64,000 bases of DNA, taken from NCBI GenBank assembly GCA_016191345.1, contig JACPOU010000029.1, positions 62,001 through 126,000 of the forward strand, given 5' to 3'. This document shows positions 1-64,000 of the stretch, piece by piece. The DNA comes from Chloroflexota bacterium. GTDB lineage: Bacteria; Chloroflexota; Limnocylindria; Limnocylindrales; CSP1-4. Position 1 is the stretch's first letter. Every line of letters begins with the position of its first letter. The notes below the pieces were generated by a model. The model was given only the letters and a program-made list of their open reading frames with translations. It did no database searches and was not told where the DNA came from. A program made the position numbers and the translations under genes.

Positions 1-1
1 C

Positions 2-220
2 GGCGTCGGCGGGATGACCTGCGACGACTGCGTCGTCCACGTCAGCGAGGCGCTCGAGTCCGTGCCCGGAGTCGAGGCTGCGACCGTCGACCTCGGCTCG
101 CGCAGCGCGGTCGTGACGGCGAGCCCCGACCTGCCCGTCGGTGCCCTCGCCGCAGCCGTCCGCGCCAGCGGGCAGTACAACGCCTTCGAACGGGGTCGCC
201 GGCCTGGCTCGAATGGCTGA
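2..220 (+). CDS. Heavy-metal-associated (HMA) domain protein, 5' end outside window
   Basis: The reading frame is open from the window edge, so the true start is not visible. The visible part is one HMA (MerP/Atx1/NmerA-like) metal-binding domain with the GMTCDDC motif near its beginning; the two cysteines bind a soft metal such as Hg(II) or Cu(I). The segment [11 protein letters not shown] fits the beta-alpha-beta fold of the family. The gene ends with an 8-base overlap into the mercuric reductase start at 213, which suggests translational coupling and delivery of metal to that enzyme. In many MerA proteins this domain is the fused N-terminal NmerA. Here it lies in another frame, so it is either a separate chaperone, the end of a longer protein, or a fusion broken by a frameshift. 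Confidence 0.75.
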
Positions 221-1640
221 CGCCTTCGACCTGCTCATCCTCGGTTCGGGTTCGACCGCGTTCGCGGCAGCGATCCGAGCCTCCGACCTCGGCGCGCGGG
301 TGGCCATGGTCGAGCGGCGCACGCTCGGCGGGACCTGCGCCAACCGCGGCTGCCTGCCCTCGAAGAACCTGATCGAGGCCGCCCGGATCGTCCACGAGGC
401 TGCGCACCCGCGCTATGCGGGGCTGAGGCCCGCGGAGGTGGGCGTGGACTTCGGGGTCCTCATCGCCCAGAAGGACGGCGTGGTCCGCGACTACCGGGCG
501 AAGAAGTACGCGAGCGTCGCCGACGGCCTGCGCGACCTGGAGCTGATCGAGGGCGACGCCGCCTTCGTGGATCCCCATACGGTTGCGATCGGCGATCGCC
601 GAGTCACCGGCGACCGGATCCTGATCGCCACCGGCAGCCGCCCGACGATCCCGGCGATCCCGGGGCTGGCGGACGTGCCGTACCTCACGAGCGACCTGCT
701 CGATGCGGACGAAGTCGGCCGGCTGACCGCGCTGCCAGCCTCCCTCGTCGTCCTCGGCGGCGGCTACATCGCGGTCGAGCTCGCCCAGATGTTCAGCCGC
801 CTGGGCAGCCGGGTCACGATCGTGGCCCGCTCGGGGCTCCTGGGCGGCTACGAGCCCGAGCTGGGCCGGACACTGACGGAGGTCTTCACCGCCGAGGGGA
901 TCGAGATCCTCGCCGGTTCGAGGGTTGACCACGTCCGCGGAGATTCGAGCGGCGTGGAGCTTTCGATCGAGCGGGCCGGGGCCGGACGCATCGTCCGGGC
1001 CGATCGGCTCCTCGTCGCGACAGGCCGGACGCCCAACACGGACACGCTCGACCTTGAGGCTGCCGGCGTCGCTGCCGATGCCCCCGGGTTCGTCATGGTG
1101 AACGCGCAGCTGCGCACCTCCCAGGACCACGTCTGGGCGGCGGGCGACGTGATCGGCCGCCAGCACGGCTCGCAGATGGCGACGCCGGTCGGCGCCCGCC
1201 AGGGTCGGATCGTCGCCGAGAATGCGTTCGCCGACGCCGGGCGGCGCTTCGAGGGCGCGGTCATCCCGCGGGCAATCTTCACCGACCCGCCGATCGCCGT
1301 GGTCGGCGCGACCGAGGCCGAGGTCCGTGCTCGTCACCACCCCGCGGTCGCCGCGACGACGCCGCTCGTGTATGTCCCGCGGGCCGGGGCGGTCCATCGG
1401 ACGACCGGCTTCGTGAAGTTCATCGCCTCGACGATCGACGAGCGCGTCCTGGGCGTCCACATCATCGGCGAATCCGCGCCGGAGATCATTCACGAAGCGG
1501 CGATGGCCATGACGTTCAAGGCCACCCTGCCCGACTTCGTCGAGCTCATCCACGTCTACCCGACGATGAGCGAGGCCCTCAAGATCGGCGCCCAGGCCTT
1601 CAGCCGCGACGTCACGAAACTCTCGTGCTGCGCCGAATGA
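213..1640 (+). CDS. merA: Mercuric reductase (MerA), catalytic core without fused NmerA
   Basis: A 475-residue FAD-dependent pyridine nucleotide disulfide oxidoreductase, expected to reduce Hg(II) to Hg(0) with NADPH in the cytoplasm. The FAD-binding [10 protein letters not shown] lies at residues 11-20. The redox-active pair is Cys42/Cys47 in [12 protein letters not shown]. The NAD(P)H-binding [11 protein letters not shown] is mid-protein. The C-terminal vicinal cysteines Cys472-Cys473 in KLSCCAE separate MerA from lipoamide dehydrogenase and glutathione reductase. The start ATG at 213 is chosen because the flavin motif follows directly and it overlaps the upstream HMA gene. An in-frame start at 141 would add non-family sequence. 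The next gene is an ArsR-type regulator rather than merR. Confidence 0.92.
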
Positions 1641-1674
1641 GGAGCGAGCGGCCCCGCCGCGGGAGACACACCCG

Positions 1675-2061
1675 ATGACCAGCAACCTGCCCATCGCCGC
1701 CAGTCGGGCCAGCGAACTCGGCCGGACCGAGGTCCTGGCCACGTTCTTCGCGGGTCTGTCCGACCCGACCAGGGTCCGCATCCTCGAACTGCTGGCCGCG
1801 GAGTCCCTGACGGTCAGCGAGCTCGTGGACCGCCTCGGCCTCGCCCAGGGTCGCGTGTCGAGCCACCTGTCGTGCCTGCGCTGGTGCGGCTACGTGGAGG
1901 CCCGGGTCGAGGGACGCTACAACCGCTACCGGCTCGTCGACGAGCGGGTCCGCGAGATCATCAAGTTCGGCGAGGCGATCGTGCGCGACAACGCGGACCG
2001 CCTCACGTCGTGCCTCGTCCTCGAGACGGAAGCGGCCGGCGAAGGCGACGGCGAGGGCTGA
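1675..2061 (+). CDS. ArsR/SmtB-family metal-sensing repressor, CmtR-like
   Basis: A 128-residue winged-helix repressor. The core runs from LSDPTRVRILELL through the recognition helix (AQGRVSSHLSCLRWCGYV) to the wing (EGRYNRYRL). Cys67 and Cys71 lie in the recognition helix (SCLRWCG) and Cys113 near the C-terminus (DRLTSCL). This Cys-x3-Cys plus distal Cys layout is that of CmtR, a Cd(II)/Pb(II) sensor, rather than ArsR or SmtB proper. The gene lies 34 bases after merA on the same strand, so it probably controls the merA transcript by sensing Hg, Cd or Pb. The inducing metal cannot be read from sequence. Confidence 0.85.
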   Translation: MTSNLPIAASRASELGRTEVLATFFAGLSDPTRVRILELLAAESLTVSELVDRLGLAQGRVSSHLSCLRWCGYVEARVEGRYNRYRLVDERVREIIKFGEAIVRDNADRLTSCLVLETEAAGEGDGEG

Positions 2062-2246
2062 TCTGGCGGCGCCACTCGACGAGGTGGCTGCTGGTAGAGG
2101 CCCTGGCGTTCGAGGAGGACGCCTCGGCGACGAGCCCGTGGCGGCCATCGGTTGAGAGAAGGACGTTAGCTCGGGAGAAGCACTCGACCCCGGCTGGATA
2201 GGGGGGAGGAGCAAGACTGGCCCTTCCACACCACAAGGAGGTTCCA

Positions 2247-2600
2247 GTGCCGCACGCCGCCCCGACTTCAGAGATGACCCGGTGTATCGATGACTGTCTC
2301 GAGTGCGCGCGAACGTGTCTCGAGACGGCCCGCCACTGCCTCGAGATGGGCGGCGAGCATGCCGCCGCGGCTCACATCACCGCGCTCCTGGACTGTGCCG
2401 AGATCTGCCAGACGAGCGCGAACTTCATGAGTCGTGGGTCCGACCTCAGCGGCACCGTCTGCGGCGCCTGCGCGGAGGCCTGCATCCGTTGCGCCGAGGC
2501 GTGCGAGCGCTTCCCCGACGACGACGTCATGCGCCGGTGCGCCGAGATCTGCCGACGCTGCGCGGAGTCCTGCCGCCAGATGGCCGGGGCTGCGGCATGA
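2247..2600 (+). CDS. Cysteine-rich four-helix-bundle protein, Csp-type copper storage (DUF326)
   Basis: A 117-residue protein with 16 cysteines in repeated CxxxC spacings (CIDDCLECARTC, CGACAEACIRCAEAC, CAEICRRCAESC) on amphipathic helices. This is the pattern of Csp copper-storage proteins, which bind many Cu(I) ions inside a four-helix bundle. No signal peptide is seen, so it should be cytosolic (Csp3-like). The start is GTG at 2247, supported by a strong ribosome binding site AAGGAGG at 2235-2241. The stop overlaps the ATG of the next gene (ATGA), so the two are translationally coupled. Copper is the best-known ligand of the family, but mercury or other soft metals are possible in this context. 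Confidence 0.85.
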   Translation: MPHAAPTSEMTRCIDDCLECARTCLETARHCLEMGGEHAAAAHITALLDCAEICQTSANFMSRGSDLSGTVCGACAEACIRCAEACERFPDDDVMRRCAEICRRCAESCRQMAGAAA

Positions 2601-3166
2601 AGCGCTTCATCGCGCCCGTTGCCGCGCTGATCGCCGCGTTTGCCATCGCGTCGTCGGCGATGGCCGCCAGTCCTGCACCGGACAAGGCAACAGCGACGTA
2701 CGAGGTCGACTTCCTGACCGGCATGATCGACCACCACGCGATGGCGGTCGAGACGGCCCAGCTGTGCGTGAACAAGGCGATCCATGAGCCGCTCGCCGAC
2801 ATGTGCGAGAGCATCGTCACCTCGCAGAGCGCGCAGATCGAGCTCATGCAGGGCTGGCTGGACGACTGGTACGGGCTTGCCTACCAGCCGGAGATCAATC
2901 CCGGCATGACGGCGCAGGTGGAGCGGCTCGCCTCGCTGACCGGCGAACGCTTTGAAGTGAGCTTCATGAAGATGATGATCCGCCATCACTCGCAAGCGAT
3001 CGTCGAGGCGGAGGGGTGTCTCGACCGCGCCTGGCACCCCGAGCTTGCTGGGCTCTGTGCCGACATCATCTCGGCTCAATCGGTCGAGATCCGACAGATG
3101 CAGGGCTGGCTATGCGAGTGGTACGACGTCTGTGGCTACTTCGGTGATCGAGCCAGCGCAGCCTGA
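2597..3166 (+). CDS. Secreted DUF305-family protein
   Basis: A 189-residue DUF305 (ferritin-like four-helix) protein. Residues 1-24 form a signal peptide (MKRFIAPVAALIAAFAIASS, then AMA as cleavage site), so the mature protein is exported. Two family signatures are visible: FLTGMIDHHAMAV and MMIRHHSQAI, each with a His-His pair. Several cysteines (CVNKAI, MCESI, GCLDRA, LCADI, CEWYDVC) give it extra metal-binding potential. It begins with an ATGA overlap on the Csp-like gene. DUF305 proteins commonly sit near copper resistance genes; their biochemical role is not established. An extracytoplasmic metal-binding partner of the Csp protein is a reasonable inference. Confidence 0.85.
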   Translation: MKRFIAPVAALIAAFAIASSAMAASPAPDKATATYEVDFLTGMIDHHAMAVETAQLCVNKAIHEPLADMCESIVTSQSAQIELMQGWLDDWYGLAYQPEINPGMTAQVERLASLTGERFEVSFMKMMIRHHSQAIVEAEGCLDRAWHPELAGLCADIISAQSVEIRQMQGWLCEWYDVCGYFGDRASAA

Positions 3167-3472
3167 GGGCGAGTCGAAGCGGGTCTCACCGCGGACGACT
3201 GGAACCGAGCGACCTCTCGGTCGCTGAGCAGGAGCGTGTCATGGGTGGGACGGCAGTCGAGACGTACCGCCTTGGCGTTCCTCGCTGAGTCGCCGTCGCG
3301 GATCGAATCAGCCCTTGGCGCGATTCTCCCCGCCTCTCCGGGCAGGAGGCGCACACCCAGGGCATCCGCCCGTCTGGGACGCCGACCTGGCAGGACCGAC
3401 GAGTCTCGGCGCAGGTATGGTTCATGTCCAGAAAGGCAAGGGCCCTCCAGACGTTCCGGAAGGAGACTCGAC
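3167..3472 (+). other. Intergenic stretch without a recognisable gene
   Basis: About 306 bases between the DUF305 gene and the small protein at 3473. Open frames here give arginine-rich translations typical of non-coding GC-rich DNA. The only assignable element is the ribosome binding site GGAAGGAG (3458-3465) of the next gene. Confidence 0.5.
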
Positions 3473-3739
3473 GTGCCGAAGATCATCGTCACCGCTGCCG
3501 TCAGGGATGTCGAGGCGTGGCTGAAGTTCAAGGCGGACATGACCGCCGCCTTGGCGGGGGTCGCGTCGGACGGGTCCAGCTACGTTGCGATGGATGGCAG
3601 CAGCCAGGTCGCGAGCACCTGGGACGTCCCCGACATGGAGGCCTTCCAGGCAGCGCAGCGTTCGTTCTCGCCGGACCTGGCGGCGGCTGCGGAACGGGCC
3701 GGGATGATTCCCCCGTTGATGATCTACATCAAGAGGTAG
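3473..3739 (+). CDS. Small conserved-looking protein of unknown function
   Basis: An 88-residue protein beginning PKIIVTAAVRDVEAWLKFK. The start is GTG at 3473 with ribosome binding site GGAAGGAG at 3458-3465. A longer frame reaches 3236, but that extra part reads as non-coding. The layout of a first beta strand (KIIVTAAV), a helix, then SSYVAMD, SSQVASTWDV and DMEAFQAAQRSF resembles a dimeric alpha-beta barrel (ABM/Dabb-type) fold. That fold guess rests on pattern only. No catalytic motif is visible and I do not recognise the family. Confidence 0.6.
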   Translation: MPKIIVTAAVRDVEAWLKFKADMTAALAGVASDGSSYVAMDGSSQVASTWDVPDMEAFQAAQRSFSPDLAAAAERAGMIPPLMIYIKR

Positions 3740-3870
3740 CTTGGTCGCCCGGTTGACGCGGGGGACGTGGTCGGGGCGAAGCGGGTGGCGGTGGCCGCCG
3801 TCCGAACGTTCATCGCCACGTGACCGCCGCGGCCGCGCCGGACGACGGTGTCCAGCCGAAGGAGTTTTCG

Positions 3871-4266
3871 ATGGCGCTTGACCCTCAGGCCGTGCGGACG
3901 GCGGCAGCTGCCTACACGGCTGCGTGGAACTCAGGATCGCCAACCGACGTGGCGTCGTTCTACGCTCCCGACGGCCGGATCGTGATCAATCGCGGCGAGC
4001 CGTGGGTGGGGCGTGAAGGTGTCGCCGCGATGGCGGCAGGCTTCTACGCGGACGTCCCGGATCTGAGGCTCGTCTGCGACGCCCTGCGGATCGCCGGCGA
4101 TCACGTCGTCTACCTGTGGACGTTCACCGGGACGCACGCCGCCACGGCGAACCCGCTGCGCGTCGTCGGTTGGGAGGAGTGGAACATCGGGCCCGACCTG
4201 CTCGTGAGATCTTCGCTGGGCTGGTTCGACGCCGAGGATTACGCGCGGCAGGCTGCCGGAGGTTGA
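3871..4266 (+). CDS. SnoaL/NTF2-like fold protein (nuclear transport factor 2 superfamily)
   Basis: A 131-residue single-domain protein: helix (AVRTAAAAYTAAWNSGSPTDVASFYAPDGRI), then VGREGVAAMAAGFYADVPDLRL and beta strands with HVVYLWTFTGTH. This is the SnoaL-like cone fold. ATG 3871 is preferred over the upstream start at 3820 because AAGGAG (3859-3864) is correctly spaced before it. The superfamily includes polyketide cyclases, ketosteroid-isomerase-like enzymes and many proteins without known activity. No specific catalytic set can be assigned. A second SnoaL-like gene follows at 4479; they may be distant paralogues. Confidence 0.75.
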   Translation: MALDPQAVRTAAAAYTAAWNSGSPTDVASFYAPDGRIVINRGEPWVGREGVAAMAAGFYADVPDLRLVCDALRIAGDHVVYLWTFTGTHAATANPLRVVGWEEWNIGPDLLVRSSLGWFDAEDYARQAAGG

Positions 4267-4478
4267 CGGGGACCCGCCAGAGCCGGTGAGCAGCCCTGCC
4301 GTTGCCCCGAGCGCGTGCGCCCCCCAAGGGCGATTCAGCAACGCGAATCGGGCGTGTTCGGCGAGGCATCATCGGATCGTGCCAACAAAGGCAACCCGTA
4401 GAGCACGCGCCTGCGATGCGCCGGTGGCGCCAGGAACAGGTCGTACGGTGACGCGGTTCGCACCGGGAGGGACGGACA

Positions 4479-4868
4479 ATGGGCGGTGATCATCCGAACA
4501 CGCTGGCTTACCTTCGGACCGCTGAAGCCTTCCGCCAGGGGGACTTCGACACCATCGCGTCCTTGATCGCCGAGGACGTGGTGTGGCACGTCCCAGGAGA
4601 CCACCCGCTGGCCGGCGACTGGGAAGGTCGCGATCGCGTGCTCCAGCGGCTCGCGAGGCTCGGTTCGCTCGGGTTCACCCTGCGCGAACACGACGTTTTC
4701 GGCGACGACGACCACGTGTGCGCGCTGAGCTATATGGGCGCGCGCCGGGACAGCCTGGAGGTCGAGACACGCGTCGTGAGCATCTTCCACTTCCGCGATG
4801 GGCGGCAGACTGAGCGATGGATCTACCCGGACGATACGGTCGCCTGGAACAGCATCTTCGGAGGCTGA
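4479..4868 (+). CDS. SnoaL-like/ketosteroid isomerase-related protein
   Basis: A 129-residue single-domain protein of the SnoaL-like superfamily, with the family opening AEAFRQGDFDTIASLIAEDVVWHVPGDHPLAGDWEGRD and strands VVSIFHFRDGRQTERWIYPDD. The ATG at 4479 follows GGGAGGGA by a usable distance. The Trp-His in VVWHVPG and the aspartates in GDHPLAGD are common in this subfamily, but the substrate is unknown. It converges on the flavoprotein gene at 4987, with 118 bases between them. Confidence 0.75.
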   Translation: MGGDHPNTLAYLRTAEAFRQGDFDTIASLIAEDVVWHVPGDHPLAGDWEGRDRVLQRLARLGSLGFTLREHDVFGDDDHVCALSYMGARRDSLEVETRVVSIFHFRDGRQTERWIYPDDTVAWNSIFGG

Positions 4869-4986
4869 TGGCGCGACGTCGCGCCGGAGCAGAGAGACCA
4901 CGGCTGGAGCGGTTCCTGCGAGCATCGGGGCTCCGACACCTGGTCGGCGGGCAACCACGACGGCCGTTCGTTCGTGGTCCGGTCGC

Positions 4987-6345
4987 TCACCGGGCTGGCA
5001 CGATGTTCGCGTTGTGGCGGAAGCGGTTGTCAGGGTCCCAGGTCCGCTTGACCTCGCGGAGCCTGGCGAATCGCTCCGGGCCGAACGCCGCCGCGACACG
5101 GGCGGCCGTCTGGTCGACCTCGGGATAGTTGAGATAGCCGCCGCCTGACAGCGACCAGGGCTCGAACAGTTGCGCCGCTCGGCGTCCCCATTCGATGCCC
5201 GCCTCGTCGCCGCCGGCCTCCCGCCAGATGCTCAGCGCGGTGACGTTCGCGACCGCCCGCCGTCCGCCGAAGGCGGCGGAGTCCTCGGGGATCCGGTGCG
5301 CCGCCCCGTGGATCAGCTCGACCAGGATGAACCCGTCGTCCCCGGACCCCTCGGCGGCGGTGAGGATGGCATCCGCCAGACCTGCAGAGGCTTCGCCCAC
5401 GAGGTGGCCCTTCCAGTAGTGGCGCAAACCGAATGGAATGGGGGTGAACCGCGCCTGGGCCTGGAGCCAGGTCATCGGTCGCAGGTTCGTCTGGAAGGGA
5501 ACGGGATCGTCGCGCAGCTCGCGGATCGCCGCGTCTCCGTCGTCCGGCTCGCCACGCCAGTCGACGTTGACCCTGACGATCGGCCCGCCGTCCTCGGCGG
5601 ACCAGAAGACGATCGCCTGCGTCACGAGCTCGTCGGAGGCCGCCGCGTCCAGCTCGAACAGCCGGGCCAGGACCTCGCCGACGGCTGGACCGCGGTAGGA
5701 CAGGGAGCCGCTGTACATCTGCTGGATTGGCGTGAGCCGGTAGCGAAACCGGGTGACGATCCCGAAGTTCCCACCGCCCCCGCGGAGCGCCCAGAGCAGG
5801 TCCGGCTGCGTCGCCTCGTCAACATCGACGACACGACCATCCGCCGTCACGAGCTCGGCGCCGATCAGTGCGTCGCAGCCGAAGCCCTCCGACGCGATGA
5901 TGTGGCTGATCCCCACGCCCAGCGTCAGGCCCCCGATCCCGGTGTCGAAGAACGTCCCCGAGGGAGCGGCGAGCCCGTAGCCGGCCGTCGCCGCATCGAG
6001 ATCCATGAGGAGGCAGCCACCCTCGGCATCGGCGATCCGCCGTTCCGGGTCGACGGTCGCGGACCGCCAGCGCGATAGATCGATGACGAATCCGTCGTCG
6101 GGCATCGAGTGACCTGCGACGCTGTGGCCGCCGCCTCGCACGGCGATGGCAACGTCGGATTCGGCCGCGCAGCGGACGGCAGCGGCGAGATCGTCCGTAT
6201 CGGCGGGGCGGAAGATCAGGCGTGGACGACGATCGAGCATGCCGTTGAACAGTGCCCGCGCGCTGTCGTACAGCCGATGGTCCGGGGTGATGACGGGTCC
6301 ACGGGTCCGGGCAGGCAGCGATCCTGCGAGCGCGTCGATGGTCAT
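4987..6345 (-). CDS. FAD-binding oxidoreductase, berberine-bridge-enzyme (BBE) type
   Basis: A 452-residue PCMH-fold flavoprotein. The FAD domain spans about residues 42-210, and His74 in VRGGGHSVAGHS is the usual site of covalent 8-alpha-histidyl flavin. The cysteine that makes bicovalent flavin in some family members is not present at the matching place (SGTFFDTGIGG). The region TLGVGISHIIASEGFGCDAL departs from the usual GGG(I/F)GWL pattern. The C-terminal BBE motif is YLNYPEV with WDPDNRFRHNANI. Members oxidise sugars, alkaloids or polyketide intermediates with oxygen; the substrate is unknown here. The start has GGGAGG upstream. It is monocistronic and faces the SnoaL-like genes. Confidence 0.85.
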   Translation of the reverse strand: MTIDALAGSLPARTRGPVITPDHRLYDSARALFNGMLDRRPRLIFRPADTDDLAAAVRCAAESDVAIAVRGGGHSVAGHSMPDDGFVIDLSRWRSATVDPERRIADAEGGCLLMDLDAATAGYGLAAPSGTFFDTGIGGLTLGVGISHIIASEGFGCDALIGAELVTADGRVVDVDEATQPDLLWALRGGGGNFGIVTRFRYRLTPIQQMYSGSLSYRGPAVGEVLARLFELDAAASDELVTQAIVFWSAEDGGPIVRVNVDWRGEPDDGDAAIRELRDDPVPFQTNLRPMTWLQAQARFTPIPFGLRHYWKGHLVGEASAGLADAILTAAEGSGDDGFILVELIHGAAHRIPEDSAAFGGRRAVANVTALSIWREAGGDEAGIEWGRRAAQLFEPWSLSGGGYLNYPEVDQTAARVAAAFGPERFARLREVKRTWDPDNRFRHNANIVPAR

Positions 6346-6557
6346 GGCCTCCCAACCTCTCCTGCGCGAGGTCCTTCAGGATCGCATCCGCACGGCCTTT
6401 GCGGCACGTCGATTCGACGAAGAAGCCACAGCGGCACGACCCCACTGGTCAAATGGGTCGCTGCAGTCAGCTCCGAGTCCATCGAGATCCGGCGTTCGGA
6501 GCCCGTCCCTCGTCCTGCCCAGCGTGACGATTGTCCGGATCACCCTGCCGGATCCGC

Positions 6558-6974
6558 TCAGGGGAGGAGTTCGAACGCTTCGACGTGACGCGGTCGCACG
6601 ATGCTGAAGTCGCGGCGATCCAACGTGAAGAGTCGCGTCGCCCCGAGCCGCTCCGCCATCGCCACGATCGTTCCATCAGCGAACCCGATGTTCGCGTCGG
6701 CATACGTCTCGAGGAGATCCGCCACGCGAACCAGGTCCTCAGCGGTGACCGACATCCGTCGCCACTCGGTCGCCGCCAGGTGGCGGATCAGTCGGGCTTC
6801 GGATGTCGATCCGAAGCGCCGGCCGACGAGTTGCGCGGACTCGAACAGGACCGGGTCAGGCAGGATCAGCCCGCCCGTGTGCGCGCCGAGGGCACGTGCG
6901 ACGTCGTCGTGCCGTGGGTCTCCGGCGATCGCCAAGGCGAGCACGACGCCAGTGTCGACGATCGCGATCGTCAT
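6558..6974 (-). CDS. PIN-domain ribonuclease toxin, VapC-like
   Basis: A 138-residue PIN domain. Acidic residues fit the metal-dependent RNase site: Asp7 (AIVDTGVV), Glu45 (VLFESAQLV), Asp100 (GFADGTIVA) and Asp119/Asp122 (TLDRRDFSIVRP). Its ATG overlaps the stop of the upstream antitoxin gene (ATGA at 6974-6971), the usual antitoxin-then-toxin coupling of VapBC modules. It should cleave tRNA or mRNA when free of antitoxin. No other mobile-element gene is beside it. Confidence 0.88.
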   Translation of the reverse strand: MTIAIVDTGVVLALAIAGDPRHDDVARALGAHTGGLILPDPVLFESAQLVGRRFGSTSEARLIRHLAATEWRRMSVTAEDLVRVADLLETYADANIGFADGTIVAMAERLGATRLFTLDRRDFSIVRPRHVEAFELLP

Positions 6975-7258
6975 CGGTCTGGGCGGGGTTTCGTCTCGTC
7001 TGCGTCACCGCCTCGAAGAGCGTCATCGGCGATCTCGGCGAGGATCTGCTCGGCGCGCTCGGCGAACGGTTGCCCATCGCCCTGGAGCCAGCCAACCCAG
7101 CCTGGCAGGGGAAGCGGCTTCAGGTCGCGTTCTCGCTCCGCCACATAGCGCTCCATCGCTTCGCGGACGAGTTGAGCGGTCGCGACGCCATCCCGGTGAG
7201 CCAGGTCCTCGATCAGTCCGTATGTTGCCGTGTCCACGGTCGTCGTGATTCGCTTCAT
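6971..7258 (-). CDS. Ribbon-helix-helix antitoxin, VapB-like
   Basis: A 95-residue protein. The N-terminal beta strand RITTTVD followed by two helices (TYGLIEDLAHRDGVATAQLVREAMERYVAE) is a ribbon-helix-helix DNA-binding domain. The C-terminal part (LPGWVGWLQGDGQPFAERAEQILAEI) is the likely toxin-binding tail. Start ATG 7258 is chosen because the RHH strand begins there; the frame stays open further upstream but is non-family. A perfect 26-bp palindrome lies 5 bases upstream of the ATG and is the obvious autoregulatory operator. The gene overlaps the PIN toxin by four bases. Confidence 0.87.
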   Translation of the reverse strand: MKRITTTVDTATYGLIEDLAHRDGVATAQLVREAMERYVAERERDLKPLPLPGWVGWLQGDGQPFAERAEQILAEIADDALRGGDADETKPRPDR

Positions 7259-7263
7259 GGGGA

Positions 7264-7289
7264 TGATGGTGCTGCATGCAGCACCATCA
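7264..7289. promoter_or_regulatory. Perfect 26-bp palindrome, predicted antitoxin operator
   Basis: The left half TGATGGTGCTGCA is followed directly by its exact reverse complement TGCAGCACCATCA. It ends 5 bases upstream of the antitoxin ATG (7258) and lies in the divergent gap before the ArsR-like gene at 7391. On the minus strand TTGACT (7294-7289) could be the -35 element, so bound antitoxin would cover the promoter. RHH antitoxins commonly bind such palindromes as dimer pairs. Confidence 0.8.
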
Positions 7290-7390
7290 GTCAAGCGCTG
7301 GCCTCGGCCATCGCCAAGGATCCACGGGCCGATCTCGATGATCGCGAGCTCGCCGGTGACAGCCCGTGCGGACCGTGGAATACTCGAACC

Positions 7391-7678
7391 ATGGCTCAAG
7401 TGTGTGCCTCGGCGATCGATGCCGACCGGTGCGACGTCGACTGCCTCCGCCCGGACCATGTTCGGCCCCTTCTCGGGCGGAGCCTGGGCGGCGACCGGTC
7501 GCGGCGGGCCCTGGGCATGAGCGTGTCGGCCCTGTCGCAGCAGCTCAGGGCGCTCCGCGCGCGGGGCGCCGTCGATCGCCGCCGGGATGGCCGGATCGCC
7601 TGCGACGGGCTCGTGGATGACCACCTCAGGCGGCTCGTCCTCCACGCCGCCGTCCACGTCGCGGAGGGGCTGACCTGA
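7391..7678 (+). CDS. Short ArsR-family regulator with an apparent internal deletion
   Basis: A 95-residue protein. The N-terminal CDVDCLRPDHV resembles the cysteine-rich start of CadC/ZntR-type ArsR proteins. The second half (GMSVSALSQQLRALRARGAVDRRRDGRIACDGLVDDHLRRLV) is a normal recognition helix, wing and last helix. Between them only PLLGRSLGGDRSRRAL is present, where the family has about 40-45 residues (LADPTRLRILLAL...ELCVCDLA). So the helices before the recognition helix are missing. It ends with a TGATG overlap on the CDF exporter gene, the normal ArsR-exporter arrangement. It may be a decayed repressor or an unusually short one. Confidence 0.65.
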   Translation: MAQVCASAIDADRCDVDCLRPDHVRPLLGRSLGGDRSRRALGMSVSALSQQLRALRARGAVDRRRDGRIACDGLVDDHLRRLVLHAAVHVAEGLT

Positions 7679-8577
7679 TGCCCAACGTCCATTCGGCCGC
7701 CGCGGCTCATCGCAGCCGACTGATCGGGGTCTTCGCACTGACCCTGTCGGTCCTCGTCATCGAGGTCGTCGGCGGGTTGCTGTCGAACAGCCTGGCACTC
7801 CTCGCCGACGCCGGGCACGTCTTCACCGACGTCTTCGGGGTCGGCTTCGCCCTCGCTGCCATCTGGATCGCCGGTCGGGCCGCGACGAGCGAGCGGACCT
7901 TTGGCTTTCTGCGGCTGGAGATCTTCGCCGCGGTCGCGAATGCGATCCTGCTGTTCGGCGTGGCTGCGTTCATCCTGTACGAGGCGCTGCAGCGCGTGTC
8001 GCAGCCGCCCGAGGTGACGTCGGGCCTCATGCTGGTGGTCGCCGTCGTCGGCCTGCTCGCGAACGCGATCTCGCTGTTCCTTCTGCGGGACGCGCAACGC
8101 CACAGCCTGAACATGCGCGGGGCGTACCTGGAAGTGCTGGGCGACCTCGCCGGATCCGTCGCGGTCATCGTGGCCGCCCTGGTCATTGCCATCACCGGCT
8201 GGACGCAGGCCGACGTCGTCGCCTCGGTGGTGATCGCCCTGCTGATCCTGCCGCGGACCTGGGGCCTCCTCCGCGAGGCGCTGGACGTCCTGCTCGAGGC
8301 CACGCCCAAGGGAATCAACCTCGACCACGTTCGAGCGCACATTGTCGAGGCCCCCGGGGTCGTCGATGTCCATGACCTGCACGCATGGACGATCACGAGC
8401 GGGATGCACGTCGTGAGCGCGCACGTGGTCCTCGGCGAGGACGCGAAGCCCGGCGACATCCTGGACCATCTGGGTAGCTGCCTGGCCGACGACTTCGACG
8501 TCAGGCATTCCACCTTCCAGCTGGAGACGCCGGAGCACGTCGCGTGGGAGGCGCGAGCCGAGCAGGCGCAGCTTTGA
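7678..8577 (+). CDS. Cation diffusion facilitator (CzcD/ZitB-like) metal exporter
   Basis: A 299-residue CDF protein with six transmembrane segments and a C-terminal cytoplasmic domain (from about residue 208, with HDLHAWTITSGMHVVSAHV). The transport site is His47/Asp51 (LADAGHVFTD, TM2) with Glu152/Asp156 (AYLEVLGD, TM5). A histidine is common at the Glu152 position, although glutamate also occurs in some CzcD proteins. It should exchange Zn(II), Cd(II) or Co(II) for protons across the inner membrane. It is translationally coupled to the shortened ArsR regulator. Confidence 0.9.
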   Translation: MPNVHSAAAAHRSRLIGVFALTLSVLVIEVVGGLLSNSLALLADAGHVFTDVFGVGFALAAIWIAGRAATSERTFGFLRLEIFAAVANAILLFGVAAFILYEALQRVSQPPEVTSGLMLVVAVVGLLANAISLFLLRDAQRHSLNMRGAYLEVLGDLAGSVAVIVAALVIAITGWTQADVVASVVIALLILPRTWGLLREALDVLLEATPKGINLDHVRAHIVEAPGVVDVHDLHAWTITSGMHVVSAHVVLGEDAKPGDILDHLGSCLADDFDVRHSTFQLETPEHVAWEARAEQAQL

Positions 8578-9224
8578 CGGCGGCCCGCGCGGCCGACCTC
8601 GCCCGAGGCCGCTGCGTCGAGCACCTTGCCGTCAGCCGGAACGTCGTCGAGGGCTTCATCGCGGTCGCGGCGGTGCTGCCCGCAGGCTGAGAGGCCGCGA
8701 ATCGTTCGGCCAGGGATCCGCGGCCCGGCCGGTGGCAGCGGCGATTCCGGGGTATCGGCGAGCTGTTCGATCGCCCGCCCACGACTGCCCCGGGGCCCGG
8801 CGGGCGGGAGCCCTCGAATGAGGCCGGGATGGCCCGGAGTCGGAGGGTACTCCACGCCCTCGAACTGGTGATCTGCGTTGGAGTCGCTCGGGTCGTCCGC
8901 GTGCCCGCCACGGGCAGCTTGGCGGTCCACCAGTCCTGGGTCGCGAGGCGGGCTTGGCCAAGGAGCAGCAGCCGGGTGCCTCCGACCCGTCTCACGACTC
9001 AGATCGCGGGTTTCCGCGCTCGTCACCTGGCCCGGGGTGACGGATACGACATGCTGACGTGCACGGCTGTGCCCGAATCGAGTACCGAGGCGACTCAAGA
9101 CCCCCCGCGAGCTGCGTGCTGCCCCACGTGCCGGCCCCACGTGCCGGCCCCACGTGCTGGCGCCGCGTGCCGGCCCAGCGCGTCAGGCGCCCCGCGTGCC
9201 GGCCCCGCGTGCCGGCCCAGCGCG
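8578..9224. other. Long intergenic region, no supported gene
   Basis: About 650 bases between the CDF gene and the converging thioesterase gene. Several open frames cross it on both strands, but none has family motifs or a sensible start, and their translations are Arg/Pro-rich. Its last part is the tandem repeat at 9121-9250. Remnants of a degraded gene are possible but cannot be named. Confidence 0.5.
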
Positions 9225-9250
9225 TCAGGCGCCCCGCGTGCCGGCGCCGC
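9121..9250. repeat. GTGCCGGCC-type tandem repeats, including a 42-bp direct duplication
   Basis: Three short units of CCACGTGCCGGCC type begin near 9121. They are followed by two copies of a 42-bp unit at 9167-9208 and 9209-9250 that differ by one base. The array runs over the 3' end of the thioesterase gene (stop at 9225), so the last residues of that protein are made from repeat sequence (RGAGTRGA). It is a likely slippage-prone site. Confidence 0.8.
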
Positions 9251-10187
9251 GCGGCGTGACCTGTGCGCGGATCCGGTCGAGGCCGTCCGCGACCCCGGTG
9301 ATCCGGATCCACCACCCACCCTCGGCCTCGGGCCACGCCGCGCCCGCCACGCGCTCACCGGGCTCGGCGGCGGCCGCGTACTCGATCTCGACCCGGCGCG
9401 GCGTCGCGATCACGGCGTCGGCGCCGCCTGCCGCGACCATCGATTCCTCGATCCAGTCGAGGTAGACCGCGTTGTTGACGTGGCCCATCGGGTCGAGGTC
9501 CTGGCGCCGGACGGCGATCTCGTGGCGCGGCGCATCGTCGGGCGTCGCTGGCGGCTGGACGCGGAGGATCTCGTCCTCGAGCTCGGGGTTCGGGAAGGCG
9601 ACGCCGAAGTCGCCGGGGATCCGGATGATCCGGCCACGGCCGTCGAGGAGGACCCAGTCGGTGTTCGCCAGGGCCGCGAGGGTGCCGCCGGGCAGGCGGA
9701 ACTCGCCGAGCCGGCGGGCCCAGATCCGGCGATGTCCGACGACGGCCGTCGCGAGGCGGAGGGTGCAACCCATGGGCACTGCGGCGAGGACGTCGAGAGC
9801 CACCGACCGGACGACCCACCAGCGGCCCTGATCCGTGTACCACTGGCGATCGAAGCCGCGGTCCTCGGAGTGACGCCAGGCAATGTCCTGCGCGTAGCGG
9901 AGGAGCGACGAGGTGCGCGCGTGCCCGTCGGCACCGGCCTCGTCGAAGCGGACGCGGTAGCCGGCGAGGTAGCCGTTCTCGATGCCGGCGACCGGCCGGT
10001 CGGCCACACCGGTCAGCCCGGGATCGATCAGGGCCGCAGCCGAGGCCGCAGCCGAGGCCGCAGCCGAGGCCGCAGCCGAGGCCGCAGCCGCATCGCCGGA
10101 GGCAGCGACCGACGGGTTCGCGGCCGCGGCGGCCATGCCCTCACCGAGCCGGCGCCGGGCGCCTCGCTCGGGGGTCGAGCGGGTCAC
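9225..10187 (-). CDS. Acyl-ACP thioesterase (FatA/hotdog family)
   Basis: About 320 residues. After a low-complexity Ala/Ser N-terminus come two hotdog domains: residues from GIENGYLAGYRVRFDEAGADGHARTSSLLRYAQD, with WVVRSVALDV, and a second with RRQDLDPMGHVNNAVYLDW. The HVNNAVYLDW motif is typical of acyl-ACP thioesterases that release free fatty acids from ACP. The start GTG 10187 overlaps the previous gene's stop (GTGA); ATG 10136 is an alternative that gives 303 residues. The poly-Ala/Ser stretch is encoded by a 12-bp tandem repeat at 10032-10091. It is the third gene of a GTGA-coupled operon. Confidence 0.8.
   Translation of the reverse strand: MTRSTPERGARRRLGEGMAAAAANPSVAASGDAAAASAAASAAASAAASAAALIDPGLTGVADRPVAGIENGYLAGYRVRFDEAGADGHARTSSLLRYAQDIAWRHSEDRGFDRQWYTDQGRWWVVRSVALDVLAAVPMGCTLRLATAVVGHRRIWARRLGEFRLPGGTLAALANTDWVLLDGRGRIIRIPGDFGVAFPNPELEDEILRVQPPATPDDAPRHEIAVRRQDLDPMGHVNNAVYLDWIEESMVAAGGADAVIATPRRVEIEYAAAAEPGERVAGAAWPEAEGGWWIRITGVADGLDRIRAQVTPRGAGTRGA
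10032..10091. repeat. 12-bp tandem repeat inside the thioesterase gene
   Basis: Four exact units and one partial unit of GGCCGCAGCCGA lie in tandem. Because the period is a multiple of three, it encodes an in-frame Ala-rich AAAS repeat in the thioesterase N-terminal extension. Length variation would change only a flexible linker. Confidence 0.9.
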
Positions 10188-10957
10188 GACACCGTCCCCG
10201 GGTCGGCCGGGGCAGGTGGAGCGGCGGGGGCCGTGCCCGCGGGAGGCGAGGTGGCCTGGTTGCCCTGCGCCGCCGGGGCGGCGCGGCCGGCGAGGCGCTC
10301 GAGCGTCTCCATCGCCACGAGGCGCGTTCCCGCTCGCGGCGCGGTCTGGCGGGCGAGCCGGACCTCGCACGACCGGCGGGCATCGAAGATCACGAGCACC
10401 GGCAGGAGCCGCTCGCCCTCGTCGGCGGCGTGCCGCCGCGCGTCGTCGAGCTGGTGCAGGACGTCGGCGGAGATGCCGCGCGCACCCCACTTGCAGTCGT
10501 AGGCCTCCGCGGCGCCGGGGGTCTCGACCGTCACGTCGTAGGGATGGATCTCCGCGGCGACGCCGTCGAAGAGGATCCGGCGCTCCCGCCGGAGTCCCGC
10601 CGGACCGACGCGCCCCGCGAGCAGGGCCTCCGTGAGCGCCTCGACGATCGCCCCGCGGAACTGGCTCCGGACCTGCTCGCCCCGACTGGCAACGGCGAGC
10701 GAGGCCTCGAGAATCGCCTCCGACCGGGTCCGCTCACCCGTGCCGGGCGCAGCGGCCGCCGTGCCGAAGAGCGTCGGAAACGCGACCCGCCACTCCGCCG
10801 CGTCCACCGATTCGCCGTTCATGACCGCCCGGGCGAGCACGCGCTGTGCGGTCGTCGCCTCGGCGAGGAGCGCCGCGGCGCGGGCCACAAGCGGGTCCGC
10901 CTGGATGCCCGCGTAGACGACGGCCCGGGCGTCCTTGGCGGCATCCTGGAACCTCAC
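10184..10957 (-). CDS. Unknown protein with a PD-(D/E)XK-like signature
   Basis: About 257 residues. The start GTG 10957 overlaps the stop of the preceding gene (GTGA); the frame is open to 10990 but the overlap start is preferred. I do not recognise the family. A possible PD-(D/E)XK nuclease core is visible: Glu106 in a helix (GAIVEALTEALL), Asp141 (IHPYDVTVE), Asp154-x-Lys156 (EAYDCKWG), then a helix with Gln169 (VLHQLDDARRHA) and a strand LLPVLVIFDA. The C-terminal 40 residues are Ala/Pro-rich. Nuclease activity is inference. An upstream helical protein and a downstream acyl-ACP thioesterase are coupled to it, which gives no clear functional link. Confidence 0.65.
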   Translation of the reverse strand: MRFQDAAKDARAVVYAGIQADPLVARAAALLAEATTAQRVLARAVMNGESVDAAEWRVAFPTLFGTAAAAPGTGERTRSEAILEASLAVASRGEQVRSQFRGAIVEALTEALLAGRVGPAGLRRERRILFDGVAAEIHPYDVTVETPGAAEAYDCKWGARGISADVLHQLDDARRHAADEGERLLPVLVIFDARRSCEVRLARQTAPRAGTRLVAMETLERLAGRAAPAAQGNQATSPPAGTAPAAPPAPADPGTVS

Positions 10958-11301
10958 CAGGCGGTCTCCCCCAGCGCCACGAGCGCGCACTGCGGCAGGG
11001 TCGAGAGCCAGTCGATGGCGCGATGGGGATCGGTCACGGCGCCCGCCTCGGCGACCAGCTGCGACATGGCCGCCTCGAGCTCAGCGTGCGGGACGGCGGG
11101 ACCACCGCCACCCCCGCTCGGGGCGCCGTCATCGGCACCAGCCGCGGCCGACCGCTCGGCGGCGACGGCGCGCAGGCGCGCGGCCCAGACCACCTCCAGG
11201 TCATGGACGTAGGTCCACTCATCCTCGACCGTCTCCCCGAGCGCGGCGAGGCGCTCGAGGGCGCTGACGAGCCGCTCGACGAGGTCGTGGATCGGCGCCA
11301 T
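10954..11301 (-). CDS. Small helical protein of unknown function
   Basis: A 115-residue, mostly helical protein (HDLVERLVSALERLAALGETVEDEWTYV), with a Gly-rich linker and a second helix region (ELEAAMSQLVAEAG) ending DWLSTLPQCALVALGETAW. I do not recognise the family. The ATG at 11301 has no Shine-Dalgarno. Instead GGTACCCT ends 6 bases before it, suggesting a leaderless transcript that begins at the start codon. It heads a three-gene operon in which each next gene begins with a GTGA overlap. Confidence 0.65.
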   Translation of the reverse strand: MAPIHDLVERLVSALERLAALGETVEDEWTYVHDLEVVWAARLRAVAAERSAAAGADDGAPSGGGGGPAVPHAELEAAMSQLVAEAGAVTDPHRAIDWLSTLPQCALVALGETAW

Positions 11302-11307
11302 GGGGGC

Positions 11308-11313
11308 AGGGTA
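11308..11313 (-). promoter_or_regulatory. -10 element TACCCT of a leaderless start
   Basis: On the minus strand GGTACCCT ends 6 bases before ATG 11301, and no ribosome binding site is present. This spacing places the transcription start at the start codon. The same GGTANNCT pattern recurs before 11863, 25464 (minus), 27028 and 43057. Confidence 0.5.
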
Positions 11314-11495
11314 CCCGTGGTCGCGCTGGCGGGTCGCGGGCAGTGGGCCGGCATGGTACCCGGCGTGCTGCCGGGTCGCGGGCAATCGGCCGGCGCATTC
11401 CGCGGCGCGACCCCGCGGCCGCGCCATCAGGCCGGCCGCGCCGTCAGGGCGGCCGGGCCCTGGTCAGGCGTTTCGTCGGGCCGGCGGGGCCCGGA

Positions 11496-11780
11496 TCAGG
11501 CGGTGCGCGACCAGCGCAGGAGCGGCGCCCGCTGGGTCCGCGCCACGCGCGGTCGCTCGACCCCGTCGATGATCCGCTCGGCCCGGACCCGGAGCTGCTC
11601 GATCCGGCGCCGGGCCGTGTCGTCCCAGGCGCGCGAATAGGCCGCGACGGCCTCGCGGCGCAGCAGCTCCGCCTCGCGACGATGCCCGGTCAGCTCCAGC
11701 GTGGCGATCCGTTCCAGGACGGCCCGGTACAGCTCCGGCAGGTCGTGCGCGACGGAGTTGGGTTCCACGTCGTGCAGCAT
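11496..11780 (-). CDS. Small helical protein of unknown function
   Basis: A 94-residue charged, helical protein (LPELYRAVLERIATLELTGH, REAELLRREAVAAYSRAWDD, ARRRIEQLRVRAERIIDG). The start ATG 11780 begins the structured part; only a weak purine run (GGGGCGG) precedes it. No family is recognised and no membrane segment is present. It lies 80 bases from, and divergent to, the SDR gene at 11863. The 194-base gap after its stop, down to the gene at 11301, shows no further gene. Confidence 0.55.
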   Translation of the reverse strand: MLHDVEPNSVAHDLPELYRAVLERIATLELTGHRREAELLRREAVAAYSRAWDDTARRRIEQLRVRAERIIDGVERPRVARTQRAPLLRWSRTA

Positions 11781-11849
11781 CCGCCCCAGCCGTCGCCTGG
11801 GGAATAGGCCGCAGGTCCCATTCGAGGGCGGCGTTCGGCCGGCGGGCTG

Positions 11850-11855
11850 TACCCT
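11850..11855 (+). promoter_or_regulatory. -10 element TACCCT of a leaderless start (SDR gene)
   Basis: TGTACCCT ends 7 bases before ATG 11863, and no Shine-Dalgarno sequence lies between. The layout matches that at 11301, 25464, 27028 and 46828. Confidence 0.5.
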
Positions 11856-11862
11856 CCGGTCC

Positions 11863-12654
11863 ATGGAACTCGGGATTCGCGGGCGACGTGCCCTCATCGG
11901 CGGGGCATCGAGCGGACTCGGACGGGCGATCGCCGAGCGCCTCGCCGCCGAGGGCTGCGACATCGCTGTCACCGCGCGGCGCCGCGACATCCTCGAATGG
12001 CTCGCCACGGACCTGGCCACCCGGCACGGCATCCGTGCCGTCGCGGTGCCCGCGGACCTCGCGGATCCGGCGGCTCCGGCGGCGATGGCGCGCACCGCCA
12101 CCGAGGCCCTCGGCGGCATCGACATCCTCGTTCTCAACGCGGGCGGCCCGCCGCCCGTCGATCCCACCGCGACCACGCCCGACGGCTGGGCCGCGGCCTT
12201 CCGGCTGCTCGCCGCCGGCCCGATCGAGCTGGCGACGGCGCTGCTGCCGGCGATGCGGACCCAGGGCTGGGGCCGGATCGTCGCCGTCGGCTCCTATGCG
12301 GTCCGCCAGCCGATCGACGAGCTGGCCTATTCGAATGCCGGTCGGAGCGCCCTCATCGCCTGGCTCAAGACGGTTTCCCGCGCGGTCGCCGCGGACGGCA
12401 TCACGGTCAACGGGGCGCTGCCCGGACGCCACGCGACCCCGCGCACCGAGCAGCTGGAACGGGCCGCGTCGGAGCGGACCGGCCGGTCGCTCGAGGAGAT
12501 CCGGGCCGGCCACCTCGCCGCGATTCCCGCCCGGCGCTACGGCCGCCCGGACGAGTTCGCCGCGTACGTGGCCTGGCTCTGCTCCGAGCCGGCCGCCTAC
12601 CAGACGGGCACGTTCACCTCGATCGACGGCGGGATCCTCATCGGCCTGCCGTAG
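11863..12654 (+). CDS. Short-chain dehydrogenase/reductase (SDR) with a non-standard catalytic segment
   Basis: A 263-residue Rossmann-fold SDR. The cofactor site is GGASSGLG (about residues 13-20), and LVLNAGG matches the NAG motif. The basic TARRR after the second strand suggests NADP preference. The active-site region is VGSYAV then AYSNAGRSALIAWLKT. A Tyr is present, but the usual YxxxK lysine position holds glycine followed by arginine. This fits an SDR subgroup with an SNxxR-type segment that is often annotated as FabG-like without proof. The C-terminal GTFTSIDGG is normal. ATG 11863 is leaderless-like. The substrate is unknown. Confidence 0.85.
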   Translation: MELGIRGRRALIGGASSGLGRAIAERLAAEGCDIAVTARRRDILEWLATDLATRHGIRAVAVPADLADPAAPAAMARTATEALGGIDILVLNAGGPPPVDPTATTPDGWAAAFRLLAAGPIELATALLPAMRTQGWGRIVAVGSYAVRQPIDELAYSNAGRSALIAWLKTVSRAVAADGITVNGALPGRHATPRTEQLERAASERTGRSLEEIRAGHLAAIPARRYGRPDEFAAYVAWLCSEPAAYQTGTFTSIDGGILIGLP

Positions 12655-12679
12655 CGAGCCTCCGGCTGTGAGCACCGGC

Positions 12680-13024
12680 TCAGTCGCCGGGATGGCCTCC
12701 GGACCGGATCGAGAAGCTGGCGAACTCCCCCGTCGGCGCAAGCCACGCGACCAAGACGCGCTCCACGACAGCCGAAGCCGGCCCGTCCCGAAGCCGATCC
12801 AGGAATGCCTCGAGGACCGGCCGCGGCCCCTCGGCGACGCAGCGCACCGCGCCGTCGGGCAGGTTCGCCACCCAACCCCGGAGGCCCAGTCCCATGGCCG
12901 TCCGGATCACGAAGTAGCGGTAGCCGACGCCCTGGACGTGGCCGCGGACCACGGCCTCCAGGCGGGCCGAGGCGGCGCCGGGGGCGGCCCTTGGGTCTCG
13001 CCCTGTCGACGAGCCGTCGGTCAT
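12680..13024 (-). CDS. acyP: Acylphosphatase
   Basis: A 114-residue protein with the acylphosphatase signature VRGHVQGVGYRYFV, whose Arg binds the phosphate, and GWVANLPDGAVRCVAEG, whose Asn orients the water. It hydrolyses carboxyl-phosphate bonds such as acetyl phosphate. About 25 residues precede the domain. The ATG at 13024 overlaps the holB stop (ATGA), so it is coupled to holB. The gene converges on the SDR gene with a short gap. Confidence 0.88.
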   Translation of the reverse strand: MTDGSSTGRDPRAAPGAASARLEAVVRGHVQGVGYRYFVIRTAMGLGLRGWVANLPDGAVRCVAEGPRPVLEAFLDRLRDGPASAVVERVLVAWLAPTGEFASFSIRSGGHPGD

Positions 13025-14292
13025 GCGGCGGCGTCGGGCGTCCACCGGAGCGCCAGGACGTCAAGCACGAGCTCGGGGCTGACGTTGCCCTCGAGGCGCT
13101 CGCCGGCGGCGTCGAGGTCACCCAGGAGACGCCCGATCGCCGACGGCCGGAGCCGTCGCGCTGCGACCTCGAGATCGTCGATCAGCTCCAGGTCGCGGAT
13201 GGATCCCGCCCCGTCGCCACCGGCCAGCGCAAGGTCGCGGAGCAGCGATCGCCAGATGCCGACGAGCGCGAGCGCCGCCCGCCGGCGCTCGGCAGCCGGG
13301 ACGCGAGCGGCCGGTCCCTCGGCCGCGTCCGAGGCGAGAAGGCCGGGACCGTCGTGAGCCTCGGGATCGGCGCCCGAGGCCGGGCCCGCCGCGGCCGGCG
13401 CCACGCTGGTCGTGGCCGCCCCGGGGCCTCCCCGCGCCCGGGTGCGACCGGCGCCGGGTCTGGACGCGGACGCCGCGCCTGTGGCCCCCGTCGCTCGCGC
13501 CGTGCCGGCATCGAGCTCGCGGTTCAGGTCGGCGGCCCGGCCGGCGAGCTCCCGAACGCCGGCGAGGCGCGCCGTCACGCCCGTGCCGAGGAGGTCCAGC
13601 AGCGTCCGCGCAATCTCCGCCCGGGTCGTGGCCGCACTGGGCGCGAGCGCATAGGCGATGGCATGCCCGGGCCGCCCGTCGGTGATGCGGGCCAGCCGCG
13701 CGGCGGTCGGCGCGTCCGCGACGCCCTGTGCGATGAGCACCGCCTCGACCCCGCGAATCCCGACGGAACCCGCCCGGATGCGGACGCAGCGCGACCGGAT
13801 CGTCGGCAGGAGCCGCTCCTCGTCGTCGGCGCAGAGCAGGATGGTGGTGCCGAAGGGCGGTTCCTCGAGCGTCTTGAGGAGCGCCGACTGGGCGTCCTCG
13901 GAGAGGCGGTGCGCCGCCTCGACGATCGCGATCCGGCGGCCGCCCTCGACGGGCAGGAGCGCGAGGTCCGCGACAAGGTCACGGACCCCGCGGTCGCCGC
14001 GACCCCCGATCGAGATGACTGACCCTGCCCCGCCGGGCGCGAGCCGGTGCAGGTCGGGATGGTTGCCGTGCTCGACCATCCGGCAGGCCCGGCAGTCCCG
14101 GCAGGGCGCCTCGGCCGATGGATCGGACGGGTTGCCCGTGCAGAGGAGCGCGGCGGCGATGTCCATCGCGAGCGTCGTCTTGCCCACGCCCGCCGGTCCC
14201 GTGATCAGGACCGCGTGCGGCATCCCGGATCGGAGCAGCGCCCGCGTCGCCGCGAGCGCTGCCGGCTGGCCGAGCGTTCGAAGCCCGTCCAT
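13021..14292 (-). CDS. holB: DNA polymerase III delta-prime subunit (clamp loader)
   Basis: A 423-residue AAA+ protein of the replication clamp loader. The P-loop is GPAGVGKTTLA near residue 32-42, a Cys cluster CRDCRACRMVEHGNHPD follows, and ALLKTLEEPP matches the delta-prime signature. Sensor-like TIRSRC comes next. The C-terminal part carries a long Ala/Gly-rich insertion (about residues 265-330) before a helical collar. Delta-prime is normally about 330 residues, so this insert explains the extra length. It follows the NYN gene by 23 bases and is coupled to acylphosphatase. Confidence 0.88.
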   Translation of the reverse strand: MDGLRTLGQPAALAATRALLRSGMPHAVLITGPAGVGKTTLAMDIAAALLCTGNPSDPSAEAPCRDCRACRMVEHGNHPDLHRLAPGGAGSVISIGGRGDRGVRDLVADLALLPVEGGRRIAIVEAAHRLSEDAQSALLKTLEEPPFGTTILLCADDEERLLPTIRSRCVRIRAGSVGIRGVEAVLIAQGVADAPTAARLARITDGRPGHAIAYALAPSAATTRAEIARTLLDLLGTGVTARLAGVRELAGRAADLNRELDAGTARATGATGAASASRPGAGRTRARGGPGAATTSVAPAAAGPASGADPEAHDGPGLLASDAAEGPAARVPAAERRRAALALVGIWRSLLRDLALAGGDGAGSIRDLELIDDLEVAARRLRPSAIGRLLGDLDAAGERLEGNVSPELVLDVLALRWTPDAAA

Positions 14293-14315
14293 GGTTCCGG
14301 GTCGCGAGCGCGAGG

Positions 14316-16421
14316 TCAGCCCTCGGCCGCGTCCGCCTTCTTGCGGGTGGTCCGACGCTTCGGCGCGGCGGCCTCGGTGGCCGGCGCCTCGGGCTCCGCG
14401 AGGGCGGCCGGGGCCGCCTTCCGCGCCGGGGCCCGGCGCTTCGGTGGGGCCGCCTCGACGTCCGTCTTCGCGACGCCATCCGGCGCCGGTGCCCCGCTCG
14501 TCGGTGCCTCGCTCGTCGGTGCCTCGCTCGCCGGTGCCTCGCTCGTCGGTGCCTCGCTCGCCGGTGCCTCGCTCGCCGCCGCCCTGCGGGTCGTGCGGCG
14601 CTTCGGCGCTGGGGCGGCAGCATCAGCGACCGCGGGAGCAGCATCGATGGCGGCGGCCTCGAAGGCCGGGGCAGGGGCAGCGGACGCGGACCGGCGACCG
14701 GCCGGACGCGTTGCCGGCGCCGGCGCCCCGGTCTCGAACGGATCACCGACGCCGCTCATCGCGACCTCGGATTCCGGACTGGCGGCCTCCCGACGCTGGG
14801 CCTCGGGTCGCGGCTGGCGGGCCGGCCGGGCCGTGCCCGTCGATCCCGTGAGCTGGGCCCGAAGCATGGCCTCGATCTCCGGTGGGACCTCGCTCCACGG
14901 CTCCGACGAGGTGCCGCGGGGCGCCGGACGGGCATCCGGGCGATCGCTCCGGAAGCGGTCGTCGTTCCGCGGCGGCCGGCTGTCGCGAGGCCGGTCGTCT
15001 GGCCGGCCGCCACGCGGCGCCGGCTCGGCAAAGCGGCTCACGCCCTGGCCCCGGCCGCCACCGAAGCGCTCCCGATCGATCGCCGCGGCGTAGCCGGCAC
15101 GAACGCCTCGCCCGGCTCCGCCACGTCCGCCGCCGGCAGGTGCCCGGCCGCGGCTGTCGCGCTGGCGACGCTCCGCGATCAGGTACTCCGGGATCGGCGG
15201 CTCGTCGAGGTCCTCGTCATCGAACGCAGGGGTGGAGCCGCTCGCGGCCACCGGGGCGCCGGACGGCATCCCGATCTGCGAATCCCAGACAGAGCCGAAG
15301 GCGAACCCGGCCCGTCGCGCCGGGGCAGGCGCCGGGGCGGCGTCCTCGGCATCCTCGTCCGCATCCGGGTCAATATCCGCGTCATCGCGGCCGGCTGCGG
15401 CCGGCCGCGGCTCACCCGCCACGCCGGGCTCGTCACCGGCGACCCGGCCACGACCCCGACCGCGACCGCCACGGCGGCGGCGTCGGCGACGGGCTTCCTC
15501 GCCGCCAGCGACGAGCGGACCGCCGTCCGGGGTCTCCGCGCCGTCGGCGCCGTCCGCACCCTCGGCCATCGCGGCCTCGTCGTCGAGCCCGTCGACATCG
15601 AACGGGGTCTCTGAGGCGGCCGGGGCGGCCACCGGGGCGACCCGGGAGAGCTTCTCGCCGGGCAGCACCACGATCGGCGCCCCCGTGGCGGTGAGCGCCG
15701 CGACCACCGGCTCCGCGACCGTCCGGGTCCGCGTGCGCGGCGCGCGCGCCGGGGCGTCATCGGAGCGGATGCGGCTGCGTGACGTCGCGGCCACCGGCTC
15801 GGCCTCGCCCGCCCGACCGCGCCCGCGACCACGACCACCGCGCCCACGGCCCGCGCCGCTGCCTTCGCTCTGCTTGTCGGGCACCTCCGTCATCGAGAGG
15901 TCGTCCTCGTCGTCCGCCACGCGGCGGCCGGAGCGCGACGAGCCCTTCTCCACGCGGGCCACATGGGTGATCTCGGTGAAGAGGTCGGCGACCTCGATGA
16001 GGTCGGACGACGTGTTGCCGCGGAAGCTGATGACCTCGCAGCGGACGCCCATCTCCTGGACGGCGCGAATGGCCGGCGCGAAGTCGCCGTCGCCGGAGAT
16101 CACGATCGCGATGTCCAGGTTCCGGGCGGTCTTCATCATGTCGACGACGAGCTCGATGTCCAGGTTCGCCTTGACCTTGCCGTCGCCGTACTTGCGGATG
16201 TCCTTGCTGACGACCTTGTAGCCGTGGCGGCGCAGGAAGTCGTGGAAGTTCCGCTGGTTCTCGTTGTCCGGGTCCAGGCCCGTGTACGCATACGCACGCA
16301 CGAGGTCCCGGCCGGCGGTGGCCGCCTTCAGCAGCGTGACGTAGTCGATGTCCACGCCGGCCGCCTTGGCCGCGTAGAAGATGTTCGCCACGTCAACGAA
16401 GACGGCGACGTTCTTGCCCAC
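14316..16421 (-). CDS. NYN-domain (LabA/DUF88) putative RNase with a long disordered tail
   Basis: A 701-residue protein. Residues 1-160 form a NYN/PIN-like domain: VFVDVANIFYAAK supplies the first Asp and Asn, ANLDIELVVDMM the next acids, and IVISGDGDFAPAI the last acidic cluster. The rest is low-complexity, rich in Arg/Gly, Asp/Glu and Ala/Pro, with RGGRGRGRGRAGE near residue 195-207 and six SEAPTSEAPAS-type repeats. It ends in Lys/Arg-rich KRRTTRKK, suggesting nucleic-acid binding. The start is GTG 16421 with AGGAG five bases upstream. NYN proteins are predicted metal-dependent ribonucleases; no role is proven here. It is unusually long compared with LabA (about 200 residues). Confidence 0.82.
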   Translation of the reverse strand: MGKNVAVFVDVANIFYAAKAAGVDIDYVTLLKAATAGRDLVRAYAYTGLDPDNENQRNFHDFLRRHGYKVVSKDIRKYGDGKVKANLDIELVVDMMKTARNLDIAIVISGDGDFAPAIRAVQEMGVRCEVISFRGNTSSDLIEVADLFTEITHVARVEKGSSRSGRRVADDEDDLSMTEVPDKQSEGSGAGRGRGGRGRGRGRAGEAEPVAATSRSRIRSDDAPARAPRTRTRTVAEPVVAALTATGAPIVVLPGEKLSRVAPVAAPAASETPFDVDGLDDEAAMAEGADGADGAETPDGGPLVAGGEEARRRRRRRGGRGRGRGRVAGDEPGVAGEPRPAAAGRDDADIDPDADEDAEDAAPAPAPARRAGFAFGSVWDSQIGMPSGAPVAASGSTPAFDDEDLDEPPIPEYLIAERRQRDSRGRAPAGGGRGGAGRGVRAGYAAAIDRERFGGGRGQGVSRFAEPAPRGGRPDDRPRDSRPPRNDDRFRSDRPDARPAPRGTSSEPWSEVPPEIEAMLRAQLTGSTGTARPARQPRPEAQRREAASPESEVAMSGVGDPFETGAPAPATRPAGRRSASAAPAPAFEAAAIDAAPAVADAAAPAPKRRTTRRAAASEAPASEAPTSEAPASEAPTSEAPTSGAPAPDGVAKTDVEAAPPKRRAPARKAAPAALAEPEAPATEAAAPKRRTTRKKADAAEG
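14488..14577. repeat. Six 15-bp tandem repeats in the NYN gene
   Basis: Six consecutive units of the type GGTGCCTCGCTCGTC differ only at one or two positions. On the coding strand they encode repeated EAP(T/A)S units in the disordered tail. The period keeps the frame, so copy number may vary without loss of function. Confidence 0.9.
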
Positions 16422-16476
16422 TGGGTCTCCTATTCCTGATGGCGCTGCGAACCGGTTCCCGGGTCGTGCGCCTGGA

Positions 16477-16944
16477 TCAACGGGAGCGCCGGCCGCCGGC
16501 TCCCGCCGGCGCGAGCGTGCGCCCCATGAGGGGGCCGAGATCCGTGAAGCCCTGGTGCTCCCACCGGGCCCGCTCGGCGGTATCGATCGGCCGCGGCGCC
16601 TCGACGGCTGCGCAGCCCTTGTTGGCGGCCGACCGGAGCGCCTCTTCGAGAAGGGATTCGGTCACCGCGTCCGCATCCGCGTTCGGTGCGACGACGAGGA
16701 GATCGATGGTGCCGACGTAGCCGCCGGCATGGACGGACGGGCGGATCGCGAGGACCGCCCCGCCGAGCAGCTCACGTCGCCCCTCGGCGACGAGCACGCT
16801 CGCGTGCGGGAGGTAGACGAGCTGCCGGAGCAGATCCGCCGCGTCGAGCGCGGTTCCCGAACCGCGGGCACCGATCTGCTCGCCGCTCATCGCGACGAAC
16901 CGGTCGATATCCGTGATGCGGGCTGCTCGGATCGTGTATTCCAC
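16477..16944 (-). CDS. GNAT-family N-acetyltransferase
   Basis: A 155-residue GNAT domain. It begins EYTIRAARITDIDRF and contains ASVLVAEGRRELLGGAVL, then the acetyl-CoA region GTIDLLVVAPNADADAVTESLLEEALRSA, where the pyrophosphate loop is degenerate, and the last helix ERARWEHQGFTDLG. The GTG at 16944 is chosen because the first strand starts there; upstream in-frame sequence is Arg-rich. The substrate is unknown. A long gap with the liv promoter lies on its other side. Confidence 0.75.
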   Translation of the reverse strand: MEYTIRAARITDIDRFVAMSGEQIGARGSGTALDAADLLRQLVYLPHASVLVAEGRRELLGGAVLAIRPSVHAGGYVGTIDLLVVAPNADADAVTESLLEEALRSAANKGCAAVEAPRPIDTAERARWEHQGFTDLGPLMGRTLAPAGAGGRRSR

Positions 16945-17088
16945 GAAGCGGCTGGTACCTCGATCGGGCTGGCGCTGCCTCGATGCAACCGCCCCTGGAG
17001 GGGCCGACCAAGGTCGCTCGATGCCGCTGACCGCGCGAGGCGCGAGCGAGATCGCTCGATGAACCGCCCCGGGTCGCGCCAACCGGTG

Positions 17089-17116
17089 TTGCAATCGGTG
17101 CGCCGAGCCCTATCAT
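17089..17116 (+). promoter_or_regulatory. Candidate sigma-70-type promoter of the liv operon
   Basis: TTGCAA (17089-17094), a 16-base spacer and TATCAT (17111-17116) lie in an AT-richer patch of an otherwise GC-rich gap. It would give a leader of roughly 190 bases before the binding-protein ATG at 17313. Apart from this promoter and the hairpin at 17245-17267, the gap from 16945 to 17312 shows only short direct repeats of CGCTCGATG. Confidence 0.5.
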
Positions 17117-17244
17117 ACGTCATCGCTTCGGCGGCAACCTGCGCGCCTGCCGAACTCGCGTTTCGACGTCGCCGCCGTGCTGCATCGACAGTCGGCTCTG
17201 CTGTCCGGGCTCCCTCCGGATGACGGGACCGATGCAAGGGCACA

Positions 17245-17267
17245 CGGAGGTCTGCGCCGGACCTCCG
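17245..17267 (+). other. 8-bp hairpin in the liv operon leader
   Basis: CGGAGGTC (17245-17252) and GACCTCCG (17260-17267) form a perfect stem with a 7-base loop, 45 bases before ATG 17313. No T-run follows, so it is not a classical terminator. It may protect the mRNA or regulate translation. It matches no riboswitch I know. Confidence 0.45.
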
Positions 17268-17312
17268 ATCGGCGCGCCAGGCACCTCGACCGATGATGAG
17301 GAGGAGTTCTGG

Positions 17313-18599
17313 ATGAAATTGACCAAGCTGGGCGCGATCGTCGGAATGTCGATGATCGTTCTCTCGGCGTGCAGCCCGGGCGCATCGACGGCCCCCACCG
17401 GCGGCACCGCCAGTGTGCCGGCGAACTGCAAGGACAAGAAGGGCACGAGTTCGTCGGAGATCCACGTCTACTCGTCCCTGCCGCGTCAGGGGACCAACAC
17501 CGAGCAGACGGATACGCTCGTTGAGCAGATCAAGGCCACCCTCGACGGGGTCAAGGTCGGCAACTACACGATCAAGTACTTCGACCTCGACGACTCGTCG
17601 GCTGCCGCCGGCGGCGACTGGGACGGCGCGGTCGAGCAGGCGAACGCGAACAAGGCCGCGGCCGACCCGGACGCGATGGTCTACATCGGGACCTACAACT
17701 CGGGCGCTGCCAAGCTCTCGATCCCGATCCTCAACGAAGCCTGCATCGTGATGATCAGCCCGGCCAACACCTACCCCGGCCTGACGAAGGAAGTTGCGGG
17801 CGTCACCCAGCCGGGTGAGCCGAACACGTACTACACCGGTGGCTACCGGAACTACGCCCGCGTCATCGCGACAGACGACGCGCAGGGCGCGGCGGGCGCC
17901 GAGTGGGCGAAGTCCCTCGGCAAGACGAAGGCCTACGTCCTCGACGACACCCAGACCTACGGCCACGGCCTCGCTGCCGCGTGGGCCATCCAGGCCAACA
18001 AGATCGGCCTCACCGTCGTGAGCGCCAACAACACCACCGAGGGATTCGACGCGAAGTCCACCGACTACGCGGCGCTCGCCCAGAAGATCAAGTCGTCCGG
18101 AGCGGACGTGATCTACATCGGGTCGATCACGGGCCAGAACACGGGCAAGCTCTGGAAGGACCTTCGGGCGGCCATGCCCGACATCACGATCATGTCCGGC
18201 GACGGCGTGTTCGAGAAGTCCTGGTACGAAGGCGCGGGCGAGGCCGCCAACGGCACGCTCCTCACCTTCGGTGGCGTCGGGCCGGACCAGCTCGTCGGAG
18301 CCGGCAAGACGTGGTTCGACGACTACAAGAAGACCCACGGCGGCAACTCGCCGGCCACCTACACGGCGTACGGCAATGCGTCCGCCACCGTCGCGCTCAA
18401 TGGCCTGAAGACGGCCGCGGCGCCGAATGACCGCTATGAAGTCCTGAAGGCCGTCATGGGCACCAAGGACCTCGACACGGTCGTTGGCAAGGTGACCTTC
18501 GACGCCAACGGCGATGCAATCGGCGGATCGATCACGGCCTACAAGGTCGTGACGTCCTGGCCGCCGACCTTCGACTCGATCCTCTCCGTCTCCAAGTAG
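17313..18599 (+). CDS. livJ: Branched-chain amino acid-type ABC transporter substrate-binding lipoprotein
   Basis: A 428-residue periplasmic-binding-protein type I (Leu/Ile/Val-binding family). Residues 1-20 are a lipoprotein signal with lipobox LSAC (Cys20), followed by a Ser/Thr/Pro linker. The mature part has the LivJ-type layout: IHVYSSLPRQG, AVEQANANKAAADPDAMVYIGTYNSGAAK, and VMISPANTYPGLT. ATG 17313 has GAGGAGGAG upstream. It delivers a small ligand to LivHM; the actual ligand (branched-chain amino acid, urea or another amide) cannot be read. It is first in the liv operon and is separated from the permease genes by a strong hairpin. Confidence 0.9.
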   Translation: MKLTKLGAIVGMSMIVLSACSPGASTAPTGGTASVPANCKDKKGTSSSEIHVYSSLPRQGTNTEQTDTLVEQIKATLDGVKVGNYTIKYFDLDDSSAAAGGDWDGAVEQANANKAAADPDAMVYIGTYNSGAAKLSIPILNEACIVMISPANTYPGLTKEVAGVTQPGEPNTYYTGGYRNYARVIATDDAQGAAGAEWAKSLGKTKAYVLDDTQTYGHGLAAAWAIQANKIGLTVVSANNTTEGFDAKSTDYAALAQKIKSSGADVIYIGSITGQNTGKLWKDLRAAMPDITIMSGDGVFEKSWYEGAGEAANGTLLTFGGVGPDQLVGAGKTWFDDYKKTHGGNSPATYTAYGNASATVALNGLKTAAAPNDRYEVLKAVMGTKDLDTVVGKVTFDANGDAIGGSITAYKVVTSWPPTFDSILSVSK

Positions 18600-18622
18600 A
18601 TCGGGCCAGGCGCTCGAGACAA

Positions 18623-18662
18623 TCGGCGAGAGGGCGGGCCATCCGGCTCGCCCTCTCGCCGA
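18623..18662 (+). terminator. 18-bp stem, GNRA-size loop hairpin between livJ-like gene and livH
   Basis: CGGCGAGAGGGCG (18624-18636) is exactly complementary to 18649-18661. The stem extends inward by four pairs, one of them G-U, to a 4-base loop (ATCC), and outward by one pair. No T-tract follows. Such hairpins after binding-protein genes usually act as partial terminators or 3' stabilisers, giving more binding protein than permease. Confidence 0.75.
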
Positions 18663-18712
18663 ATCCAGCGCAACCCTGATCGCCAGTCCGAGAAGGGAGC
18701 CGGTCGAACCCC

Positions 18713-19639
18713 ATGGATCAGATTCTGCAGACGATCATCATCGGCCTGTCGAACGGCCTGATCTTTGCCTTGGTCGCCCTCGGCTACACCCTCGTCTACG
18801 GAATCATCGAGCTCATCAACTTCGCGCACGGCGACCTGTTCATGCTCGGGTCGTTCATCGCCTTCGTACTCGTCAGCAGCGTGTTCACGCTGTCCGCCGA
18901 CACTCCGCTGGCCCTGATGGTCGGGCAGATCCTCCTCGTGATCGCCATCACGATGACGGCCACGGCCGCGATCAACCTGACCATCGAGCGCATCGCCTAC
19001 AAGCCCCTGCGGAACGCGCCGAAGCTTGCCCCGCTCATCTCAGCGATCGGCATGAGCTTCGTGCTGCAGAACGTCGCCCTGCTGATCTTCGGACCGGCCA
19101 ACAAGAGCGTCGACGCGATCCTTCCGCAGGTCAACCTGCTCTCGGTCTTCGGCATCGACACGGTGACGATCAGTTCCGAGCAGGTCTTCGTGGCACTCGT
19201 CACGATCCCGCTCCTCATCACGCTCACCTGGTTCGTGAGCAAGACCCGCCAGGGGCGTGCGATGCGGGCCACGGCCCAGGATCCCGATACGGCGGGCCTG
19301 ATGGGCGTCAACGTCGATCGGACCATCGCCATCACGTTCCTCATCGGCGGGGCGCTCGCCGGCGCCGCCGGCGTCGTCCAGATCCTCTACAACAACACGT
19401 CGGTCTGGAACCTGGGGTTCCGCTTCGGACTCAATGCCTTCACATCGGCGGTCCTCGGAGGGATCGGGAATCTGCAAGGCGCCGTGGTCGGGGCGATCGT
19501 CCTCGGCCTGATCAACGCGTTCAGCGACCGCTACCTCGCGGCGAACTGGACCAATGCGATCGTCTTCGCGGTCCTGATCGGCATCCTGGTCTTCAAGCCG
19601 ACCGGCCTCCTCGGCCAGCAGCTGGCGGACCGGGCATGA
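18713..19639 (+). CDS. livH: Branched-chain amino acid ABC transporter permease LivH
   Basis: A 308-residue integral membrane protein of the LivH family with about eight hydrophobic segments. Signature parts are LIFALVALGYTLVYGIIELINFAHGDLFMLG near the N-terminus, RAMRATAQDPDTAGLMGVN (the ATPase-contact loop) and FTSAVLGGIGNLQGAVVGAIVLGL near the end. GAAGGGAG precedes the ATG. It forms the translocation pore with LivM, whose start overlaps its stop by four bases. Confidence 0.93.
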   Translation: MDQILQTIIIGLSNGLIFALVALGYTLVYGIIELINFAHGDLFMLGSFIAFVLVSSVFTLSADTPLALMVGQILLVIAITMTATAAINLTIERIAYKPLRNAPKLAPLISAIGMSFVLQNVALLIFGPANKSVDAILPQVNLLSVFGIDTVTISSEQVFVALVTIPLLITLTWFVSKTRQGRAMRATAQDPDTAGLMGVNVDRTIAITFLIGGALAGAAGVVQILYNNTSVWNLGFRFGLNAFTSAVLGGIGNLQGAVVGAIVLGLINAFSDRYLAANWTNAIVFAVLIGILVFKPTGLLGQQLADRA

Positions 19640-21036
19640 CTGCCCGTGCGCGGACCATCGAGCCTGGCATCCTCGGCTGGCTGGGCTACCTCGTCACGTC
19701 CGCGCTGAACCTGCCCGGCGCCTACCGGCGAGAGCTCGACAGCCGCCGTGGTCGGACCATCGTCCTGACCGTCCTGGCGGTGACGGCGCTCGCCTACCCC
19801 GTCCTCAACCGGTTCTACTTCCAGCCGTTCAGCCGGAACGTCTTCCCGCTGCCGTTCCCGGAGGACGCGGTCGTCACGTTCATGATGATCTTCGGGATCA
19901 TGGCCATCGGCCTGAACATCGTCGCGGGGTTCGCCGGCCTTCTGGACCTCGGCTACGTCGCGTTCTACGCCTTCGGGGCCTACACGGCCGCATTCCTCGC
20001 CTCGCCCCACTTCGGCGGCGTCAGCCTCGTCCTCTTCTCGAATGTGCCGCAGGGCTTCCCCGGCATCCACCTGCCCTTCTGGATGCTCGTCCCTCTCGGA
20101 ATGCTCGTCGCGGCCACGTTCGGCGCGCTCCTCGGGGCGCCGACTCTCCGGCTCCGCGGCGACTATCTCGCGATCGTCACGCTCGGCTTCGGCGAGATCG
20201 TCCCGGTCGTCTTCAAGAACCTGAGCGCAGTCACCTTCGAGTTCGGTCCGATCCGCCTCGTCAACGCCAACCTGACCGGCGGCAACCTCGGGATCAACCC
20301 GATCGACGCCCCGAACTTCTTCGGGATCAAGTTCGGGGCGAGCTCCGGCATCGCCGCCGTGTACCTGGGGATGATCCTTCTCGTGGGGGCGATCATGATC
20401 GCCCGCAACCTCGAGCGTTCCCGGATGGGGCGGGCCTGGATCGCGATCCGCGAGGACGAGGTCGCCGCCGAGATGATGGGCATCAACACGGTCAGGACGA
20501 AGCTGCTCGCCTTCGGGCTCGGAGCCAGCTTCGCAGGCGTCGGCGGCGTCTTCCAGGCGTCCTACCAGGGCCTGACGACGTCGGACTTCTTCCAGTTCTC
20601 GACCTCGATCCTCGTCCTGATCATGGTCATCCTCGGCGGCATCGGCAACATCTGGGGGGTCCTCGCCGGCGCCGTCACCCTCGTCTTCGTGGACAAGACC
20701 TTCCTTCCGTACCTCGGCCAGCGGCTGGCGGCCGTCAACTCGGACCTGCCGAACCCCTCGCAGTTCAACTTCCTCATCTTCGGCCTGATCCTGGTGGCCA
20801 TGATGCGGTTCCGGCCGGAGGGCTTCATCCCGAGCCGCCAGCGAGCGGCGGAGCTCCACCACGCGCCGCCGGGGCAGGCAATCGGGTCGGCGGCGGCCCT
20901 TGGCAAGGCCGCTCTCGAGCACGAGGAGGCGCTCGACGCGATCTCCCTCGAGCAGGAGGCCGCGGCAGACGAGGGGGCCGTGCTGATCGAACTCGAGTCA
21001 CCACCTTCGGGCCGTCCTGATGAGGAGGCGAGATGA
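19636..21036 (+). CDS. livM: Branched-chain amino acid ABC transporter permease LivM, with extended tail
   Basis: A 466-residue LivM-family permease. The core has GIMAIGLNIVAGFAGLLDLGYVAFYAFGAY, then LRLRGDYLAIVTLGFGEI, RMGRAWIAIREDEVAAEMMGIN (the ATPase-coupling loop) and VILGGIGNIWG. The first 45 residues are a cytoplasmic lead, and about 70 residues after IPSRQR form an acidic, soluble tail (LEHEEALDAISLEQEAAADEG) not needed in short homologues. ATGA overlaps join it to livH and livG. Confidence 0.93.
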   Translation: MTARARTIEPGILGWLGYLVTSALNLPGAYRRELDSRRGRTIVLTVLAVTALAYPVLNRFYFQPFSRNVFPLPFPEDAVVTFMMIFGIMAIGLNIVAGFAGLLDLGYVAFYAFGAYTAAFLASPHFGGVSLVLFSNVPQGFPGIHLPFWMLVPLGMLVAATFGALLGAPTLRLRGDYLAIVTLGFGEIVPVVFKNLSAVTFEFGPIRLVNANLTGGNLGINPIDAPNFFGIKFGASSGIAAVYLGMILLVGAIMIARNLERSRMGRAWIAIREDEVAAEMMGINTVRTKLLAFGLGASFAGVGGVFQASYQGLTTSDFFQFSTSILVLIMVILGGIGNIWGVLAGAVTLVFVDKTFLPYLGQRLAAVNSDLPNPSQFNFLIFGLILVAMMRFRPEGFIPSRQRAAELHHAPPGQAIGSAAALGKAALEHEEALDAISLEQEAAADEGAVLIELESPPSGRPDEEAR

Positions 21037-21884
21037 CGGCCGCGTCTGCGTCGCCGCTCGTCACGGGCTCGGTGCCGGACGATCGCCTCCTCGTGCGGGC
21101 CCGCAAGGTGACCAAGCGGTTCGGCGGTCTCGTGGCGGTGAATGCCGTGGACTTCGACATCCCGCGCGGTTCGATCGTCTCGCTCATCGGACCCAACGGC
21201 GCGGGCAAGACGACATTCTTCAACATGATCACCGGTGCCTACACGCCGAGTGACGGGGAGATCGTCTTCGACGGCCACGACCTCGTCATCCGCTCGGGCC
21301 GGCGGCTCAAGACGTACAAGCCGCACCGGGTCACGGAGCTGGGGATCGGCCGGACCTTCCAGAACATCCGACTCTTCGGGACGATGTCCGCCCTCGACAA
21401 CGTCCGGGTCGGCCTCCACGTCCACCTCCGGAGCCACTGGTGGGACGCGGTCCTCCGGCTGCCGAGCATGCGCGCCGAGGAGGAGCGCTCCGTCGAGCGG
21501 GCGCTTGAGCTCCTCGACCTCGTCGGCCTCACCGGCCGGGGCAACATCTGGGCCCGGAACCTGCCCTATGGCGACCAGCGGCGCCTGGAGATCGCGCGTG
21601 CGCTCGCGACGAACCCGAAGCTCCTCCTGCTTGACGAGCCGACCGCCGGCATGAACAGCAGCGAGACCGCGGAAATGACCGCCTTCATCCGCAGCCTTCG
21701 CGCCCGCCTCGGGCTGACGATCCTCCTCATCGAGCACGACATGCGGGTCGTGATGGGCATCAGCGATCGCGTCACCGTCCTCGACTACGGGGAGGTGATC
21801 GCCGAGGGGACCCCGGACGAGGTCCGGGCGAACCCACGGGTCATCGAAGCCTACCTCGGCCGCGGCGCCGCGGGAGCGAGCTGA
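21033..21884 (+). CDS. livG: ABC transporter ATP-binding protein LivG
   Basis: A 283-residue ATPase. Walker A is GPNGAGKTTFF, the signature region LPYGDQRRLEIARAL (LSGG-like form with YGDQ, as in LivG proteins), and Walker B LLLLDEPTAGMN. The BCA_ABC_TP_C tail ends IAEGTPDEVRANPRVIEAYLG. It works as a pair with LivF. The start overlaps livM (ATGA). Confidence 0.94.
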   Translation: MTAASASPLVTGSVPDDRLLVRARKVTKRFGGLVAVNAVDFDIPRGSIVSLIGPNGAGKTTFFNMITGAYTPSDGEIVFDGHDLVIRSGRRLKTYKPHRVTELGIGRTFQNIRLFGTMSALDNVRVGLHVHLRSHWWDAVLRLPSMRAEEERSVERALELLDLVGLTGRGNIWARNLPYGDQRRLEIARALATNPKLLLLDEPTAGMNSSETAEMTAFIRSLRARLGLTILLIEHDMRVVMGISDRVTVLDYGEVIAEGTPDEVRANPRVIEAYLGRGAAGAS

Positions 21885-21886
21885 CC

Positions 21887-22597
21887 ATGGCCCTCCTCGA
21901 GGTCAAGGACGTCCACACCTACTACGGGGCCATCCACGCTCTCCGCGGCGTCTCGATGTCCGTCGAGGAAGGCGAGATCGTCACGCTCATCGGCTCGAAC
22001 GGCGCCGGGAAGTCGACGACCCTCCGAACGATCTCCGGGCTGTTGCGACCGCGGCAGGGTGAGGTCACGCTCCGGGGTGCCCGCATCGACGGCCTCCGGC
22101 CGCATGAGATCGTCGAACTGGGCGTGAGCCAGAGCCCCGAGGGCCGTCGCGTCTTCGCCCGGATGACCGTCCACGAAAACCTCGAGATGGGCGCGTTTTC
22201 CCGGCGGGAGAAGGTTCCCCGGGACGATTACGACCGCATCTACGACCTTTTCCCGAGGCTTCGGGAGCGAACCGCACAGCGGGCGGGCACCCTCTCGGGA
22301 GGCGAGCAGCAGATGCTCGCCATCGGTCGCGCCCTGATGGCGAAGCCCAGCGTCCTCCTTCTCGACGAACCGTCGATGGGCCTCGCGCCCATCCTCGTGG
22401 AGCAGATCTTCGAGATCATCCGAACGATCAACCAGACCGGGACGACTGTCCTCCTCGTCGAGCAGAACGCCCTCATGGCGCTCGGCGTCGCCCATCGCGG
22501 CTACATCCTCCAGAGCGGCGAGATCGTCCTCGCCGATGCGGCCGCCGTCCTGGCCAAGGACGAGGCGGTCCAGCGGGCCTACCTCGGAGGCGACTGA
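21887..22597 (+). CDS. livF: ABC transporter ATP-binding protein LivF
   Basis: A 236-residue ATPase with Walker A GSNGAGKSTTLR, ABC signature LSGGEQQMLAIGRALM and Walker B VLLLDEPSMGLAP. The stretch SPEGRRVFARMTVHENL is typical for LivF. It follows livG after two bases and closes the transporter set, which is complete (binding protein, two permeases, two ATPases). Confidence 0.95.
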   Translation: MALLEVKDVHTYYGAIHALRGVSMSVEEGEIVTLIGSNGAGKSTTLRTISGLLRPRQGEVTLRGARIDGLRPHEIVELGVSQSPEGRRVFARMTVHENLEMGAFSRREKVPRDDYDRIYDLFPRLRERTAQRAGTLSGGEQQMLAIGRALMAKPSVLLLDEPSMGLAPILVEQIFEIIRTINQTGTTVLLVEQNALMALGVAHRGYILQSGEIVLADAAAVLAKDEAVQRAYLGGD

Positions 22598-22608
22598 CCG
22601 CTGTTCCG

Positions 22609-23358
22609 ATGACGGAGGTCGAGCGCGTCCCCGCGCCGCGCGTCCCGCTCGGAGGGCGCGCTGATCTGGCCGCAATTCTGCTGATCGCCGTCGTCACCAT
22701 GCTCGTCGCCAAACCGTGGGGCTCCGCTGCCGGGCCGCTCGACGCCACGCCCTATGCCAGCGGGCCACCGACGCCGACGCCCGGTCCGACCGCGTTCGTC
22801 GTCGGTTACCCCTACGAGCAAGCCGTCTTCGGCCCCTTCGAACCCCGCCCGGAGTGGAGTATCTGGCCGGCCGGATTCTTCGTCACCGTGCTGTACGTGA
22901 CCCGCGAGGCGGTCACGTCCCCCGCCCCCGTCGCCAGTGGCAGCGACGCGGCCTTGCCGCTGCCGTCAGCGTCCCGGCCGGCGGGCTCGGTAGCCCCGGA
23001 TGAGGCGGCTTGGCCGGCGGTCATCAGCATCCGCCCCGGTGACCACCTCCTCTGGCTTGGGATCGACACCCCGGTGGCGTGGACAGTTCGCGGGGCCACC
23101 GTCTGGTGGACGTCCCTCGACGGGGCGCGCTCCCGGGTACCCGTCGTCCAACTTGCATCGTCGTGGGGGCCCAACTTCTCGGTGATCGGGATCCCGGCGG
23201 CCCAGGGCTCGGATCGCCTCGCCATCTGGGAGCCGGGCGTCTACGAGGTGGACGTCCGGCTGGACCCGGGGTCGGTGATGCGCTCGTTCCGTGTCAACGT
23301 GGCCGGGAATGCAACAGGACCGACGGCGACGCCAGAGATCCGGCCGGATCAGCCATAG
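22609..23358 (+). CDS. Membrane-anchored extracytoplasmic protein of unknown function
   Basis: A 249-residue protein. One transmembrane segment (LAAILLIAVVTMLVAKPWG, about residues 19-38) is followed by a Pro/Thr-rich linker (SGPPTPTPGPTAF) and a probably exported beta-rich domain (ISIRPGDHLLWLGIDTPVAWTV, GVYEVDVRL). No catalytic motif or family is recognised. It lies 11 bases after livF on the same strand and so may be cotranscribed, without evidence of a transport role. ATG 22609 lacks a clear ribosome binding site. Confidence 0.6.
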   Translation: MTEVERVPAPRVPLGGRADLAAILLIAVVTMLVAKPWGSAAGPLDATPYASGPPTPTPGPTAFVVGYPYEQAVFGPFEPRPEWSIWPAGFFVTVLYVTREAVTSPAPVASGSDAALPLPSASRPAGSVAPDEAAWPAVISIRPGDHLLWLGIDTPVAWTVRGATVWWTSLDGARSRVPVVQLASSWGPNFSVIGIPAAQGSDRLAIWEPGVYEVDVRLDPGSVMRSFRVNVAGNATGPTATPEIRPDQP

Positions 23359-23363
23359 GGTGA

Positions 23364-23804
23364 TCAGCGGTAGCCGGGCTCGCGGAAGATGTCGTAGGCG
23401 GCCCGGGCCAGCATCGCCAGCCCGATGGCGGTCAGCCACAGGCCGGGCCCGTTCGTGAAGACCTCGGTCGGCTGGTCGAATCGGAAGACCCGCAGGGCGA
23501 GCAGGTCCGCGAGCTGGATCCCGAACGCGATCCAGCCGGTCGCCGCGAGGATCGCGTAGGCCGGCCAGCGATCCGCGCCGACAGGGCGCTCCGTCGCGTA
23601 CGGCAGGGTCACGAGGGCGATCGTCGCGAGCGCCACGACGAAGACGAGGATCCCGAAACCGTCGAAGCCGTTGCCCGTGAGCTCGGGCAGGCCGTTCTCG
23701 CCGCCGACGGCCCACCAGCGCAGGACGGAGCCGGCCAGGATGAGGACGGCCCCGAGGGCTGCGAGGAGCCGGGCCCGGCCGACCGGGCGGCGGTGCATCG
23801 TCAT
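23364..23804 (-). CDS. Small integral membrane protein of unknown function
   Basis: A 146-residue protein with four hydrophobic segments (LLAALGAVLILAGSVLRWW, FGILVFVVALATIALVTL, AYAILAATGWIAFGIQL, GLWLTAIGLAMLARAAYDI). The WW after TM1 and the short loops are common in small bacterial membrane proteins. No family is recognised. The ATG at 23804 overlaps the hpt stop (ATGA). Confidence 0.65.
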   Translation of the reverse strand: MTMHRRPVGRARLLAALGAVLILAGSVLRWWAVGGENGLPELTGNGFDGFGILVFVVALATIALVTLPYATERPVGADRWPAYAILAATGWIAFGIQLADLLALRVFRFDQPTEVFTNGPGLWLTAIGLAMLARAAYDIFREPGYR

Positions 23805-24367
23805 GCCAGCTCCGCGTAGACCTCGGGGCGGAGCACCCCGACGAACCGGAGGTTGCGGTAGAGCTCGCCGTAGTCGAGACCGTAGCCGACCACGAACTGG
23901 TCCGGGATCGTGAAGCCCGTGTAGTCCACCGGGATCTCGACCAGGCGCCGGGCCGGCTTGTCCAGGAGGGTGCAGATCCGCAGCGAGGCCGGCTTCTTGC
24001 CGCCGAGGTAGCGGACGAGGTAGTTCAGGGTCAGGCCCGTGTCGATGATGTCCTCGCAGATCAGGACGTCCTCGCCCTCGATCGTCGAGGACAGGTCCTT
24101 GAGGATCCGGACAAGCCCCGAGGATTCGGTCGTGGCGCCGCCGTAGGACGAGACCTCCATGAGGTCGATCCGGACCGGCAGCGAGATCGCGCGCATGAGG
24201 TCGGCCATGAAGGGCAGGGAGCCCTTGAGGACGCTGACGAGCGTCAGCTGGCGACCGGCGTAGTCGGCGCTGATCCGGGCGCCCAGCTCGGACACCCGGT
24301 CCTGGATCTGCGCCTCGGTGAGGAGGACCTCCCCGATGTCGGCGTGCATGTCGGTGGGGGTCCTCAT
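23801..24367 (-). CDS. hpt: Hypoxanthine phosphoribosyltransferase
   Basis: A 188-residue type I phosphoribosyltransferase for purine salvage (hypoxanthine or guanine plus PRPP to IMP or GMP). The PRPP-binding motif is VLICEDIIDTGLTLNYL. LTLVSVLKGSLPFMADLMRAI supplies the PPi loop, and DYTGFTIPDQFVVGYGLDYGELYRNL the purine-binding end. ATG 24367 is chosen because it overlaps a TGA in another frame (ATGA at 24367-24364) and matches normal family length. The same frame is open upstream to 25108, so a fused reading of 435 residues exists on paper (see the next feature). Confidence 0.92.
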   Translation of the reverse strand: MRTPTDMHADIGEVLLTEAQIQDRVSELGARISADYAGRQLTLVSVLKGSLPFMADLMRAISLPVRIDLMEVSSYGGATTESSGLVRILKDLSSTIEGEDVLICEDIIDTGLTLNYLVRYLGGKKPASLRICTLLDKPARRLVEIPVDYTGFTIPDQFVVGYGLDYGELYRNLRFVGVLRPEVYAELA

Positions 24368-25108
24368 CGGCGCGGGAAGTCCTCCTTGGCCTGGTGGGCG
24401 GGCTGCAGGGACCCGGCTCGGGTGGCCGTCGTGGCGTCGCTCGCGGGCTCGCCTGCGCCGGCAAGGCCAGCCCCCGCCGCGGAGCGTGCGGCGGCGGCAG
24501 CGCGGCGGCGGCGCGACCTTGACCGGTTCCGTGCCGTTCGGGCCGGATCGGCGGCGCGGGACGCGGGAGCCCAGACCGCGCCCGCCTGGCTCGCGTCGCC
24601 CGGATCCACGGCCGGCCCGGGGTCGAGCGCCGGCCCCGAGCGTCCCGGAGAGGGAGTCGGCGAGCGCGAGGCGCCCGTACTTCAGCATGATCGCCCGGAA
24701 GTCACGGGCATAGAAGAGCTTGATCCGGAGGTCCGGGTAGAGCTCGCGGAGGCGCCGGAGCTTGCGGTTCTTCTTCCGGACCAGTCGCTGCTTGAGCGTG
24801 GTCAGCTCGAGGTAGAGATCCATGTCGGGCAGGTAGAAGTCCGGCGAAAAACTCTCGACGACGTCGCCGTCGAGGTTCCAGAGGATCGGGAACGTCCGCG
24901 GCTCGTAGTCCCAGCGGACGCCGTAGAAGTCGAGGATGCGGGCCATCTCCGCCTCGCTGCCATGGGCGAAGAGCGGCCACCGCCGGCCACTCGCGTCCGC
25001 CCCGCTGAGGGGCGCCACCGAGGGCCGGTCGACCCGAGGTTCCCTCGCGGAGACAGGAACGGGCGGCGGTGGATCCGCCCAGCCGGCGTGGGACGACGCC
25101 TCGGTCAT
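24364..25108 (-). CDS. Nuclease-like PD...ELT domain protein, probably frameshifted in its tail
   Basis: From ATG 25108 the first 145 residues look real: a helix at SEAEMARILDFYGVRW, then FSPDFYLPDMDLYLELTTLKQR (Pro89-Asp90, Glu101), a basic helix and DLRIKLFYARDF. The PD...E-x-T pattern is like a PD-(D/E)XK fold with Thr in place of Lys. Beyond about 24660 the same frame becomes Arg-rich and runs into hpt without a stop. Another frame there reads plausible Ala-rich protein ending QPAHQAKEDFPRR with a TGA at 24366-24364 that overlaps the hpt ATG. I therefore propose a one-base frameshift between about 24660 and 24610. It is coupled to 25105-25464 by ATGA. Confidence 0.5.
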
Positions 25109-25464
25109 CCGGCGCGGCCTCGGCGCTCGGCCGGGCCTGTCCGGCGTGTTCGGCCGAGGAGCCCGACGAGGTCCCCGTTCCAGCGTTCGAGGAGCCCGTG
25201 CATGTCGAGGACGTCATCCGCGGAGACCGGGGGCCCGTCCCCGCGCCGCGCGGCCTCGGCGGCCTCGGGGCCTGCGGGATGGCCGGAGTCAGGGTCCTGG
25301 ATGAAGCCCAGCGCCGTGCTGCGGCACGCGGTGCACTCGATCTGCAGGAAGAGGAGGTCGTCCCGCCGGGCGAGGATCCGGATCCGCTCGGCGGGGACGC
25401 GCTCCTCGCAGACGGTGCAATCGAGGCCGTCCTGAAGTGCGCGCAGGTGATCCTGGGGACCCAT
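25105..25464 (-). CDS. Small zinc-ribbon-like protein
   Basis: A 119-residue protein. Two CxxC knuckles (DCTVCEERVP and ECTACRST), separated by about 26 residues that include LLFLQIE, form a probable zinc ribbon. The C-terminal half is helical and Arg-rich at the end. The function is unknown. ATG 25464 has no Shine-Dalgarno, but GGTACACT ends 8 bases upstream, again a leaderless layout. It heads the minus-strand operon with the nuclease-like gene, hpt and the membrane protein. Confidence 0.7.
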   Translation of the reverse strand: MGPQDHLRALQDGLDCTVCEERVPAERIRILARRDDLLFLQIECTACRSTALGFIQDPDSGHPAGPEAAEAARRGDGPPVSADDVLDMHGLLERWNGDLVGLLGRTRRTGPAERRGRAG

Positions 25465-25472
25465 CCACGCGG

Positions 25473-25478
25473 AGTGTA
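25473..25478 (-). promoter_or_regulatory. -10 element TACACT of a leaderless start
   Basis: On the minus strand GGTACACT ends 8 bases before ATG 25464. No ribosome binding site is visible. It would drive the zinc-ribbon-to-hpt operon. Confidence 0.5.
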
Positions 25479-25513
25479 CCGCTCATGGCCCGATCCGGGG
25501 CGCCTTGCCTGCG

Positions 25514-25530
25514 ATACCCCCAGGGGGTAT
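25514..25530. promoter_or_regulatory. CsoR operator (ATACCCCC-A-GGGGGTAT)
   Basis: A perfect 8-bp inverted repeat with a one-base centre, 54 bases upstream of the csoR ATG. G/C runs flanked by AT bases in this symmetry are the known recognition pattern of CsoR-family repressors. It sits in the divergent gap, so it could also influence the minus-strand gene at 25464. Confidence 0.8.
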
Positions 25531-25584
25531 GATCGGATCGCTCGACCCGGCGACGGGCGACGTTCACTGGAGCACCCGACCACG

Positions 25585-25935
25585 ATGCCCACCACGCAGG
25601 ATCCTGCCCATCTCCACTCGGCGGACGAGACGTTCCGCCACTCCTATTCGAAGGACAAGGCCCAGCTCGTCCGGCGCCTTGCCCGGATCGAGGGACAGGT
25701 CCGGGGCATCGCCCGGATGATCGAGCGCGAGGAGTATTGCGTGGACATCCTCCAGCAGACGGCCGCGCTCCGGGCCGCCGTCGACTCGCTCGCCATCCTC
25801 GTCCTCGAGGACCACGTCCAGGGCTGCGTCCGCACGGCGGCCGAGCACGGCGACGCGGATCGCTACGTCGACGAGGTCGTGGACGTTGTCCGGCGGACCC
25901 TCGGACGGCCCGTCCGGGGGACCGGGCGAGGCTGA
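25585..25935 (+). CDS. csoR: Copper-sensing transcriptional repressor CsoR
   Basis: A 116-residue all-helical repressor. The Cu(I) ligands are Cys52 (EEYCVDILQQ), His77 (LEDHVQG) and Cys81, with exactly the CsoR spacing. The DNA-binding face has RRLARIEGQVRGIARMI. The first 20 residues form a His-containing lead. The start is ATG 25585. The operator at 25514-25530 indicates autoregulation with release by Cu(I). No copper ATPase is adjacent; the Csp-like gene at 2247 is the nearest copper-related gene in view. Confidence 0.93.
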   Translation: MPTTQDPAHLHSADETFRHSYSKDKAQLVRRLARIEGQVRGIARMIEREEYCVDILQQTAALRAAVDSLAILVLEDHVQGCVRTAAEHGDADRYVDEVVDVVRRTLGRPVRGTGRG

Positions 25936-25943
25936 CCGGGCAC

Positions 25944-25988
25944 TTATCCACGACCCGGCGGCAGAACCTGCAGATGGCGGTGGATAAC
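25944..25988. promoter_or_regulatory. Two inverted DnaA-box-like sequences upstream of rsmG
   Basis: TTATCCACG at 25944-25952 and GTGGATAAC at 25980-25988 each match the DnaA box consensus TTATCCACA at eight of nine positions, and face each other across 27 bases. rsmG often lies near the chromosomal origin. No dnaA, parA/B or rpmH is seen in the window, so this may be a DnaA-responsive promoter or a relic rather than oriC. Confidence 0.55.
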
Positions 25989-25992
25989 CCCG

Positions 25993-26021
25993 TTGACGGC
26001 CCTCGGGCGGGGCCGTAGCGT
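25993..26021 (+). promoter_or_regulatory. Candidate promoter of rsmG
   Basis: TTGACG (25993-25998), a 17-base spacer and TAGCGT (26016-26021). It lies directly after the second DnaA-box-like site and would give a leader of about 160 bases to GTG 26187. Confidence 0.45.
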
Positions 26022-26186
26022 CCGCCTTCCGCATCGGGGCGGCACCCGGGGCGCGTGGCTCGCGAGGGGTTCGGGGAGACCCGGCCGGAACCGACCGAGC
26101 CACGCCAGACCGAGGCCACGGATGCGATCGAACGACGACGCCGGGGGCGGTCTCCGGTGGCGGTGGTCACCTCGAAGGAGGGACCC

Positions 26187-26951
26187 GTGAACCGCCATCG
26201 AGCACCGCTCCCGACGCGCGTCGAGGCCCTGCCGGAGCTTCCTCCCGAATACGCGCTGGAGCTTGAGCGCGCCCTCGAGGCGCTCGGGGTGCGCCTGTCC
26301 ACCGAGGCCCGGACCGCCGTCGACAGCCACGTCCGCCTCCTCGTCGCCTGGAACGAGGCGATCAACTTGACGGCAATCCGCGAGCCGGCGGCCGTGGCCC
26401 GGCTGCACGTAGCCGACAGCCTCTCGGCGCTGCCCCTCGTCCTCGGCGGACCCCACGCCCGCATCGCCGATCTCGGCAGCGGCGGCGGGTTCCCCGGCCT
26501 GCCCCTCGCGGCGGCGCTCCCGGGGGCATGGGTCACCCTCATCGACTCGGTGGCGAAGAAGGCGGCCTTCCTCGAGGCCGCGGCCGCGGCGACCGGACTC
26601 GGTGGCCGCGTGCGCGTTCTCGCCGCGCGCATGGAGGCCGTCCCCGGCGGCGCTCCGTTCGACCTCGTGACGGCGCGGGCCGTCGGCCCGCTCGACGACC
26701 TCGCGGAGCTGGCGCTGCCGGTCCTCGCCATGGGCGGGCGCCTCATTGCCTGGAAGCGCGGCGACCTTCGGGCAGAGCTGGAATCGGCGACCCGCGCCGC
26801 GCGCAGCCTGGGTGGCGGCCGCCCGAGGGTCCATCCGGTTCCGGCGACGGCCGGCCTCGACGGCCACGTGCTCGTCGAGATCCGGAAGGTGGCGGCGACG
26901 CCCCGGGGCTATCCGCGGGACCCCGCGGCACGCCGCCGGGCGCCATGGTGA
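26187..26951 (+). CDS. rsmG: 16S rRNA (guanine-527-N7)-methyltransferase RsmG
   Basis: A 254-residue SAM-dependent methyltransferase. The SAM site is ARIADLGSGGGFPGLPLA, preceded by WNEAINLTAIREP and LHVADSLSALPL, all typical of RsmG/GidB. LIDSVAKKAAFLEAAA follows, then VTARAVGPLDDL. The C-terminal RGYPRDPAARRRAPW is a variant of the family's usual end. It makes m7G527 in the 16S rRNA decoding region. The start is GTG 26187 with AAGGAGGG at 26175-26182; an upstream in-frame extension reads as non-coding. Confidence 0.93.
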   Translation: MNRHRAPLPTRVEALPELPPEYALELERALEALGVRLSTEARTAVDSHVRLLVAWNEAINLTAIREPAAVARLHVADSLSALPLVLGGPHARIADLGSGGGFPGLPLAAALPGAWVTLIDSVAKKAAFLEAAAAATGLGGRVRVLAARMEAVPGGAPFDLVTARAVGPLDDLAELALPVLAMGGRLIAWKRGDLRAELESATRAARSLGGGRPRVHPVPATAGLDGHVLVEIRKVAATPRGYPRDPAARRRAPW

Positions 26952-27013
26952 AGCGGCGGGCCCGGGCCACGGGACGATGACCGGCGACGGCCCGACGGCG
27001 CCCGGCACGCTGG

Positions 27014-27019
27014 TACGCT
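27014..27019 (+). promoter_or_regulatory. -10 element TACGCT of a leaderless start
   Basis: GGTACGCT ends 8 bases before ATG 27028, with no ribosome binding site. It should drive the phosphodiesterase and the transporter genes coupled to it. Confidence 0.5.
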
Positions 27020-27027
27020 GATCGCCC

Positions 27028-27750
27028 ATGCGGATCGCGGTCCTGTCCGACATTCACGCCAACCTCAGCGCGCTCGACGCGGTCCTGGCGGCGGCCGGCG
27101 CGGTCGACGCCGTGTGGCAGCTCGGCGACATCGTCGGCTACGGCCCGGATCCGGACGGCGTCGTCGACCGTCTCCGGTCGATCGGGGCGCGGGGCGTGAA
27201 GGGCAATCACGACGCGGCCGCCGTCGGCGGCCTCGAGATCGAGTGGTTCAACGCCGACGCCCGTGGAGCCATGGAATGGACGCGCTCGGCGATCGCCCCG
27301 GGGACCGTCGCCTGGCTCACGGCCCTGCCCGAGGTCGCGGTGGAGGATGAGGCCACGCTCGTCCATGGCAGCCCGCGCGAGCCGATCTGGGAATACGTGA
27401 CGTCGGTCCCGGTTGCCCGCGCCAACCTCGGTCTCCTGCAGACCCGGATCGGGCTCAACGGCCACACCCACCTGCCCGTGGCCTTCGTCGAGGAGGACGG
27501 CCGGATCGAGGTCGTGGCTCCCGGTGACGGGTCGGTGCTGGAGCTGCGCGGCCGCCGCGCACTCGTCAATCCGGGGAGTGTCGGCCAACCCCGCGACGGC
27601 GATCCCCGGAGCGCCTACCTCATCCTCGACACCGACGCGGACACCGTCGCCTGGCACCGGGTCGCCTACGACATCGAGGCCGTCCAGGCGGACATGCGCG
27701 CTGCGGGCCTCCCGGCCTCCCTGATCGCCCGTCTCGCCGTCGGCCTGTGA
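27028..27750 (+). CDS. Metallophosphoesterase (YfcE/MJ0936-type phosphodiesterase)
   Basis: A 240-residue calcineurin-like phosphoesterase. The metal site motifs are in order: AVLSDIHANL (Asp8, His10), WQLGDIVGYG, VKGNHDAA, LVHGSPRE and LNGHTHLP. Family members hydrolyse phosphodiesters in small molecules; cyclic nucleotides are possible but unproven. Its stop overlaps the GTG of the first KimA-like transporter, which makes a nucleotide-signal link attractive because KimA-type proteins are c-di-AMP controlled in Firmicutes. That link is inference. Confidence 0.88.
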   Translation: MRIAVLSDIHANLSALDAVLAAAGAVDAVWQLGDIVGYGPDPDGVVDRLRSIGARGVKGNHDAAAVGGLEIEWFNADARGAMEWTRSAIAPGTVAWLTALPEVAVEDEATLVHGSPREPIWEYVTSVPVARANLGLLQTRIGLNGHTHLPVAFVEEDGRIEVVAPGDGSVLELRGRRALVNPGSVGQPRDGDPRSAYLILDTDADTVAWHRVAYDIEAVQADMRAAGLPASLIARLAVGL

Positions 27751-29756
27751 TCGGCGGTCGCCAGCCCATCCGGGGCCGGAAGCTCGGCGATCGTCGCCTC
27801 CGCGTCGAGCGCCCGCATGCCGCCTACTTCCGCTGGAGCGGCAAGGGCGTCATGAAGGCCAAGGAATCGGCGAGCGTCCCGACCACGGGTCTCGGCCGCG
27901 CCCTGGCCTCCGTGCGCTGGTTCTTCCTCGGCCGGCCGCTGGCCTCCGACGAGGAGATCGGCGAGCGGCTCTCGAAGAAGAAGGCCCTCGCGATCTTCAG
28001 CTCCGATGCGATCTCGAGCTCGGCCTATGCGACCGAGGAGATCCTCCGCGTCCTCATCCTCGGCGGCGTGGCCGCCCTCGCGCTGGGCCTCGAGGTCTCG
28101 ATCGCGATCGCGGTCCTGCTCATCGCGGTCGCGATCAGCTACCGCCAGGTCTGCCTCGCCTACCCGACCGGCGGCGGGTCCTACTCCGTGTCCAAGAAGA
28201 ACTTCGGCCGGAACGTCTCGCTGATCGCGGCTTCCGCGCTGCTGATCGACTACGTCATGACCGTCGCGGTCTCGACGACCTCGGCCGTGGAGCAGATCAC
28301 CTCCGCGGTCCCGGAGCTCCTCGACCAGCGCGTCATCATCGGCGTGCTCGCGATCGGGCTCATCACGATCGGCAATCTGCGCGGCCTCCGGGAGGCCGGC
28401 AACATCTTCGCCATCCCGACGTATCTGTTCGTCGGATCGGCGCTGCTCATGATCGCCATCGGGACGTTCAGGATCGTCGTTCTCGGGGAGCGAGGCGATT
28501 TCTCCGCCGGGATCGCCGAGCAGGCCGGCAGGCTGCCCGAGCAGGTCGGGATCCTGCTCCTCCTGCGGGCGTTCGCGGCCGGCGCCGTGGCCCTCACGGG
28601 GACGGAGGCGATCGCGACAGGCGTCCCGGCGTTCCAGCCGCCGGAGGCGAAGAATGCGGCGACGACCCTCGCTGCCATGGCCGGGCTCCTCGGCGTGCTC
28701 TTCATCGGGATCACCTTCCTCGCCGTGAACCTCGGGATCACCAACCTGGAGTTCCCGGAGAAGCAGACCGTCATCAGCCAGGGTGCCCGCCGCATCTACG
28801 GCGACAGCACGATTCCGTTCTTCCTGTTCCAGTCGTTCACGGCCCTGCTCCTCTTCCTGGCCGCGAACACGAGCTTCAATGCCTTTCCGCGGCTCCTCGC
28901 GATCCTTGCCGGCGATGCCCACATGCCGCGCCAGTTCGGCCTGCGAGGGGATCGGCTCGCCTTCTCCTACGGGATCGTCGTCCTTGCCGCGGTCGCGGCC
29001 AGCCTGGTGGTCCTGTTCAACGGCGAGACGCACCTGCTCATCCCGCTCTACGCCGTCGGCGTCTTCATCGACTTCACGATCAGCCAGGCGGGGATGATCC
29101 GGCACTGGCTGCGGGAGCGGCCGCCGGGCTGGCAGCGCCGCCTCGCGATCAACGCCTTCGGCTGCACGCTGACCGCGATCGTTGCGGTCGTCGTGACGGC
29201 GGCCAAGGCGCCGGCGTCGCTGATCGTCATCGTCCTCATCCCCCTCCTCGTTCTCCTGATGCTCTTCATCCGCCGCCAATACGACAGCCAGGCGGAGGAG
29301 CTGAGCGTCCGCGAGGACATCGTGTTTGCCGGCCCCCACCGCGAGCAGCGCGCGGTCGTCCCGGTCAACGGCATCAACCGGGCCGTGGTCCAGGCGGTGA
29401 CCTTCGCCCGGACGGTCGCGGCGGACGTGCGTGCCGTCTACGTCACGGAGGATGCCGCCGAGGCAGAGGCGATGCGCCGGCGCTGGGAGCGCCAGCTCCC
29501 GGGCGTGCCGCTCGTCATCGTCGAGTCGCCGTACCGGGCGATCGTCGAGCCGCTCATCGCCTATCTGGACGTGCTCGACGAGACATGGCCGCCGGACCGG
29601 GAGGCACCGATCACGATCGTCGTCCTGCCCGAATACGTCGCGAAGCGCTGGTGGGACCGGGTGCTGTATAACCAGACGGCGAAACGACTGAAGGCCGCGA
29701 TCGTGGGACGTGAGCACACTGTCATCGCCGACGTCCCGTTCCGTCGCGGCCACTGA
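27747..29756 (+). CDS. APC-superfamily transporter, KimA-like (potassium uptake candidate), copy 1
   Basis: A 669-residue protein with about 12 transmembrane segments and a C-terminal cytoplasmic domain. The start of the membrane part, KKALAIFSSDAISSSAYATE, closely resembles KimA/YdaO, a proton-coupled potassium importer. GSYSVSKKNFG and ANTSFNAFPRLLAILAGD are further family blocks. The soluble tail (VVPVNGINRAVVQAVTFART, PLVIVESPYRAIVEPLIAYL) is universal-stress-protein-like, as in KimA. Start GTG 27747 overlaps the phosphodiesterase stop. The neighbours (a paralogue, Usp and two TrkA/RCK proteins) support potassium. Amino acid transport remains possible. Confidence 0.8.
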   Translation: MIGGRQPIRGRKLGDRRLRVERPHAAYFRWSGKGVMKAKESASVPTTGLGRALASVRWFFLGRPLASDEEIGERLSKKKALAIFSSDAISSSAYATEEILRVLILGGVAALALGLEVSIAIAVLLIAVAISYRQVCLAYPTGGGSYSVSKKNFGRNVSLIAASALLIDYVMTVAVSTTSAVEQITSAVPELLDQRVIIGVLAIGLITIGNLRGLREAGNIFAIPTYLFVGSALLMIAIGTFRIVVLGERGDFSAGIAEQAGRLPEQVGILLLLRAFAAGAVALTGTEAIATGVPAFQPPEAKNAATTLAAMAGLLGVLFIGITFLAVNLGITNLEFPEKQTVISQGARRIYGDSTIPFFLFQSFTALLLFLAANTSFNAFPRLLAILAGDAHMPRQFGLRGDRLAFSYGIVVLAAVAASLVVLFNGETHLLIPLYAVGVFIDFTISQAGMIRHWLRERPPGWQRRLAINAFGCTLTAIVAVVVTAAKAPASLIVIVLIPLLVLLMLFIRRQYDSQAEELSVREDIVFAGPHREQRAVVPVNGINRAVVQAVTFARTVAADVRAVYVTEDAAEAEAMRRRWERQLPGVPLVIVESPYRAIVEPLIAYLDVLDETWPPDREAPITIVVLPEYVAKRWWDRVLYNQTAKRLKAAIVGREHTVIADVPFRRGH

Positions 29757-29802
29757 CCGCCGGACCGGACCCCGGGTGCCGCCCCGGCGCGGCAGGAGAT
29801 GC

Positions 29803-31848
29803 ATGATCGGAGGGCGGCGACCGCTCAAGGGTCGCAAGCTGGCGGACCGGCGCGTTCGCGTCGAGCGACCGCACTCGGCGTACTTCCGGTACACCGGTCC
29901 AGGGCAGCTGGTCGCCAAGGCCGCCGCGAGCGTCCCGACGACGCCCAGCGGGCGCCTCCTCGCCCGAATCCGCGCGGCGCTCTTCGGGCGACCGCTCGCC
30001 TCCGAGGAGGAGACCGGCGAGCGCCTTCCGAAGAAGAAGGCCCTCGCGATCTTCTCGTCAGACGCGATCTCGAGCTCTGCCTACGCCACCGAGGAGATCC
30101 TGCGGGTCCTCGTCCTCGCCGGCGCCGGCGCGATTCTCGTCTCGATCGAGATCGCGGTCGCGATCAGCGTGCTCCTCGCCGTCGTCGCGCTCTCCTACCG
30201 GCAGATCTGCCGCGCCTACCCCAACGGTGGCGGCGCCTATGCCGTGGCCAAGGAGAACATCGGCTCGATCGCCTCGCTCGTGGCGGCTGCCGCGCTCCTC
30301 ATCGACTACGTCATGACGGTCGCCGTCTCGACTGCCTCCGCGATCGCCCAGACCTACTCCGTCATCCCGGCGCTGTACGACGTGCGCGTCGAGATCGCGA
30401 TCGTCGCCATCGCCCTGATCACGATCGCGAACCTCCGCGGCCTCCGGGAATCCGGGAACATCTTCGCGATCCCGACGTACCTCTTCCTGGGCCTCGCCCT
30501 GCTCATGGTCGGGCTGGGCGTGGTGCGCATCGCCACGGGTGGCGCGACGGACCTCGCCCAGCCCGAGGCCGTGCCACTCGGGACCGAAGGGATCGGGCTG
30601 TTCCTGCTCCTCAGGGCCTTCGCGTCAGGCTCGGTTGCCCTGACAGGCACGGAGGCGATCGCGAACGGCGTACCGGCCTTCAAGCCGCCCGAATCGAGGA
30701 ACGCCTCGAACACCCTCGTCGCGATGGCCGTCCTTCTGGCGGTCCTGTTCGTCGGCATCACGGTGGTCGCCGACGGCTTCGGGATCCTGCCGACCGAGGA
30801 GGGTGGCCAGACGGTCGTGGCCGTCGTGGCGTCCGTCGTGTTCGGGGCCGGATCGCCGCTGTTCTACGCCTTCCAGGCCTCGACCGCGCTGATCCTGTTC
30901 CTGGCCGCGAACACGAGCTTCAACGCCTTCCCGCGGCTCGCCGCCCTCCTCGCCGAGGACGGCTACATGCCTCGCCAGTTCAGCTTCCGCGGCGACCGCC
31001 TCGCCTTCTCGTGGGGGATCGTCCTGCTCGCCGCGATCGCCGCCATCCTCATCGCCGTGTTCGGCGGCGACACCAATGCGCTCATCCCGCTCTACTCCGT
31101 CGGCGTCTTCGTGACGTTCACGCTCTCGCAGGCGGGGATGGTCCGCCACTGGGCGCGCGCGAAGGGCCCCGGCTGGACCTGGCGAGCCACGATCAACGCG
31201 GTCGGCGGGATCCTGACCTTCGTCGTCCTCATCGTGGTCGCCGGGGTGAAGTTCACCGACGGCGCGTACCTGGTCGTCATCCTCGTCCCGACTCTCGTCG
31301 CGGTGATGCTGTTCATCCGGCGGCAGTACGCGCGGAGCGCGATCCAGCTCGCGATCCGGGATGACTACGTCGCGACGCCGCCGATCCGGGACGAGCGTGT
31401 CGTCGTCCCCGTCCCGACCCTCAATCGCGCGGTCGTCCAGGCCGTCAATGTCGCGCGGTCCATCGCCGCCGACGTCCGGGCGGTCTTCATTTCCGAGGTG
31501 CCGGAGGCCGCCGAGGCGATGCGCGAGCGATGGGAGCGGCAGGTCCCGGGCGTGCCGCTCGTGCTCATCGGCTCGCCGTACCGCGCCCTGGCCGGGCCGC
31601 TCATCGCCTACCTCGACGTCCTGGATTCGGCGTGGCCCACCGATCGCCCGGAGCCCATCACGTTCGTCGTCATCCCGGAGTACGTCGCCAAGAGCTGGTG
31701 GGAGCGGATCCTCTACAACCAGTCGTCGCGGCGGCTCCGGACGATGCTGCTCGGCCGGCCGCACACCGTCGTCGTCAACGTGCCCTACCGGCGCGACGAC
31801 CCGGAGGCATTCGAGACCGGCCGGGGCCCCGGCGCAGCGTCGAGCTGA
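29803..31848 (+). CDS. APC-superfamily transporter, KimA-like (potassium uptake candidate), copy 2
   Basis: A 681-residue paralogue of the preceding gene with the same order: a basic N-terminus (GGRRPLKGRKLADRRVRVER), KKALAIFSSDAISSSAYATE, about 12 membrane segments, and a Usp-like cytoplasmic tail (VVPVPTLNRAVVQAVNVARS). ATG 29803 has GGCAGGAG upstream; an in-frame extension to 29710 would overlap copy 1 and is rejected. The two copies are clearly a tandem duplication that has diverged throughout. The terminal GRGPGAASS is low complexity. Confidence 0.8.
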   Translation: MIGGRRPLKGRKLADRRVRVERPHSAYFRYTGPGQLVAKAAASVPTTPSGRLLARIRAALFGRPLASEEETGERLPKKKALAIFSSDAISSSAYATEEILRVLVLAGAGAILVSIEIAVAISVLLAVVALSYRQICRAYPNGGGAYAVAKENIGSIASLVAAAALLIDYVMTVAVSTASAIAQTYSVIPALYDVRVEIAIVAIALITIANLRGLRESGNIFAIPTYLFLGLALLMVGLGVVRIATGGATDLAQPEAVPLGTEGIGLFLLLRAFASGSVALTGTEAIANGVPAFKPPESRNASNTLVAMAVLLAVLFVGITVVADGFGILPTEEGGQTVVAVVASVVFGAGSPLFYAFQASTALILFLAANTSFNAFPRLAALLAEDGYMPRQFSFRGDRLAFSWGIVLLAAIAAILIAVFGGDTNALIPLYSVGVFVTFTLSQAGMVRHWARAKGPGWTWRATINAVGGILTFVVLIVVAGVKFTDGAYLVVILVPTLVAVMLFIRRQYARSAIQLAIRDDYVATPPIRDERVVVPVPTLNRAVVQAVNVARSIAADVRAVFISEVPEAAEAMRERWERQVPGVPLVLIGSPYRALAGPLIAYLDVLDSAWPTDRPEPITFVVIPEYVAKSWWERILYNQSSRRLRTMLLGRPHTVVVNVPYRRDDPEAFETGRGPGAASS

Positions 31849-31963
31849 GCGGCCCTCGATCGCTCGCCGGGCCCGGTGGTATCGTGACCGGCGCGATGGC
31901 CCCGCTCGGGGCCCGGATCGAACGGGACCCGCCGTCCCGACCTTCGAGGCGCCCGACCACCTG

Positions 31964-32422
31964 GTGTCCGACACCCACGTCCCCATTTTCCGGCGCGCCC
32001 TCGTCGCGCTGGCCGGGGGACCCGGCGACGAGCGCATCGTCCGCCTCCTCACCGAACTCGCGAAGCCGGCTCACGCCGAGCTGATCGCCGTCCACGTCGT
32101 CGAAGTCGGCTGGGAACAGCCCCTCGACGCCGACGTGGCCGGCCGGTCGGAGATCGTGCAGCAGATTCTCGATGCCGCCGAATCGGTGGCCGAGCAGGCG
32201 AAGATGCGCCTGGATCCGGTCCTGCTCCAGGCTCGCGACGTGGGTGCGGCGCTCGTCGACGAGGCCACGGAGCGCGGGGTCGACCTCCTCGTGCTCGGTC
32301 TGCCCTACCGGATGCGGTTCGGCGGCGATTTCGCGATGGGCCGGACGATCCCCTACGTCCTCAAGAACGCGCCGTGCACCGTCTGGGTGGTGCGCGAGCC
32401 CATGGCCGAGGAACAATCGTGA
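31964..32422 (+). CDS. Universal stress protein (UspA family)
   Basis: About 152 residues: FRRALVALAGGPGDERIVRLLTELAK (first strand and helix), ELIAVHVVEV, and VDLLVLGLPYRMRFGGDFAMGRTIPYVLKNAPCTVWVVRE. The last block keeps the GxxxxxGxTxxYVL(K)xAPCxVxVVR layout, although the ATP loop is altered (FGGDFAMGRT). GTG 31964 is the best in-frame start, without a clear Shine-Dalgarno, so the N-terminus is uncertain. The stop overlaps the TrkA-like gene (GTGA). Usp proteins often bind nucleotide and regulate transporters. Confidence 0.8.
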   Translation: MSDTHVPIFRRALVALAGGPGDERIVRLLTELAKPAHAELIAVHVVEVGWEQPLDADVAGRSEIVQQILDAAESVAEQAKMRLDPVLLQARDVGAALVDEATERGVDLLVLGLPYRMRFGGDFAMGRTIPYVLKNAPCTVWVVREPMAEEQS

Positions 32423-32931
32423 AGATCGTGATCGTGGGCGCCGGCCGGGTCGGTGCCGTGCTCGCCGAGGCGTACGACGCCGCGGGGCACGAGGTCGTCA
32501 TCCTGGACCTCTCCACCCGTGCCTTCGACCGCCTGCCGACGGAGTTCCGCGGCAGCGCCGTCCGCGGCGACGGGACGGACGAGGACACGCTCCGGCGGGC
32601 CGGGGCCGCCGACGCGGATGCGTTCGTGGCCCTGACGGAGGGCGACAACCGGAACGTCATGGCCGCCCAGGTCGCCACCGAGAAGCTCGGCATCGGGAAG
32701 GTGATCGCCAAGATCAACGATCCGGTCCGCGCCGCGGCCTACGCCGACCTCGGCATCGCGACGCTCTGCCGGACGACGCTCCAGGCCGACGCCGTGAGTG
32801 CCTACCTCGGCTTTGCCCCGCTCGGCGTCCCGAGCGTCATCGCGCCCGCGAGGCCGCATCACAACGGCTCCGGCGCCCATGCACCCGACGCCGAGGCGGC
32901 GTCCGCCGGCCCGACCGGCCAGGAGGGCTGA
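32419..32931 (+). CDS. TrkA-N (RCK) domain protein, potassium channel/transporter regulator
   Basis: A 170-residue Rossmann RCK_N domain: KIVIVGAGRVGAVLAEAY, then VVILDLSTRAFDRL, DGTDEDTLRRAGAADADAFVALT and IGKVIAKINDPVRAAAY. The C-terminal 35 residues are disordered, and no TrkA-C domain is present. It should bind NAD(H) or a nucleotide and regulate K+ uptake. GTG 32419 overlaps the Usp stop. It is followed after one base by a full-length TrkA paralogue, an arrangement like CeoB/CeoC. Confidence 0.88.
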   Translation: MKIVIVGAGRVGAVLAEAYDAAGHEVVILDLSTRAFDRLPTEFRGSAVRGDGTDEDTLRRAGAADADAFVALTEGDNRNVMAAQVATEKLGIGKVIAKINDPVRAAAYADLGIATLCRTTLQADAVSAYLGFAPLGVPSVIAPARPHHNGSGAHAPDAEAASAGPTGQEG

Positions 32932-32932
32932 C

Positions 32933-33616
32933 ATGTTCGTGCTCGTCGTCGGCGGCGGCAAGGTCGGCTACTACCTTGCCAAGGAACTTATCGAGAGCGG
33001 CCACGAGGTCGTGCTCATGGAGCAGGACCGCGCCCGGGCGGACCAGATCGCCGACGAGATCGGCTCGATCGTCGTTGCCCACGACGGCTGTGAGGGCAAG
33101 TACCTGGGCGAGGCCGGGTGTGCCCGGGCGGACATCGTGGCCGCGGTCACCGGCGACGACGAGGACAACCTCGTGATCTGCCAGATGGCCAAGCATCACT
33201 TCGACGTCCGGCGGACGATCGCCCGCGTCAACAACCCGAAGAACGAGGCGCTCTTCCGCCACCTGGGCGTCGACGAGATCATCAGCCCGACCCGGATGAT
33301 CCTCGGCTCCATCGAGCAGGACATCCCGGTCCACGAGCTGCTCCACCTCGCCGCACTCGGGGAGGGTGAGCTGGAGATCATCGAGGCGCACCTCCAGGAG
33401 GGATCGCCGGCGATCGGCAAGACGTCCGGCGAGCTCTCCATGCCGGCGGGCTGCTCCCTCTTCGCCGTCATCCGCGGCGGTGTCGCGACCCCGCTCCGGG
33501 CCGACATGACGCTCCGGGTTGGCGACAAGGTCATCGCGATCGGCCCGACCGAGTGCGAGGCACTGCTCCACGAGCAGCTCATCGGCGAGGATGTCGCCAC
33601 CGCGCCAGGAATCTAG
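32933..33616 (+). CDS. TrkA-type RCK protein with N and C domains
   Basis: A 227-residue protein. The RCK_N domain (FVLVVGGGKVGYYLAKELIE, HEVVLMEQDRARADQI, ADIVAAVTGDDEDNLVICQMA, IARVNNPKNEALFRHLGVDEI) is followed by a TrkA-C domain (from about residue 140: GELEIIEAHLQEGSPAIGKT, LRVGDKVIAIGPTECEALL). It is expected to form a gating ring on a K+ transporter, possibly with the N-only paralogue. It is the last gene of the potassium module. Confidence 0.9.
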   Translation: MFVLVVGGGKVGYYLAKELIESGHEVVLMEQDRARADQIADEIGSIVVAHDGCEGKYLGEAGCARADIVAAVTGDDEDNLVICQMAKHHFDVRRTIARVNNPKNEALFRHLGVDEIISPTRMILGSIEQDIPVHELLHLAALGEGELEIIEAHLQEGSPAIGKTSGELSMPAGCSLFAVIRGGVATPLRADMTLRVGDKVIAIGPTECEALLHEQLIGEDVATAPGI

Positions 33617-33621
33617 GTCAG

Positions 33622-33669
33622 CGGGCGTCTGCGACAACGGGCGTCGGCGACAACGGGCGTCGGCGACAA
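33622..33669. repeat. Three 16-bp tandem repeats after the TrkA genes
   Basis: Three consecutive units of CGGGCGTCGGCGACAA (the first has T for G at one position) lie just after the stop at 33616. There are too few units, and no spacers, to be a CRISPR array. Confidence 0.85.
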
Positions 33670-33831
33670 CCTGGGCCGGACGCGGGAATGCGCCCGGGTG
33701 CGAACGGTCGGGTCGCGAGCCCGGCCGGTCCGGAGAGCCGGATGAGGAGTCCGCGCGCACCCTGAAGCGGCAGATCTCCAGGCGAGTGGCCGGTGCCGGC
33801 AAGAATCAAGAAAACGCAATCTGCCGGAGTC

Positions 33832-33861
33832 TTGACAATCACATTGTCAGGTTTCTAGGAT
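33832..33861 (+). promoter_or_regulatory. Heat-shock operon promoter with overlapping inverted repeat
   Basis: TTGACA (33832-33837), an 18-base spacer and TAGGAT (33856-33861) form a strong sigma-70-type promoter. TGACAAT-CAC-ATTGTCA (33833-33849) is a perfect 7-bp inverted repeat that covers the -35 and the spacer. This places a repressor site over the promoter. HspR, encoded two genes downstream, is the obvious candidate, although the sequence differs from the classical HAIR (CTTGAGT-N7-ACTCAAG). CtsR- and HrcA-type sites do not match. Confidence 0.75.
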
Positions 33862-33944
33862 TGGAGGCGTCCGGTCAACGGCGATCGGACGGCCGTCGAA
33901 ACCGCGGCCCGAGCCATGAAGCACAGCACAGGAGGTGCCACGAG

Positions 33945-34442
33945 ATGACGATCGTGCGCCGGCCCTCGCCGTTCGGCGAGCTCATGTCACTCCGCCAGGC
34001 GATGGATCGCCTCTTCGACGACGACTTCGTCCGGCCGCTCCGCTCCGGCCTGCAGGACGGGCCCTCGCTCCCGCTCGACGTCACCACGAGTGCCGACGAG
34101 CTGCTGATCGAGGCCGCGCTGCCGGGCATCAAGCCGGAGGACGTCGATATCACGATCGAGAACGGGACCCTGACGGTCACCGGCAAGACCGCCGACGAGC
34201 GGCGCGCCGAGGACGCCAGCTACCTCGTCCAGGAGATCCGCCGCGGCACGTTCAGCCGCTCCGTGACGCTCCCGAACGGGCTGGAGCCGGACAAGGCGAC
34301 CGCCACCTTCGAGCACGGCGTCCTGACGCTGCGGATCCCGAAGGCGGAGCAGGTCAAGCCGCGCCAGATCCGGATCTCGCCCGTGACCGATGGCCAGCCC
34401 CGGACCTCGGCCGCCGTTCCGGCCGCGACGGCGCGAAGCTGA
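33945..34442 (+). CDS. Small heat shock protein Hsp20
   Basis: A 165-residue alpha-crystallin-type chaperone. The N-terminal arm (FGELMSLRQAMDRLFDDDF) is followed by the crystallin domain (about residues 44-135: LPLDVTTSADELLIEAALPG, GTLTVTGKTADER, and the AxxxxGVLTL signature as ATFEHGVLTLRIPKAE). An IRIS element follows near the C-terminus (RQIRISPV, the I-x-I motif). It holds unfolded proteins for the Lon/DnaJ/ClpB machinery encoded downstream. GGAGG (33931-33935) precedes ATG 33945. Confidence 0.95.
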   Translation: MTIVRRPSPFGELMSLRQAMDRLFDDDFVRPLRSGLQDGPSLPLDVTTSADELLIEAALPGIKPEDVDITIENGTLTVTGKTADERRAEDASYLVQEIRRGTFSRSVTLPNGLEPDKATATFEHGVLTLRIPKAEQVKPRQIRISPVTDGQPRTSAAVPAATARS

Positions 34443-34461
34443 GCGGGGAGGCGCAGGGCCC

Positions 34462-34848
34462 GTGCGCGTGACGATCCGGCGAGCCGACGCCCGGGACCCC
34501 GGGCGCCCGGTGTACGTCATCAGCGTGGCCGCCGACATCGTCAGCGTCCACCCGAGAACGCTCCGGATCTACGAAGACGCGGGCCTCATCTGCCCCGCCC
34601 GCACGCCGACCAACATCCGCCTCTATTCCGAGAACGACATCCGGCGGGTCATGTGGATCCGCCACCTCACCCAGAACCTTGGCGTGAACCTCGCCGGGGT
34701 CCGGATCCTCTTCGAGCTCGAGGAGCGCCTGGGGACCCGCATCCTCGAACGGCTCTACGACGAAGGGACGAAGGAAGCTGCCGCGACCGCTGACGCGGAG
34801 GCGGCAGCCGCCCGGCTCGAGCCGGAGCCCGAACCAACCCCCGCCTGA
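34462..34848 (+). CDS. hspR: MerR-family heat-shock repressor HspR
   Basis: A 128-residue protein with the HspR signature VYVISVAADIVSVHPRTLRIYEDAGLICPARTPTNIRLYSENDIRRV, then IRHLTQNLGVNLAGVRILFELEERL. The C-terminus is Glu/Pro-rich, not metal-binding, as expected for HspR. HspR normally represses chaperone operons with DnaK as corepressor. GTG 34462 is chosen from GGGGAGG at 34445-34451. It lies between hsp20 and lon, so autoregulation through the inverted repeat at 33833-33849 is likely. Confidence 0.93.
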   Translation: MRVTIRRADARDPGRPVYVISVAADIVSVHPRTLRIYEDAGLICPARTPTNIRLYSENDIRRVMWIRHLTQNLGVNLAGVRILFELEERLGTRILERLYDEGTKEAAATADAEAAAARLEPEPEPTPA

Positions 34849-34926
34849 ACCACCGGGGCCGGCACCGCCGGCCCCGCTGTCCCCGCCGGCCAGCCCGGCA
34901 CGAACGAGAGAGAACAGGAGAACCCG

Positions 34927-37386
34927 ATGGCCAAGCGACCGTCCAACCCGGACGCCGAGCGGACCGAATCGATCAAGGATCTGCCGCTCGTCGCCCTCCG
35001 GGAGACGGTCATCTTTCCCGAGATGATCGTTCCCCTCCAGGTGGGCCGCGAGAAGAGCGTCGCCGCCCTCAATGCCGCCGTGGAATCCGGCGGCCCGATC
35101 GCGCTCGTCACGCAGCGCCAGGCGGACCTGGAGGACGTCACGGAGCCCTCCGAGCTCTACGAGGTGGGGACCCTGGCGAAGATCGCCCAGGTCGTCCAGC
35201 TCCAGGACGGCACGGTCCGGGCCATCGTCCAGGGCCAGGGCCGGATCAAGGTCCACGGCTTCAGCCAGGTCGGCCCGTACCTCCGCGCGAAGGTCGAGGA
35301 GCTCAAGGAGACGACGCCCGCGGACGTCGAGATCCAGGCCCTCATGCGCTCCGTCCAGAGCCAGGTGGAGCAGTACGTCCAGGCCGGCGCCCCGGTTCCG
35401 CCCGAGGCCGCCGTCGCGGCCAAGAACATCAGCGAGCCCGGGCTCCTCGCGGACATGACGGCCTACAGCCCGGACATGACGACCGAGCAGCGCCAGGAGC
35501 TCCTCGAGACGATCGACATCGTCGAGCGCCTCAAGCTCGTCTCGGCCTTCCTCGCCCGCCAGATCGAGATCCTCGAGCTGAAGGGCAAGATCCAGTCCGA
35601 GGTCAAGTCCGAGATGGACAAGACCCAGCGGGAGTACATCCTCCGCGAGCAGCTGAAGGCCATCCAGCGCGAGCTCGGCGAGGAGGACCCCCAGCAGGCC
35701 GAGGTCAACGAGCTCCGCGACAAGGTCGAGGCCTCCGGGATGCCGGACGAGGTCAAGGCCCGGGCGATCAAGGAGATCGACCGGATGAGCCGGATCCCGT
35801 CCGCCTCGCCCGAGGTCGGTGTCATCCGGACGTACGTGGACTGGCTCGTGAGCCTGCCGTGGAACGTGACGACCGAGGACCGCTACGACATCAAGGAGGC
35901 CGCCAAGATCCTCGATGAGGACCATTACGGCCTGGAGAAGGTCAAGGAGCGGATCCTCGAGTACCTCGCGGTCCGCTCCCTCGCGGACACGATCCGCAGC
36001 CCGATCCTCGCGCTCATCGGGCCACCCGGCGTCGGCAAGACGTCGCTCGGCAAGAGCGTCGCCCGGGCGATGGGCCGGAAGTTCGTCCGGATGAGCCTCG
36101 GCGGCATCCACGACGAGGCGGAGATCCGCGGCCACCGGCGCACGTACATCGGCGCGCTTCCGGGGCGGATCATCCAGAACGTGAAGACGGCCGGCACCAG
36201 CAACCCCGTGTTCATGCTCGACGAGATCGACAAGATCGGGATGGACTTCCGGGGCGACCCGTCGTCCGCCCTCCTCGAGGTCCTTGACCCGGAGCAGAAC
36301 AACTCCTTCCAGGACAACTACCTGGAGGTGCCGTTCGACCTCAGCAAGGTCCTCTTCGTCGCCACCGGCAACCTCATGGACCCCATCCCCGCCGCCCTGC
36401 GCGACCGGATGGAGATCATCCAGCTGCCCGGCTACACCCAGCGCGAGAAGGTCGAGATCGGCAAGCGCTTCCTCGTCACCAAGCAGATGGAGAACCACGG
36501 CCTCAAGCCGAGGCACATCGAGATCACCGACGAGGCGATGGTCGAGCTCGTCCAGGCGTACACCCACGAGGCCGGCGTCCGGAACCTCGAGCGGGAGATC
36601 GCGAACGTCATGCGCAAGGTGGCGCGGTCGGTCGCCGAGGGCCGCAAGCGGAAGACGGTCGTCGACAGGAAGAAGCTGCTCGAGTACCTCGGCCCGCCGC
36701 GCTGGGAGTACGGCGAGCTGGAGCCCGAGGACCAGGTCGGCTCGGCGACGGGTCTCGTCGTGACCGAGGTCGGCGGCGACGTCGTCGCGGTCGAAGTCAC
36801 CCGGATGGAGGGCAAGGAAGACTTCATCCTCACCGGCCAGCTCGGCGAGGTCATGCGCGAATCCGCCCGGGCCGGCCTGTCCTGGATCCGGACGCACGCC
36901 GCGGAGCTCGGCATCACCCGCGAGATGTTCGAGAAGCAGACGCTCCACATCCATGTCCCGGCGGGCGGGATCCCGAAGGACGGCCCATCCGCCGGCGTCA
37001 CGATGGTGACGGCGATGGTCTCCGCCTTCACCGGCATCCCCGTCCGGAAGGACGTGGCCATGACGGGCGAGATCACCCTTCGGGGGCGCGTGCTCCCGAT
37101 CGGCGGCCTCAAGAGCAAGATCCTCGCCGCCCACCTCTCGGGGGCCAAGATCGTCATTCTCCCGAAGAAGAACGAGAAGGACCTCCGGGACATCCCCGAG
37201 GAGATCCGGAAGTCGATCAAGCTCGTCCTCGCCGAGAACATGGACCAGGTCCTCGAGGCGGCGCTCCGGCGCCGCCCGAAGGCCCTCGCCGTGGCGAAGT
37301 CCGAGCCCGGCTCGGGCGGGGCGCCGGATCCGGAGGCGATCCGGCGATCGACCTTCCCGACCGACCAGCCCGCGGTCGTCGTCTAG
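34927..37386 (+). CDS. lon: ATP-dependent protease Lon
   Basis: An 819-residue LonA. The N-terminal substrate domain ([19 protein letters not shown]) and coiled coil ([12 protein letters not shown] to [11 protein letters not shown]) come first. Walker A is GPPGVGKTS (about residue 364) and Walker [10 protein letters not shown]. The proteolytic dyad is Ser688 (PKDGPSAG) and Lys731 (GLKSKIL), at the normal 43-residue spacing. It degrades damaged proteins in the cytosol. GGAG precedes ATG 34927. Confidence 0.97.
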
Positions 37387-37428
37387 GGATTGGCGAGCGA
37401 AGATGGTCGCCCCCACGGCGGGCTGACG

Positions 37429-38421
37429 ATGGTCGACGTCCGCGACTACTACCAGATCCTTGGCGTTCCGAGGACCGCATCCGCCGCGGAGATCAAGAAG
37501 GCCTTCCGGAAGCTCGCCCGCGAGCATCACCCGGACAAGAAGCCGGGTGACCGGGCGGCGGAGCAGCGGTTCAAGGACGTCAACGAGGCCAACGAGGTCC
37601 TGTCCGACCCGGACAAGCGCTCCAGGTACGACCGCTTCGGCAAGGATTGGGAATCCTACGCGCGCGCCGGCGCGGGGTCCGGCCAGGATGGCCCGGGCGC
37701 GCGGCCCGGAGCCGGCTTCGCCGGCGATCCATTCGGGCCGGGCGGACCATTCGCGACCTACGCCGGCGGTGGGGCTGGCGGCAACGTCCGCTACGAGTTC
37801 CGAACGGCCGGCGGCGGTTCGGGCGGCGCGGGGTTCTCCGACTTCTTCCAGATGCTGTTCGGCCAGGAGGATCTCGAGCGCGCCCCGGGCCGGTCCGCGC
37901 AGGGGCGACCTGCGGTCGTCCAGCCCGTGGAGGCGACGGCCGAGATCAGCCTCGAGGAGGCCTTCGGCGGCTCCACGCGCATCGTCGAGGTCGCGGGCCG
38001 GCGGCTGGAGGTCAAGATCCCTCGCGGCGTGGACACCGGCAGCCGGGTCCGCCTGTCCGGCAAGGGCCCCGACGGCCGCGATCTCGTCGTCGTGATCCGG
38101 GTCGCGCCGCATGGCGTCTTCACCCGCCGTGGCGCCGACCTCGAGCGCGAAATCCCGGTGAGGCTCCGCGAAGCCCTGCTCGGGGGGGATGTGCCCGTCG
38201 GCACCTTGAAGGGCCGGGTCCTGCTGACCCTGCCGCCCGGCACCCAGAGCGGCAAGACCTTCCGGCTGTCGAAGCAGGGCATGCCGCGCCTGAAGGGCGA
38301 CGAGCCCGGCGACCTCTATGTCCGGGTGCGCATCGTCCTCCCGTCCCACCTCTCCGAGGAGGCGAAGGCCGCCGCCGAGCGGTTCCTCGACCTCGCCCAC
38401 CAGCCCGATCCGCGGGCCTGA
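37429..38421 (+). CDS. DnaJ-type co-chaperone without zinc finger (CbpA-like)
   Basis: A 330-residue type II J-protein. The J domain is residues 3-70 with HPD in [13 protein letters not shown] Gly/Phe-rich linker (about 80-145, [16 protein letters not shown]) follows, then the two C-terminal beta domains ([52 protein letters not shown]). No CxxCxGxG zinc motifs are present, so it is CbpA-like rather than canonical DnaJ. It stimulates DnaK; dnaK is not in the window. Confidence 0.93.
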
Positions 38422-38454
38422 CCCGCGGCCCAGGGAGCAACAGACCGAGACCCC

Positions 38455-41208
38455 ATGCAACTTGATCGCTTCACCCAGAAGGCCCAGGAGGCCGTCCTCG
38501 GCGCCCAGCAGCTCGCGGAGCGGCTCCAGAGTCCCGTCCTCGACGCCGAGCACCTCCTCAGCGCCCTCCTCGAACCGGATGACGGCGTGCCCGCAGAGAC
38601 GCTCCGGCGCCTCGGCGTGGACCTCCCCACCTTCCGCAGCGAGCTCGCCGCGATCCTCGCCCGGCGGGCCAGGATCCAGGGCGGGTCGCTCGGCCTCGAT
38701 CCACGCGCCAGGCGCGTCGTGGACCGGGCCCAGGAGGAGGCGCGCCGACTCGGCGACGACTACACCTCCACCGAGCACCTGCTGCTCGGCGCGGCCGAGG
38801 TCGGCGGCGAGGGCCAGAAGCTGCTGGACGGCCACGGCGCGAACCGGGAGGCGATCCTGAACGCGCTCGCCTCGGTCCGCGGCGGCCAGCGCGTCACCTC
38901 GCCGAACCCGGAGGGGACGTACCAGGCGCTCGAGAAGTACGGCCGCGACCTGACCGCCGAGGCACGGGCCGGCAAGCTGGACCCGGTGATCGGCCGCGAT
39001 GACGAGGTCCGCCGCGTCATGCAGGTCCTCTCGCGCCGGACGAAGAACAACCCGGTCCTCATCGGCGAGCCGGGCGTCGGCAAGACGGCCATCGCCGAGG
39101 GCCTCGCCCAGCGGATCGTCCGTGGCGACGTGCCGGAGGGTCTGAAGGACAAGCGCGTCGTCTCGCTGGACCTCGGGGCGCTCATCGCCGGCGCGAAGTT
39201 CCGGGGCGAGTTCGAGGAGCGACTCAAGGCGGTCCTCAAGGAGATCAGGGACAGCGGCGGCCGGGTCATCCTGTTCATCGACGAGCTCCACACCGTCGTC
39301 GGCGCGGGTGCGGCCGAGGGCGCGATGGACGCCTCCAACCTGCTCAAGCCGATGCTCGCCCGGGGCGAGCTCCACACGATCGGCGCGACCACGCTCGACG
39401 AGTACCGCAAGCACATCGAGAAGGACGCCGCGCTGGAGCGGCGCTTCCAGCCGGTCCTCGTGGACCAGCCGACGGTCGAGGAGACGATCTCGATCCTCCG
39501 TGGTCTGCGGGAGCGCTACGAGGTCCACCACGGCGTCCGGATCACGGATTCGGCGCTCGTCGCGGCGGCCACCCTCTCCGATCGCTACATCACCGAGCGG
39601 TTCCTGCCGGACAAGGCGATCGACCTCGTGGACGAGTCGGCCTCGAGGCTCCGGATGGAGATCGATTCGATGCCGACCGAGCTCGACGAACTCGAGCGCC
39701 GCCGGATCCAGCTCGAGATCGAGCGGGAGGCCCTGCGCAAGGAGACCGACGATGCCTCGAAGGCACGGCTCGAGGCGCTCGAGCGCGAGCTGGCCGAGAT
39801 CGCCGAGGAGGCCGGCGGCATGAAGCAGCGCTGGGAGGCCGAGAAGACGGCGATCGCGGCCCTCCGCGGCACGAAGTCGGAGCTGGAGCAGCTCCAGGTC
39901 CGGATCGAGCAGGCGGAGCGCGAGGCCGACTACGAGACGGCCGCCCAGCTGAAGTACGGCACCCAGCGCGAGCTCGCCGACCGGCTCGCCCGGGAGGACG
40001 CGGCCCTCGCCGCGCTCCAGGGTCCTGGGGCGCTCCTCAAGGAGGAGGTCACGGCGGACGACATCGCCTCGATCGTCGGGGCGTGGACGGGAATCCCGGT
40101 CGCGAAGCTCCTCGAGGGCGAGACTGCCAAGCTCATCCACATGGAGGAGCGGCTCCACGAGCGGGTCGTCGGCCAGGACGAGGCCATCGCCGCGGTGGCG
40201 GATGCGGTCCGGCGGGCGCGGGCGGGGCTGAAGGACCCGCGCCGGCCCATCGGCTCGTTCCTCTTCCTCGGGCCGACGGGCGTCGGCAAGACCGAGCTGG
40301 CCCGGGCCCTCGCCGCCTTCCTCTTCGACGACGAGCAGGCAATGGTCCGCATCGACATGAGCGAGTACATGGAGAAGTTCACCGTCTCGCGCCTCGTCGG
40401 TGCCCCGCCGGGCTACGTCGGCTACGACGAGGGCGGCCAGCTGACGGAGGCGGTCCGGCGGCGGCCGTACCAGGTGATCCTCCTCGACGAGATCGAGAAG
40501 GCCCACCCGGACGTCTTCAACGTCCTGCTCCAGGTCCTCGACGACGGACGGCTGACGGACGGCCAGGGCCGGACGGTCAGCTTCAAGAACACCGTCGTGA
40601 TCATGACCAGCAATATCGGCTCGCAGGTCATCCCGGCCTACGCCGGCCGGGCCGAGGATTCAGGTGCCTACGAGGCCATGAAGGCCCAGGTCACGGACGC
40701 GCTCGGCCAGCACTTCCGGCCCGAGTTCCTCAACCGGGTGGACGAGGTCATCGTCTTCCATGCCCTCACGGACGCGGACCTGACCGCGATCGTGGACCTG
40801 CTGCTGGCCGACCTCCAGCGGCGGCTCGCCGCCCAGGACCTGGTTCTCGAGCTGACGCCGTCGGCGCGGGGCCTCCTCGCCCGGGAGGGCCACGACCCGG
40901 CGTTCGGGGCGCGACCCCTCAAGCGGACGATCCAGCGGCTCGTCGAGAACCCGTTCGCGAAGGCGCTCATCGAAGGCCGCTTCCGGGCGGGCGACCGGGT
41001 CGTCGCGGACGCGGATCCGGGCGGCACGACCCTGCTCTTCACGTCCGCCGGTGCCACGGTCGTCGCCGAGGCCGGCCAGCGCCGCGACGCCAGGTCGTCC
41101 GGGGAGGGCCAGGCGGGCGGCGGCAACGGTCGCCGCGGCCGGGGCTCGGTCATGGACCTCCCGGACACCGCGCCCGAGCGGAAGGACGGCGAGGAGCGGC
41201 TCAACTGA
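38455..41208 (+). CDS. clpB: Disaggregase ClpB
   Basis: A 917-residue Hsp100. The Clp_N repeats (residues 1-145) are followed by AAA-1 (Walker [10 protein letters not shown], Walker [11 protein letters not shown]), a middle coiled-coil domain (about residues 405-530, [22 protein letters not shown]) and AAA-2 (Walker [10 protein letters not shown], Walker [12 protein letters not shown]). The C-terminus has an extra Arg/Gly-rich tail of about 45 residues. It cooperates with DnaK/DnaJ and Hsp20 to rescue aggregates. It is the last gene of the heat-shock operon. Confidence 0.97.
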
Positions 41209-41285
41209 GGCACGCCGACGCGGTCCGTCGCCTGGCGGCCCTGCCGGCCGATCCCGCGCAGCTCCCCCCGCCGCCCGCCGAGCTC

Positions 41286-41897
41286 ATGCCGGTCCGCCTG
41301 GACACGGGCGAGCGCCGGTCGCCGGCCATCGCATCCGGGCCCGCGACGGCCCGGCCCGCGGCCGTGCTGGTCCTCATCGCCCCCGATTCGGGCAGGCCCG
41401 ACGCGAGCGCCGACGTCCTCCTCATCCGGCGCGTGGATCGCGGCGGCCATCACGGCGGCCAGATCGCCTTCCCGGGCGGCGGCGCGGAGCCCGAGGATGT
41501 GGACGCCGCCGCGACGGCGCTCCGCGAGGCGCGGGAGGAGGTCGGGCTGGACGCGGAGGCCGCGGGGGTGCGGATCGTCGGCGCGCTCGAGACGTTCTGG
41601 ATCCCGGTCTCCGACTACCGGGTGACCCCGGTCCTCGCGGTCGCGGCCCGCCGGCCCGAGCTGCGAGCGTCGGAGGACGAGGTGGCCGGGATCCTCTGGG
41701 CGCCACTCGCGGCGTTCCTGCCGGGCGCGCCCATCGAGGTCGTCGAGGCGGACGTCCAGTCCTTCCGGATCCGGTTCGGGGCCTATCCGCTGCCCGGCGC
41801 GCAGGTCTGGGGCGCCACCGCGCGAATCCTCGGCCAGCTCGGCGCGATCCTCGGCCCGGAGGTCCAAGGCTCCGGCCCGGACCTCATGCCCGACTGA
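41286..41897 (+). CDS. Nudix hydrolase, CoA pyrophosphatase (NudL-like)
   Basis: A 203-residue Nudix protein. LLIRRVDRGGHHGGQIAFPGGG corresponds to the NudL/CoAse signature before the box. The Nudix box is GGGAEPEDVDAAATALREAREEVGL, with the REAREE acids as metal ligands. ATLs of this family split CoA into phosphopantetheine and 3',5'-ADP. ATG 41286 is the first good start. The 77 bases between the clpB stop and here could extend the protein only with a CTG start. Confidence 0.88.
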   Translation: MPVRLDTGERRSPAIASGPATARPAAVLVLIAPDSGRPDASADVLLIRRVDRGGHHGGQIAFPGGGAEPEDVDAAATALREAREEVGLDAEAAGVRIVGALETFWIPVSDYRVTPVLAVAARRPELRASEDEVAGILWAPLAAFLPGAPIEVVEADVQSFRIRFGAYPLPGAQVWGATARILGQLGAILGPEVQGSGPDLMPD

Positions 41898-41946
41898 CGG
41901 CTGGACCCCGATGGCGGGCCAGGCCCGCACCGGCTGGACCGGCGCC

Positions 41947-42426
41947 TCAGGCCGGCTCGCCCTGGCTGCGGTCGTGGCGCTCCGGGTCCACCGGGCGTTC
42001 CGCGAGCCACCCCTCGCCACGAGCCGCCAGACCCGTCTCGCCGGGGCCGAGCCGGCGGGCCGCGCCCTCGAGGACGGCTGCCGTGCCGCTGTCGTCCGCG
42101 CCTGCGAACTCGACGACGAGCGCCCGCATCTCGCCGTGCTCGGTCCACGCCGCGTGCGGGATGCCCGCCGGCCAGTGGACCGCCTCGCCGGCGGCAACCC
42201 GTCGCCGCTCCTCCCCGACGAGCACCCAGCCGCCGCCCTCGATGACGACGAACCACGTCGTGCTCGGGTTCTCGTGGGGCGTGACCGAGCCGCCCCGCGC
42301 GAAGGCGAGCTCGGAGACGACGCCGCGGCCGTCGGAGTGGATGACCTGGCCGGTCAGGCCGGTCGTGCCCGGCGGTCCCTCGGGGCGCCGGTGGCCGACG
42401 CCGAAGCGGCGGACCTCGATCGGCAT
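41947..42426 (-). CDS. Cupin-domain protein
   Basis: A 159-residue single cupin. Motif 1 is reduced: GGSVTPHENPSTTWFVVIEGGGWVLVG. Motif 2 is AGEAVHWPAGIPHAAW. Two of the usual metal ligands are visible (the His of TPHEN and the His of PHAAW), so metal binding may persist. No substrate can be named. It lies convergent to the Nudix gene. The Shine-Dalgarno is weak. Confidence 0.78.
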   Translation of the reverse strand: MPIEVRRFGVGHRRPEGPPGTTGLTGQVIHSDGRGVVSELAFARGGSVTPHENPSTTWFVVIEGGGWVLVGEERRRVAAGEAVHWPAGIPHAAWTEHGEMRALVVEFAGADDSGTAAVLEGAARRLGPGETGLAARGEGWLAERPVDPERHDRSQGEPA

Positions 42427-42499
42427 CGTCGGCTGCCTCGGCTGCGCTCGGTCGTGTCCGCTCGGGTCGGCCGAGTCCGGTCCGCTCGTCGCCGTCGCG

Positions 42500-42928
42500 T
42501 CAGCGCCGGCGGCGGCGTGAGGAGCGGGAGCGGATCGTCGCCTCGGGCCTGCCGGCCTTCGCCCGGGCCAGGTAGCGCTGCCGCGCGAGCTGGTGCTCGT
42601 ACGCGTCCAAGAGCGGCGGGAAGCGCCAGAAGCGGATCCAGGCGAGCGTCCCGAGGCCCGCGAACATGATGACCAGGACGACCGCGAAGTCGAAGACGAA
42701 GAGCGCGCCGACCACGATCATGAAGAAGGTGATGAGCCCCGTCCAGAGCAGCCACTCCCAGAGGTCGGCGTAGACGCGATGGCGGTGAAGCGCCCGCGTC
42801 CGGACGTTGTAGAGCACGACCAGGACGACCAGCAGGACGAGGGACGAGATCCACATCGGGTCGTAGAGGTCGGGGAACAGGGCTCGGGAGAACGGGAGCC
42901 AGAGATACTCCCAGGGCGGGATCGTCAC
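42500..42928 (-). CDS. Small membrane protein of unknown function
   Basis: About 142 residues with three hydrophobic segments (SSLVLLVVLVVLYNV, WLLWTGLITFFMIVVGALFVFDF, AVVLVIMFAGLGTLAWIRF) and a very basic C-terminus ([10 protein letters not shown]). GTG 42928 is preferred over GTG 42934 because GGAG lies five bases upstream of it. No family is recognised. The N-terminal WEYLWLPFSRALFPDLYDP is probably extracytoplasmic. Confidence 0.65.
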   Translation of the reverse strand: MTIPPWEYLWLPFSRALFPDLYDPMWISSLVLLVVLVVLYNVRTRALHRHRVYADLWEWLLWTGLITFFMIVVGALFVFDFAVVLVIMFAGLGTLAWIRFWRFPPLLDAYEHQLARQRYLARAKAGRPEATIRSRSSRRRRR

Positions 42929-42982
42929 GCTCACTCCAGGACGGTTGGATGGCCGCGCCGGGCTGCCCGGGCCGACCGAGCG

Positions 42983-43011
42983 TGGAGTATGCCATGGGCC
43001 GCGGGTATACT
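42983..43011 (+). promoter_or_regulatory. Candidate purH promoter
   Basis: TGGAGT (42983-42988), a 17-base spacer and TATACT (43006-43011) in the context GGTATACT. Transcription from here gives a short leader of about 40 bases before the TTG start. The -35 is weak. Confidence 0.5.
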
Positions 43012-43056
43012 CGCCGTCAGACGCGCGGCCGGTGATCGGCGGATGGAGGATGACGC

Positions 43057-44604
43057 TTGCGAGCCCTGCTGTCGGTCGCCACGCGCGACGGCATCACCGC
43101 CCTGGCGCGGGACCTGCAGTCTCTCGGGGTCGAGATCGTCGCGACCGACGGCACCCGGGATCACCTCGCCCAGGATGGCGTCGACGTCGGCCCGGTCTCC
43201 GAGCTGACCGGGATCCCCGCCCTCCTCGGCGGGCAGGTCAAGACGTTCCATCCGGCCGTGTACGCCGGGATCCTCGCCCGCCGCGACAGGCCGGAGCAGC
43301 TCGCCGAGCTCGCCGCGCAGGGCCTCGCCACGATCGACATCGTCGTCGTCAACGTGAAGCCGTTCGGGGCCGAGATCGGGCGGAGCCTCGTCGGCATCGA
43401 GCAGGCGATCGAGATGATCGACGTCGGCGGCGCGGCGCTCCTCGGGGCAGCGGCCAGGAACGCGGCCGGCGTCGCGGCAGTTGCCAGCCCGGAGCACTAC
43501 CCGCGCCTCGTGGCGGAGCTCCGCGAACGCGGCCTGGTGAGCCCCGAGTTCCGCGCCCAGCTCGCCGCCGAGGCGTTCGGGACGGTGGCGGCCTATCACG
43601 CCGAGATCGCGGCCTACCTGAACCAGCTCACTGGCACGATCTTCCCGAAGCGCCTGGCCGTGGTCCTCGAGAAGGTCGCCGACCTGCGCCACGGCGAGAA
43701 TCCCCACCAATCCGCGGCCTTCTACCGCGAGACCACGCATCGCTCCGGGACGCTCGCTGATTCCGGCCAGCTCCACGGCGAGCGCCCGTCGTTCAACAAC
43801 CTCCTCGACCTCGATGCCGCGTACCGCATCGTCAACGACTTCACCGGTCCCACAGTGGCGATCGCGAAGCACACCGATCCCGTCGGGATCGCGTCGGCCG
43901 ACGACCTCGTGGAGGCCTACCGGCGGGCCCTCGAGACGGATCCCGTGGCCTCGTTCGGCGGCATCATCGGGGTCAACCGCGAGATGGACGGGACGACGGC
44001 CCGGGCGATCGCCCAGAACTCGTTCGAGGCCGTGGTCGCGCCGGGCTACGACCGGTCGGCGATCGGGATCCTCCGCCAGAAGGCGGGCCTCGAGATCCTC
44101 GCCGTGCCGCCCGACCCGGCAGACGGGATGCGGGACTATGGGATCGCCAACCTCGACTTCAAGCGCATCGGGGGCGGGCTGCTCGTGGAGACGCTGGACA
44201 CCCTCGGCCTCGACCGGGGCCAGCTGCAGGTCGTGACGAAGCGCCGGCCGACCCTCGAGGAGCTGACGGACCTCCTGTTCGCCTGGCGCGCCGTCCGGCA
44301 CGTCCGCTCGAACGCGATCGTGCTGGCGCGAAACGGCGCGACCGTGGGCATCGGTGCGGCGCAGGCGAGCCGCCAGGTCGCGGTCGAGATCGCCCTCCGG
44401 CGGGCCGGTGACCGGGGTCGCCTCAGCGTCATGGCGAGCGACGCGTACTTCCCCTTCCCGGACGGAATCCAGATCGCCGCCCAGGCGGGCGTCACCGCGA
44501 TCATCCAGCCGGGCGGCTCGATCCGCGACGAGATGGCGATCGAGGTCGCCGACCGGCACCACCTCGCCATGGTCTTCACCGGCCGACGGCATTTCCGGCA
44601 TTGA
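43057..44604 (+). CDS. purH: Bifunctional AICAR formyltransferase/IMP cyclohydrolase PurH
   Basis: A 515-residue enzyme for the last two steps of IMP synthesis. The cyclohydrolase half (residues 1-195) has LLGGQVKTFHPAVYAGILARRD and VVVNVKPFG. The formyltransferase half has ENPHQSAAFY, AIAKHTDPVGIA, SNAIVLA, ASDAYFPFPDGI and TGRRHFRH. Several normally invariant positions differ: KHxNPCG is KHTDPVG, GRVKTLHP is GQVKTFHP and GAGQxSR is GAAQASR. The catalytic Lys-His of KH is kept. The start is TTG 43057 with GGAGG seven bases upstream. Confidence 0.92.
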   Translation: MRALLSVATRDGITALARDLQSLGVEIVATDGTRDHLAQDGVDVGPVSELTGIPALLGGQVKTFHPAVYAGILARRDRPEQLAELAAQGLATIDIVVVNVKPFGAEIGRSLVGIEQAIEMIDVGGAALLGAAARNAAGVAAVASPEHYPRLVAELRERGLVSPEFRAQLAAEAFGTVAAYHAEIAAYLNQLTGTIFPKRLAVVLEKVADLRHGENPHQSAAFYRETTHRSGTLADSGQLHGERPSFNNLLDLDAAYRIVNDFTGPTVAIAKHTDPVGIASADDLVEAYRRALETDPVASFGGIIGVNREMDGTTARAIAQNSFEAVVAPGYDRSAIGILRQKAGLEILAVPPDPADGMRDYGIANLDFKRIGGGLLVETLDTLGLDRGQLQVVTKRRPTLEELTDLLFAWRAVRHVRSNAIVLARNGATVGIGAAQASRQVAVEIALRRAGDRGRLSVMASDAYFPFPDGIQIAAQAGVTAIIQPGGSIRDEMAIEVADRHHLAMVFTGRRHFRH

Positions 44605-44620
44605 TGTGGCCAGGCTTGCT

Positions 44621-44688
44621 CAGCCGAGGCCGGCGCAAGGCGGAGGCGAGGACGCGAACGAGCGCACTCGAACGTGCGTGAGTGAACG
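44621..44688 (+). repeat. Dispersed intergenic repeat, copy 1 (upstream of glpX)
   Basis: A roughly 68-bp element. With a 5-base insertion and about seven mismatches it matches the minus strand of 52715-52777. It contains CACTC...GAGTG, able to form a short hairpin. Both copies lie in gaps directly upstream of start codons, in opposite orientation relative to the gene. Confidence 0.75.
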
Positions 44689-44740
44689 CCCGCAGCCGAC
44701 AACGCCGCCTCGGCCCGGATCAGCAAGCCGGAGGTAAGGC

Positions 44741-45721
<981 letters not shown>

Positions 45722-46128
45722 GCCGCGCCGGCGATTCCGGGGCGCCGCGGCGCAGGCGAGCCTCAGGTCGGCACCCGCGCCGCAGGCGCCCTGCTGATAC
45801 TTCGGCGGCCGATCCACAACCACTCCCGCAGCAGCCGCCGTGCTCGTAGGGCAGCGCACGTACCCATTCCCCCTCCCGTAGCAGCCGCCGTGCTCTTCGA
45901 GGCAATCGCGGACCTCGCCCGGGCCACCGCCGCGCTGGAGCCGAGCGTGCGGGGCCGCCAGCCGGGCACGGTGCCAGTGGTTCCGGGCGCCGGAGATCCT
46001 CGAACAGCAGTCGGCGTGCTGTGCGAGGGGGATCAGATGGGCGTGAGCGTGTCGTTGCGGGGCAACCTGCTGCGGTCGCGGCCGTCAGGGCGTCGCAGTG
46101 TCGCGGCGTCGCGGGGCTTGGCCGCGGG
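45722..46128. other. Intergenic region between glpX and folK, no supported gene
   Basis: About 400 bases. It has two near-identical 25-base segments (CTCCCGCAGCAGCCGCCGTG type) at about 45823 and 45873 and otherwise no assignable element. Open frames here lack family features. Confidence 0.5.
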
Positions 46129-46800
46129 TCACGGCCCGCGCCCAGTGCCATCGCCTGGACGCCCGCGCTGCTCGAGGTGCGACGGCCGCTCCTCCTCGAT
46201 CGGCACCCACCCTCGACGCGCCGCGTCCCAGATCGCGAGCGGCCGTACCGAACTTGCCCCCTCGATCGCCTCGCGGCGGCGGCGGAACCACGCCACGGTG
46301 TGACCCCAACCCGGCGGCACCAGCCCCGCGGCGAGGTCCTCGAGCGGCGCGAGGACGAAGAGTCGCCCGGCGGCGTCTCGGTGCGGGACCACGAGGAGCG
46401 CGTCGGCCTTGCCCCGATCCAGCGACAGGCCCGCCGGCGGCCGCTCGACCGCGAGCCGGGCCCGGCCGAACAGCAGCAGATCCAGATCCAGCTCCCGCGG
46501 GCCCCAGCGCTCACGGTCCCGGCGCCCGAACGCGCGCTCGAGCCCCTTCAGTGCCACGAGCAGCGCGAGCGCAGCGGTCGCCGGGTCCGGCCCGGGCGGC
46601 ACGTCCAGGGCCACGACCGCGTTCCGGAACTCAGGCTGGTCGATGACGCCGACAGGCGCGGTGGCATACAGCCGGGAGACGCCGCGGACCCGCACGCCCG
46701 GCAGCGCCGCAAGGGCCCGAACGCCATCCGCGAGCGTGGCCGCGGGATCGCCGAGGTTCGCCCCGAGGCCGATGTACGCTCGAACGCGGCGGCCGGCCAT
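46129..46800 (-). CDS. folK: 2-amino-4-hydroxy-6-hydroxymethyldihydropteridine pyrophosphokinase
   Basis: A 223-residue HPPK of folate synthesis. The markers are YIGLGANLGDPAATL, SRLYATAPVGVIDQPEFRNAVVALD and RWGPRELDLDLLLFG, then VPHRDAAGRLFVLAPLEDLAAG. About 60 residues after the normal end (AWFRRRREAIEGASS onward) are an added tail without known function. The ATG at 46800 has GAGGAGG upstream on the minus strand. It is divergent from the gene at 46828, with 27 bases between. Confidence 0.93.
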   Translation of the reverse strand: MAGRRVRAYIGLGANLGDPAATLADGVRALAALPGVRVRGVSRLYATAPVGVIDQPEFRNAVVALDVPPGPDPATAALALLVALKGLERAFGRRDRERWGPRELDLDLLLFGRARLAVERPPAGLSLDRGKADALLVVPHRDAAGRLFVLAPLEDLAAGLVPPGWGHTVAWFRRRREAIEGASSVRPLAIWDAARRGWVPIEEERPSHLEQRGRPGDGTGRGP

Positions 46801-46815
46801 GGACCACCTCCTCGC

Positions 46816-46821
46816 TAGACT
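46816..46821 (+). promoter_or_regulatory. -10 element TAGACT of a leaderless start
   Basis: TAGACT ends 6 bases before GTG 46828, and no plus-strand ribosome binding site lies between. It overlaps the folK ribosome binding site on the other strand. Confidence 0.45.
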
Positions 46822-46827
46822 CGCGCG

Positions 46828-47958
46828 GTGACCCGCGTCGTCGCCATCATCCTGCACGCCGTGCCCGGCCCGGGCGGCGGGCCGCTCGAGCTGGCGTTCG
46901 TTGCGGCGCGGGCACGGAACGCGGACCGGCAGGCGGAGGGCCTCGAGGCAGCGGGCGCACGGGCGCGCGTCGAGGAGGTCCGGCCCGGCGGCGCGGCATT
47001 CGGGACGCGGTTGCGGATGGCGGCCGCGGCGGCACCGGGCGAAGGGATCGTCATCCTCGGCTCCGGGAGCATCCCCCTCGCCACGGCGGCAGACCTGCGC
47101 GATCTCGTGTCGGCCGCGGCCGGCCGGCGATCGCAGCGCCGCGAGGGGGAAGGCGCGGCCGGCCGGCGATCGCCATGCGACGAGCCTGAAGCTCCGGCCG
47201 GCCGGCGATCGCCGCGCCACGAACGGGCGACCGCCCTCACGAACAACCGCTACTCCGCGGACGTCCTCGCGATCCCGGCCGGCTCCGGCCTCGAGGAGCT
47301 GCCCGAGGTCGCGTCTGACAACGCGGTCCCCCGCTGGCTGGCCGATCGGGGCGTGCCGGTGGACGACCTCCGGTCGCGGGCCAGGCTCCAGCTCGACCTC
47401 GACTCGCCGCTCGACGTGGCGATCGCGGGCCTCGACATCGGCCTCGACCAGGCTGACCTGGCTCCGGCACGCGCGAACGCGACCGCAGTTCGATCTGTCG
47501 CGCAGGACCCGCAATCGGAGATCCTCGTGGCAGGCCGCTCCTCGGCGGCCACGATTCGCTGGCTCGAGCGCCACACGGCGAGCCGGACGCGGGCCCTCGT
47601 CGAGGAGCGCGGGTTCCGGACCTCGCGGCCCGGCCAGCGGCCGCCGCGCTCGACCCTCGGCTTCCTGCTGGACCGCGACGGCCCGGACGCCATCGGCACG
47701 CTCCTCGCCGGCCTGTGCGACGCGGCGGTCATCGACACACGCGTGCTCCTGGCGCATCGCCACGGGCCGGACGAAGCCGGCTGGCCGCCGGCGGAGGACC
47801 GCTTCGCGAGCGACCTGCTCCTTGCGGACCGGATCGCCGACCCGTGGCTCCGGGCGCTCACCGCCAGCGCGGCGGCGGCCCGGATCCCGATCCTCCTCGG
47901 CGGCCACACGCTGGTCGGCCCGGGCCTGCCGCGCCTCATCCGTCGCGGCCTCGGATGA
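46828..47958 (+). CDS. Unknown protein, possible nucleotidyltransferase-like fold
   Basis: A 376-residue protein. It begins VVAIILHAVPGPGGGPLELAFVAARARNADRQ, with a later GEGIVILGSGSIPLATAADL. Strands followed by helices suggest an alpha/beta fold like CofC or MobA, but the expected GGxSxRMG signature is absent, so the resemblance is weak. Residues 97-125 hold three AGRRS units made by a 39-bp repeat. LTNNRYSADVLAIP and ILLGGHTLVGPGLPRLIRRG look conserved in style. The start is GTG 46828, apparently leaderless. Its stop overlaps the MidA-like gene (ATGA). Function unknown. Confidence 0.65.
   Translation: MTRVVAIILHAVPGPGGGPLELAFVAARARNADRQAEGLEAAGARARVEEVRPGGAAFGTRLRMAAAAAPGEGIVILGSGSIPLATAADLRDLVSAAAGRRSQRREGEGAAGRRSPCDEPEAPAGRRSPRHERATALTNNRYSADVLAIPAGSGLEELPEVASDNAVPRWLADRGVPVDDLRSRARLQLDLDSPLDVAIAGLDIGLDQADLAPARANATAVRSVAQDPQSEILVAGRSSAATIRWLERHTASRTRALVEERGFRTSRPGQRPPRSTLGFLLDRDGPDAIGTLLAGLCDAAVIDTRVLLAHRHGPDEAGWPPAEDRFASDLLLADRIADPWLRALTASAAAARIPILLGGHTLVGPGLPRLIRRGLG
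47118..47212. repeat. Three copies of a 17-bp core at 39-bp spacing
   Basis: GGCCGGCCGGCGATCGC occurs at 47118-47134, 47157-47173 and 47196-47212, always 39 bases apart and in frame. It encodes AAGRRS, AAGRRS and PAGRRS in the unknown protein. Confidence 0.9.
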
Positions 47959-49313
47959 GAGGGGAGGCCGGCACGGACGGCGATGGCGCGCGCCGCGACG
48001 GCCCGGGCCCCGCAGGCGCGGGCGGCGCAGGTATGGGTGGCGCGGGTGGCGCGGGTGGCGCGGGTGGCGCGGGTGGCGCGGGTGGCGACGCCATCACCGC
48101 CGACGTCGTGCGCGCGGGCGGCCCGACATTCGGGCTCCGCCGACCCGCCGACCTCGCGCCCGGGCCCGACCCCGGCGACGAGCCGGGCCTGCTCGAGGCA
48201 ATCCGAAGCGAGATCAGGGCCTCCGGCCCCATGACGTTCGCCCGCTTCATGGAGCTCGCCCTGTACGAACCGGAACTCGGCTACTACGCGATCGGACGAC
48301 GGGGCCCCGGCCGGGCAGCCGACTTCCTGACCGCCCCCGAGTCGCACCCGATCTTCGGCTGGGCCGTGGCCGCCCAGCTCGACGAGGTCTGGCAGCGACT
48401 CGACCGGCCGTCGCGCTTCACCGTCCGGGAACTCGGGGCCGGGACCGGCGCGCTGGCGGCGGGCATCGTCGAGGGCCTCGATCGCCGCGGGTCGGCGCTT
48501 CGGGCTGCCCTCCGCTACCGCGTCGCCGAGCGGGCCCCGGATCGCCACGCCCAGGTCCACGCCCGACTGGAGGCCGTCGGCGCCACGGACGTCCTCGAGC
48601 CGGACGACGGCGCGCCCATCGAGGGCGCAGTCGTCGCCAACGAGGTGCTGGACGCGCTGCCGGTCCACGCCGTCGAGGGCGGTCCCGGGGGCGAGATCCT
48701 CGAACGCTTCGTCGCCCTCGACGAGGACGGCCGTCTCGGCTGGCTCGCCGGCCCGGCCTCGACGCCGGACCTTGCGGCGCGCCTCGCGAGCGAGGGGATC
48801 CGGCTGGAGCCCGGTCAGCGGACCGAGATCTGCCTCGCGGCCGACGCCTGGACCCGCGAGGCCGCGGCCGGACTCGGCCGTGGCCTCGTGCTGCTCATCG
48901 ACTACGGCCATCCCGCCGCCGCCCGCTACGACCCGGCCCGGGGGAGCCTCCTCCGCGCCTATGTCCGCCACCGCGTCCATGACGACGTCCTCGCGAACGT
49001 GGGCCGCCAGGACCTCACGGCCCACGTGGACCTCACCGCCGTGGAGCGCGGGGCGACCGCCGCGGGCCTGGACCACCTCGGCACCACGACCCAGGCCGCG
49101 TTCCTCGCCGGCGTCGGCGCCGGCGAGCTGCTGGTGAGTGTCCAGTCGGATCCCTCGGCGACGCTCGAGGGCTACCTCGAGGCCCGGTCCGCGCTGTTCC
49201 GCATGCTCGACCCCGGCGTCACCGGCCGGTTCGCCGTGATGGCCTTCGGGCGCGCGATCGCGACAGCCCCACCGCTCCGCGGCCTCGCCGATCCCGGCCC
49301 CCGGCGACCCTGA
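47955..49313 (+). CDS. MidA/NDUFAF7-family SAM-dependent methyltransferase (complex I assembly factor type)
   Basis: A 452-residue protein. After a Gly/Ala repeat lead (about residues 15-45) come the DUF185 blocks: ASGPMTFARFMELALYEPELGYY, DFLTAPESHPIFGWAVA, the SAM loop VRELGAGTGALAAGI, VVANEVLDALPVHAVEG, LLIDYGHPA and GRQDLTAHVDLTAVE. The mitochondrial homologue NDUFAF7 dimethylates an arginine of NDUFS2, the counterpart of NuoD. The gene lies just upstream of nuoA, which fits a role in complex I maturation. ATG 47955 overlaps the preceding stop. Confidence 0.88.
   Translation: MRGEAGTDGDGARRDGPGPAGAGGAGMGGAGGAGGAGGAGGAGGDAITADVVRAGGPTFGLRRPADLAPGPDPGDEPGLLEAIRSEIRASGPMTFARFMELALYEPELGYYAIGRRGPGRAADFLTAPESHPIFGWAVAAQLDEVWQRLDRPSRFTVRELGAGTGALAAGIVEGLDRRGSALRAALRYRVAERAPDRHAQVHARLEAVGATDVLEPDDGAPIEGAVVANEVLDALPVHAVEGGPGGEILERFVALDEDGRLGWLAGPASTPDLAARLASEGIRLEPGQRTEICLAADAWTREAAAGLGRGLVLLIDYGHPAAARYDPARGSLLRAYVRHRVHDDVLANVGRQDLTAHVDLTAVERGATAAGLDHLGTTTQAAFLAGVGAGELLVSVQSDPSATLEGYLEARSALFRMLDPGVTGRFAVMAFGRAIATAPPLRGLADPGPRRP
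48042..48086. repeat. Five 9-bp tandem repeats in the MidA-like gene
   Basis: Five exact units of GCGGGTGGC, preceded by a partial one, encode (GGA)n in the N-terminal lead of the methyltransferase. The frame is kept, so it is probably a length-variable linker. Confidence 0.9.
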
Positions 49314-49436
49314 GCGATCCCCCAGCCGGGTGCGGTGTGGTCTGGACGGCCCGACTCCCGACCGGTCGGACTAGGCAAGGTTACCTATTGCGACCACGGC
49401 GCTCCGTTCGCCACTCTCACGGTCGGGGGCACCGCC

Positions 49437-49485
49437 GAGGGGCGGCCCATGAACCTGCACGCGCGCTCGGCGTGGGCCGCCCCTC
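49437..49485 (+). other. Hairpin 1 upstream of nuoA
   Basis: GAGGGGCGGCCCA (49437-49449) pairs perfectly with 49473-49485 across a 23-base loop. No T-run follows. Confidence 0.7.
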
Positions 49486-49554
49486 GATCACCCGTGGCCG
49501 CCGTCTCCCGGGGGCGCCCACCCCCACGCTCCCGCAGCCTTCTGCCACCTGCCT

Positions 49555-49594
49555 CCGGGAGCGGCTCCGAACCTCCTCCGCGAGCCGCTCCCGG
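49555..49594 (+). other. Hairpin 2 upstream of nuoA
   Basis: CCGGGAGCGGCTC (49555-49567) pairs perfectly with 49582-49594 across a 14-base loop. It ends 36 bases before the TAGAAT box, so it lies upstream of a transcript begun there. It would be inside a longer transcript from the MidA-like gene. Confidence 0.7.
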
Positions 49595-49630
49595 GGTGCG
49601 TCCGCGACCGCCCGGGGAGGGTGCCCCTGC

Positions 49631-49636
49631 TAGAAT
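49631..49636 (+). promoter_or_regulatory. Candidate -10 (TAGAAT) of the nuo operon
   Basis: TAGAAT in the context GCTAGAAT matches the TANNNT -10 form used elsewhere in the window. No convincing -35 is seen at the proper distance. It would start a leader of about 115 bases before nuoA. Confidence 0.45.
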
Positions 49637-49760
49637 GCCGGCGGGGTGACGGTCGTCCGCGATGGCCTGCGCCTCATGCCCAGTGCGCGTCCTTCCACCC
49701 AGAACATCGTGTTCATCGCGAACGGTGGCCGACGCTGACGCCGTTCGGAGTGAGGTTCGG

Positions 49761-50117
49761 TTGACCGGGATCTGGTACATCGTCGGGTTCGCCTTCGCGG
49801 CCGGGTCATTCGCGTTCGTGACCTTCGGCGCCGCGTGGCTGATCTCGCACCGGAACCGGGGTGACATCCACAAGGGCCTGCCCTACGAATCCGGGATCGA
49901 CACGATGGGCGACACCCACGGCCGGTTCGGGCTGTCGTTCTACATCTACGCCCTGCTGTTCGTGGCCTTCGACATCGAGGTCGTGTTCATCTACCTCTGG
50001 GCGATCATCTTCCGGGACCTGCTCCTCGGCGGGTTCGTGAGCATGCTGGTGTTCGTGGCGATCCTCCTGCTGGGACTCGCCTACGCGTGGCGAAAGGGCG
50101 TCCTGACATGGCGATGA
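49761..50117 (+). CDS. nuoA: NADH-quinone oxidoreductase subunit A (NuoA)
   Basis: A 118-residue membrane subunit with three transmembrane helices. Markers are [44 protein letters not shown], containing the essential acidic stretch FDIE(V) of TM2. Start TTG 49761 has GTGAGG upstream and gives normal family length. GTG 49725 is an alternative. It overlaps nuoB by four bases at the preferred nuoB start. Confidence 0.92.
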
Positions 50118-50878
50118 ATCCCGAGCCGGCCTCCGCCACGGACGGCCTCGGCACCGGTCAGACCGACACGACCGCGATCGCCTCGGACGCGACCGCGAAC
50201 CGACCCTCGGCCCTGGTCGTGCCCGGCTCGAGCGCCGTCACGGCGCCGATCGTCCTCCGCAACGAGTTGTGGGCCGCCGACGACCCGACGGCCTACGACG
50301 GCGGCCGGGCCACCGACATCACCCATCTCGCCGAGGTCGAGGCGTCCGGCCAGATGCGCCGCGACGACGCTCGCTGGTCGGGCATGCTCGAGGTCATCCC
50401 GACGAAGGCGGACTACGTCCTGGACCTCCTCCGGGCGAACAGCCTCTGGCCGCTCCTGTCCGGCCTCGCCTGCTGCGCGATCGAGATGATGAGCGCGGCG
50501 ACCTCGAAGAACGACATGGACCGCTGGGGCATGTTCCCGTTCCGCGCCTCGCCGCGGCAGGCGGACGTCCTCATCGTCGCCGGCACGCTGACGACGAAGA
50601 TGGCCGGCCCGCTGGTCCGCCTCTGGGAGCAGATGCCGGAGCCCAAGTGGGTCGTCGCCATGGGCGACTGCACCTGCTCGGGCGGCCGCTACAAGCGGAG
50701 CTACAGCACGGTCGAGGGCATCGACCGGGTGATGCCGGTCGACGTCTACGTTCCCGGCTGCCCCCCGCGTCCCGAAGGCCTGATCTACGGGATGATGAAG
50801 CTCCAGCAGCTCGTCAAGGATCGCCGCGGCCACTGGCCGGATCGCGCCGTGGGCCCCACCGTGCCGGCGGGAGTCTAG
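50114..50878 (+). CDS. nuoB: NADH-quinone oxidoreductase subunit B (NuoB), long N-terminus
   Basis: A 254-residue subunit that holds cluster N2, the electron donor to quinone. The ligands are Cys120-Cys121 (LACCAIEMM), Cys186 (MGDCTCSGG) and Cys216 (PGCPPRPEG), all present. The first 85 residues are an Ala/Thr-rich addition, longer than most NuoB. ATG 50114 is chosen for the ATGA overlap with nuoA; ATG 50108 is possible. Confidence 0.94.
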
Positions 50879-50881
50879 GGG

Positions 50882-51427
50882 GTGGATCGAGCGCTCAAGG
50901 CCCGCCTCGAGGCCAGGTTCGGCGACGTCCTGTCCGGACCGATTCGCCAGCGCCACGACGAGACGGAGCTCCGCATCGAGCCGAAGGACGTGCCGGACGT
51001 GCTCCGATCGCTCCACGACGAGCCGGCCTTCCACTTCGAGATGCTGTCCGACCTGGCCGGCGTCGATACCGGCGAGCACATGCAGGTCGTCTACCACCTC
51101 TGGAGCGAGACGACCCCGGACTGGCTCCGGGTCGTCGCCGACGGCCTCTCCCGGGAGGACCCGCGCACGCCGTCCGTGACCTTCCTCTGGAAGGGCGCGG
51201 AGTGGATGGAGCGCGAGGCCTACGACATGTTCGGCATCATCTTCGAGGGCAACCGCGACCTGCGGCGGATCTACATGCCGCCCGACTACCAGAGCTTCCC
51301 GCTGCGGAAGGACTTCTACCTCGCCGATGACGCGGCCCGATCGCCGGGCGCCGGCGTCCGGCACATGGAGCGGAGCCACGCCCCCAACGACACCGCGGGC
51401 CAGGCCGTCCGGACGGTGAAGGCATGA
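50882..51427 (+). CDS. nuoC: NADH-quinone oxidoreductase subunit C (NuoC)
   Basis: A 181-residue 30-kDa subunit with the signature EWMEREAYDMFGIIFEGNRDLRRIYMPPDYQSFPLRKDFYL. It belongs to the Q-module with NuoB/D. It starts with GTG 50882 after a TAGGGGG run and overlaps nuoD by ATGA. Confidence 0.95.
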   Translation: MDRALKARLEARFGDVLSGPIRQRHDETELRIEPKDVPDVLRSLHDEPAFHFEMLSDLAGVDTGEHMQVVYHLWSETTPDWLRVVADGLSREDPRTPSVTFLWKGAEWMEREAYDMFGIIFEGNRDLRRIYMPPDYQSFPLRKDFYLADDAARSPGAGVRHMERSHAPNDTAGQAVRTVKA

Positions 51428-52641
51428 CGCTCACCGGCGAGCGCTCCCAGGATGATCCGCGCGTCGTCCTCGACCGCGAGATCGGGGTCTTCGAGCCCGT
51501 TCCGCCGTACCCGCCCCGCACCGAGCGGGAAGCCGAGTTCTACACGCTCGGCGACGGCCAGATGCTCCTCAACATGGGCCCCCAGCACCCGTCCACCCAC
51601 GGCGTCCTGCGGGTCGTCCTGAAGCTCGACGGCGAGAAGGTCGTGGACCTGGACCCGGTCCTCGGCTACCTCCATCGCGGCGTCGAGAAGCTCTGCGAGA
51701 ACGCCGACTACCACCAGGTCATCAGCCAGGTGGACCCGCTCGAGTACATCAGCTCGCTCTTCTGCGAGTGGTCGCCGGTCATGGCCTTCGAGAAGCTCCT
51801 CGATGTCGAGGTGCCGCGCCGGGCCGAGTACATCCGGGTCCTCTCGGGCGAGCTGAACCGGATCGCCAGCCATGCCCTGTTCATGGGCTGGTTCGCGCTC
51901 GACCTCGGCGGGCTCACACCGATCCTCTGGTCGTTCATCGAACGCGACGAGATCGTCGAGATGCTCGCCGCGCTGACGGGCCAGCGGATGCTCTTCAACT
52001 ACTTCCGGATCGGCGGCGTCAACGGTGACCTGAACCACGAGTTCATGAGCCGTCTCGGCGACTGGATGAGCCGGGCGACGGGGCAGATCGAGGCCAATCT
52101 CACGCTCCTCAACGAGAACGAGATCTTCGTCCGCCGGGCCCGCGGCCTCGGTGCCATCGACACCGCGACGGCGCTCCGCCAGGTCATGACCGGCCCGAAC
52201 CTCCGGGCGACCGGCGTGCCGTTCGACATCCGCCGGGCGCATCCGTACTCGGCCTACCCGGAGCTCGATTTCGACATCCCGACCCGATCGGAGGGCGACT
52301 CGCTCGCCCGCTACCTGCTCCGGATGGACGAGATCAAGCAGAGCCTCCGGATCATCGACCAGTGCCTCCACCAGATGCCGGACGGGCCGATCCTGGCCAA
52401 GCTGCCGCGGCTGCTTCGCCCCCGCCCCGGCCGGGCCTACGCCGCGATCGAGGGACCGCGCGGGCAGTACTCGACGTATGCGATCAGCGACGGGACGGAC
52501 CAGCCCTTCCGGATGCGGATCCACGACCCGAGCTTCATCCACCTCCAGTCGGTGGGGCTCCTCATGCGCGGCGACCTCATCGCCGACTGCATGGCGATCA
52601 TGGCCTCCCTCGATCCGATCATGGGCGGGGTCGACAAGTGA
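51424..52641 (+). CDS. nuoD: NADH-quinone oxidoreductase subunit D (NuoD)
   Basis: A 405-residue 49-kDa subunit forming the quinone site with NuoB. Conserved blocks: MGPQHPSTHGVLR (quinone His), LGYLHRGVEKL, QVDPLEYISSL, FDIRRAHPYSAY and the end DPIMGGVDK. The probable target arginine region for MidA-type methylation is present in LHRGVEKL and neighbouring parts, but the exact residue cannot be fixed by eye. A 163-base gap with the dispersed repeat follows. Confidence 0.96.
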   Translation: MTLTGERSQDDPRVVLDREIGVFEPVPPYPPRTEREAEFYTLGDGQMLLNMGPQHPSTHGVLRVVLKLDGEKVVDLDPVLGYLHRGVEKLCENADYHQVISQVDPLEYISSLFCEWSPVMAFEKLLDVEVPRRAEYIRVLSGELNRIASHALFMGWFALDLGGLTPILWSFIERDEIVEMLAALTGQRMLFNYFRIGGVNGDLNHEFMSRLGDWMSRATGQIEANLTLLNENEIFVRRARGLGAIDTATALRQVMTGPNLRATGVPFDIRRAHPYSAYPELDFDIPTRSEGDSLARYLLRMDEIKQSLRIIDQCLHQMPDGPILAKLPRLLRPRPGRAYAAIEGPRGQYSTYAISDGTDQPFRMRIHDPSFIHLQSVGLLMRGDLIADCMAIMASLDPIMGGVDK

Positions 52642-52714
52642 CCGCCGCCGGACGGGCCATCCCCGCGTTGACGCCCGCGCTGGGGCGGCCGATCCCCGCG
52701 TTGGCCGCTCCGCT

Positions 52715-52777
52715 CGCTCGCTCACGCACGTCTGAGTGCGCTCGCTCGCGTGCTCGCATCCGCCTTGGCCTCGGCTC
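52715..52777 (-). repeat. Dispersed intergenic repeat, copy 2 (upstream of nuoH)
   Basis: The minus strand matches 44621-44688 across the whole length, with one 5-base gap and about seven mismatches. It lies 27 bases before the nuoH ATG and splits the otherwise tightly packed nuo operon. Confidence 0.75.
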
Positions 52778-52804
52778 GCCCGAGCCCGGGCAAGGGATCG
52801 CTGC

Positions 52805-54142
52805 ATGACCGCGGTGGGCCGGACCTGGAACCGGCTGACGCTGCCGGGCAAGATCGTCTTCACGGTCGTGCCGCTGCTCGTCGTGCTGACGGCCGGGCTC
52901 ATCGCCACGATCGTCATCCTCGGCGGCCCGATCGTGGACCTCCTCGCCGCGAACATCGGCATCGTCCGGTTCGCCGCGGCCGCGACGATCATCCTCCTGA
53001 TCACCATCCCGGTGGCGTTCCTGAACATCTTCCTGGAGATGAAGGTCATCGCCCTGATGAACCTCCGGATCGGGCCGGACCGGGTGGGACCGTGGGGCAC
53101 GCTCCTGTCCGTCGTCCACGGGCTCAAGGTCCTCATGAAGGAGGACTTCACCCCCACCGGCGCGGATTCCGTGGTCTTCACCTGGGCGCCGGTCGTGACC
53201 TACGCCGCGGCGGTGATGACCCTCCTCGTCATCCCCTTTGCCCCCGGGCTCTACGGCCAGGACTTCAACATCGGCCTCCTCTACTTCTTCGCGGTCGGCG
53301 GGATGGGCGTCGTGGGCCTGCTCATGGGCGGCTGGTCCAGCTTCAACAAGTACTCCCTGCTCGGCGGGCTCCGGTCGGCGGCCCAGATCGTCAGTTACGA
53401 GATCCCGCTGACGCTGTCGGTGGTGGGCCTGCTGATCCTCGCCGGCACGATGAGCCTCAACCAGATCGTCCAGCAGCAGTCCGGCTGGTTCACCGACTGG
53501 TACGTCATCCGCCAGCCGCTCGGCTTCGTGATCTTCTTCATCGCCGCGACCGCGGAGGGCAACCGGACCCCGTTCGACCTGTCCGAGGCGGACTCGGAGA
53601 TCGTCGCCGGCTTCGCGACGGAGTATTCCGGGATGCGCTTCGGGTTCTTCTTCTTCGCCGAGTACGTGAACGTGTTCATCCTCTCGGCGCTCGCGTCGGT
53701 CCTCTTCTTCGGCGGCTGGAACGCGCCGTTCCCGTTCCCGGACATCGCCCTGAACCTGGATCCGGCGAGCGTCGGCATCCCGCTCCTCTTCATCGTCGCC
53801 CTGGTGCCGCTCATCGGGACGCTCGTGCTGGCCGCCCCGTTCTACCTGCTCCGCAGCTCGATGCGCTGGTGGGTCGCGCTGATCATCGGCTTCGTCCTCT
53901 TCAACGTCGTCGCCGGCGGCCTCCTCTTCGCCTGGGCGTACGTGAGCTTCGACTGGGTGGCCGGCCTCATCTGGTTCGTCCTCAAGACGTTCACCTTCGT
54001 CTTCATCTTCGTCTGGATGCGCGGCACGCTGCCCCGGGTCCGGATCGACCAGCTCATGGGCTTCGCCTGGAAGTGGCTGCTGCCGGCGGCTCTCCTGAAC
54101 CTGTTCGTCACCGCCGCCGCGGTCCTCGTGGTGGGCTCATGA
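52805..54142 (+). CDS. nuoH: NADH-quinone oxidoreductase subunit H (NuoH)
   Basis: A 445-residue membrane subunit with about nine transmembrane segments, linking the peripheral and membrane arms. Markers: LEMKVIALMNLRIGPDRVGPWG, GWSSFNKYSLLGGLRSAAQIVSYE, TAEGNRTPFDLSEADSEIVAGF and EYSGMRFGFFFFAEY. The charged quinone-channel residues are in place. ATG 52805 is chosen for the family start; the dispersed repeat is upstream. It overlaps the next gene by ATGA. Confidence 0.95.
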   Translation: MTAVGRTWNRLTLPGKIVFTVVPLLVVLTAGLIATIVILGGPIVDLLAANIGIVRFAAAATIILLITIPVAFLNIFLEMKVIALMNLRIGPDRVGPWGTLLSVVHGLKVLMKEDFTPTGADSVVFTWAPVVTYAAAVMTLLVIPFAPGLYGQDFNIGLLYFFAVGGMGVVGLLMGGWSSFNKYSLLGGLRSAAQIVSYEIPLTLSVVGLLILAGTMSLNQIVQQQSGWFTDWYVIRQPLGFVIFFIAATAEGNRTPFDLSEADSEIVAGFATEYSGMRFGFFFFAEYVNVFILSALASVLFFGGWNAPFPFPDIALNLDPASVGIPLLFIVALVPLIGTLVLAAPFYLLRSSMRWWVALIIGFVLFNVVAGGLLFAWAYVSFDWVAGLIWFVLKTFTFVFIFVWMRGTLPRVRIDQLMGFAWKWLLPAALLNLFVTAAAVLVVGS

Positions 54143-54804
54143 GCTTCGTCCCCGGCATCGGCCTCGTGAAGGGCATGGCGCTCACGCTGCGCCGCTTCTT
54201 CGAGCCCAAGGCCACGATCCGCTACCCCGAGGTCGAGGCGGACGTCCCCCCGAAGTTCCGCGGCCGACTGCAGCTCCTCTACGACGAGTACGGCACGCTC
54301 AAGTGCGAGACGTGCTTCCAGTGCGCCCAGGCCTGCCCGATCGAGTGCATCGACATGGGCGGCATGGACACGAAGGGCCGCTTCCACGTCCACTGGGGCC
54401 CGCCCGAGACGTACGGCGAGCGGCGCGAGGAATCCGCGCTCCGGCGCTCCGGCCGGACGGTGCCGGATCCCCGCTATGCCCACTTCGAGGGCGTGGACCT
54501 GACCGCCCTCGAGGCGATCCTTGCGGAGTTCGACCACGACCCGGAGCGGATGCTCGAGATCCTGGAGGCGACGCAGGCCGTCTACGGCTATCTCCCGGTC
54601 GCCGCGCTGAAGCAGATCAGCCAGGCCACCGGCGCCTGGTACGCGATGATCTACGGGACCGCGTCCTACTACCGCCACCTCCGCTTCGAGCCGGCGTCGA
54701 ACGAGCAGCAGGCGGCCGCGATGGACGCCCGGCGGCCCCTCGAGTCGGCGTACGTGGCGGGCCTCGATGCCGCCCTCGGCGGCCGGCCCGGCGGCGACGC
54801 ATGA
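54139..54804 (+). CDS. NuoI/NuoE chimera: one-cluster ferredoxin part joined to NuoE helical domain
   Basis: A 221-residue protein in the NuoI position. Residues 1-70 resemble the start of NuoI (GMALTLRRFFEPKATIRYPE, PPKFRGRLQLLYDEYGTLKC) with one [4Fe-4S] motif, Cys56-x2-Cys59-x2-Cys62-x3-Cys66-Pro. The second NuoI motif is absent. After a linker (HVHWGPPETYGERREE), residues about 120-187 match the helical N-terminal part of NuoE (MLEILEATQAVYGYLPVAALKQISQATG, YGTASYYRHLRF). NuoE's thioredoxin-like [2Fe-2S] domain is missing, and the protein ends in an Ala/Gly tail. It is coupled by ATGA to nuoH and nuoF. Confidence 0.8.
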   Translation: MSFVPGIGLVKGMALTLRRFFEPKATIRYPEVEADVPPKFRGRLQLLYDEYGTLKCETCFQCAQACPIECIDMGGMDTKGRFHVHWGPPETYGERREESALRRSGRTVPDPRYAHFEGVDLTALEAILAEFDHDPERMLEILEATQAVYGYLPVAALKQISQATGAWYAMIYGTASYYRHLRFEPASNEQQAAAMDARRPLESAYVAGLDAALGGRPGGDA

Positions 54805-56180
54805 CCGACATCGCCAGGCTCGAGACGCCGAAGGGCTGGCCGTCGATCCTCCTGCCCCCGGCGGGCAAGGGGGCGGCCAGGGGCACGGGCACGGGCACGG
54901 GCGATGCCGCGCGGGGTGCGGGCGGCGATGCCTCGGATCTCGACGCGGCCATGAAGGCCGGCGCCTGGGAGGGGCTGCGTCGGGCGATCCGCGACCTCGG
55001 GCCTACCGGGACCATCGCCGCGATCGGCTCGTCCGGCCTGCGGGGCCGCGGCGGCGCCGGGTTCCCCGCCGCGGACAAGTGGCGCGCGGCCGCCTCGGCG
55101 CCGGGCCCGCGCGTCGTCGTCGCAAACGGCTACGGCGCGGACCCGTCGAGCCGGACGGACCAGCTCCTCCTCGAGACGAACCCGTACGCGGTGCTCGAGG
55201 GACTTGCGATCGTGGCCCTCGCGATCGGCGCCGAGGAGGCGATCGTCGCGGTCCGCGCCACCGCGGGGAGCACGATCCGGATCCTCGAGGCCGCCATCGC
55301 CGCGGCCTGGGACGCCGGCTTCGCGGGCACCGACGCCCTGGGTTCCGGCCACTTCCTGGACCTCAGGCTCCAGACCGTCCAGGGTGCCTACCTGCTCGGC
55401 GAGGAGACCATCCTCCTGAAGGCCCTCGAGGGCAAGCGGGGCCAGCCCCAGCAGCGCCCGCCGCATCCGGCCACGAACGGGCTCCGCGGCCGGCCGACGG
55501 TCGTCCACAACGTCCAGACGCTCGCCGCCATCCCGTGGATCGTCGTCAACGGGCCTGCCGCGTTCGCGACGACCGGCGTTCCGGAGGCCCCGGGCACGAT
55601 CCTCGTCGAGGTCCGCGGAGCGGAGCGCTCCGGCGTCGCCGAGGTCCCGCTCGGCACGTCGCTCCGCGAGATCGCCGGGCTCGGCGGCAAGTCCGGCGGC
55701 CGCGCGCTGAAGGCCGTCCTCGTCGGCGGGCCGTCGGGCGGGATCCTGCCGCCCGAGCTCCTCGACACGCCGTACACGTTCGATGCCCTGCGCGCCGCCG
55801 GTGCCCACGTCGGCTCGGGCTCGGTGATCGTCGCGGACGAGCGCGCCTGCATCGTCGACCTCGCCCGGGTCCTGACCCGCTTCTGCGCGGACGAGGCCTG
55901 CGGCAAGACGATCCCCTGCCGGATCGGCACCCGCCGGCTCTCGGAGATCGGCGACCGTCTTGCCACCGGGACGTCCCGGGCCGGCGACCTCGACCTGATG
56001 GCCGACCTGGCGTCCGATATCGTCGGCTCCGCGCTCTGCGACCACGAGCGCCTGGCGACCCTCCCGCTGATGAGCGGGATGCGATACTTCCGAACGGAGC
56101 TCGACGAGCATCTCGAGCGCAGCTCCTGCCCCGCGGGCGTCTGTCATCCGATCGCGATGGCAGCGAGCGCGACGCATTGA
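54801..56180 (+). CDS. NuoF-like subunit with altered NADH/FMN loop and incomplete [4Fe-4S] motif
   Basis: A 459-residue NuoF homologue. Retained parts: RGRGGAGFPAADKW (FMN), GAYLLGEETILLKALEGKRG, the SLBB-type GGPSGGILPPELLDTPY and GSVIVADERACIVD. Altered parts: the NADExEPGxFKDR loop is ANGYGADPSSRTDQ, and the ESCGKCxPCREG motif is EACGKTIPCRIG, so the second ligand is Thr370. Cys367, Cys373 and Cys413 remain, and Cys363 lies nearby. NADH oxidation in the classical way is doubtful. It lies between the chimera and the NfnB-like fusion and is coupled by ATGA upstream. Confidence 0.85.
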   Translation: MTDIARLETPKGWPSILLPPAGKGAARGTGTGTGDAARGAGGDASDLDAAMKAGAWEGLRRAIRDLGPTGTIAAIGSSGLRGRGGAGFPAADKWRAAASAPGPRVVVANGYGADPSSRTDQLLLETNPYAVLEGLAIVALAIGAEEAIVAVRATAGSTIRILEAAIAAAWDAGFAGTDALGSGHFLDLRLQTVQGAYLLGEETILLKALEGKRGQPQQRPPHPATNGLRGRPTVVHNVQTLAAIPWIVVNGPAAFATTGVPEAPGTILVEVRGAERSGVAEVPLGTSLREIAGLGGKSGGRALKAVLVGGPSGGILPPELLDTPYTFDALRAAGAHVGSGSVIVADERACIVDLARVLTRFCADEACGKTIPCRIGTRRLSEIGDRLATGTSRAGDLDLMADLASDIVGSALCDHERLATLPLMSGMRYFRTELDEHLERSSCPAGVCHPIAMAASATH

Positions 56181-56190
56181 GGCCCCGACC

Positions 56191-58839
56191 TTGGCTGACC
56201 TGATCACGCGCCCAGACAACCGGCCGGACATGCCGATCGTGCAGGACACGACCACGGTCCGGGAGGACACGCTCGCCGAGCGGCTCCTGACCACCCAGGC
56301 GCCGCAGCGGCCGCAGTCCACGCCGGTCATCCGGATCGAGGTCGACGGGCGTGTCGTCGAGGGCTTCGAGGGCCAGACGATCCTCGAGGTCTGCCGGGAC
56401 AACGGGATCGAGATCCCGACCCTGTGTTACGAGCCCAAGCTGCCCGGCTTCGGGGCCTGCCGGATGTGCGTCGTCGAGGTCGAGGGCGAGGAGCACCCGC
56501 AGATCAGCTGCACCCGGTCCTGCGACGACGGGATGAAGGTCCAGACCCAGACCGAGGAGGTCCGGCGCCTCCGCCGGACGAACCTGGAGCTGATCTTCAG
56601 CGACCACAACGCCTACTGCCTGCCGCCCTGCCAGAACAAGTGCCCCAGCCACATCGACATCCCGGGCTTCCTCAAGCAGAACGCCGAGGGCAACTGGCGC
56701 GAATCCACCCGGATCTTCAAGCGGACGATCCCCTTCCCGTCGGTCCTCGGCCGCGTCTGCCCCGCCCCGTGCGAGGACCACTGCCGCCGCGACGAGGTGG
56801 ACGAGGCGATCGCGATCCGCGACAGCCACCGCTATGCCGGCGACCAGGTCCTGAAGGCGATGCTCGACGATGGGCTGGACCCGCCCGTCCCGTTCGAGGT
56901 CCAGCCGGCCACGGGTCGCAGGGCGGCCGTCATCGGCTCCGGCCCGGCCGGCATGGCCGCCGCCTACTACCTGCTCCTCTCCGGGCACGACGTGACGGTC
57001 TTCGAGCGCGACCCCGCCCCGGGCGGGATGCTCCGCTACGGGATCCCGCAGTACCGGCTGCACAAGGTGGAGGTCCTCGAGGCCGAGTACGAATCCGTCA
57101 CCCGCCTCGGGGGCAGGATCGTCTGCAACCAGGCCCTCGGCCGCGACTTCACGCTCGATGACCTCCAGTTCCAGGGCTTCGATTCGGTCCTCGTCGCGAT
57201 CGGCTGCTACGACACGAACAAGCTCGGCGTGCCGGGCGAGGACGCGGCCGAGGTCCTCGACGGGCTCGAGTACCTGCGGACCGCCACGCTCGGCCTGCCG
57301 TACCCGGACCATGCCGGCAAGCGGGTCATCGTCATCGGCGGCGGCTTCACCTCGATGGACTGCTCGCGAACCTCCGTCCGCCAGGGCGCGAAGGAAGTGA
57401 CGCTCGTCTATCGCCGCGACATGAAGGACATGCCCGCGTCGGGCGAGGTCCACGAGGCGATCGAGGAAGGCGTCACGGCGATCTTCCAGGCCGGCCCGAC
57501 GCGGGTCATCACGGACGCGAAGGGCAATGTCACCGGCGTCGAGTTCATCCGGATGGCGCTGGGCGCCCCGGATGCGTCCGGCCGTCGCCGCCCCGAGCCG
57601 GCCCCCGGCACCGAGTTCACGATCCCCTGCGACCGTGTCCTGCTCGCGATCGGCCAGGGCCCGGAGCTGGACTGGATCGGACCGGGGTCCGCGGGTCCCA
57701 CGGCGACGAGGAACAAGCGCCTCCAGGCGGACGCGGTGACGTTCGAGACCGCGCGTCCCGGCGTGTTCGCCACCGGCGACGTGCGGATCGGCGCGGCGAC
57801 CGTCGTCCAGGCCATCGCCGAGGGCCGGCGCGCGGCCTACGCCGTCGATGCGTTCCTGCGCGGCCACGACATGGCGTCGATCAAGACCCGCCAGACGCTC
57901 GCCGAGCCGCAGCCGGAGTTCCTCTCGATCGTCCCCTTCACGGCCGAGGTCAAGGAGCCGCGCTACCGCCTCAAGGCCCTGGAGGCCGAGGAGCGCAACC
58001 GGAACTACGTCGAGTACGAGATCCCGTACTCCACGGCGGAGGCCGTCGCGGAATCGACGCGCTGCCTCCAGTGCACCTGCGAGGCGATCGGGTTCTGCGA
58101 CCTGCGCCGGCTCGGGATCGAGTACCAGACGACGCTCCCGACGCTCGAGCCCCAGTTCCACCAGGGCGCGGGGTACCGGAGCGTCACCGAGAACCGCTTC
58201 ACCGGCATCAACCACGACTACATCCGGGACGATTCCCACGCCTTCATCCTCCGGGAGCCGTCGCGCTGCATCGACTGCGGCCGCTGCGCGACCGTCTGCG
58301 CCGAGGTCGTCGGGGCGGCCTGCTACGACTTCATGCGAATCGGCTTCGACACCCTCGTGACGACGCCACTCGACATGAGCCTCAACGACACGCCCTGCGT
58401 CTCCTGCGGGCGGTGCGCCGAGACGTGCCCCACGGGCGCGCTCATGCCGAAGCCGCGGGTCCTGGAGAAGTACGAGGTCGACGAGTCCCGCTGCATCCTC
58501 TGCGGCATCTGCGTCGACGCCTGCCCCTACGACGCCCTCCGCGACGGCGGCGAGTTCGAGCTCTCCCACGTGAGCCGCGAGGCCCCGATGATCGACCTCA
58601 TGGCCCTCGCCGCGGTCGATCGCGAGACCGAGGTCACCTACATCCGCAAGGAGCGCGACTGGCTCCAGCGGGCCGCCGACGAGGGTCGGTTCGTCGATCG
58701 CGGGCGGCTCCTCCCGATGCTGCCGGCGGGCCTCGCCGCGGCGAACGCCGGGAACGGCAACGGCGGCTCCGCGCTCACGACGACCGGTCACGGCCACGAT
58801 CACGGCGGCGCGGGTGGGACCCACGCCAACGCGAGGTAG
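56191..58839 (+). CDS. NuoG-like [2Fe-2S] domain fused to GltD/NfnB-type FAD-NAD(P)H oxidoreductase and ferredoxin domains
   Basis: An 882-residue fusion. Residues 45-125: NuoG-type [2Fe-2S] ferredoxin (Cys79, 90, 93, 107). Residues 130-230: GltD-type cysteine region (Cys143, 147, 151; Cys190, 194, 198). Residues 240-590: FAD site VIGSGPAGMAAAYY, PGGMLRYGIPQYRL, NAD(P)H site VIVIGGGFTSMDC with VYRRD, and GVFATGDVRIGAATVVQAI. After residue 620: a CxxCxC motif (Cys625), then four-Cys motifs at 693-703, 736-746 and 768-778. The molybdopterin-fold half of NuoG is absent. It probably takes electrons from NAD(P)H and passes them along clusters to NuoB. Confidence 0.85.
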   Translation: MADLITRPDNRPDMPIVQDTTTVREDTLAERLLTTQAPQRPQSTPVIRIEVDGRVVEGFEGQTILEVCRDNGIEIPTLCYEPKLPGFGACRMCVVEVEGEEHPQISCTRSCDDGMKVQTQTEEVRRLRRTNLELIFSDHNAYCLPPCQNKCPSHIDIPGFLKQNAEGNWRESTRIFKRTIPFPSVLGRVCPAPCEDHCRRDEVDEAIAIRDSHRYAGDQVLKAMLDDGLDPPVPFEVQPATGRRAAVIGSGPAGMAAAYYLLLSGHDVTVFERDPAPGGMLRYGIPQYRLHKVEVLEAEYESVTRLGGRIVCNQALGRDFTLDDLQFQGFDSVLVAIGCYDTNKLGVPGEDAAEVLDGLEYLRTATLGLPYPDHAGKRVIVIGGGFTSMDCSRTSVRQGAKEVTLVYRRDMKDMPASGEVHEAIEEGVTAIFQAGPTRVITDAKGNVTGVEFIRMALGAPDASGRRRPEPAPGTEFTIPCDRVLLAIGQGPELDWIGPGSAGPTATRNKRLQADAVTFETARPGVFATGDVRIGAATVVQAIAEGRRAAYAVDAFLRGHDMASIKTRQTLAEPQPEFLSIVPFTAEVKEPRYRLKALEAEERNRNYVEYEIPYSTAEAVAESTRCLQCTCEAIGFCDLRRLGIEYQTTLPTLEPQFHQGAGYRSVTENRFTGINHDYIRDDSHAFILREPSRCIDCGRCATVCAEVVGAACYDFMRIGFDTLVTTPLDMSLNDTPCVSCGRCAETCPTGALMPKPRVLEKYEVDESRCILCGICVDACPYDALRDGGEFELSHVSREAPMIDLMALAAVDRETEVTYIRKERDWLQRAADEGRFVDRGRLLPMLPAGLAAANAGNGNGGSALTTTGHGHDHGGAGGTHANAR

Positions 58840-58846
58840 GCCGCTG

Positions 58847-59434
58847 ATGCGCGCCTGGCTCTACCTGCTCGCGGCGGCCATCGCCGGCGCGATCATCACG
58901 ACCCCGGCGATCCTCGTCTTCCTGCTCGGCGGCGGCTCCACCGACGACGCCCTCTTCGCGTCGCTGGCCACGCTGCTGCTCGTCTCGGCGATCGCCGTCG
59001 TGACGATGCGCGACATCATCCGCTGCGGCCTGGCCATGATCGTCTCGTTCCTGTCCCTGGCCGGCATCTACGTCGTCGTCGGGGCGCCCCTCGTCGCGGC
59101 CGCGCAGGTCATCGTCTACATCGGCGCGATCAGCGTCCTGATCCTCTTCGCGATCATGCTGACCCAGTCGAAGGCGGGGCCCTCGAAGCTCGTCTTCCAG
59201 ACCCAGGCGGCGCCGGCGGCCGTGGCGGCCATCGTCCTCGCGGTGCTCATCGCGCTCGGGGTCGCCTCGACGGACTGGGGCGAGGTCGGCCAGCGGGCCC
59301 GGCTGGCCACCGATGCCCTGGCGCGCCTCCTGTTCGACGCATACGTCCTGCCCTTCGAGATCGTGAGCGTCCTGCTCCTCGCGGCGGTGATCGGCGGCGT
59401 GTTCATCGCCAAGCGCGAGGAGGGCGCCAGCTGA
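58847..59434 (+). CDS. nuoJ: NADH-quinone oxidoreductase subunit J (NuoJ)
   Basis: A 195-residue membrane subunit with five to six hydrophobic segments. The conserved TM3 area is [30 protein letters not shown] 58847 is chosen over 58834-type upstream options because the membrane segment begins there. Its TGA and the nuoK ATG share one base. Confidence 0.93.
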
Positions 59435-59745
59435 TGGCCGATTCTCTCGACGCCTACCTCGTCGTCTCCGGCATGCTCTTCGCGATCGGCTCCTTCGGGT
59501 TCCTGGCCCGGCGGAACGCGATCAGCATGCTGATGTCGATCGAGCTGATGCTCAACGCGGTCAACCTCGCGATCGTCGCGTTCGGGGCCTTCATCCCCAG
59601 GCTCAACGGCGACGGCTCGGTCATCGCCCTCATGGTCATGGCCGTCGCCGCGGCCGAGGCCACGGTCGGCCTCGCGATCGTCATCGCGATCTACCGGAAC
59701 CGGAAGACCCCGCTCGTCGACGAGTACGACGCGATGCGGCGATGA
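59434..59745 (+). CDS. nuoK: NADH-quinone oxidoreductase subunit K (NuoK)
   Basis: A 103-residue three-helix subunit. The two membrane glutamates of the proton path lie in [18 protein letters not shown] and [19 protein letters not shown]. It overlaps nuoL by ATGA. Confidence 0.95.
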
Positions 59746-61733
59746 TCGACACCCTCATCCCGCTCATCGCGGCCCTGCCGCTCGCGGGATTCCTCGTGAC
59801 CGCCGCGATCGGGCGGCGGCTCGGCAGGCAGGCCCACTGGATCCCGGTCGCCGCGGTCGCCCTGGCCTGGGCCGCGTCGATGATCGTCGTCGTGACCGCG
59901 CTCACCGGCGGCGCGCCGTTCGGCGAGGGCGGTCACAGCGTCAGGCTCTGGGACTGGATCCCGGCCGGCAGGCTCCGGGTCGAGGCAGCCTTCTTCGTCG
60001 ACAACCTGACCGCCGTCCTGCTCATCGTCGTCATGTCGGTCGGTCTCCTCGTCCACGTCTACTCGATCGGCTACATGCGCCATGACCCCGGCTACTGGCG
60101 CTTCTTCGCCTACCTGAACCTCTTCATGTTCTCGATGCTGCTCCTCGTCCTCGGTGACAGCTGGCTGACGATGTTCGTCGCCTGGGAGCTGGTGGGCCTG
60201 TCCAGCTACCTCCTCATCGGCTTCTGGTACCGGAAGCGGTCCGCCGCCCTCGCGAGCAAGAAGGCCTTCATCGTCAACCGCGTCGGCGACGTGGGGTTCG
60301 CGCTCGGGATCATGGCGATCTGGGTGAACACCGGGACGCTGAACATCCAGGAATCGCTGCGTCTCATGACGAGCGAGACCCTGACCGCCTTCCCGATCCC
60401 GCTCGGCCTCGTCGCACTCCTCGTCTTCGCCGGAGCGATGGGCAAGAGCGCCCAGTTCCCGCTCCACGTGTGGCTGCCGGACGCGATGGAGGGCCCCACG
60501 CCGGTCTCCGCCCTGATCCACGCCGCGACGATGGTCAACGCCGGCGTCTACCTCGTCGCGCGGGCCAATCCGCTCTTCGCAACGGCGCCCGAGGCGATGG
60601 TCATCGTGGCTGCGATCGGCATCTTCACGGCGATCCTCGCGGCCTCGATCGCGATGACCCAGACCGACATCAAGCGGGTCCTGGCCTATTCGACGCTCAG
60701 CCAGCTGGGCTACATGTTCGCGGCGCTGGGCGTCGGCGCGTGGACCGCGGCGATCTTCCACCTCATGGCCCAGGGATTCACCAAGGGCCTCCTGTTCCTC
60801 GCCTCCGGTTCGGTCATCCACGCCGTCCACGACGAGCAGGACATGCGGAAGATGGGGGGCCTCCGGCGCAAGATTCCGCATACCTACCGGACGATGCTCA
60901 TCGGGGCCATCGGGATGGCCGGGATCCCGCCCCTCGCCGGCTTCTTCAGCAAGGACGAGATCATCGGGGAGGCCTTCAAGCTCGGATTCCAGTGGGTCTG
61001 GGCGATCGGCGTCGTCGTCGCGATCATGACCGCGTTCTACATGTTCCGGCTCATCGGCCTGACGTTCTGGGGTGAGAGCCGGGTGGACCCGGCAGTCGAA
61101 CCGACGGTCCACGAATCGCCACCGGTCATGACCGCGCCGCTCTGGCTCCTCGCGATTCCATCCATCCTCCTCGGCCTGGTCCTCGCCTGGCCGGGGCCGC
61201 CGATCGGGCCGCTGTTCGGGCTGCCGGGCCCGGGCCTCCTCGCGGGCTGGCTCGAGCCGGTCTTCAGGAGCGGACGGGAGATCCTGGGTGAACGCGAGAG
61301 CGCGTTTGCGCTCTTCGGCATCGACGGCGCCCTCATCGCCGCGAGCGTGGCGGTGGCGGTCATCGGCATGGTCGTCGCGTGGCGGCTCTTCGGGGTCGAG
61401 ATCGGGCCGCTCCGCGGCCGCGGCAAGCCGGAGCTCGTCCGGCAGCTCACCGCGCGCGTGCCGTTCCTCTACCGCGCCTCGCTCAACAAGTGGTGGTTCG
61501 ATGACCTCAACCACCTTCTGTTCATGGTCATCGGCGGCCGGATCGCCGGCGTCCTGTGGTGGTTCGATACCCGCGTCGTCGACGGCATCGTGAACGGCAT
61601 CGGGGCGGTCACCCGGCGGAGTGGCGGCGGCCTGGCTCGCGTCCAGACGGGCCGGGTCCAGAACTACGCCCTCGGCATCGCGTTCGGGCTCATCGTCATG
61701 GTCGGGTCGTACCTCATGATCGCGGGCCGCTAG
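59742..61733 (+). CDS. nuoL: NADH-quinone oxidoreductase subunit L (NuoL)
   Basis: A 663-residue antiporter-like subunit with about 16 membrane segments and the lateral helix at the end. Markers: [18 protein letters not shown] (essential Glu), [53 protein letters not shown], and [21 protein letters not shown]-type block. It pumps protons at the distal membrane arm. Confidence 0.96.
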
Positions 61734-61736
61734 GCA

Positions 61737-63425
61737 ATGGCCAACCTGCCGATCCTGTCGATCGTCACCTTTCTGCCGCTCGCCGGGGCGCTCCTCGTCG
61801 GGCTCCTGCCGGCCCGCTATGCCCGGCCCGTCGCCCTCGGAACGGCCCTCCTGGCCTGGGTCGCCTCGCTTCTCCTCGTCATCGGCTTCTCGACGAGCCG
61901 CGGCGGGCTCTTCCAGTTCGTCGAGGAGGTGAGCTGGATCCCGAGCTTCGGCATCGAATACAAGCTCGGGGTCGACGGGCTGTCGCTTGTCCTCGTTCTT
62001 CTGACGACGACGCTGACGTGGATCAGCATCCTGGCGAGCTTCAGGCCGATCCAGACCCGGATCAAGGAGTACATGGTCGCCTTCCTCGTCCTCGAGGTCG
62101 GGATGATCGGCGTGTTCCTGGCCCTCAACTCCTTCCTCTTCTACATCTTCTGGGAGATCGTCCTCGTCCCGATGTACCTGATCATCGGGATCTGGGGCGG
62201 AGCGAACCGGATCTACGCCACGATCAAGTTCGTCCTCTACACCCTGGTCGGGTCGCTCCTCATGCTCGTCGCGATCCTCGCGACCGCCTTCGCGTTCCAG
62301 GCGGCCAACGGCGGCAGCTGGGCCGGCGCCTTCGACTTCCAGGTCCTCCGCGAGTACGCGACGCAGGGCGGCGGCTTCGACCCGACGCTCCAGCTCCTCG
62401 CCTTCGGGGCGTTCTTCCTCGCCTTCGCGATCAAGGTCCCGATGTTCCCCTTCCACACCTGGCTGCCGGACGCCCACGTCGAGGCGCCGACCGCGGGCTC
62501 CGTGATCCTGGCCGCGGTGATGCTGAAGCTGGGTGCCTACGGCTTCATCCGCTGGACGCTGTCGCTCTACCCGGACGCGGCCCACACGTACGCGCCGCTG
62601 ATCATCGTCCTGAGCCTGATCGGGATCATCTACGGCGCGATCGTCGCCCTCGTCCAGCCGGACCTCAAGAAGCTCGTGGCCTACTCGTCCGTCTCGCACA
62701 TGGGCTTCGTCACGCTCGGGATCTTCGTCTTCCAGCCGCAGGCCATGGAGGGCGCGATCCTCCAGATGATCAACCACGGGCTGATCACGGGCGCCCTCTT
62801 CCTCCTCGTCGGCGTGATCTACGAGCGGACCCACGACCGGACGATCGCGAAGATGGGCGGCCTCGCCGGCCGGACCCCGGTCTACATCGCGATCTTCGGG
62901 TTCTTCGTCTTCGCCTCCGCCGGCCTGCCGGGCCTGTCCGGGTTCGTCGGCGAGTTCCTGACCCTGATCGGGACGTTCGCGGCGAATCCATGGGCCGCCG
63001 TGGTCGCGACGTTGGTCATGATCTTCGCCGCGGGCTACCTCCTGTGGATGTTCCAGCGGGTCGCGACCGGCGAGCTCTCGGGGTTCCTGTCGGGGCTCGG
63101 CAGCCGCCTCACGGACATCAGCCCGGTCGAGATCCTGACCCTCGCCCCGCTCGCCGCGCTCGTGGTCGCGTTCGGCCTCTTCCCGGGCCTGCTCCTCGAC
63201 ACGATCGCCGGCAGCGTCGACGCTTCGCTCGCCGACGCGTCCGCGGGCTCTGCCATCGCCGTCGATCCGCTCGTGGTGGCCGCCGGGCTCGGGATCGTCG
63301 CGGCCGCGATCGTCGTCCGGATCCTGACCCTGCCGGCGGGGAGCCGGACGTCCACCACGGCGCCGACGACGCCCGCGGACGGCACGCCCGCCGGCGAGAC
63401 GGCCGCCCCGGGGAGCGCTGCATGA
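61737..63425 (+). CDS. nuoM: NADH-quinone oxidoreductase subunit M (NuoM)
   Basis: A 562-residue antiporter-like subunit. Markers: FWEIVLVPMYLIIGIWGG (essential Glu), KVPMFPFHTWLPDAHVEAPT, DLKKLVAYSSVSHMGFV and MINHGLITGALFLLVGVIYERT. The C-terminal 40 residues are a Thr/Ala/Pro tail. It begins three bases after nuoL and overlaps nuoN by ATGA. Confidence 0.96.
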   Translation: MANLPILSIVTFLPLAGALLVGLLPARYARPVALGTALLAWVASLLLVIGFSTSRGGLFQFVEEVSWIPSFGIEYKLGVDGLSLVLVLLTTTLTWISILASFRPIQTRIKEYMVAFLVLEVGMIGVFLALNSFLFYIFWEIVLVPMYLIIGIWGGANRIYATIKFVLYTLVGSLLMLVAILATAFAFQAANGGSWAGAFDFQVLREYATQGGGFDPTLQLLAFGAFFLAFAIKVPMFPFHTWLPDAHVEAPTAGSVILAAVMLKLGAYGFIRWTLSLYPDAAHTYAPLIIVLSLIGIIYGAIVALVQPDLKKLVAYSSVSHMGFVTLGIFVFQPQAMEGAILQMINHGLITGALFLLVGVIYERTHDRTIAKMGGLAGRTPVYIAIFGFFVFASAGLPGLSGFVGEFLTLIGTFAANPWAAVVATLVMIFAAGYLLWMFQRVATGELSGFLSGLGSRLTDISPVEILTLAPLAALVVAFGLFPGLLLDTIAGSVDASLADASAGSAIAVDPLVVAAGLGIVAAAIVVRILTLPAGSRTSTTAPTTPADGTPAGETAAPGSAA

Positions 63426-64000
63426 CCTGGTCCGACCTCGTCACCAGCGCACCGCTGGTCGTGGCCATCCTCGTCGCCGGTGCCGTGGTCGTCGCCGACA
63501 TCGTCCGGCCCGGGCGGAGCGGGCCCGTCCTGGCGGTCAGCCTGGCCGGCCTCGCGCTCGTGTTCGGCCTGACGATCGTGACCGGGGCGACGCCCGCAAC
63601 CGCGTTCGGTGGCGCCTACACCGTCGACGCCCTGACGACGTTCCTCGACGGACTCTTCGTCCTGATCGTCGTCTTCACGCTCGTCTTCGCCCCGGACTAC
63701 CTCGCGCCACGCGGCCTGCCGCTCGCGGAGTTCGCGATGGTCCTGCTCTTCGCCATGACCGGGGCGATGCTCATCGCCGCCTCGGCGGACCTCCTCGTCC
63801 TCTTCATCGGCCTCGAGCTCATGGTCCTGCCGGGCTACCTCCTCGCCGGCTACCACAAGTCGGACGGCTTCTCGACCGAGGGCGCGATCAAGTACTTCCT
63901 CCTCGGCTCGTTCAGCTCGGCGATCTTCCTCTTCGGCCTCGCCTTCGTGTGGGGCCTGACCGGGACGACGCGGGTCGCCGAGGTCGCCGATGCGCTCTCG
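63422..64000 (+). CDS. nuoN: NADH-quinone oxidoreductase subunit N (NuoN), 3' end outside window
   Basis: The first 193 codons are visible and open to the edge. Markers are FIGLELMVLPGYLLAGYHKS (essential Glu) and EGAIKYFLLGSFSSAIFLFG, both typical of NuoN. The ATGA overlap with nuoM fixes the start. It should complete the proton-pumping arm. Confidence 0.93.
   Translation, partial: MTWSDLVTSAPLVVAILVAGAVVVADIVRPGRSGPVLAVSLAGLALVFGLTIVTGATPATAFGGAYTVDALTTFLDGLFVLIVVFTLVFAPDYLAPRGLPLAEFAMVLLFAMTGAMLIAASADLLVLFIGLELMVLPGYLLAGYHKSDGFSTEGAIKYFLLGSFSSAIFLFGLAFVWGLTGTTRVAEVADALS

Follow-up and report, generated by a model that had tools for sequence, protein, structure and literature searches.

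RCK rings are regulators of channel-like K+ uptake systems of the Trk and Ktr kinds, and to our knowledge the two-subunit form of such a ring has so far been tied to Trk/Ktr-type pores. Usp proteins can also be tied to transporters, as with TeaD of Halomonas elongata, a Usp that accompanies the TRAP transporter TeaABC. KimA (YdaO) of Bacillus subtilis is described as a K+/H+ symporter (PMC6994465) and is inhibited by c-di-AMP, with no RCK protein mentioned in the available portion of that account (PMC10284832). The partner of the RCK proteins TM1088A and TM1088B of Thermotoga maritima is given as the TrkH protein TM1089 (PMC4380455), and CeoB and CeoC of Mycobacterium tuberculosis are two TrkA proteins described as forming a 'Trk' system (PMC13163235). 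The Chloroflexota locus analyzed here places genes of the KimA, Usp and RCK types side by side, and we lean toward the reading that its KimA carriers import K+ and are tuned by a TM1088-type RCK pair together with a Usp.

Gene content of the locus and family of the carriers

All six genes between coordinates 27028 and 33616 lie on the + strand of the window (the whole 64,000-nt stretch), at the place given in the initial annotation. In order they encode a metallophosphoesterase, the two KimA homologues, a free Usp and two RCK proteins, the first N-only and the second full. The phosphoesterase gene (27028..27750; YfcE/Metallophos_2 type, 240 aa) is followed by that of carrier A (27747..29756; 669 aa, with a cytosolic tail), whose GTG start at 27747 gives a 4 bp overlap with the phosphoesterase stop, and by that of carrier B (29803..31848; 681 aa, also with a cytosolic tail), which starts at ATG 29803 with AGGAG ahead. 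The free Usp (31964..32422; 152 aa) starts at GTG 31964, the sole common start codon in its open frame past the end of carrier B; the N-only RCK gene (32419..32931) starts at GTG 32419 with a 4 bp overlap with the Usp stop, and the full RCK gene (32933..33616; 227 aa) at ATG 32933, 1 bp past the preceding stop. The genes do overlap as first described, although 'several' overlaps reduce to these two junctions. A promoter scan gave one site against 0.3 expected by chance and a terminator scan two against 1.1, and we give these sites no weight. Control by a ydaO-type riboswitch is not supported, as the window has no Rfam match. Genes for HSP20, MerR and Lon adjoin the cluster in a neighbourhood that runs from rsmG to lon; PADLOC returned a single weak match of no relevance.

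Both carriers match the Pfam family AA_permease_2 (E 5e-26 for A and 1e-32 for B), whose name would make them amino acid transporters, and carrier B also has a match to NCBIfam 2A0306 that falls far under the cut-off of that family. However, the sole strong PDB match of both is KimA of B. subtilis (6s3k; E 1.5e-133 and 6.9e-144, 39% and 44% identity for A and B respectively), and the alignments are full-length, spanning the membrane part and the cytosolic domain in carrier A (query 55-666 to KimA 4-604) and extending as far in carrier B (query 87-694, with a 31-residue longer start, to KimA 5-604). The K+-coordinating residues Asp36, Tyr43, Thr230 and Tyr377 of KimA are all present in both window copies, and among class sequences D36, Y43 and Y377 occur in 53 of 53 and T230 in 52 of 53; carrier A has Thr where KimA has Asn237. 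Judged from their sequences, the carriers are members of the KimA branch of the KUP family, and because of the KimA match and the retention of all four coordinating residues both likely transport K+, which supports the uptake function first proposed. Amino acid transport is hardly credible beside this homology and K+ site, on which we rejected it, and beside the K+/H+ symport described for KimA (PMC6994465); many genomes, moreover, show no second K+ importer family.

Relative to KimA the carriers have an N-terminal extension of ~50 residues with the motif GRK.GDR.VRV.RP..YFR, and it is shortened in a group of small-genome relatives (f2) that are without RCK. A role for this extension as an RCK docking piece is not upheld as a general rule, because the RCK-linked KimA matches of loci L151 and L171 and of Nonomuraea begin after it.

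The free Usp is a clear member of PF00582 (E about 3.5e-15 to 3.8e-16; 60.4 bits against a curated cut-off of 24). The usual Usp ATP motif is G-2x-G-9x-G-S/T; this protein is without it and has a conserved GLPYR..G....GRT loop instead (GLPYR.rfGgdfaiGRT in the consensus of 29 relatives, read by eye), and it could conceivably bind ATP through other residues. The N-only and full TrkA proteins behind it are as first annotated, with TrkA_N alone in the short one (E 1.5e-23; aligned to PDB TM1088A at E 1.9e-20) and TrkA_N and TrkA_C in the long one (8e-30 and 3e-9; PDB TM1088B, E 2.7e-32 across 218 residues), and by these matches we identify them as a TM1088A/B-type pair. At the AMP-site positions of TM1088A (PMC4380455) the short protein keeps the GxGxxG motif, Arg17, Asp37, Gly57 and Thr80, with Ala59 replaced by Gly and Arg105 by Lys.

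Carrier tails, c-di-AMP and the linked phosphoesterase

The carrier tails had been called Usp-like, a description that holds for the class of fold and not for Pfam or profile likeness. The carrier B tail (31342..31848), modelled with AlphaFold2 (pLDDT 89.9), has a predicted Usp-class fold and appears to correspond to the KimA domain that binds c-di-AMP (Foldseek match to 8b70, E 2.6e-9; VIA Z 18.7 to the cytosolic domain of 8b71). Usp proteins are next best (Z 11.7 to 6hcd, 2.7 A across 115 residues). Other nucleotide-binding alpha/beta folds score close behind and were given no weight; the structures matched by the tail also include TeaD (3hgm). The carrier tail has no Pfam match, and its comparison with the profile of the free Usp gives no convincing match (HHalign probability 3%).

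The c-di-AMP pocket is kept in both window copies at R337, N580, Q581 and S/T582, with His579 replaced by Tyr (the loop of carrier B is YNQS), and the tails are probably able to bind c-di-AMP. The genome has one match to DAC, the c-di-AMP synthase, and none was found in the 19 f2 small-genome relatives; 40 of the 41 copies from relatives with a DAC match retain Gln581, whereas it is Gly in 12 of 12 f2 copies. The loop also varies in 9 of 36 DAC-bearing named genomes, and an RCK pair occurs without a DAC match in G024 and G030 (of the 40 pair genomes described below) and in G063. We also considered and rejected a link between residue 582 and DAC in the 50 of 80 named loci used for the DAC comparison: the residue is small in 34 of the 36 genomes that have DAC and in 6 of the 14 that lack it (Fisher p 0.0002), but the cut was chosen after viewing the data, and of the eight DAC-lacking genomes with a changed residue six are alike and of Nitrospira type. 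Moreover, Q, L or N stands at this position in 5 of the 41 class copies whose genomes bear DAC. For the whole loop the corresponding figures are 27 of 36 and 6 of 14 (p 0.047).

The initial annotation also linked the phosphoesterase to c-di-AMP; in a turnover role, its hydrolysis of this nucleotide would free KimA and RCK from inhibition. Its gene heads the cluster, overlaps that of carrier A and, at sites that have no KimA, still lies beside the Usp and RCK genes. Known c-di-AMP phosphodiesterases (GdpP, DhhP, PgpH) have a DHH-DHHA1 or HD catalytic domain, however, and neither is present here, where Pfam shows Metallophos and Metallophos_2 only (Metallophos_2, PF12850, E 7e-20; PDB 3rqz Metallophosphoesterase, E 1.9e-67). 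At the f2 site itself the gene appears to have been lost along with DAC, but whole-genome search finds a homologue (47-53% identity) elsewhere in 14 of the 19 f2 genomes, all without a DAC match, in one locus between DedA-like and MMPL-like genes (families assigned by eye). Because this YfcE-like enzyme is kept where the synthase is missing, c-di-AMP hydrolysis is probably not its role, and we consider the proposed turnover function very unlikely.

KimA and RCK genes in relatives and in other bacteria

We compared K+ systems across 61 genomes, this one and 60 relatives. In its own genome (91.5% complete) TrkH/KtrB (PF02386), KdpA and Kup have 0 matches each, and the locus is probably the main K+ uptake site of a bacterium in which no Trk/Ktr, Kdp or Kup was detected. 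TrkH (PF02386) is matched in five of the 61 genomes (and in 11 of 14 named genomes used as a positive control), and each of the three above-threshold Kup matches falls within a KimA-like match. No TrkH, KdpA or Ion_trans_2 match is seen in 31 genomes; 27 of these have KimA, and the remaining four are 54-82% complete. The genome under study has one Ion_trans_2 channel, with no RCK of its own behind it. Of the Ion_trans_2 matches listed, 13 of 35 are directly followed by a TrkA_N match of like orientation, in most cases with equal open-frame length, and these channels therefore bring their own RCK. Examples are found at G011:C64, G036:C2 and G005:C18.

We defined an RCK pair as two TrkA_N matches on the same strand with starts <900 bp apart, counting matches listed down to 75 bits and leaving out weaker ones and the f2 KimA matches. 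Among the matches listed, 40 of the 61 genomes have a pair, and in 28 of the 40 a KimA match lies directly upstream on the same strand (480-768 bp before the first match of the pair), so that synteny extends to relatives. The earlier suggestion that RCK proteins might serve a KimA-type carrier is supported by the lack of any TrkH match in 35 of the 40 genomes with a pair among the matches listed. Next to each of the five TrkH genes lies an RCK gene of a different kind, which scores 35-53 bits against the profiles of the pair.

The association is not uniform. Among the matches listed, 10 of the 40 genomes have the phosphoesterase, the Usp and the two RCK genes as one group that contains no KimA; KimA is elsewhere in nine of these and was not found in one. 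At the f2 site, in the 12 loci read, KimA is kept and Usp and RCK are gone, and 16 of 19 f2 genomes have KimA with no strong TrkA_N match among those listed. RCK would be modulatory and not structural, because relatives keep KimA without it. In G034 KimA and the RCK pair are on different contigs.

An RCK gene lies beside KimA in only 14 of 80 named KimA loci, all 14 in Chloroflexota, as scanned with profiles trained on the class and with some loci short (L184-L188 were left out of the loci read). Outside the class, KimA adjoins an RCK pair in L105, L107, L116, L151 and L171, and in L115, which a contig end cuts; in five of the six genomes behind these loci TrkH was not found (TrkH and DAC follow-up searches covered 17 genomes). 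The adjacency recurs in Anaerolineales and, as a single actinobacterial case, in Nonomuraea, where KimA and an RCK pair are divergently oriented, both RCK proteins are of N+C length, and a TRAM/TrmA-like methyltransferase (assigned by eye) lies beyond. RCK pairs have other neighbours too: TrkG in Acaryochloris and, on a Streptomyces plasmid, a P-type ATPase that the pair lies behind.

Targets of the RCK pair and comparison with known systems

In the mechanism that we favor, the two KimA-type (KUP family) carriers would import K+, probably with H+ by analogy with B. subtilis KimA, and at high K+ c-di-AMP acting on their own cytosolic tails would slow them. The N-only and full RCK proteins could form a two-subunit, TM1088A/B-like ring that reads adenine nucleotides, and, most conjecturally, this ring and the free Usp would exert a second, energy- or stress-dependent control on the carriers; the phosphoesterase would be a linked gene with some other duty. 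A broader proposal, a little short of probable in our view, is that a two-subunit RCK ring directly controls a K+ symporter of the KUP/APC fold, a new kind of RCK target, in Trk-less Chloroflexota and Actinomycetota, with Rv2690c as the membrane subunit of CeoBC.

The RCK pair and Usp might instead regulate an unlinked transporter or channel, such as an Ion_trans_2 protein or a cation/H+ antiporter, with KimA only a neighbour. KimA is indeed off the site in a quarter of the pair genomes among the matches listed, with Usp-RCK-RCK still together, the Ion_trans_2 gene of this genome is a possible other partner, and the TrkG and P-type ATPase neighbours show the range of such pairs elsewhere. However, all 12 pair genomes without TrkH, KdpA or Ion_trans_2 have KimA (among the matches listed), 13 of the Ion_trans_2 matches come with a TrkA_N of their own whereas the channel of this genome does not, and KimA-RCK adjacency recurs in Anaerolineales and Nonomuraea; an unlinked target seems to us unlikely, though not far-fetched. 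A loose grouping of housekeeping genes from rsmG to lon, with carriers and RCK/Usp lacking any functional link, is an improbable account of the cluster. In f2 the phosphoesterase is kept at other sites, and genes for HSP20, MerR and Lon adjoin the cluster, and for that reason neighbourhood alone is no proof of a link; but Usp overlaps the first RCK gene by 4 bp and only 1 bp separates the two RCK genes, and L105, L107, L116, L151 and L171 and, divergently, Nonomuraea show KimA-RCK adjacency with no match to HSP20 or MerR.

Control of KimA by RCK would mean that RCK sensors may also serve another kind of K+ carrier, and would make K+ control in Trk-less bacteria, mycobacterial CeoBC included, directly testable. 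The f2 relatives, with KimA and neither RCK, Usp nor a detectable c-di-AMP synthase, constitute a natural deletion experiment.

The carriers share with B. subtilis KimA (6s3k, 8b70, 8b71) the homology of membrane part and tail, the K+ site and the predicted tail fold, and differ in sequence (39-44% identity), in the ~50-residue N-terminal extension, in being tandem copies, in the replacement of His579 by Tyr and Trp592 by Gly, and in having an RCK pair and Usp beside them. As in TM1088A/TM1088B of T. maritima (3l4b), N-only and N+C RCK genes lie side by side and the nucleotide-site residues of the N-only subunit are mostly kept (Arg105 to Lys and Ala59 to Gly here), whereas no TrkH was found in this genome. 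TeaD is similar in being a Usp tied to a transporter, although the transporter class differs. The Nonomuraea neighbourhood, which unlike the window locus is divergent and not one operon and has two RCK proteins of N+C length, resembles CeoBC of M. tuberculosis, as the order around Rv2690c is presumably the same (divergent from the RCK pair, methyltransferase beyond). In three papers on CeoBC, a term search gave no mention of TrkH, TrkG or Rv2690. Rv2690c adjoins ceoB, and transposon insertions in the two share one phenotype (PMC12216072); if RCK does steer KimA, then Rv2690c, a candidate KimA homologue, would be the missing membrane subunit of mycobacterial CeoBC.

Layout of the locus and its KimA-like carriers

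The six genes that the initial annotation had placed at 27028–33616 are all found there, on the plus strand and as described: a YfcE-like metallophosphoesterase (27028–27750), two KimA-like carriers (KimA-A, 27747–29756; KimA-B, 29803–31848), Usp (31964–32422), an N-only RCK protein (RCK-N, 32419–32931) and an RCK protein with TrkA_N and TrkA_C domains (RCK-NC, 32933–33616). The phosphoesterase gene overlaps KimA-A by 4 bp, as does Usp with RCK-N, and a 1 bp gap separates the two RCK genes; KimA-B begins independently at 29803, and Usp at 31964. The assembly (2.77 Mb, 64 contigs) is 91.5% complete with 6.7% contamination, and KimA is 72% identical in the nearest named relatives of this genome, Chloroflexi bins. 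Beyond the cluster, 33945–37386 encodes HSP20, a MerR-family regulator and Lon, a block common to many relatives' loci, and the C-terminal half of an ORF at 25069–25935 resembles a CsoR-type metal-responsive repressor, judged by eye from its motif.

KimA-A and KimA-B match Bacillus subtilis KimA over nearly the whole length (E 1.5e-133, 39% identity, and E 6.9e-144, 44% identity). We aligned KimA with both copies and 51 KimA-like proteins from a class set of 61 genomes (this one and 60 relatives), using the K+-site residues named in PMC10284832; Asp36, Tyr43 and Tyr377 are present in 53/53 class sequences and Thr230 in 52/53. The proposal that these are K+ transporters thus holds, and with full-length KimA similarity and an intact K+ site, amino acid transport is unlikely. 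Copy A and proteins resembling it have Thr where KimA has Asn237, and KimA-B has Asn there. Because N237A in KimA abolishes inhibition by c-di-AMP and raises Km (PMC10284832), copy A may be a less c-di-AMP-sensitive form. N-terminally, both carriers are extended by a conserved basic stretch, GRK.GDR.VRV.RP..YFR (27747–27900 and 29803–29960), which B. subtilis KimA lacks and which is shortened in one class family, f2. Elsewhere, in three Nitrospira-type homologues (L137, L140 and L161), the K+-coordinating Asp36 is replaced by Asn, and the ion or coupling may differ; L137 and L140 are in genomes without a match to a c-di-AMP synthase (DAC).

The carriers' cytosolic tail has no Pfam match, and profile comparison gave no convincing match to the free Usp. 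Its fold, predicted from 33 sequences (pLDDT 89.9), matches the cytosolic domain of KimA (Foldseek E 2.6e-9; Z 18.7 over 149 residues, 2.8 Å), with Usp proteins next best (Z 11.7 over 115 residues, 2.7 Å), followed closely by other nucleotide-binding folds. Where KimA has the c-di-AMP contact loop His-Asn-Gln-Ser, copy A has Tyr-Asn-Gln-Thr and copy B has Tyr-Asn-Gln-Ser.

The RCK pair and its possible partner in the class

Profile searches of this genome identify three KimA-like genes and one Ion_trans_2 channel, and no TrkH/KtrB, KdpA or Kup. Across the class, KimA-like genes are present in 56/61 genomes (25/25 good genomes), Ion_trans_2 in 25/61, TrkH/KtrB in 5/61 (1/25 good genomes), KdpA in 5/61, and Kup above cut-off in 3/61, all inside KimA-like matches. 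TrkH, KdpA and Ion_trans_2 matches are all absent from 31/61 genomes, 27 of which have KimA.

Adjacent TrkA_N matches (an RCK pair: at least 75 bits, one strand, starts less than 900 bp apart) occur in 40/61 genomes, and in 28 of these a KimA match ends 480–768 bp upstream of the first on the same strand, with Usp between them in the loci read. In G005, one of the ten pair genomes without KimA at the site, the long RCK gene is split into two pieces. In G033 and G034 the pair begins at or near a contig end, and phosphoesterase and KimA lie side by side where another contig ends; in G034 the two contigs may join. There is no TrkH in 35/40 pair genomes, of which 34 have KimA; twelve have none of TrkH, KdpA and Ion_trans_2, and KimA is present in all twelve. 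The five TrkH genes each adjoin an RCK gene scoring just 35–53 bits against the pair profiles, and all five genomes have the RCK pair at another site. RCK-N keeps GxGxxG, Arg17, Asp37, Gly57 and Thr80 of the TM1088A AMP site as named in PMC4380455, with Ala59 replaced by Gly and Arg105 by Lys.

Several observations count against contact between RCK proteins and KimA: the absence of KimA between phosphoesterase, Usp and the two RCK genes in 10/40 genomes (L043–L052), the lack of RCK beside KimA in f2 and at most named loci, and the association of RCK pairs elsewhere with TrkG or a P-type ATPase. Genome context supports a putative RCK–KimA link. Most likely, KimA-A and KimA-B import K+, c-di-AMP on their tails would slow both carriers, a TM1088-like RCK ring in putative contact with KimA would contribute nucleotide control, and Usp may be a further adapter or sensor.

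A natural deletion and the ties to c-di-AMP

The f2 family comprises 19 genomes of 0.8–1.2 Mb, 16 with KimA, and in all 12 loci read the site is RsmG-KimA-MerR-Lon, having lost the phosphoesterase, Usp, the RCK pair and HSP20. None of the 19 has a DAC match or a strong TrkA_N match, five having one match of E 4e-5 to 9e-4. The K+ site of f2 KimA is unaltered and its tail loop is His-Asn-Gly-Asn (12/12); the loop Gln is kept in 40/41 class sequences outside f2, all from DAC-bearing genomes. As f2 is a single clade these losses amount to one event, for which genome streamlining would be a sufficient explanation. The phosphoesterase had been read as a c-di-AMP phosphodiesterase, which is not supported: whole-genome searches place a homologue (47–53% identity) in 14/19 f2 genomes, none with a DAC match, and at the single locus read its neighbours are DedA- and MMPL-like, so that the loss of the gene from the site is no reason to link it to c-di-AMP.

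DAC was found in 36 of 50 named KimA genomes. The c-di-AMP loop is intact in 27/36 with DAC versus 6/14 without (p 0.047), and residue 582 is small in 34/36 versus 6/14 (p 0.0002, with the cut set afterwards and the genomes related); the association is no more than suggestive. RCK and DAC do not always go together: G024 (66% complete) and G030 (93%) among the 40 pair genomes, and G063 besides, have an RCK pair without a DAC match.

Comparison with other genomes and known systems

RCK genes lie beside KimA in 14 of 80 named loci, the best of at least 592 candidates from a KimA scan of genome contigs; some loci are short, and the class-trained profiles may miss distant RCK genes. Eight are close relatives of the window (L095–L098, L100–L102, L118) and six are other Chloroflexota (L105, L107, L116, L151, L171, and L115, which ends at a contig end); five of the latter genomes lack a TrkH match and the sixth has TrkH with its own RCK. 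Within the same 80 loci and with these profiles, none was seen beside KimA in Nitrospirota, Rokubacteria, Paenibacillus or cyanobacteria, and at L147 the opposite strand gives a weak match. L105, recorded as Candidatus Aquidulcis, is from a 6.3 Mb genome with KimA-Usp-RCK-RCK and DAC, and the Aquidulcis frankliniae genome is 1.2 Mb, probably a naming matter. At L092 (5827–13510, G009) three KimA-like genes cluster on a contig without an RCK pair. On Streptomyces fungicidicus plasmid p1 (L180, 5300–6612) two TrkA family proteins are directly behind a cation-transporting P-type ATPase, possibly another unusual RCK partner, with several Usp genes near.

Among the matches listed from the openly licensed literature, nothing joins KimA with RCK proteins of TM1088 type, and the one item that mentions both 'KimA' and 'CeoB' concerns something else. 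KimA and an RCK pair are divergent neighbours in Nonomuraea gerenzanensis, in the same order as Rv2690c-CeoB-CeoC of Mycobacterium tuberculosis, where Rv2690c is a putative KimA homologue. Rv2690c adjoins ceoB and insertions in either enhance survival in rifampicin, according to PMC12216072; a term search of three CeoBC papers (PMC6375644, PMC12136442, PMC13163235) returned no mention of TrkH, TrkG or Rv2690. For Streptomyces venezuelae, PMC10117811 gives two KimA-like proteins and reports that TrkH was not found. The KimA/RCK locus is real; it is built of known parts, and the variant itself is new.

Follow-up and report, generated by a model that had tools for sequence, protein, structure and literature searches.

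Complex I is usually treated as an enzyme fed by NADH, ferredoxin or F420 through one conserved wire. The locus analysed here raises the question of how electrons could enter such a pump when the genes of its usual input arm are missing. In the window (the whole 64-kb stretch of Chloroflexota DNA that was analysed), a complex I operon of 13 genes runs in the order A-B-C-D-H-P1-P2-P3-J-K-L-M-N. NuoB, C, D, H, A, J, K, L, M and N are all present, nuoE, nuoF, nuoG and nuoI of the normal type are all absent, and three intact open reading frames, here called P1, P2 and P3, complete the operon. The rebuilt electron-input arm described in the original prediction is thereby confirmed. The genes lie as follows:

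49662..50117, forward strand: nuoA, homologous to the A gene that heads the conserved gene order
50108..50878, forward strand: nuoB, from its sequence and a NuoB family match at this place in its own genome
50882..51427, forward strand: nuoC
51424..52641, forward strand: nuoD (PF00346, E 4.4e-60 in its own genome)
52805..54142, forward strand: nuoH (PF00146, E 2.9e-105)
54139..54804, forward strand: P1, chimera of the NuoI first half and the NuoE helical part
54801..56180, forward strand: P2, NuoF/HydB-core-like protein
56191..58839, forward strand: P3, NfnA-like flavoprotein of the Stn/NfnABC type with the NuoI second half at its end, TTG start
58847..59434, forward strand: nuoJ
59434..59745, forward strand: nuoK
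59742..61733, forward strand: nuoL, with the key Glu/Lys motifs seen in the sequence
61737..63425, forward strand: nuoM
63422..64000, forward strand: 5' part of nuoN, whose end lies about 894 bp past the window

The four N2 cysteines (CC, C, C) are present in nuoB, which has an alternative GTG start at 50087, and both the H/P1 and the P1/P2 junctions are 4 bp overlaps.

The first step towards an answer is the fate of NuoI, which is found here in two pieces, one in P1 and one in P3:

54163..54372, forward strand: NuoI first half in P1, motif CETCFQCAQAC
54487..54699, forward strand: NuoE-like helical domain of P1
58456..58590, forward strand: NuoI second half in P3, motif CILCGICVDAC (C768, C771, C774, C778)

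On the NuoI profile of 121 positions, P1 matches 1-65 and P3 matches from 71 to 113-117. The original prediction had noted a resemblance of split ferredoxin motifs, and the case is now stronger: placed one after the other, the two halves, N-terminal helix included, give a full-length alignment to mitochondrial NuoI that scores 88 bits, compared with the 42 bits reached by the P1 half on its own. The cysteines C56, C59, C62 and C66 of P1 are invariant (110/110). Neither an intact NuoI above the family cut-off (0/61) nor a separate NuoI with two CxxCxxCxxxCP motifs was found among 61 relatives, and in the genome of origin the two halves are the only NuoI pieces recovered by profile search. Since NuoI exists only as halves, a complex that has N6a and N6b must include both P1 and P3. 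In P1 the half NuoI is joined to the N-terminal part of NuoE, which is devoid of the [2Fe-2S] cysteines and has lost the thioredoxin-like domain. P1-like chimeras were looked for in Chloroflexota, in the best 80 loci of one genome-contig scan, and in plasmids; a tblastn search of the plasmids gave no match over most of P1, and a fold search with P1 found only the NuoE part, with no match below 0.001. AlphaFold gives low confidence for the NuoI half of P1 and for the Fe-S parts of P3 (pLDDT <50 in the Fe-S regions), and the lone half of P1, unstructured in the model, would weakly suggest the need for a partner.

The second step concerns P3, which joins a [2Fe-2S] head, a GltD flavoprotein, a dicluster and the NuoI second half, in this order:

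56326..56553, forward strand: NuoG/HydA-type [2Fe-2S] domain (C79, C90, C93, C107)
56599..56853, forward strand: His-Cys3 motif (H139, C143, C147, C151) and Fer4_20 cysteines C190, C194 and C198
56899..57870, forward strand: GltD/NfnB-like FAD and NAD(P)H domain (GSGPAG, GGGFTS, YRR)
58246..58446, forward strand: NuoG/HydA-like 2x[4Fe-4S] dicluster

The predicted fusion of head, flavoprotein and further clusters in a single protein is thus borne out. P3 resembles NfnABC and StnABC in sequence and fold, and conserves the FAD and NAD(P)H motifs, YRR, the equivalent of R239 and all cluster ligands, which is consistent with the NfnB-like FAD being the entry point, as had been proposed. Some GltD relatives use NADH, and a preference for NADPH at this FAD would follow from homology. 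In Stn, the FAD homologous to that of P3 takes NADPH and is non-bifurcating (PMC10482914). At the position of K170 of Stn, P3 has Arg; the K170R variant of Stn retains about half of the activity (PMC10482914). At the GltD-proximal cluster, Arg (Leu in outgroups) stands where Stn has Lys, which makes this cluster of P3 uncertain.

Taken together, we consider it probable that the 13 polypeptides form a proton-pumping complex I whose electron-input arm has been replaced and is fed by NADPH at the FAD of P3. We infer a single assembly in which NADPH (less likely NADH) would be oxidised at the GltD/NfnB-like domain, and electrons would pass to the clusters of P3, probably by way of the [4Fe-4S] pair of GltD type followed by the His-Cys3 cluster corresponding to N5. 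From there they would reach N6a and N6b, on a NuoI fold made of the first half in P1 and the second half in P3, then N2 in NuoB and the quinone at NuoB/NuoD, driving an ordinary membrane arm. The balance tips slightly towards a more specific proposal: a NuoI ferredoxin domain built from two polypeptides, N6a and N6b each taking ligands from both P1 and P3, with NADPH electrons entering via the GltD FAD at the N5 position and bypassing FMN, N3, N1b and N4, and with NuoE and NuoF reduced to a scaffold throughout an entire class of bacteria.

The same complex might instead run in reverse, with quinol and the proton-motive force (or ferredoxin) reducing NADP+ at the P3 FAD. The GltD domain of Stn/NfnABC is reversible with NADP(H) (PMC10482914) and complex I is reversible in principle, but electron transfer from NADPH to menaquinone is downhill, and 38 of 41 relatives already have the proton-translocating transhydrogenase PntB, which represents a supply route for NADPH. 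We therefore regard this direction as unlikely.

The forward reading, with NADPH oxidised at P3, also assigns a reduced role to P2, whose altered sites are these:

55125..55163, forward strand: altered FMN/NADH motif of P2, NGYGADPSSRTDQ (usual NADE..P....DR)
55899..55919, forward strand: N3 motif of P2, CGKTIPC, second ligand lost

P2 belongs to the NuoF family (E 1.1e-98), yet falls under the curated cut-off, and lacks both the NADH/FMN residues of the NADE motif and the four-Cys N3 of a canonical NuoF. The residue D94 is replaced in every member. Counting without formate dehydrogenase and normal NuoF loci, the second N3 cysteine is lost in 83 of 86 members of the order and in 4/4 of a sister family, whereas N3 is intact outside the order, in 13/13 members from other classes and 3/3 of the f3 family. 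The predicted degradation of the NuoF-like protein consequently stands for the NADH/FMN site; for N3 it was overstated, three of the four cysteines remaining and the outgroups being intact. Because GEET and the glycine loop are retained, P2 may still bind a flavin, and with the intact outgroup N3 this could point to a working second flavin site, confurcating or bifurcating NAD(H) at P2 and NADP(H) at P3 as in Nuo-Bfu or Stn. However, the match of P2 to the NfnB/StnB-type chain is confined to residues 115-526 of the latter, P2 has none of the B2-B4 domains that HydB/StnB carry ([2Fe-2S] at the N-terminus, ferredoxin-type at the C-terminus), the NuoE cluster is missing from P1, and the changes at D94 and, in Limnocylindrales, at N3 also speak against it. 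Such a site seems to us even less probable than reversal. In an NADPH-fed complex, P2 would be mainly structural, retained as scaffold with the NuoE remnant of P1; its NADH site would no longer be needed, nor would N3 in Limnocylindrales.

How does this arrangement compare with known systems, of which Nuo-Bfu and Stn/NfnABC come nearest? Nuo-Bfu, a predicted complex I of Geobacter, Nitrospirae and others whose input module is BfuABC, is given as 14 subunits A-N, the NADP(H)-binding FAD domain being reported for Nfn-Bfu only, and Bfu is defined by a BfuBC core that carries six Fe-S clusters and takes in the BfuB C-terminal ferredoxin domain and the BfuC cluster (PMC9304861). As in Nuo-Bfu, a HydABC-related module replaces NuoEFG in the middle of a nuo cluster. 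Contrary to it, an NfnA/StnC-like GltD fusion takes the place of BfuA, NuoI is in two parts with no gene of its own, and the equivalents of BfuB and BfuC lack most clusters, leaving no six-cluster core. The original prediction held mixtures of NuoE/F-like and NfnB-like parts to be unknown within nuo operons; HydB/C-like modules had already been proposed there, in Nuo-Bfu (PMC9304861), where the GltD part is not described. In the open-access literature searched, we found no published description of the layout.

There is also a likeness in sequence to the electron-bifurcating transhydrogenases StnABC/NfnABC (8oh5, 9bov, 9n5u): P3 46-779 is 34-38% identical to StnC/NfnA over their first 700 residues, StnB is matched in its core by P2 and StnA by the NuoE-like part of P1, and P3 has the [2Fe-2S], GltD-like FAD/NADPH domain and dicluster of the Stn/Nfn-Bfu large subunit. 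Unlike those enzymes, the module lies in a nuo operon and half of NuoI replaces the FdhF-like domain; a bifurcating StnAB module capable of ferredoxin reduction is not found, P2 being without the ferredoxin-reducing and [2Fe-2S] domains, and P1 lacks the StnA cluster. With canonical 14-subunit complex I (Nqo1-14), the operon shares the quinone module, the membrane arm, the NuoI fold (from two pieces) and the NuoG-type [2Fe-2S] and dicluster motifs, here in P3; it differs in having no separate NuoE, F, G or I, altered NADH-site residues and an added FAD/NAD(P)H domain. Like the 11-subunit complex I-like enzymes and NDH-1, it has no functional NuoEFG-type NADH module, but their NuoI is intact, whereas here it is divided, and fused to a new flavoprotein.

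The similarity of P3 to soluble NfnABC/StnABC proteins could also mean that P1-P3 are an independent soluble transhydrogenase of the Stn type that just happens to be encoded alongside a complex I of the 11-subunit type. This would leave genomes without any NuoI, although the NuoI halves, N-terminal helix included, lie inside P1 and P3; moreover, P1-P3 stay with NuoB or NuoB-D where operons split. In sister families, the 13 genes occupy two exactly complementary loci, [A-C-H-J-K-L-M-N] and [B-D-P1-P2-P3], with B, D and H single-copy where tested. A separate enzyme is thus very improbable.

The original prediction is also supported by what the genome and its relatives contain. A complete nuoE/F/G/I set, which would have contradicted the original prediction, was not found elsewhere in the genome of origin, where the NuoG N5-type domain PF10588 also had no match. 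The assembly does hold a second nuo cluster, on contig C38; it is similar rather than normal, and it is probably not the organism's own. A paralogue was rejected on the basis of 84-95% identity to a genome of another family (G059), and this, with the 6.7% contamination of the assembly, makes a contaminant most likely. A NuoF-like protein on contig C55 was rejected as a hidden normal NuoEF, being a NuoE-NuoF fusion in a formate dehydrogenase operon, adjoining molybdopterin formate dehydrogenase parts and FdhD.

Among relatives, the order A-B-C-D-H-P1-P2-P3-J-K-L-M is invariant and co-directional at 39 loci of Limnocylindrales, the remaining loci being contig-end truncations of it; the synteny of the three proteins is thus conserved. 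Outside this order, the module is found either beside the membrane arm or at another locus, next to the complementary subunits. The altered input arm is common to a whole class of Chloroflexota, which justifies the earlier caution that related genomes might have the same layout. The Fe-S ligands of the module are essentially invariant, and P1, P2 and P3 are under purifying selection, like the other subunits (dN/dS 0.13-0.44), which rules out decay. Degenerate genes or an assembly artefact, conceivable for a metagenome-assembled genome with such contamination, can be practically dismissed, given this selection and the fact that many assemblies, with about 110 distinct sequences, repeat the layout, a recurrence that excludes chance.

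If the NADPH-fed reading is true, complex I would have an NADPH-type entry via a different flavoprotein and a core subunit cut in two, and the annotation of energy metabolism in Limnocylindrales would need to change. The operon would also offer a natural test of two points: how far the input arm is exchangeable while the pump is kept, and whether separate chains can make up a two-cluster ferredoxin.

Limnocylindrales, an order that includes Ca. Limnocylindrus, inhabit soil, groundwater and freshwater, and the genomes of one of its families are only about 1.1 Mb.

The operon of the window is tightly packed in the order nuoA-B-C-D-H-P1-P2-P3-J-K-L-M, followed by a nuoN that extends past the window end. 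The three genes that replace the normal nuoE/F/G/I set show 4-bp overlaps at both H/P1 and P1/P2 and a P2/P3 gap of 10 bp. According to Pfam and NCBIfam profiles, their domain content is the following:

54139-54804 (+): P1, positions 1-65 of 121 of the NuoI profile plus a NuoE-like stretch
54801-56180 (+): P2, a relative of NuoF scoring under the curated cut-off
56191-58839 (+): P3, a [2Fe-2S] domain, GltD-type flavoprotein and dicluster ferredoxin, plus positions 71-113 of the NuoI profile

P1 was found in 55 of the 61 relatives searched for it, the named ones including Chloroflexi CSP1-4, RBG_16_72_14, GWC2_73_18, Ca. Limnocylindrales, Ca. Limnocylindrus and Ca. Aquidulcis. Contig ends apart, the Limnocylindrales loci share one identical gene order, and the operon is complete too in f4, a sister family of the same class. 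Split arrangements occur in other relatives:

L039, L040, L158, L193-L196: sister families f3 and f5, two-locus complex I, [A-C-H-J-K-L-M-N] (membrane arm and NuoC) and [B-D-P1-P2-P3]
L144-L156, L159, L161, L181-L184: some other Chloroflexota classes, [B-P1-P2-P3] and a separate [A-C-D-H] locus

The f3 and f5 loci sum to the same 13 genes, with NuoB, NuoD and NuoH each single in the f3 genomes tested. That the split loci complement each other is a further, independent argument for counting P1-P3 as part of complex I. Two genomes of other classes checked in detail, G122 and G144, also carry a normal nuo operon.

The NuoI subunit is divided between two chains. P1 by itself matches NuoI chains with about 42 bits over its first half; once its residues 1-80 are fused to the P3 tail, the alignment with the plant mitochondrial NuoI 7ar7_I runs end to end (E 5.7e-24, 88 bits), with 8 of 8 motif cysteines in register. 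No NuoI at or above the family cut-off occurs in 61 genomes taken from the order and the class, and their matches are recurrent pieces, 1-65 and 71-117, about 4 kb apart, which are P1 and P3. Ordinary 2[4Fe-4S] ferredoxins have crossed ligands, the fourth cysteine of either motif binding the opposite cluster, so the formation of N6a and N6b should need both halves to meet. In the CSP1-4 assembly (L198, G020) the P3 NuoI half, at about 3400-3560, lies in a different frame, probably an assembly indel.

In P2, the NADE motif lacks its D94 in every member, and N3 is missing its second cysteine in 83 of the 86 members from the order and in 4/4 of f4 but is intact in f3 and the other classes. P2 also lacks the [2Fe-2S] and ferredoxin domains found in bifurcating HydB/StnB proteins, and the NuoE cluster is absent from P1. 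Together with a dN/dS of 0.13-0.21 for P3 versus 0.16-0.44 for P2, these losses point to a stepwise loss of function on the NADH side, with P3 as the most constrained part. Within f2, the small-genome family of the order, P2 of G037 is also devoid of the glycine-rich flavin loop (CHRDGG), and genomes of about 1.1 Mb (L042, L053) encode a P1 with a longer thioredoxin-like NuoE domain and CxC remnants.

The four cysteines of the P1 NuoI half are invariant among 110 sequences. In P3 (90 sequences), the [2Fe-2S], His-Cys3, GltD-type and dicluster motifs and that of the NuoI half likewise have invariant ligands, except for gaps and a handful of outliers that look like frameshifts. The FAD and NAD(P)H motifs are retained in P3, together with the counterpart of R239 of the transhydrogenase Stn; the K170 position is Arg in the order and f4, and Leu in most other members. 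In Stn, the K170R variant retains about 50% activity, the FAD is non-bifurcating, and NADPH electrons follow the route FAD-C7-C6-C5-C4-C3 to StnB (PMC10482914).

In both sequence and fold, P3 is similar to NfnA/StnC; P2 and P1 resemble StnB and StnA, respectively, in part. Bfu enzymes are defined by a bifurcating core, which is missing here. In the open-access literature the closest idea is Nuo-Bfu, already proposed in nuo operons; the NADP(H)-binding FAD domain was tied there to Nfn-Bfu and not to Nuo-Bfu (PMC9304861). Our chosen reading, based on sequence, is an NADPH:quinone oxidoreductase working through the P3 FAD. NADPH would be oxidised at this FAD, and the electrons would enter the complex I wire near N5, an entry point suggested by the P3 His-Cys3 motif, which is homologous to the N5 region; the Stn paper, in the part consulted, gives this type of motif no cluster number (PMC10482914). 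N6a/N6b, carried on the two-chain NuoI, would then pass them to N2, with quinone as the acceptor. PntB, present in 38 of 41 relatives, gives a route between NADH and NADPH.

The original prediction had pointed to a second, normal nuo set as the thing to look for in the same genome, and it held up, as none was found, nor any NuoG N5-type domain. Two further loci of this assembly are relevant:

L005 (contig C38:1-20000), 1-7403: second nuo cluster, same rebuilt layout as the window
L036 (contig C55), 35-8551: genes for an NAD-type formate dehydrogenase (a NuoE-NuoF fusion, parts of a molybdopterin subunit, FdhD)

The P1-P3 of C38 are 84-95% identical to those of a genome from another family, and this cluster is probably a contaminating contig. 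The C55 fusion, whose NADE and N3 motifs are intact, was rejected as a normal input arm, being a formate dehydrogenase diaphorase. The nuo clusters of the window and of C38 both have, on their upstream side, proteins of unknown function that look alike (window 46828-47958; L005 7940-9151), a possible conserved neighbour.

Follow-up and report, generated by a model that had tools for sequence, protein, structure and literature searches.

A NuoI/NuoE chimera in a complex I operon of Chloroflexota as one apparent half of a split iron-sulfur subunit

The operon and its fusion gene

The window, meaning the whole 64,000-nucleotide stretch of DNA analysed in this work, carries on its plus strand a complex I operon in which nuoA, B, C, D and H (49662-54142) lie upstream, and nuoJ, K, L and M (58814-63425) downstream, of the three genes discussed below. 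The last gene, nuoN, starts at 63422 on the same strand, overlaps nuoM by ATGA and runs beyond the window end. The complex I genes nuoA, B, C, D, H, J, K, L, M and N are all present, with Pfam matches over cut-off, and NuoB, in GCPPRPE and another motif of ten residues (not shown), retains the cysteines expected for N2, which we take to be the ligands of this cluster. NuoH (52736-54142) is 468 aa long, with homologues from family f4 aligning at 74-335 and 408-465, and the NuoH of families f1 and f2 seems, by sequence, to have some 70 extra residues inserted. Long open reading frames also run antisense to the nuo genes on the minus strand (55546-58824, 1092 aa; 59691-62834, 1047 aa); these are expected from the high G+C and were not accepted as genes.

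The first of the three genes (54139-54804, plus strand, 221 aa) was described in the initial annotation as a NuoI/NuoE chimera with a single cluster motif, lacking the cluster domain of NuoE, its parts sharing one frame and both its ends overlapping the neighbouring genes. This description stands in all its parts. The gene is a single frame with zero internal stops, and it overlaps nuoH at 54139-54142 and nuoF at 54801-54804, each time by ATGA. Its two parts belong to different subunits: NuoI models match residues 9-83 (NF004536, 4.1e-15; TIGR01971, 1.2e-13, model positions 1-65 of 121), and PF01257 (NuoE) matches residues 125-187, at model positions 2-64 of 145 only. At 50.7 bits the protein does not reach the TIGR01971 cut-off (113.05). 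The NuoI N-terminal half proper spans residues 9-74 (54163-54360) and scores 71.2 bits against a profile of that half. It contains the only CxxCxxCxxxCP motif of the protein, equivalent to the first NuoI motif (C56-x2-C59-x2-C62-x3-C66-P67, 54304-54339), whose four cysteines are kept in 33 of 33 aligned rows. The helical N-terminal domain of NuoE follows at residues 118-187 (54490-54699), as indicated by PF01257 and by structural match, with no thioredoxin fold after it; the four-cysteine, thioredoxin-like [2Fe-2S] domain of NuoE is absent from the fusion, which has no cysteine beyond residue 70.

The initial annotation took the fusion to imply a geometry unlike that of normal complex I. The two parts are joined by a linker of about 40 residues (roughly 75-116), given which the NuoE helices could still take their usual place on NuoF. 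In the predicted structure these helices match NuoE-type chains (Z 12.5 to 7p5h_C over 68 residues, rmsd 1.1). The ferredoxin half was modelled without confidence: pLDDT is below 50 at residues 58-110, the alignment behind the model is shallow and drawn from one class, and the list of structure matches holds no NuoI-type chain. Such a disordered-looking prediction fits the need of a half-ferredoxin for a partner, and equally a thin alignment.

The second half of NuoI

The initial annotation further held that the chimera has half the clusters of each parent. For NuoE this may well be so, since its cluster domain looks lost, stepwise across relatives; for NuoI it is not, since the second half of this subunit is present about 3.7 kb downstream. 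It forms the end of a NuoG/GltD/half-NuoI fusion of 882 aa, here named GltG (56191-58839, plus strand), which occupies the nuoG position two genes 3' of the chimera. GltG begins with a [2Fe-2S] domain (Fer2_4, residues 46-121, 56326-56553) and continues with a two-cluster domain of the Nfn/GltD type (Fer4_20, residues 143-221, 56617-56853), a GltD-like FAD/NAD(P) domain (Pyr_redox_2, residues 245-545, 56923-57825) and NuoG/HydA-type dicluster ferredoxin motifs (residues 690-752, 58258-58446). The NuoI C-terminal half comes next (residues 756-812, 58456-58626), with the second NuoI motif C768-x2-C771-x2-C774-x3-C778-P779 (58492-58527) retaining its four cysteines in 30 of 30 aligned rows. The conservation counts of both motifs exclude L109, L051, L042, fusion rows of 190 aa or fewer and GltG rows under 600 aa. 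The predicted structure of GltG supports its FAD region only (Z 27.9 to 9bov_A over 372 residues, rmsd 3.7) and is unreliable past residue 566, again with a shallow alignment from one class.

The matches of the two proteins to TIGR01971 are complementary, covering model positions 1-65 in the fusion and 71-113 in GltG (of 121), and GltG, at 49.6 bits, falls below the cut-off of 113.05 as the fusion does. The same picture emerges from half-NuoI profiles (N and C) built from 21 NuoI sequences split in two, 20 of them from Chloroflexota and one from E. coli. The fusion scores 71.2 bits against N and 11.1 against C; GltG scores 20.0 against N and 44.8 against C, the latter over 57 residues around its third motif, with its own dicluster motifs reaching 5.8 and 12.6 bits on the C profile. 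A divergent but genuine NuoI of the same phylum (L109) gives 71.5 and 49.9 bits, so that the fragments in the fusion and GltG, taken together, resemble one NuoI. Pooled fusions (n=115) have medians of 68.6 (N) and 11.0 (C), and pooled GltG (n=87) a median of 44.0 on C, with 12.6 bits for the second-best C domain. The NuoI sequences used for training have higher medians, 132.8 (N) and 112.5 (C), as expected for sequences inside the model. The pooled counts exclude L109 as a canonical NuoI, and that of GltG also excludes rows probably cut by contig ends (under 600 aa in genome loci or 780 aa in named loci). Only two of the 87 GltG rows score low (L051 and L173), and both carry a frameshift that puts the NuoI half into the next frame. 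The motif string is present in 56 of the 70 named GltG frames, and 23 of the 24 genomes with a fusion yielded both NuoI halves, among the matches listed. With high confidence, these sequence comparisons argue that NuoI is split between its two ferredoxin motifs, its halves residing on two other proteins; the chimera is real and conserved, and by the same evidence it is best described as one half of a split subunit.

As a separate observation, the frameshift in L173, a CSP1-4 contig, falls near 14407, exactly at the junction of GltG and its NuoI half. It is probably a sequencing error; if real, it would detach that half.

Distribution among Chloroflexota

Within the Chloroflexota, to which the distribution search extended, a homologue of the fusion (E<=1e-10) is present in 136 of the 151 genomes of the window's class and in 36 of its 41 genera, and the CxxCxxCxxxCP motif occurs in all 80 fusion loci kept (the best 80 of 155 from a contig scan). 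An assembly break, which had been thought unlikely from the single contig, is hard to reconcile with this recurrence. The same best 80 of 155 loci come in part from named relatives such as Ca. Limnocylindrales, CSP1-4, Ca. Limnocylindrus and Ca. Aquidulcis; from these names we infer that the class carrying the fusion is Candidatus Limnocylindria.

NuoI (TIGR01971) over cut-off was found in none of 39 genomes of the class, as opposed to 26 of 30 comparator Chloroflexota genomes outside it; a second, intact NuoI elsewhere in these 39 genomes was likewise not found over cut-off. Sub-cut-off hits of 51-57 bits spanning both motifs do occur in three genomes (G020, G026 and G070), and the one in G070 has a NuoH-like match close by on its contig; our guess is that they belong to a complex of the group 4 hydrogenase type.

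Outside the class, fused-type matches occur in at least 45 genomes (families f13, f21, f33, f35 and f38). There the cassette reads nuoB-fusion-nuoF-gltG, often alone and without adjoining nuoC, D and H, with a fuller operon in f33. Ordinary NuoI and NuoF over cut-off are present in all 10 of these cassette genomes that were searched for both, so the window's class appears to be the one that retains the altered version only. Some four-gene cassettes (L096, L099 and similar) stand free in genomes owning an ordinary complex I, and might serve there as a second kind of input module that attaches to the membrane arm of that complex.

Gene order varies within the class as well. Families f3 and f5 (L050-L062) have B, D, fusion, F and GltG in one place and A, C, H, J, K and L in another. 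Across 34 fusion stretches (L006, L036-L055 and L096-L108), gltG is seen in 32, L054 ending before it, and nuoF adjoins the fusion in 33, all but L106. The latter (8457-9644) is a second fusion in genome G187, with nuoB as its sole nuo neighbour and neither nuoF nor gltG in the stretch. Cassettes without nuoC, D and H, and L106 itself, may differ in function. The assembly of the window also holds a second nuoA-B-C-D-H-fusion-F-GltG operon on another contig (C38; L006, 1-7300), whose fusion is 40% identical to that of the window and whose NuoF is sister to f4 (L048, 100/99); with contamination of this genome (G000) put at 6.68%, the contig may be a contaminant or the operon a transferred copy.

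The electron-input end

Relatives of the fusion differ in how much of NuoE they retain. Those of f4, f2 and part of f1 end in a thioredoxin-like tail in which the first cysteine pair is kept and the second is missing, and in those of the window's genus, f3/f5 and other classes the tail is absent, which by sequence looks like a loss of the NuoE cluster domain in steps. The gene between the fusion and gltG encodes an eroded NuoF (54801-56180, plus strand, 459 aa), which scores 330.4 bits against an equivalog cut-off of 558.65. Its residues 109-116 (55125-55148) read NGYGADPS where E. coli NuoF has NADEMEPG, and Asp92 of the latter is replaced in every cassette NuoF row aligned. At residues 367-373 (CGKTIPC, 55899-55919) the second N3 cysteine is Thr, and in the in-frame rows of f1, f2 and f4 it is Thr, Ala or Ser (the row of L042 is partly out of frame); all four N3 cysteines are kept in f3 and other classes, and the GRGGAG loop is mostly kept. 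We take the altered residues to be holders of FMN, NADH and N3. Matches to 9bov_B and 8oh5_B cover positions 115-526 of 584 only, leaving the N- and C-terminal parts of these chains unmatched. In a NuoF tree, a 100/99 branch has 23 non-cassette NuoF-like rows on one side and all cassette rows on the other, setting aside eight duplicate cassette genes (L209-L213 and L218-L220) and with L042 left out. A short repeat of the GGGCAC type at 54880-54905 gives this NuoF a low-complexity N-terminus.

The explanation that we consider probable is a complex I in which the NADH module has been replaced by an NAD(P)H module similar to that of Stn/NfnABC, with NuoI split and clusters N6a and N6b formed between two chains. 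NuoE, NuoF and NuoG would have given way to a NuoE-like helical stub, the eroded NuoF and a NuoG-like protein with an FAD domain of the GltD/NfnB type, and NuoI would have been cut between its ferredoxin motifs, the first half going to the NuoE stub and the second to the end of the NuoG/GltD protein. NADPH, or less likely NADH, would reduce the FAD of the GltD domain, and its electrons would move along the Nfn-type and NuoG-type clusters within GltG to the counterparts of N6a and N6b, two [4Fe-4S] clusters formed only where the fusion and GltG chains meet, and from these to N2 in NuoB and, in the ordinary way, to quinone. For NuoF and the NuoE stub a mainly structural role would then remain. 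Four features that can be read in the sequences underlie this explanation: the domain make-up, the complementary halves, how well these are conserved, and the failure of any NuoI to reach cut-off in the class genomes that were searched. Clusters built in trans and the use of NADPH are deduced from them, with moderate confidence. A bolder version, which extends to the whole class and has N6a and N6b each built in trans (three cysteines plus one), the NADH/FMN site dead and NADPH driving the pump via a relocated FAD, is put forward tentatively, as something slightly short of an even chance.

The choice of nucleotide rests on the FAD domain of GltG, which matches StnC, NfnABC, NfnL and GltD. Residues Arg408-Arg409 in its second Rossmann fold are invariant in 30 rows and presumably bind NADPH; together with the kinship to GltD, this sequence feature suggests NADPH rather than NADH. 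The transhydrogenase PntB (NAD(P) transhydrogenase) is found in 24 of 24 class genomes, including f2 genomes of about 1 Mb, versus 8 of 30 comparator Chloroflexota (Fisher p 1.3e-8, a value that overstates the evidence, as the class is one clade and its genomes are not independent). It is, however, somewhat doubtful yet conceivable that the FAD takes NADH, in which case the complex would still be an NADH dehydrogenase with its entry point moved. A match to E. coli Ndh is present in 16 of the 24 class genomes, so NADH can bypass the complex in most of them; it was not found in G000 or in the three f2 genomes of about 1 Mb searched, which may need another route for NADH. On the use of NADPH this distribution neither supports nor refutes anything. 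Against NADH entry, PntB in all 24 genomes could pass the electrons of NADH to NADPH, and in StnC, a close relative, it is NADPH that the FAD domain oxidises, passing the electrons on via its own clusters (available text of PMC10482914).

As to the clusters, a dicluster ferredoxin ligates each of its two with three cysteines from one motif and a fourth from the other motif, and it is because this ligation crosses the motifs that N6a and N6b would be shared between the fusion and GltG. Assembly in trans is chemically reasonable, since half-ferredoxins can assemble as homodimers holding two clusters (excerpts of PMC12648291). Alternatively, the fusion and the third motif of GltG could each bind one [4Fe-4S] as independent domains, making a side-by-side relay with ligands unshared. 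Four cysteines are kept in each motif, the third motif of GltG could in principle bind a cluster alone, and a natural half-ferredoxin is reported in single- and di-cluster forms in the same excerpts (PMC12648291). Even so, we regard this as unlikely: both halves keep flanks specific to NuoI (residues 9-74 in the N-half, a 57-residue match in the C-half), and the retention of all eight cysteines of an ordinary NuoI suits a dicluster with shared ligands.

About equally improbable is that NuoF still works with FMN and NADH, the GltD-type FAD being an extra flavin in a confurcating complex I. Such a complex has already been proposed as Nuo-Bfu, in which a BfuABC-type module replaces NuoEFG and NADH and ferredoxin are confurcated, in Deferribacteres, Proteobacteria, Planctomycetes and Nitrospirae (PMC9304861, in the part available). 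In favour of a working NuoF are its place beside the fusion in all but one of the 34 stretches, the GRGGAG loop and the four N3 cysteines of f3 and other classes; Asp92 is nonetheless replaced in all cassette rows, in-frame rows of f1, f2 and f4 lack the second N3 cysteine, and the terminal parts of the 9bov_B and 8oh5_B chains have no counterpart. Pfam (E up to 1) finds only PF01512 and PF10589 in NuoF, short of the domain set of BfuB under an InterPro-to-Pfam mapping that we assume to be right. According to the available part of PMC9304861, BfuB consists of a 51K FMN domain, SLBB, the NuoF iron-sulfur region and a C-terminal ferredoxin domain. The idea of a complex I with a replaced module is thus common to both, but here NuoI is split, one half is fused to NuoE, NuoF is stripped and degenerate-looking, and the Bfu domains are missing; neither a split NuoI nor a NuoI-NuoE fusion figures in that part of the Nuo-Bfu account (PMC9304861). 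An artefact of assembly or annotation, for which only the metagenome-type genomes and the 6.68% contamination of G000 could speak, is refuted by the same fusion in independent genomes (136 of 151, and 80 of 80 named loci) and has practically no chance of being right.

A replaced NADH module with NuoI split between two chains, which we prefer, has likenesses elsewhere. In the available text, Stn and NfnABC (8oh5, 9bov, 9n5u; PMC10482914) share the three-part make-up of NuoE-like, NuoF-like and NuoG-GltD proteins, GltG has the NuoG-GltD fusion with an FAD domain that is typical of Stn, and in the PDB, NuoF and GltG are matched best by chains of 9bov and 8oh5/9n5u. Unlike them, GltG has a NuoI half in place of the FdhF-like C-terminal domain, and NuoF is stripped to its core and eroded. 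Moreover, Lys170 of StnC, a ligand of cluster C7, is called strictly conserved in that text (PMC10482914), whereas every one of the 30 rows here has His213 at its position, as found by hand count along the 9bov_A alignment. The split SdhB of Euglenozoa, the nearest such case encountered, is likewise a respiratory iron-sulfur subunit encoded as two half proteins, but its break lies between domains (PMC2663770, as excerpted), and that of NuoI lies inside the dicluster fold, with the halves fused to other subunits. Semidoxins and other half-ferredoxins can build two clusters from two chains, as designed or free small homodimers in what is available of PMC12648291; here the pair is heteromeric and sits within two larger subunits. 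The open-access literature searched yielded no published description of the split NuoI arrangement.

In its usual form NuoI belongs to the conserved core of complex I and is a dicluster ferredoxin in one indivisible piece. If our interpretation is correct, the electron wire of this complex can assemble between chains, with the cut kept across a class, which would make these bacteria a naturally occurring case for studying the construction and insertion of cluster pairs, and complex I can be fed by a different nucleotide and flavin. This would be relevant to how the ancestral machine acquired an NADH module and can lose it again, and to the energy metabolism of abundant uncultured freshwater and soil Chloroflexota.

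The genome of the window has another NuoF-like gene, on contig C55 at about 3411-5526 (436.9 bits, in a frame of 784 aa), which has a ferredoxin-like neighbour and is probably part of a separate flavin-based enzyme.
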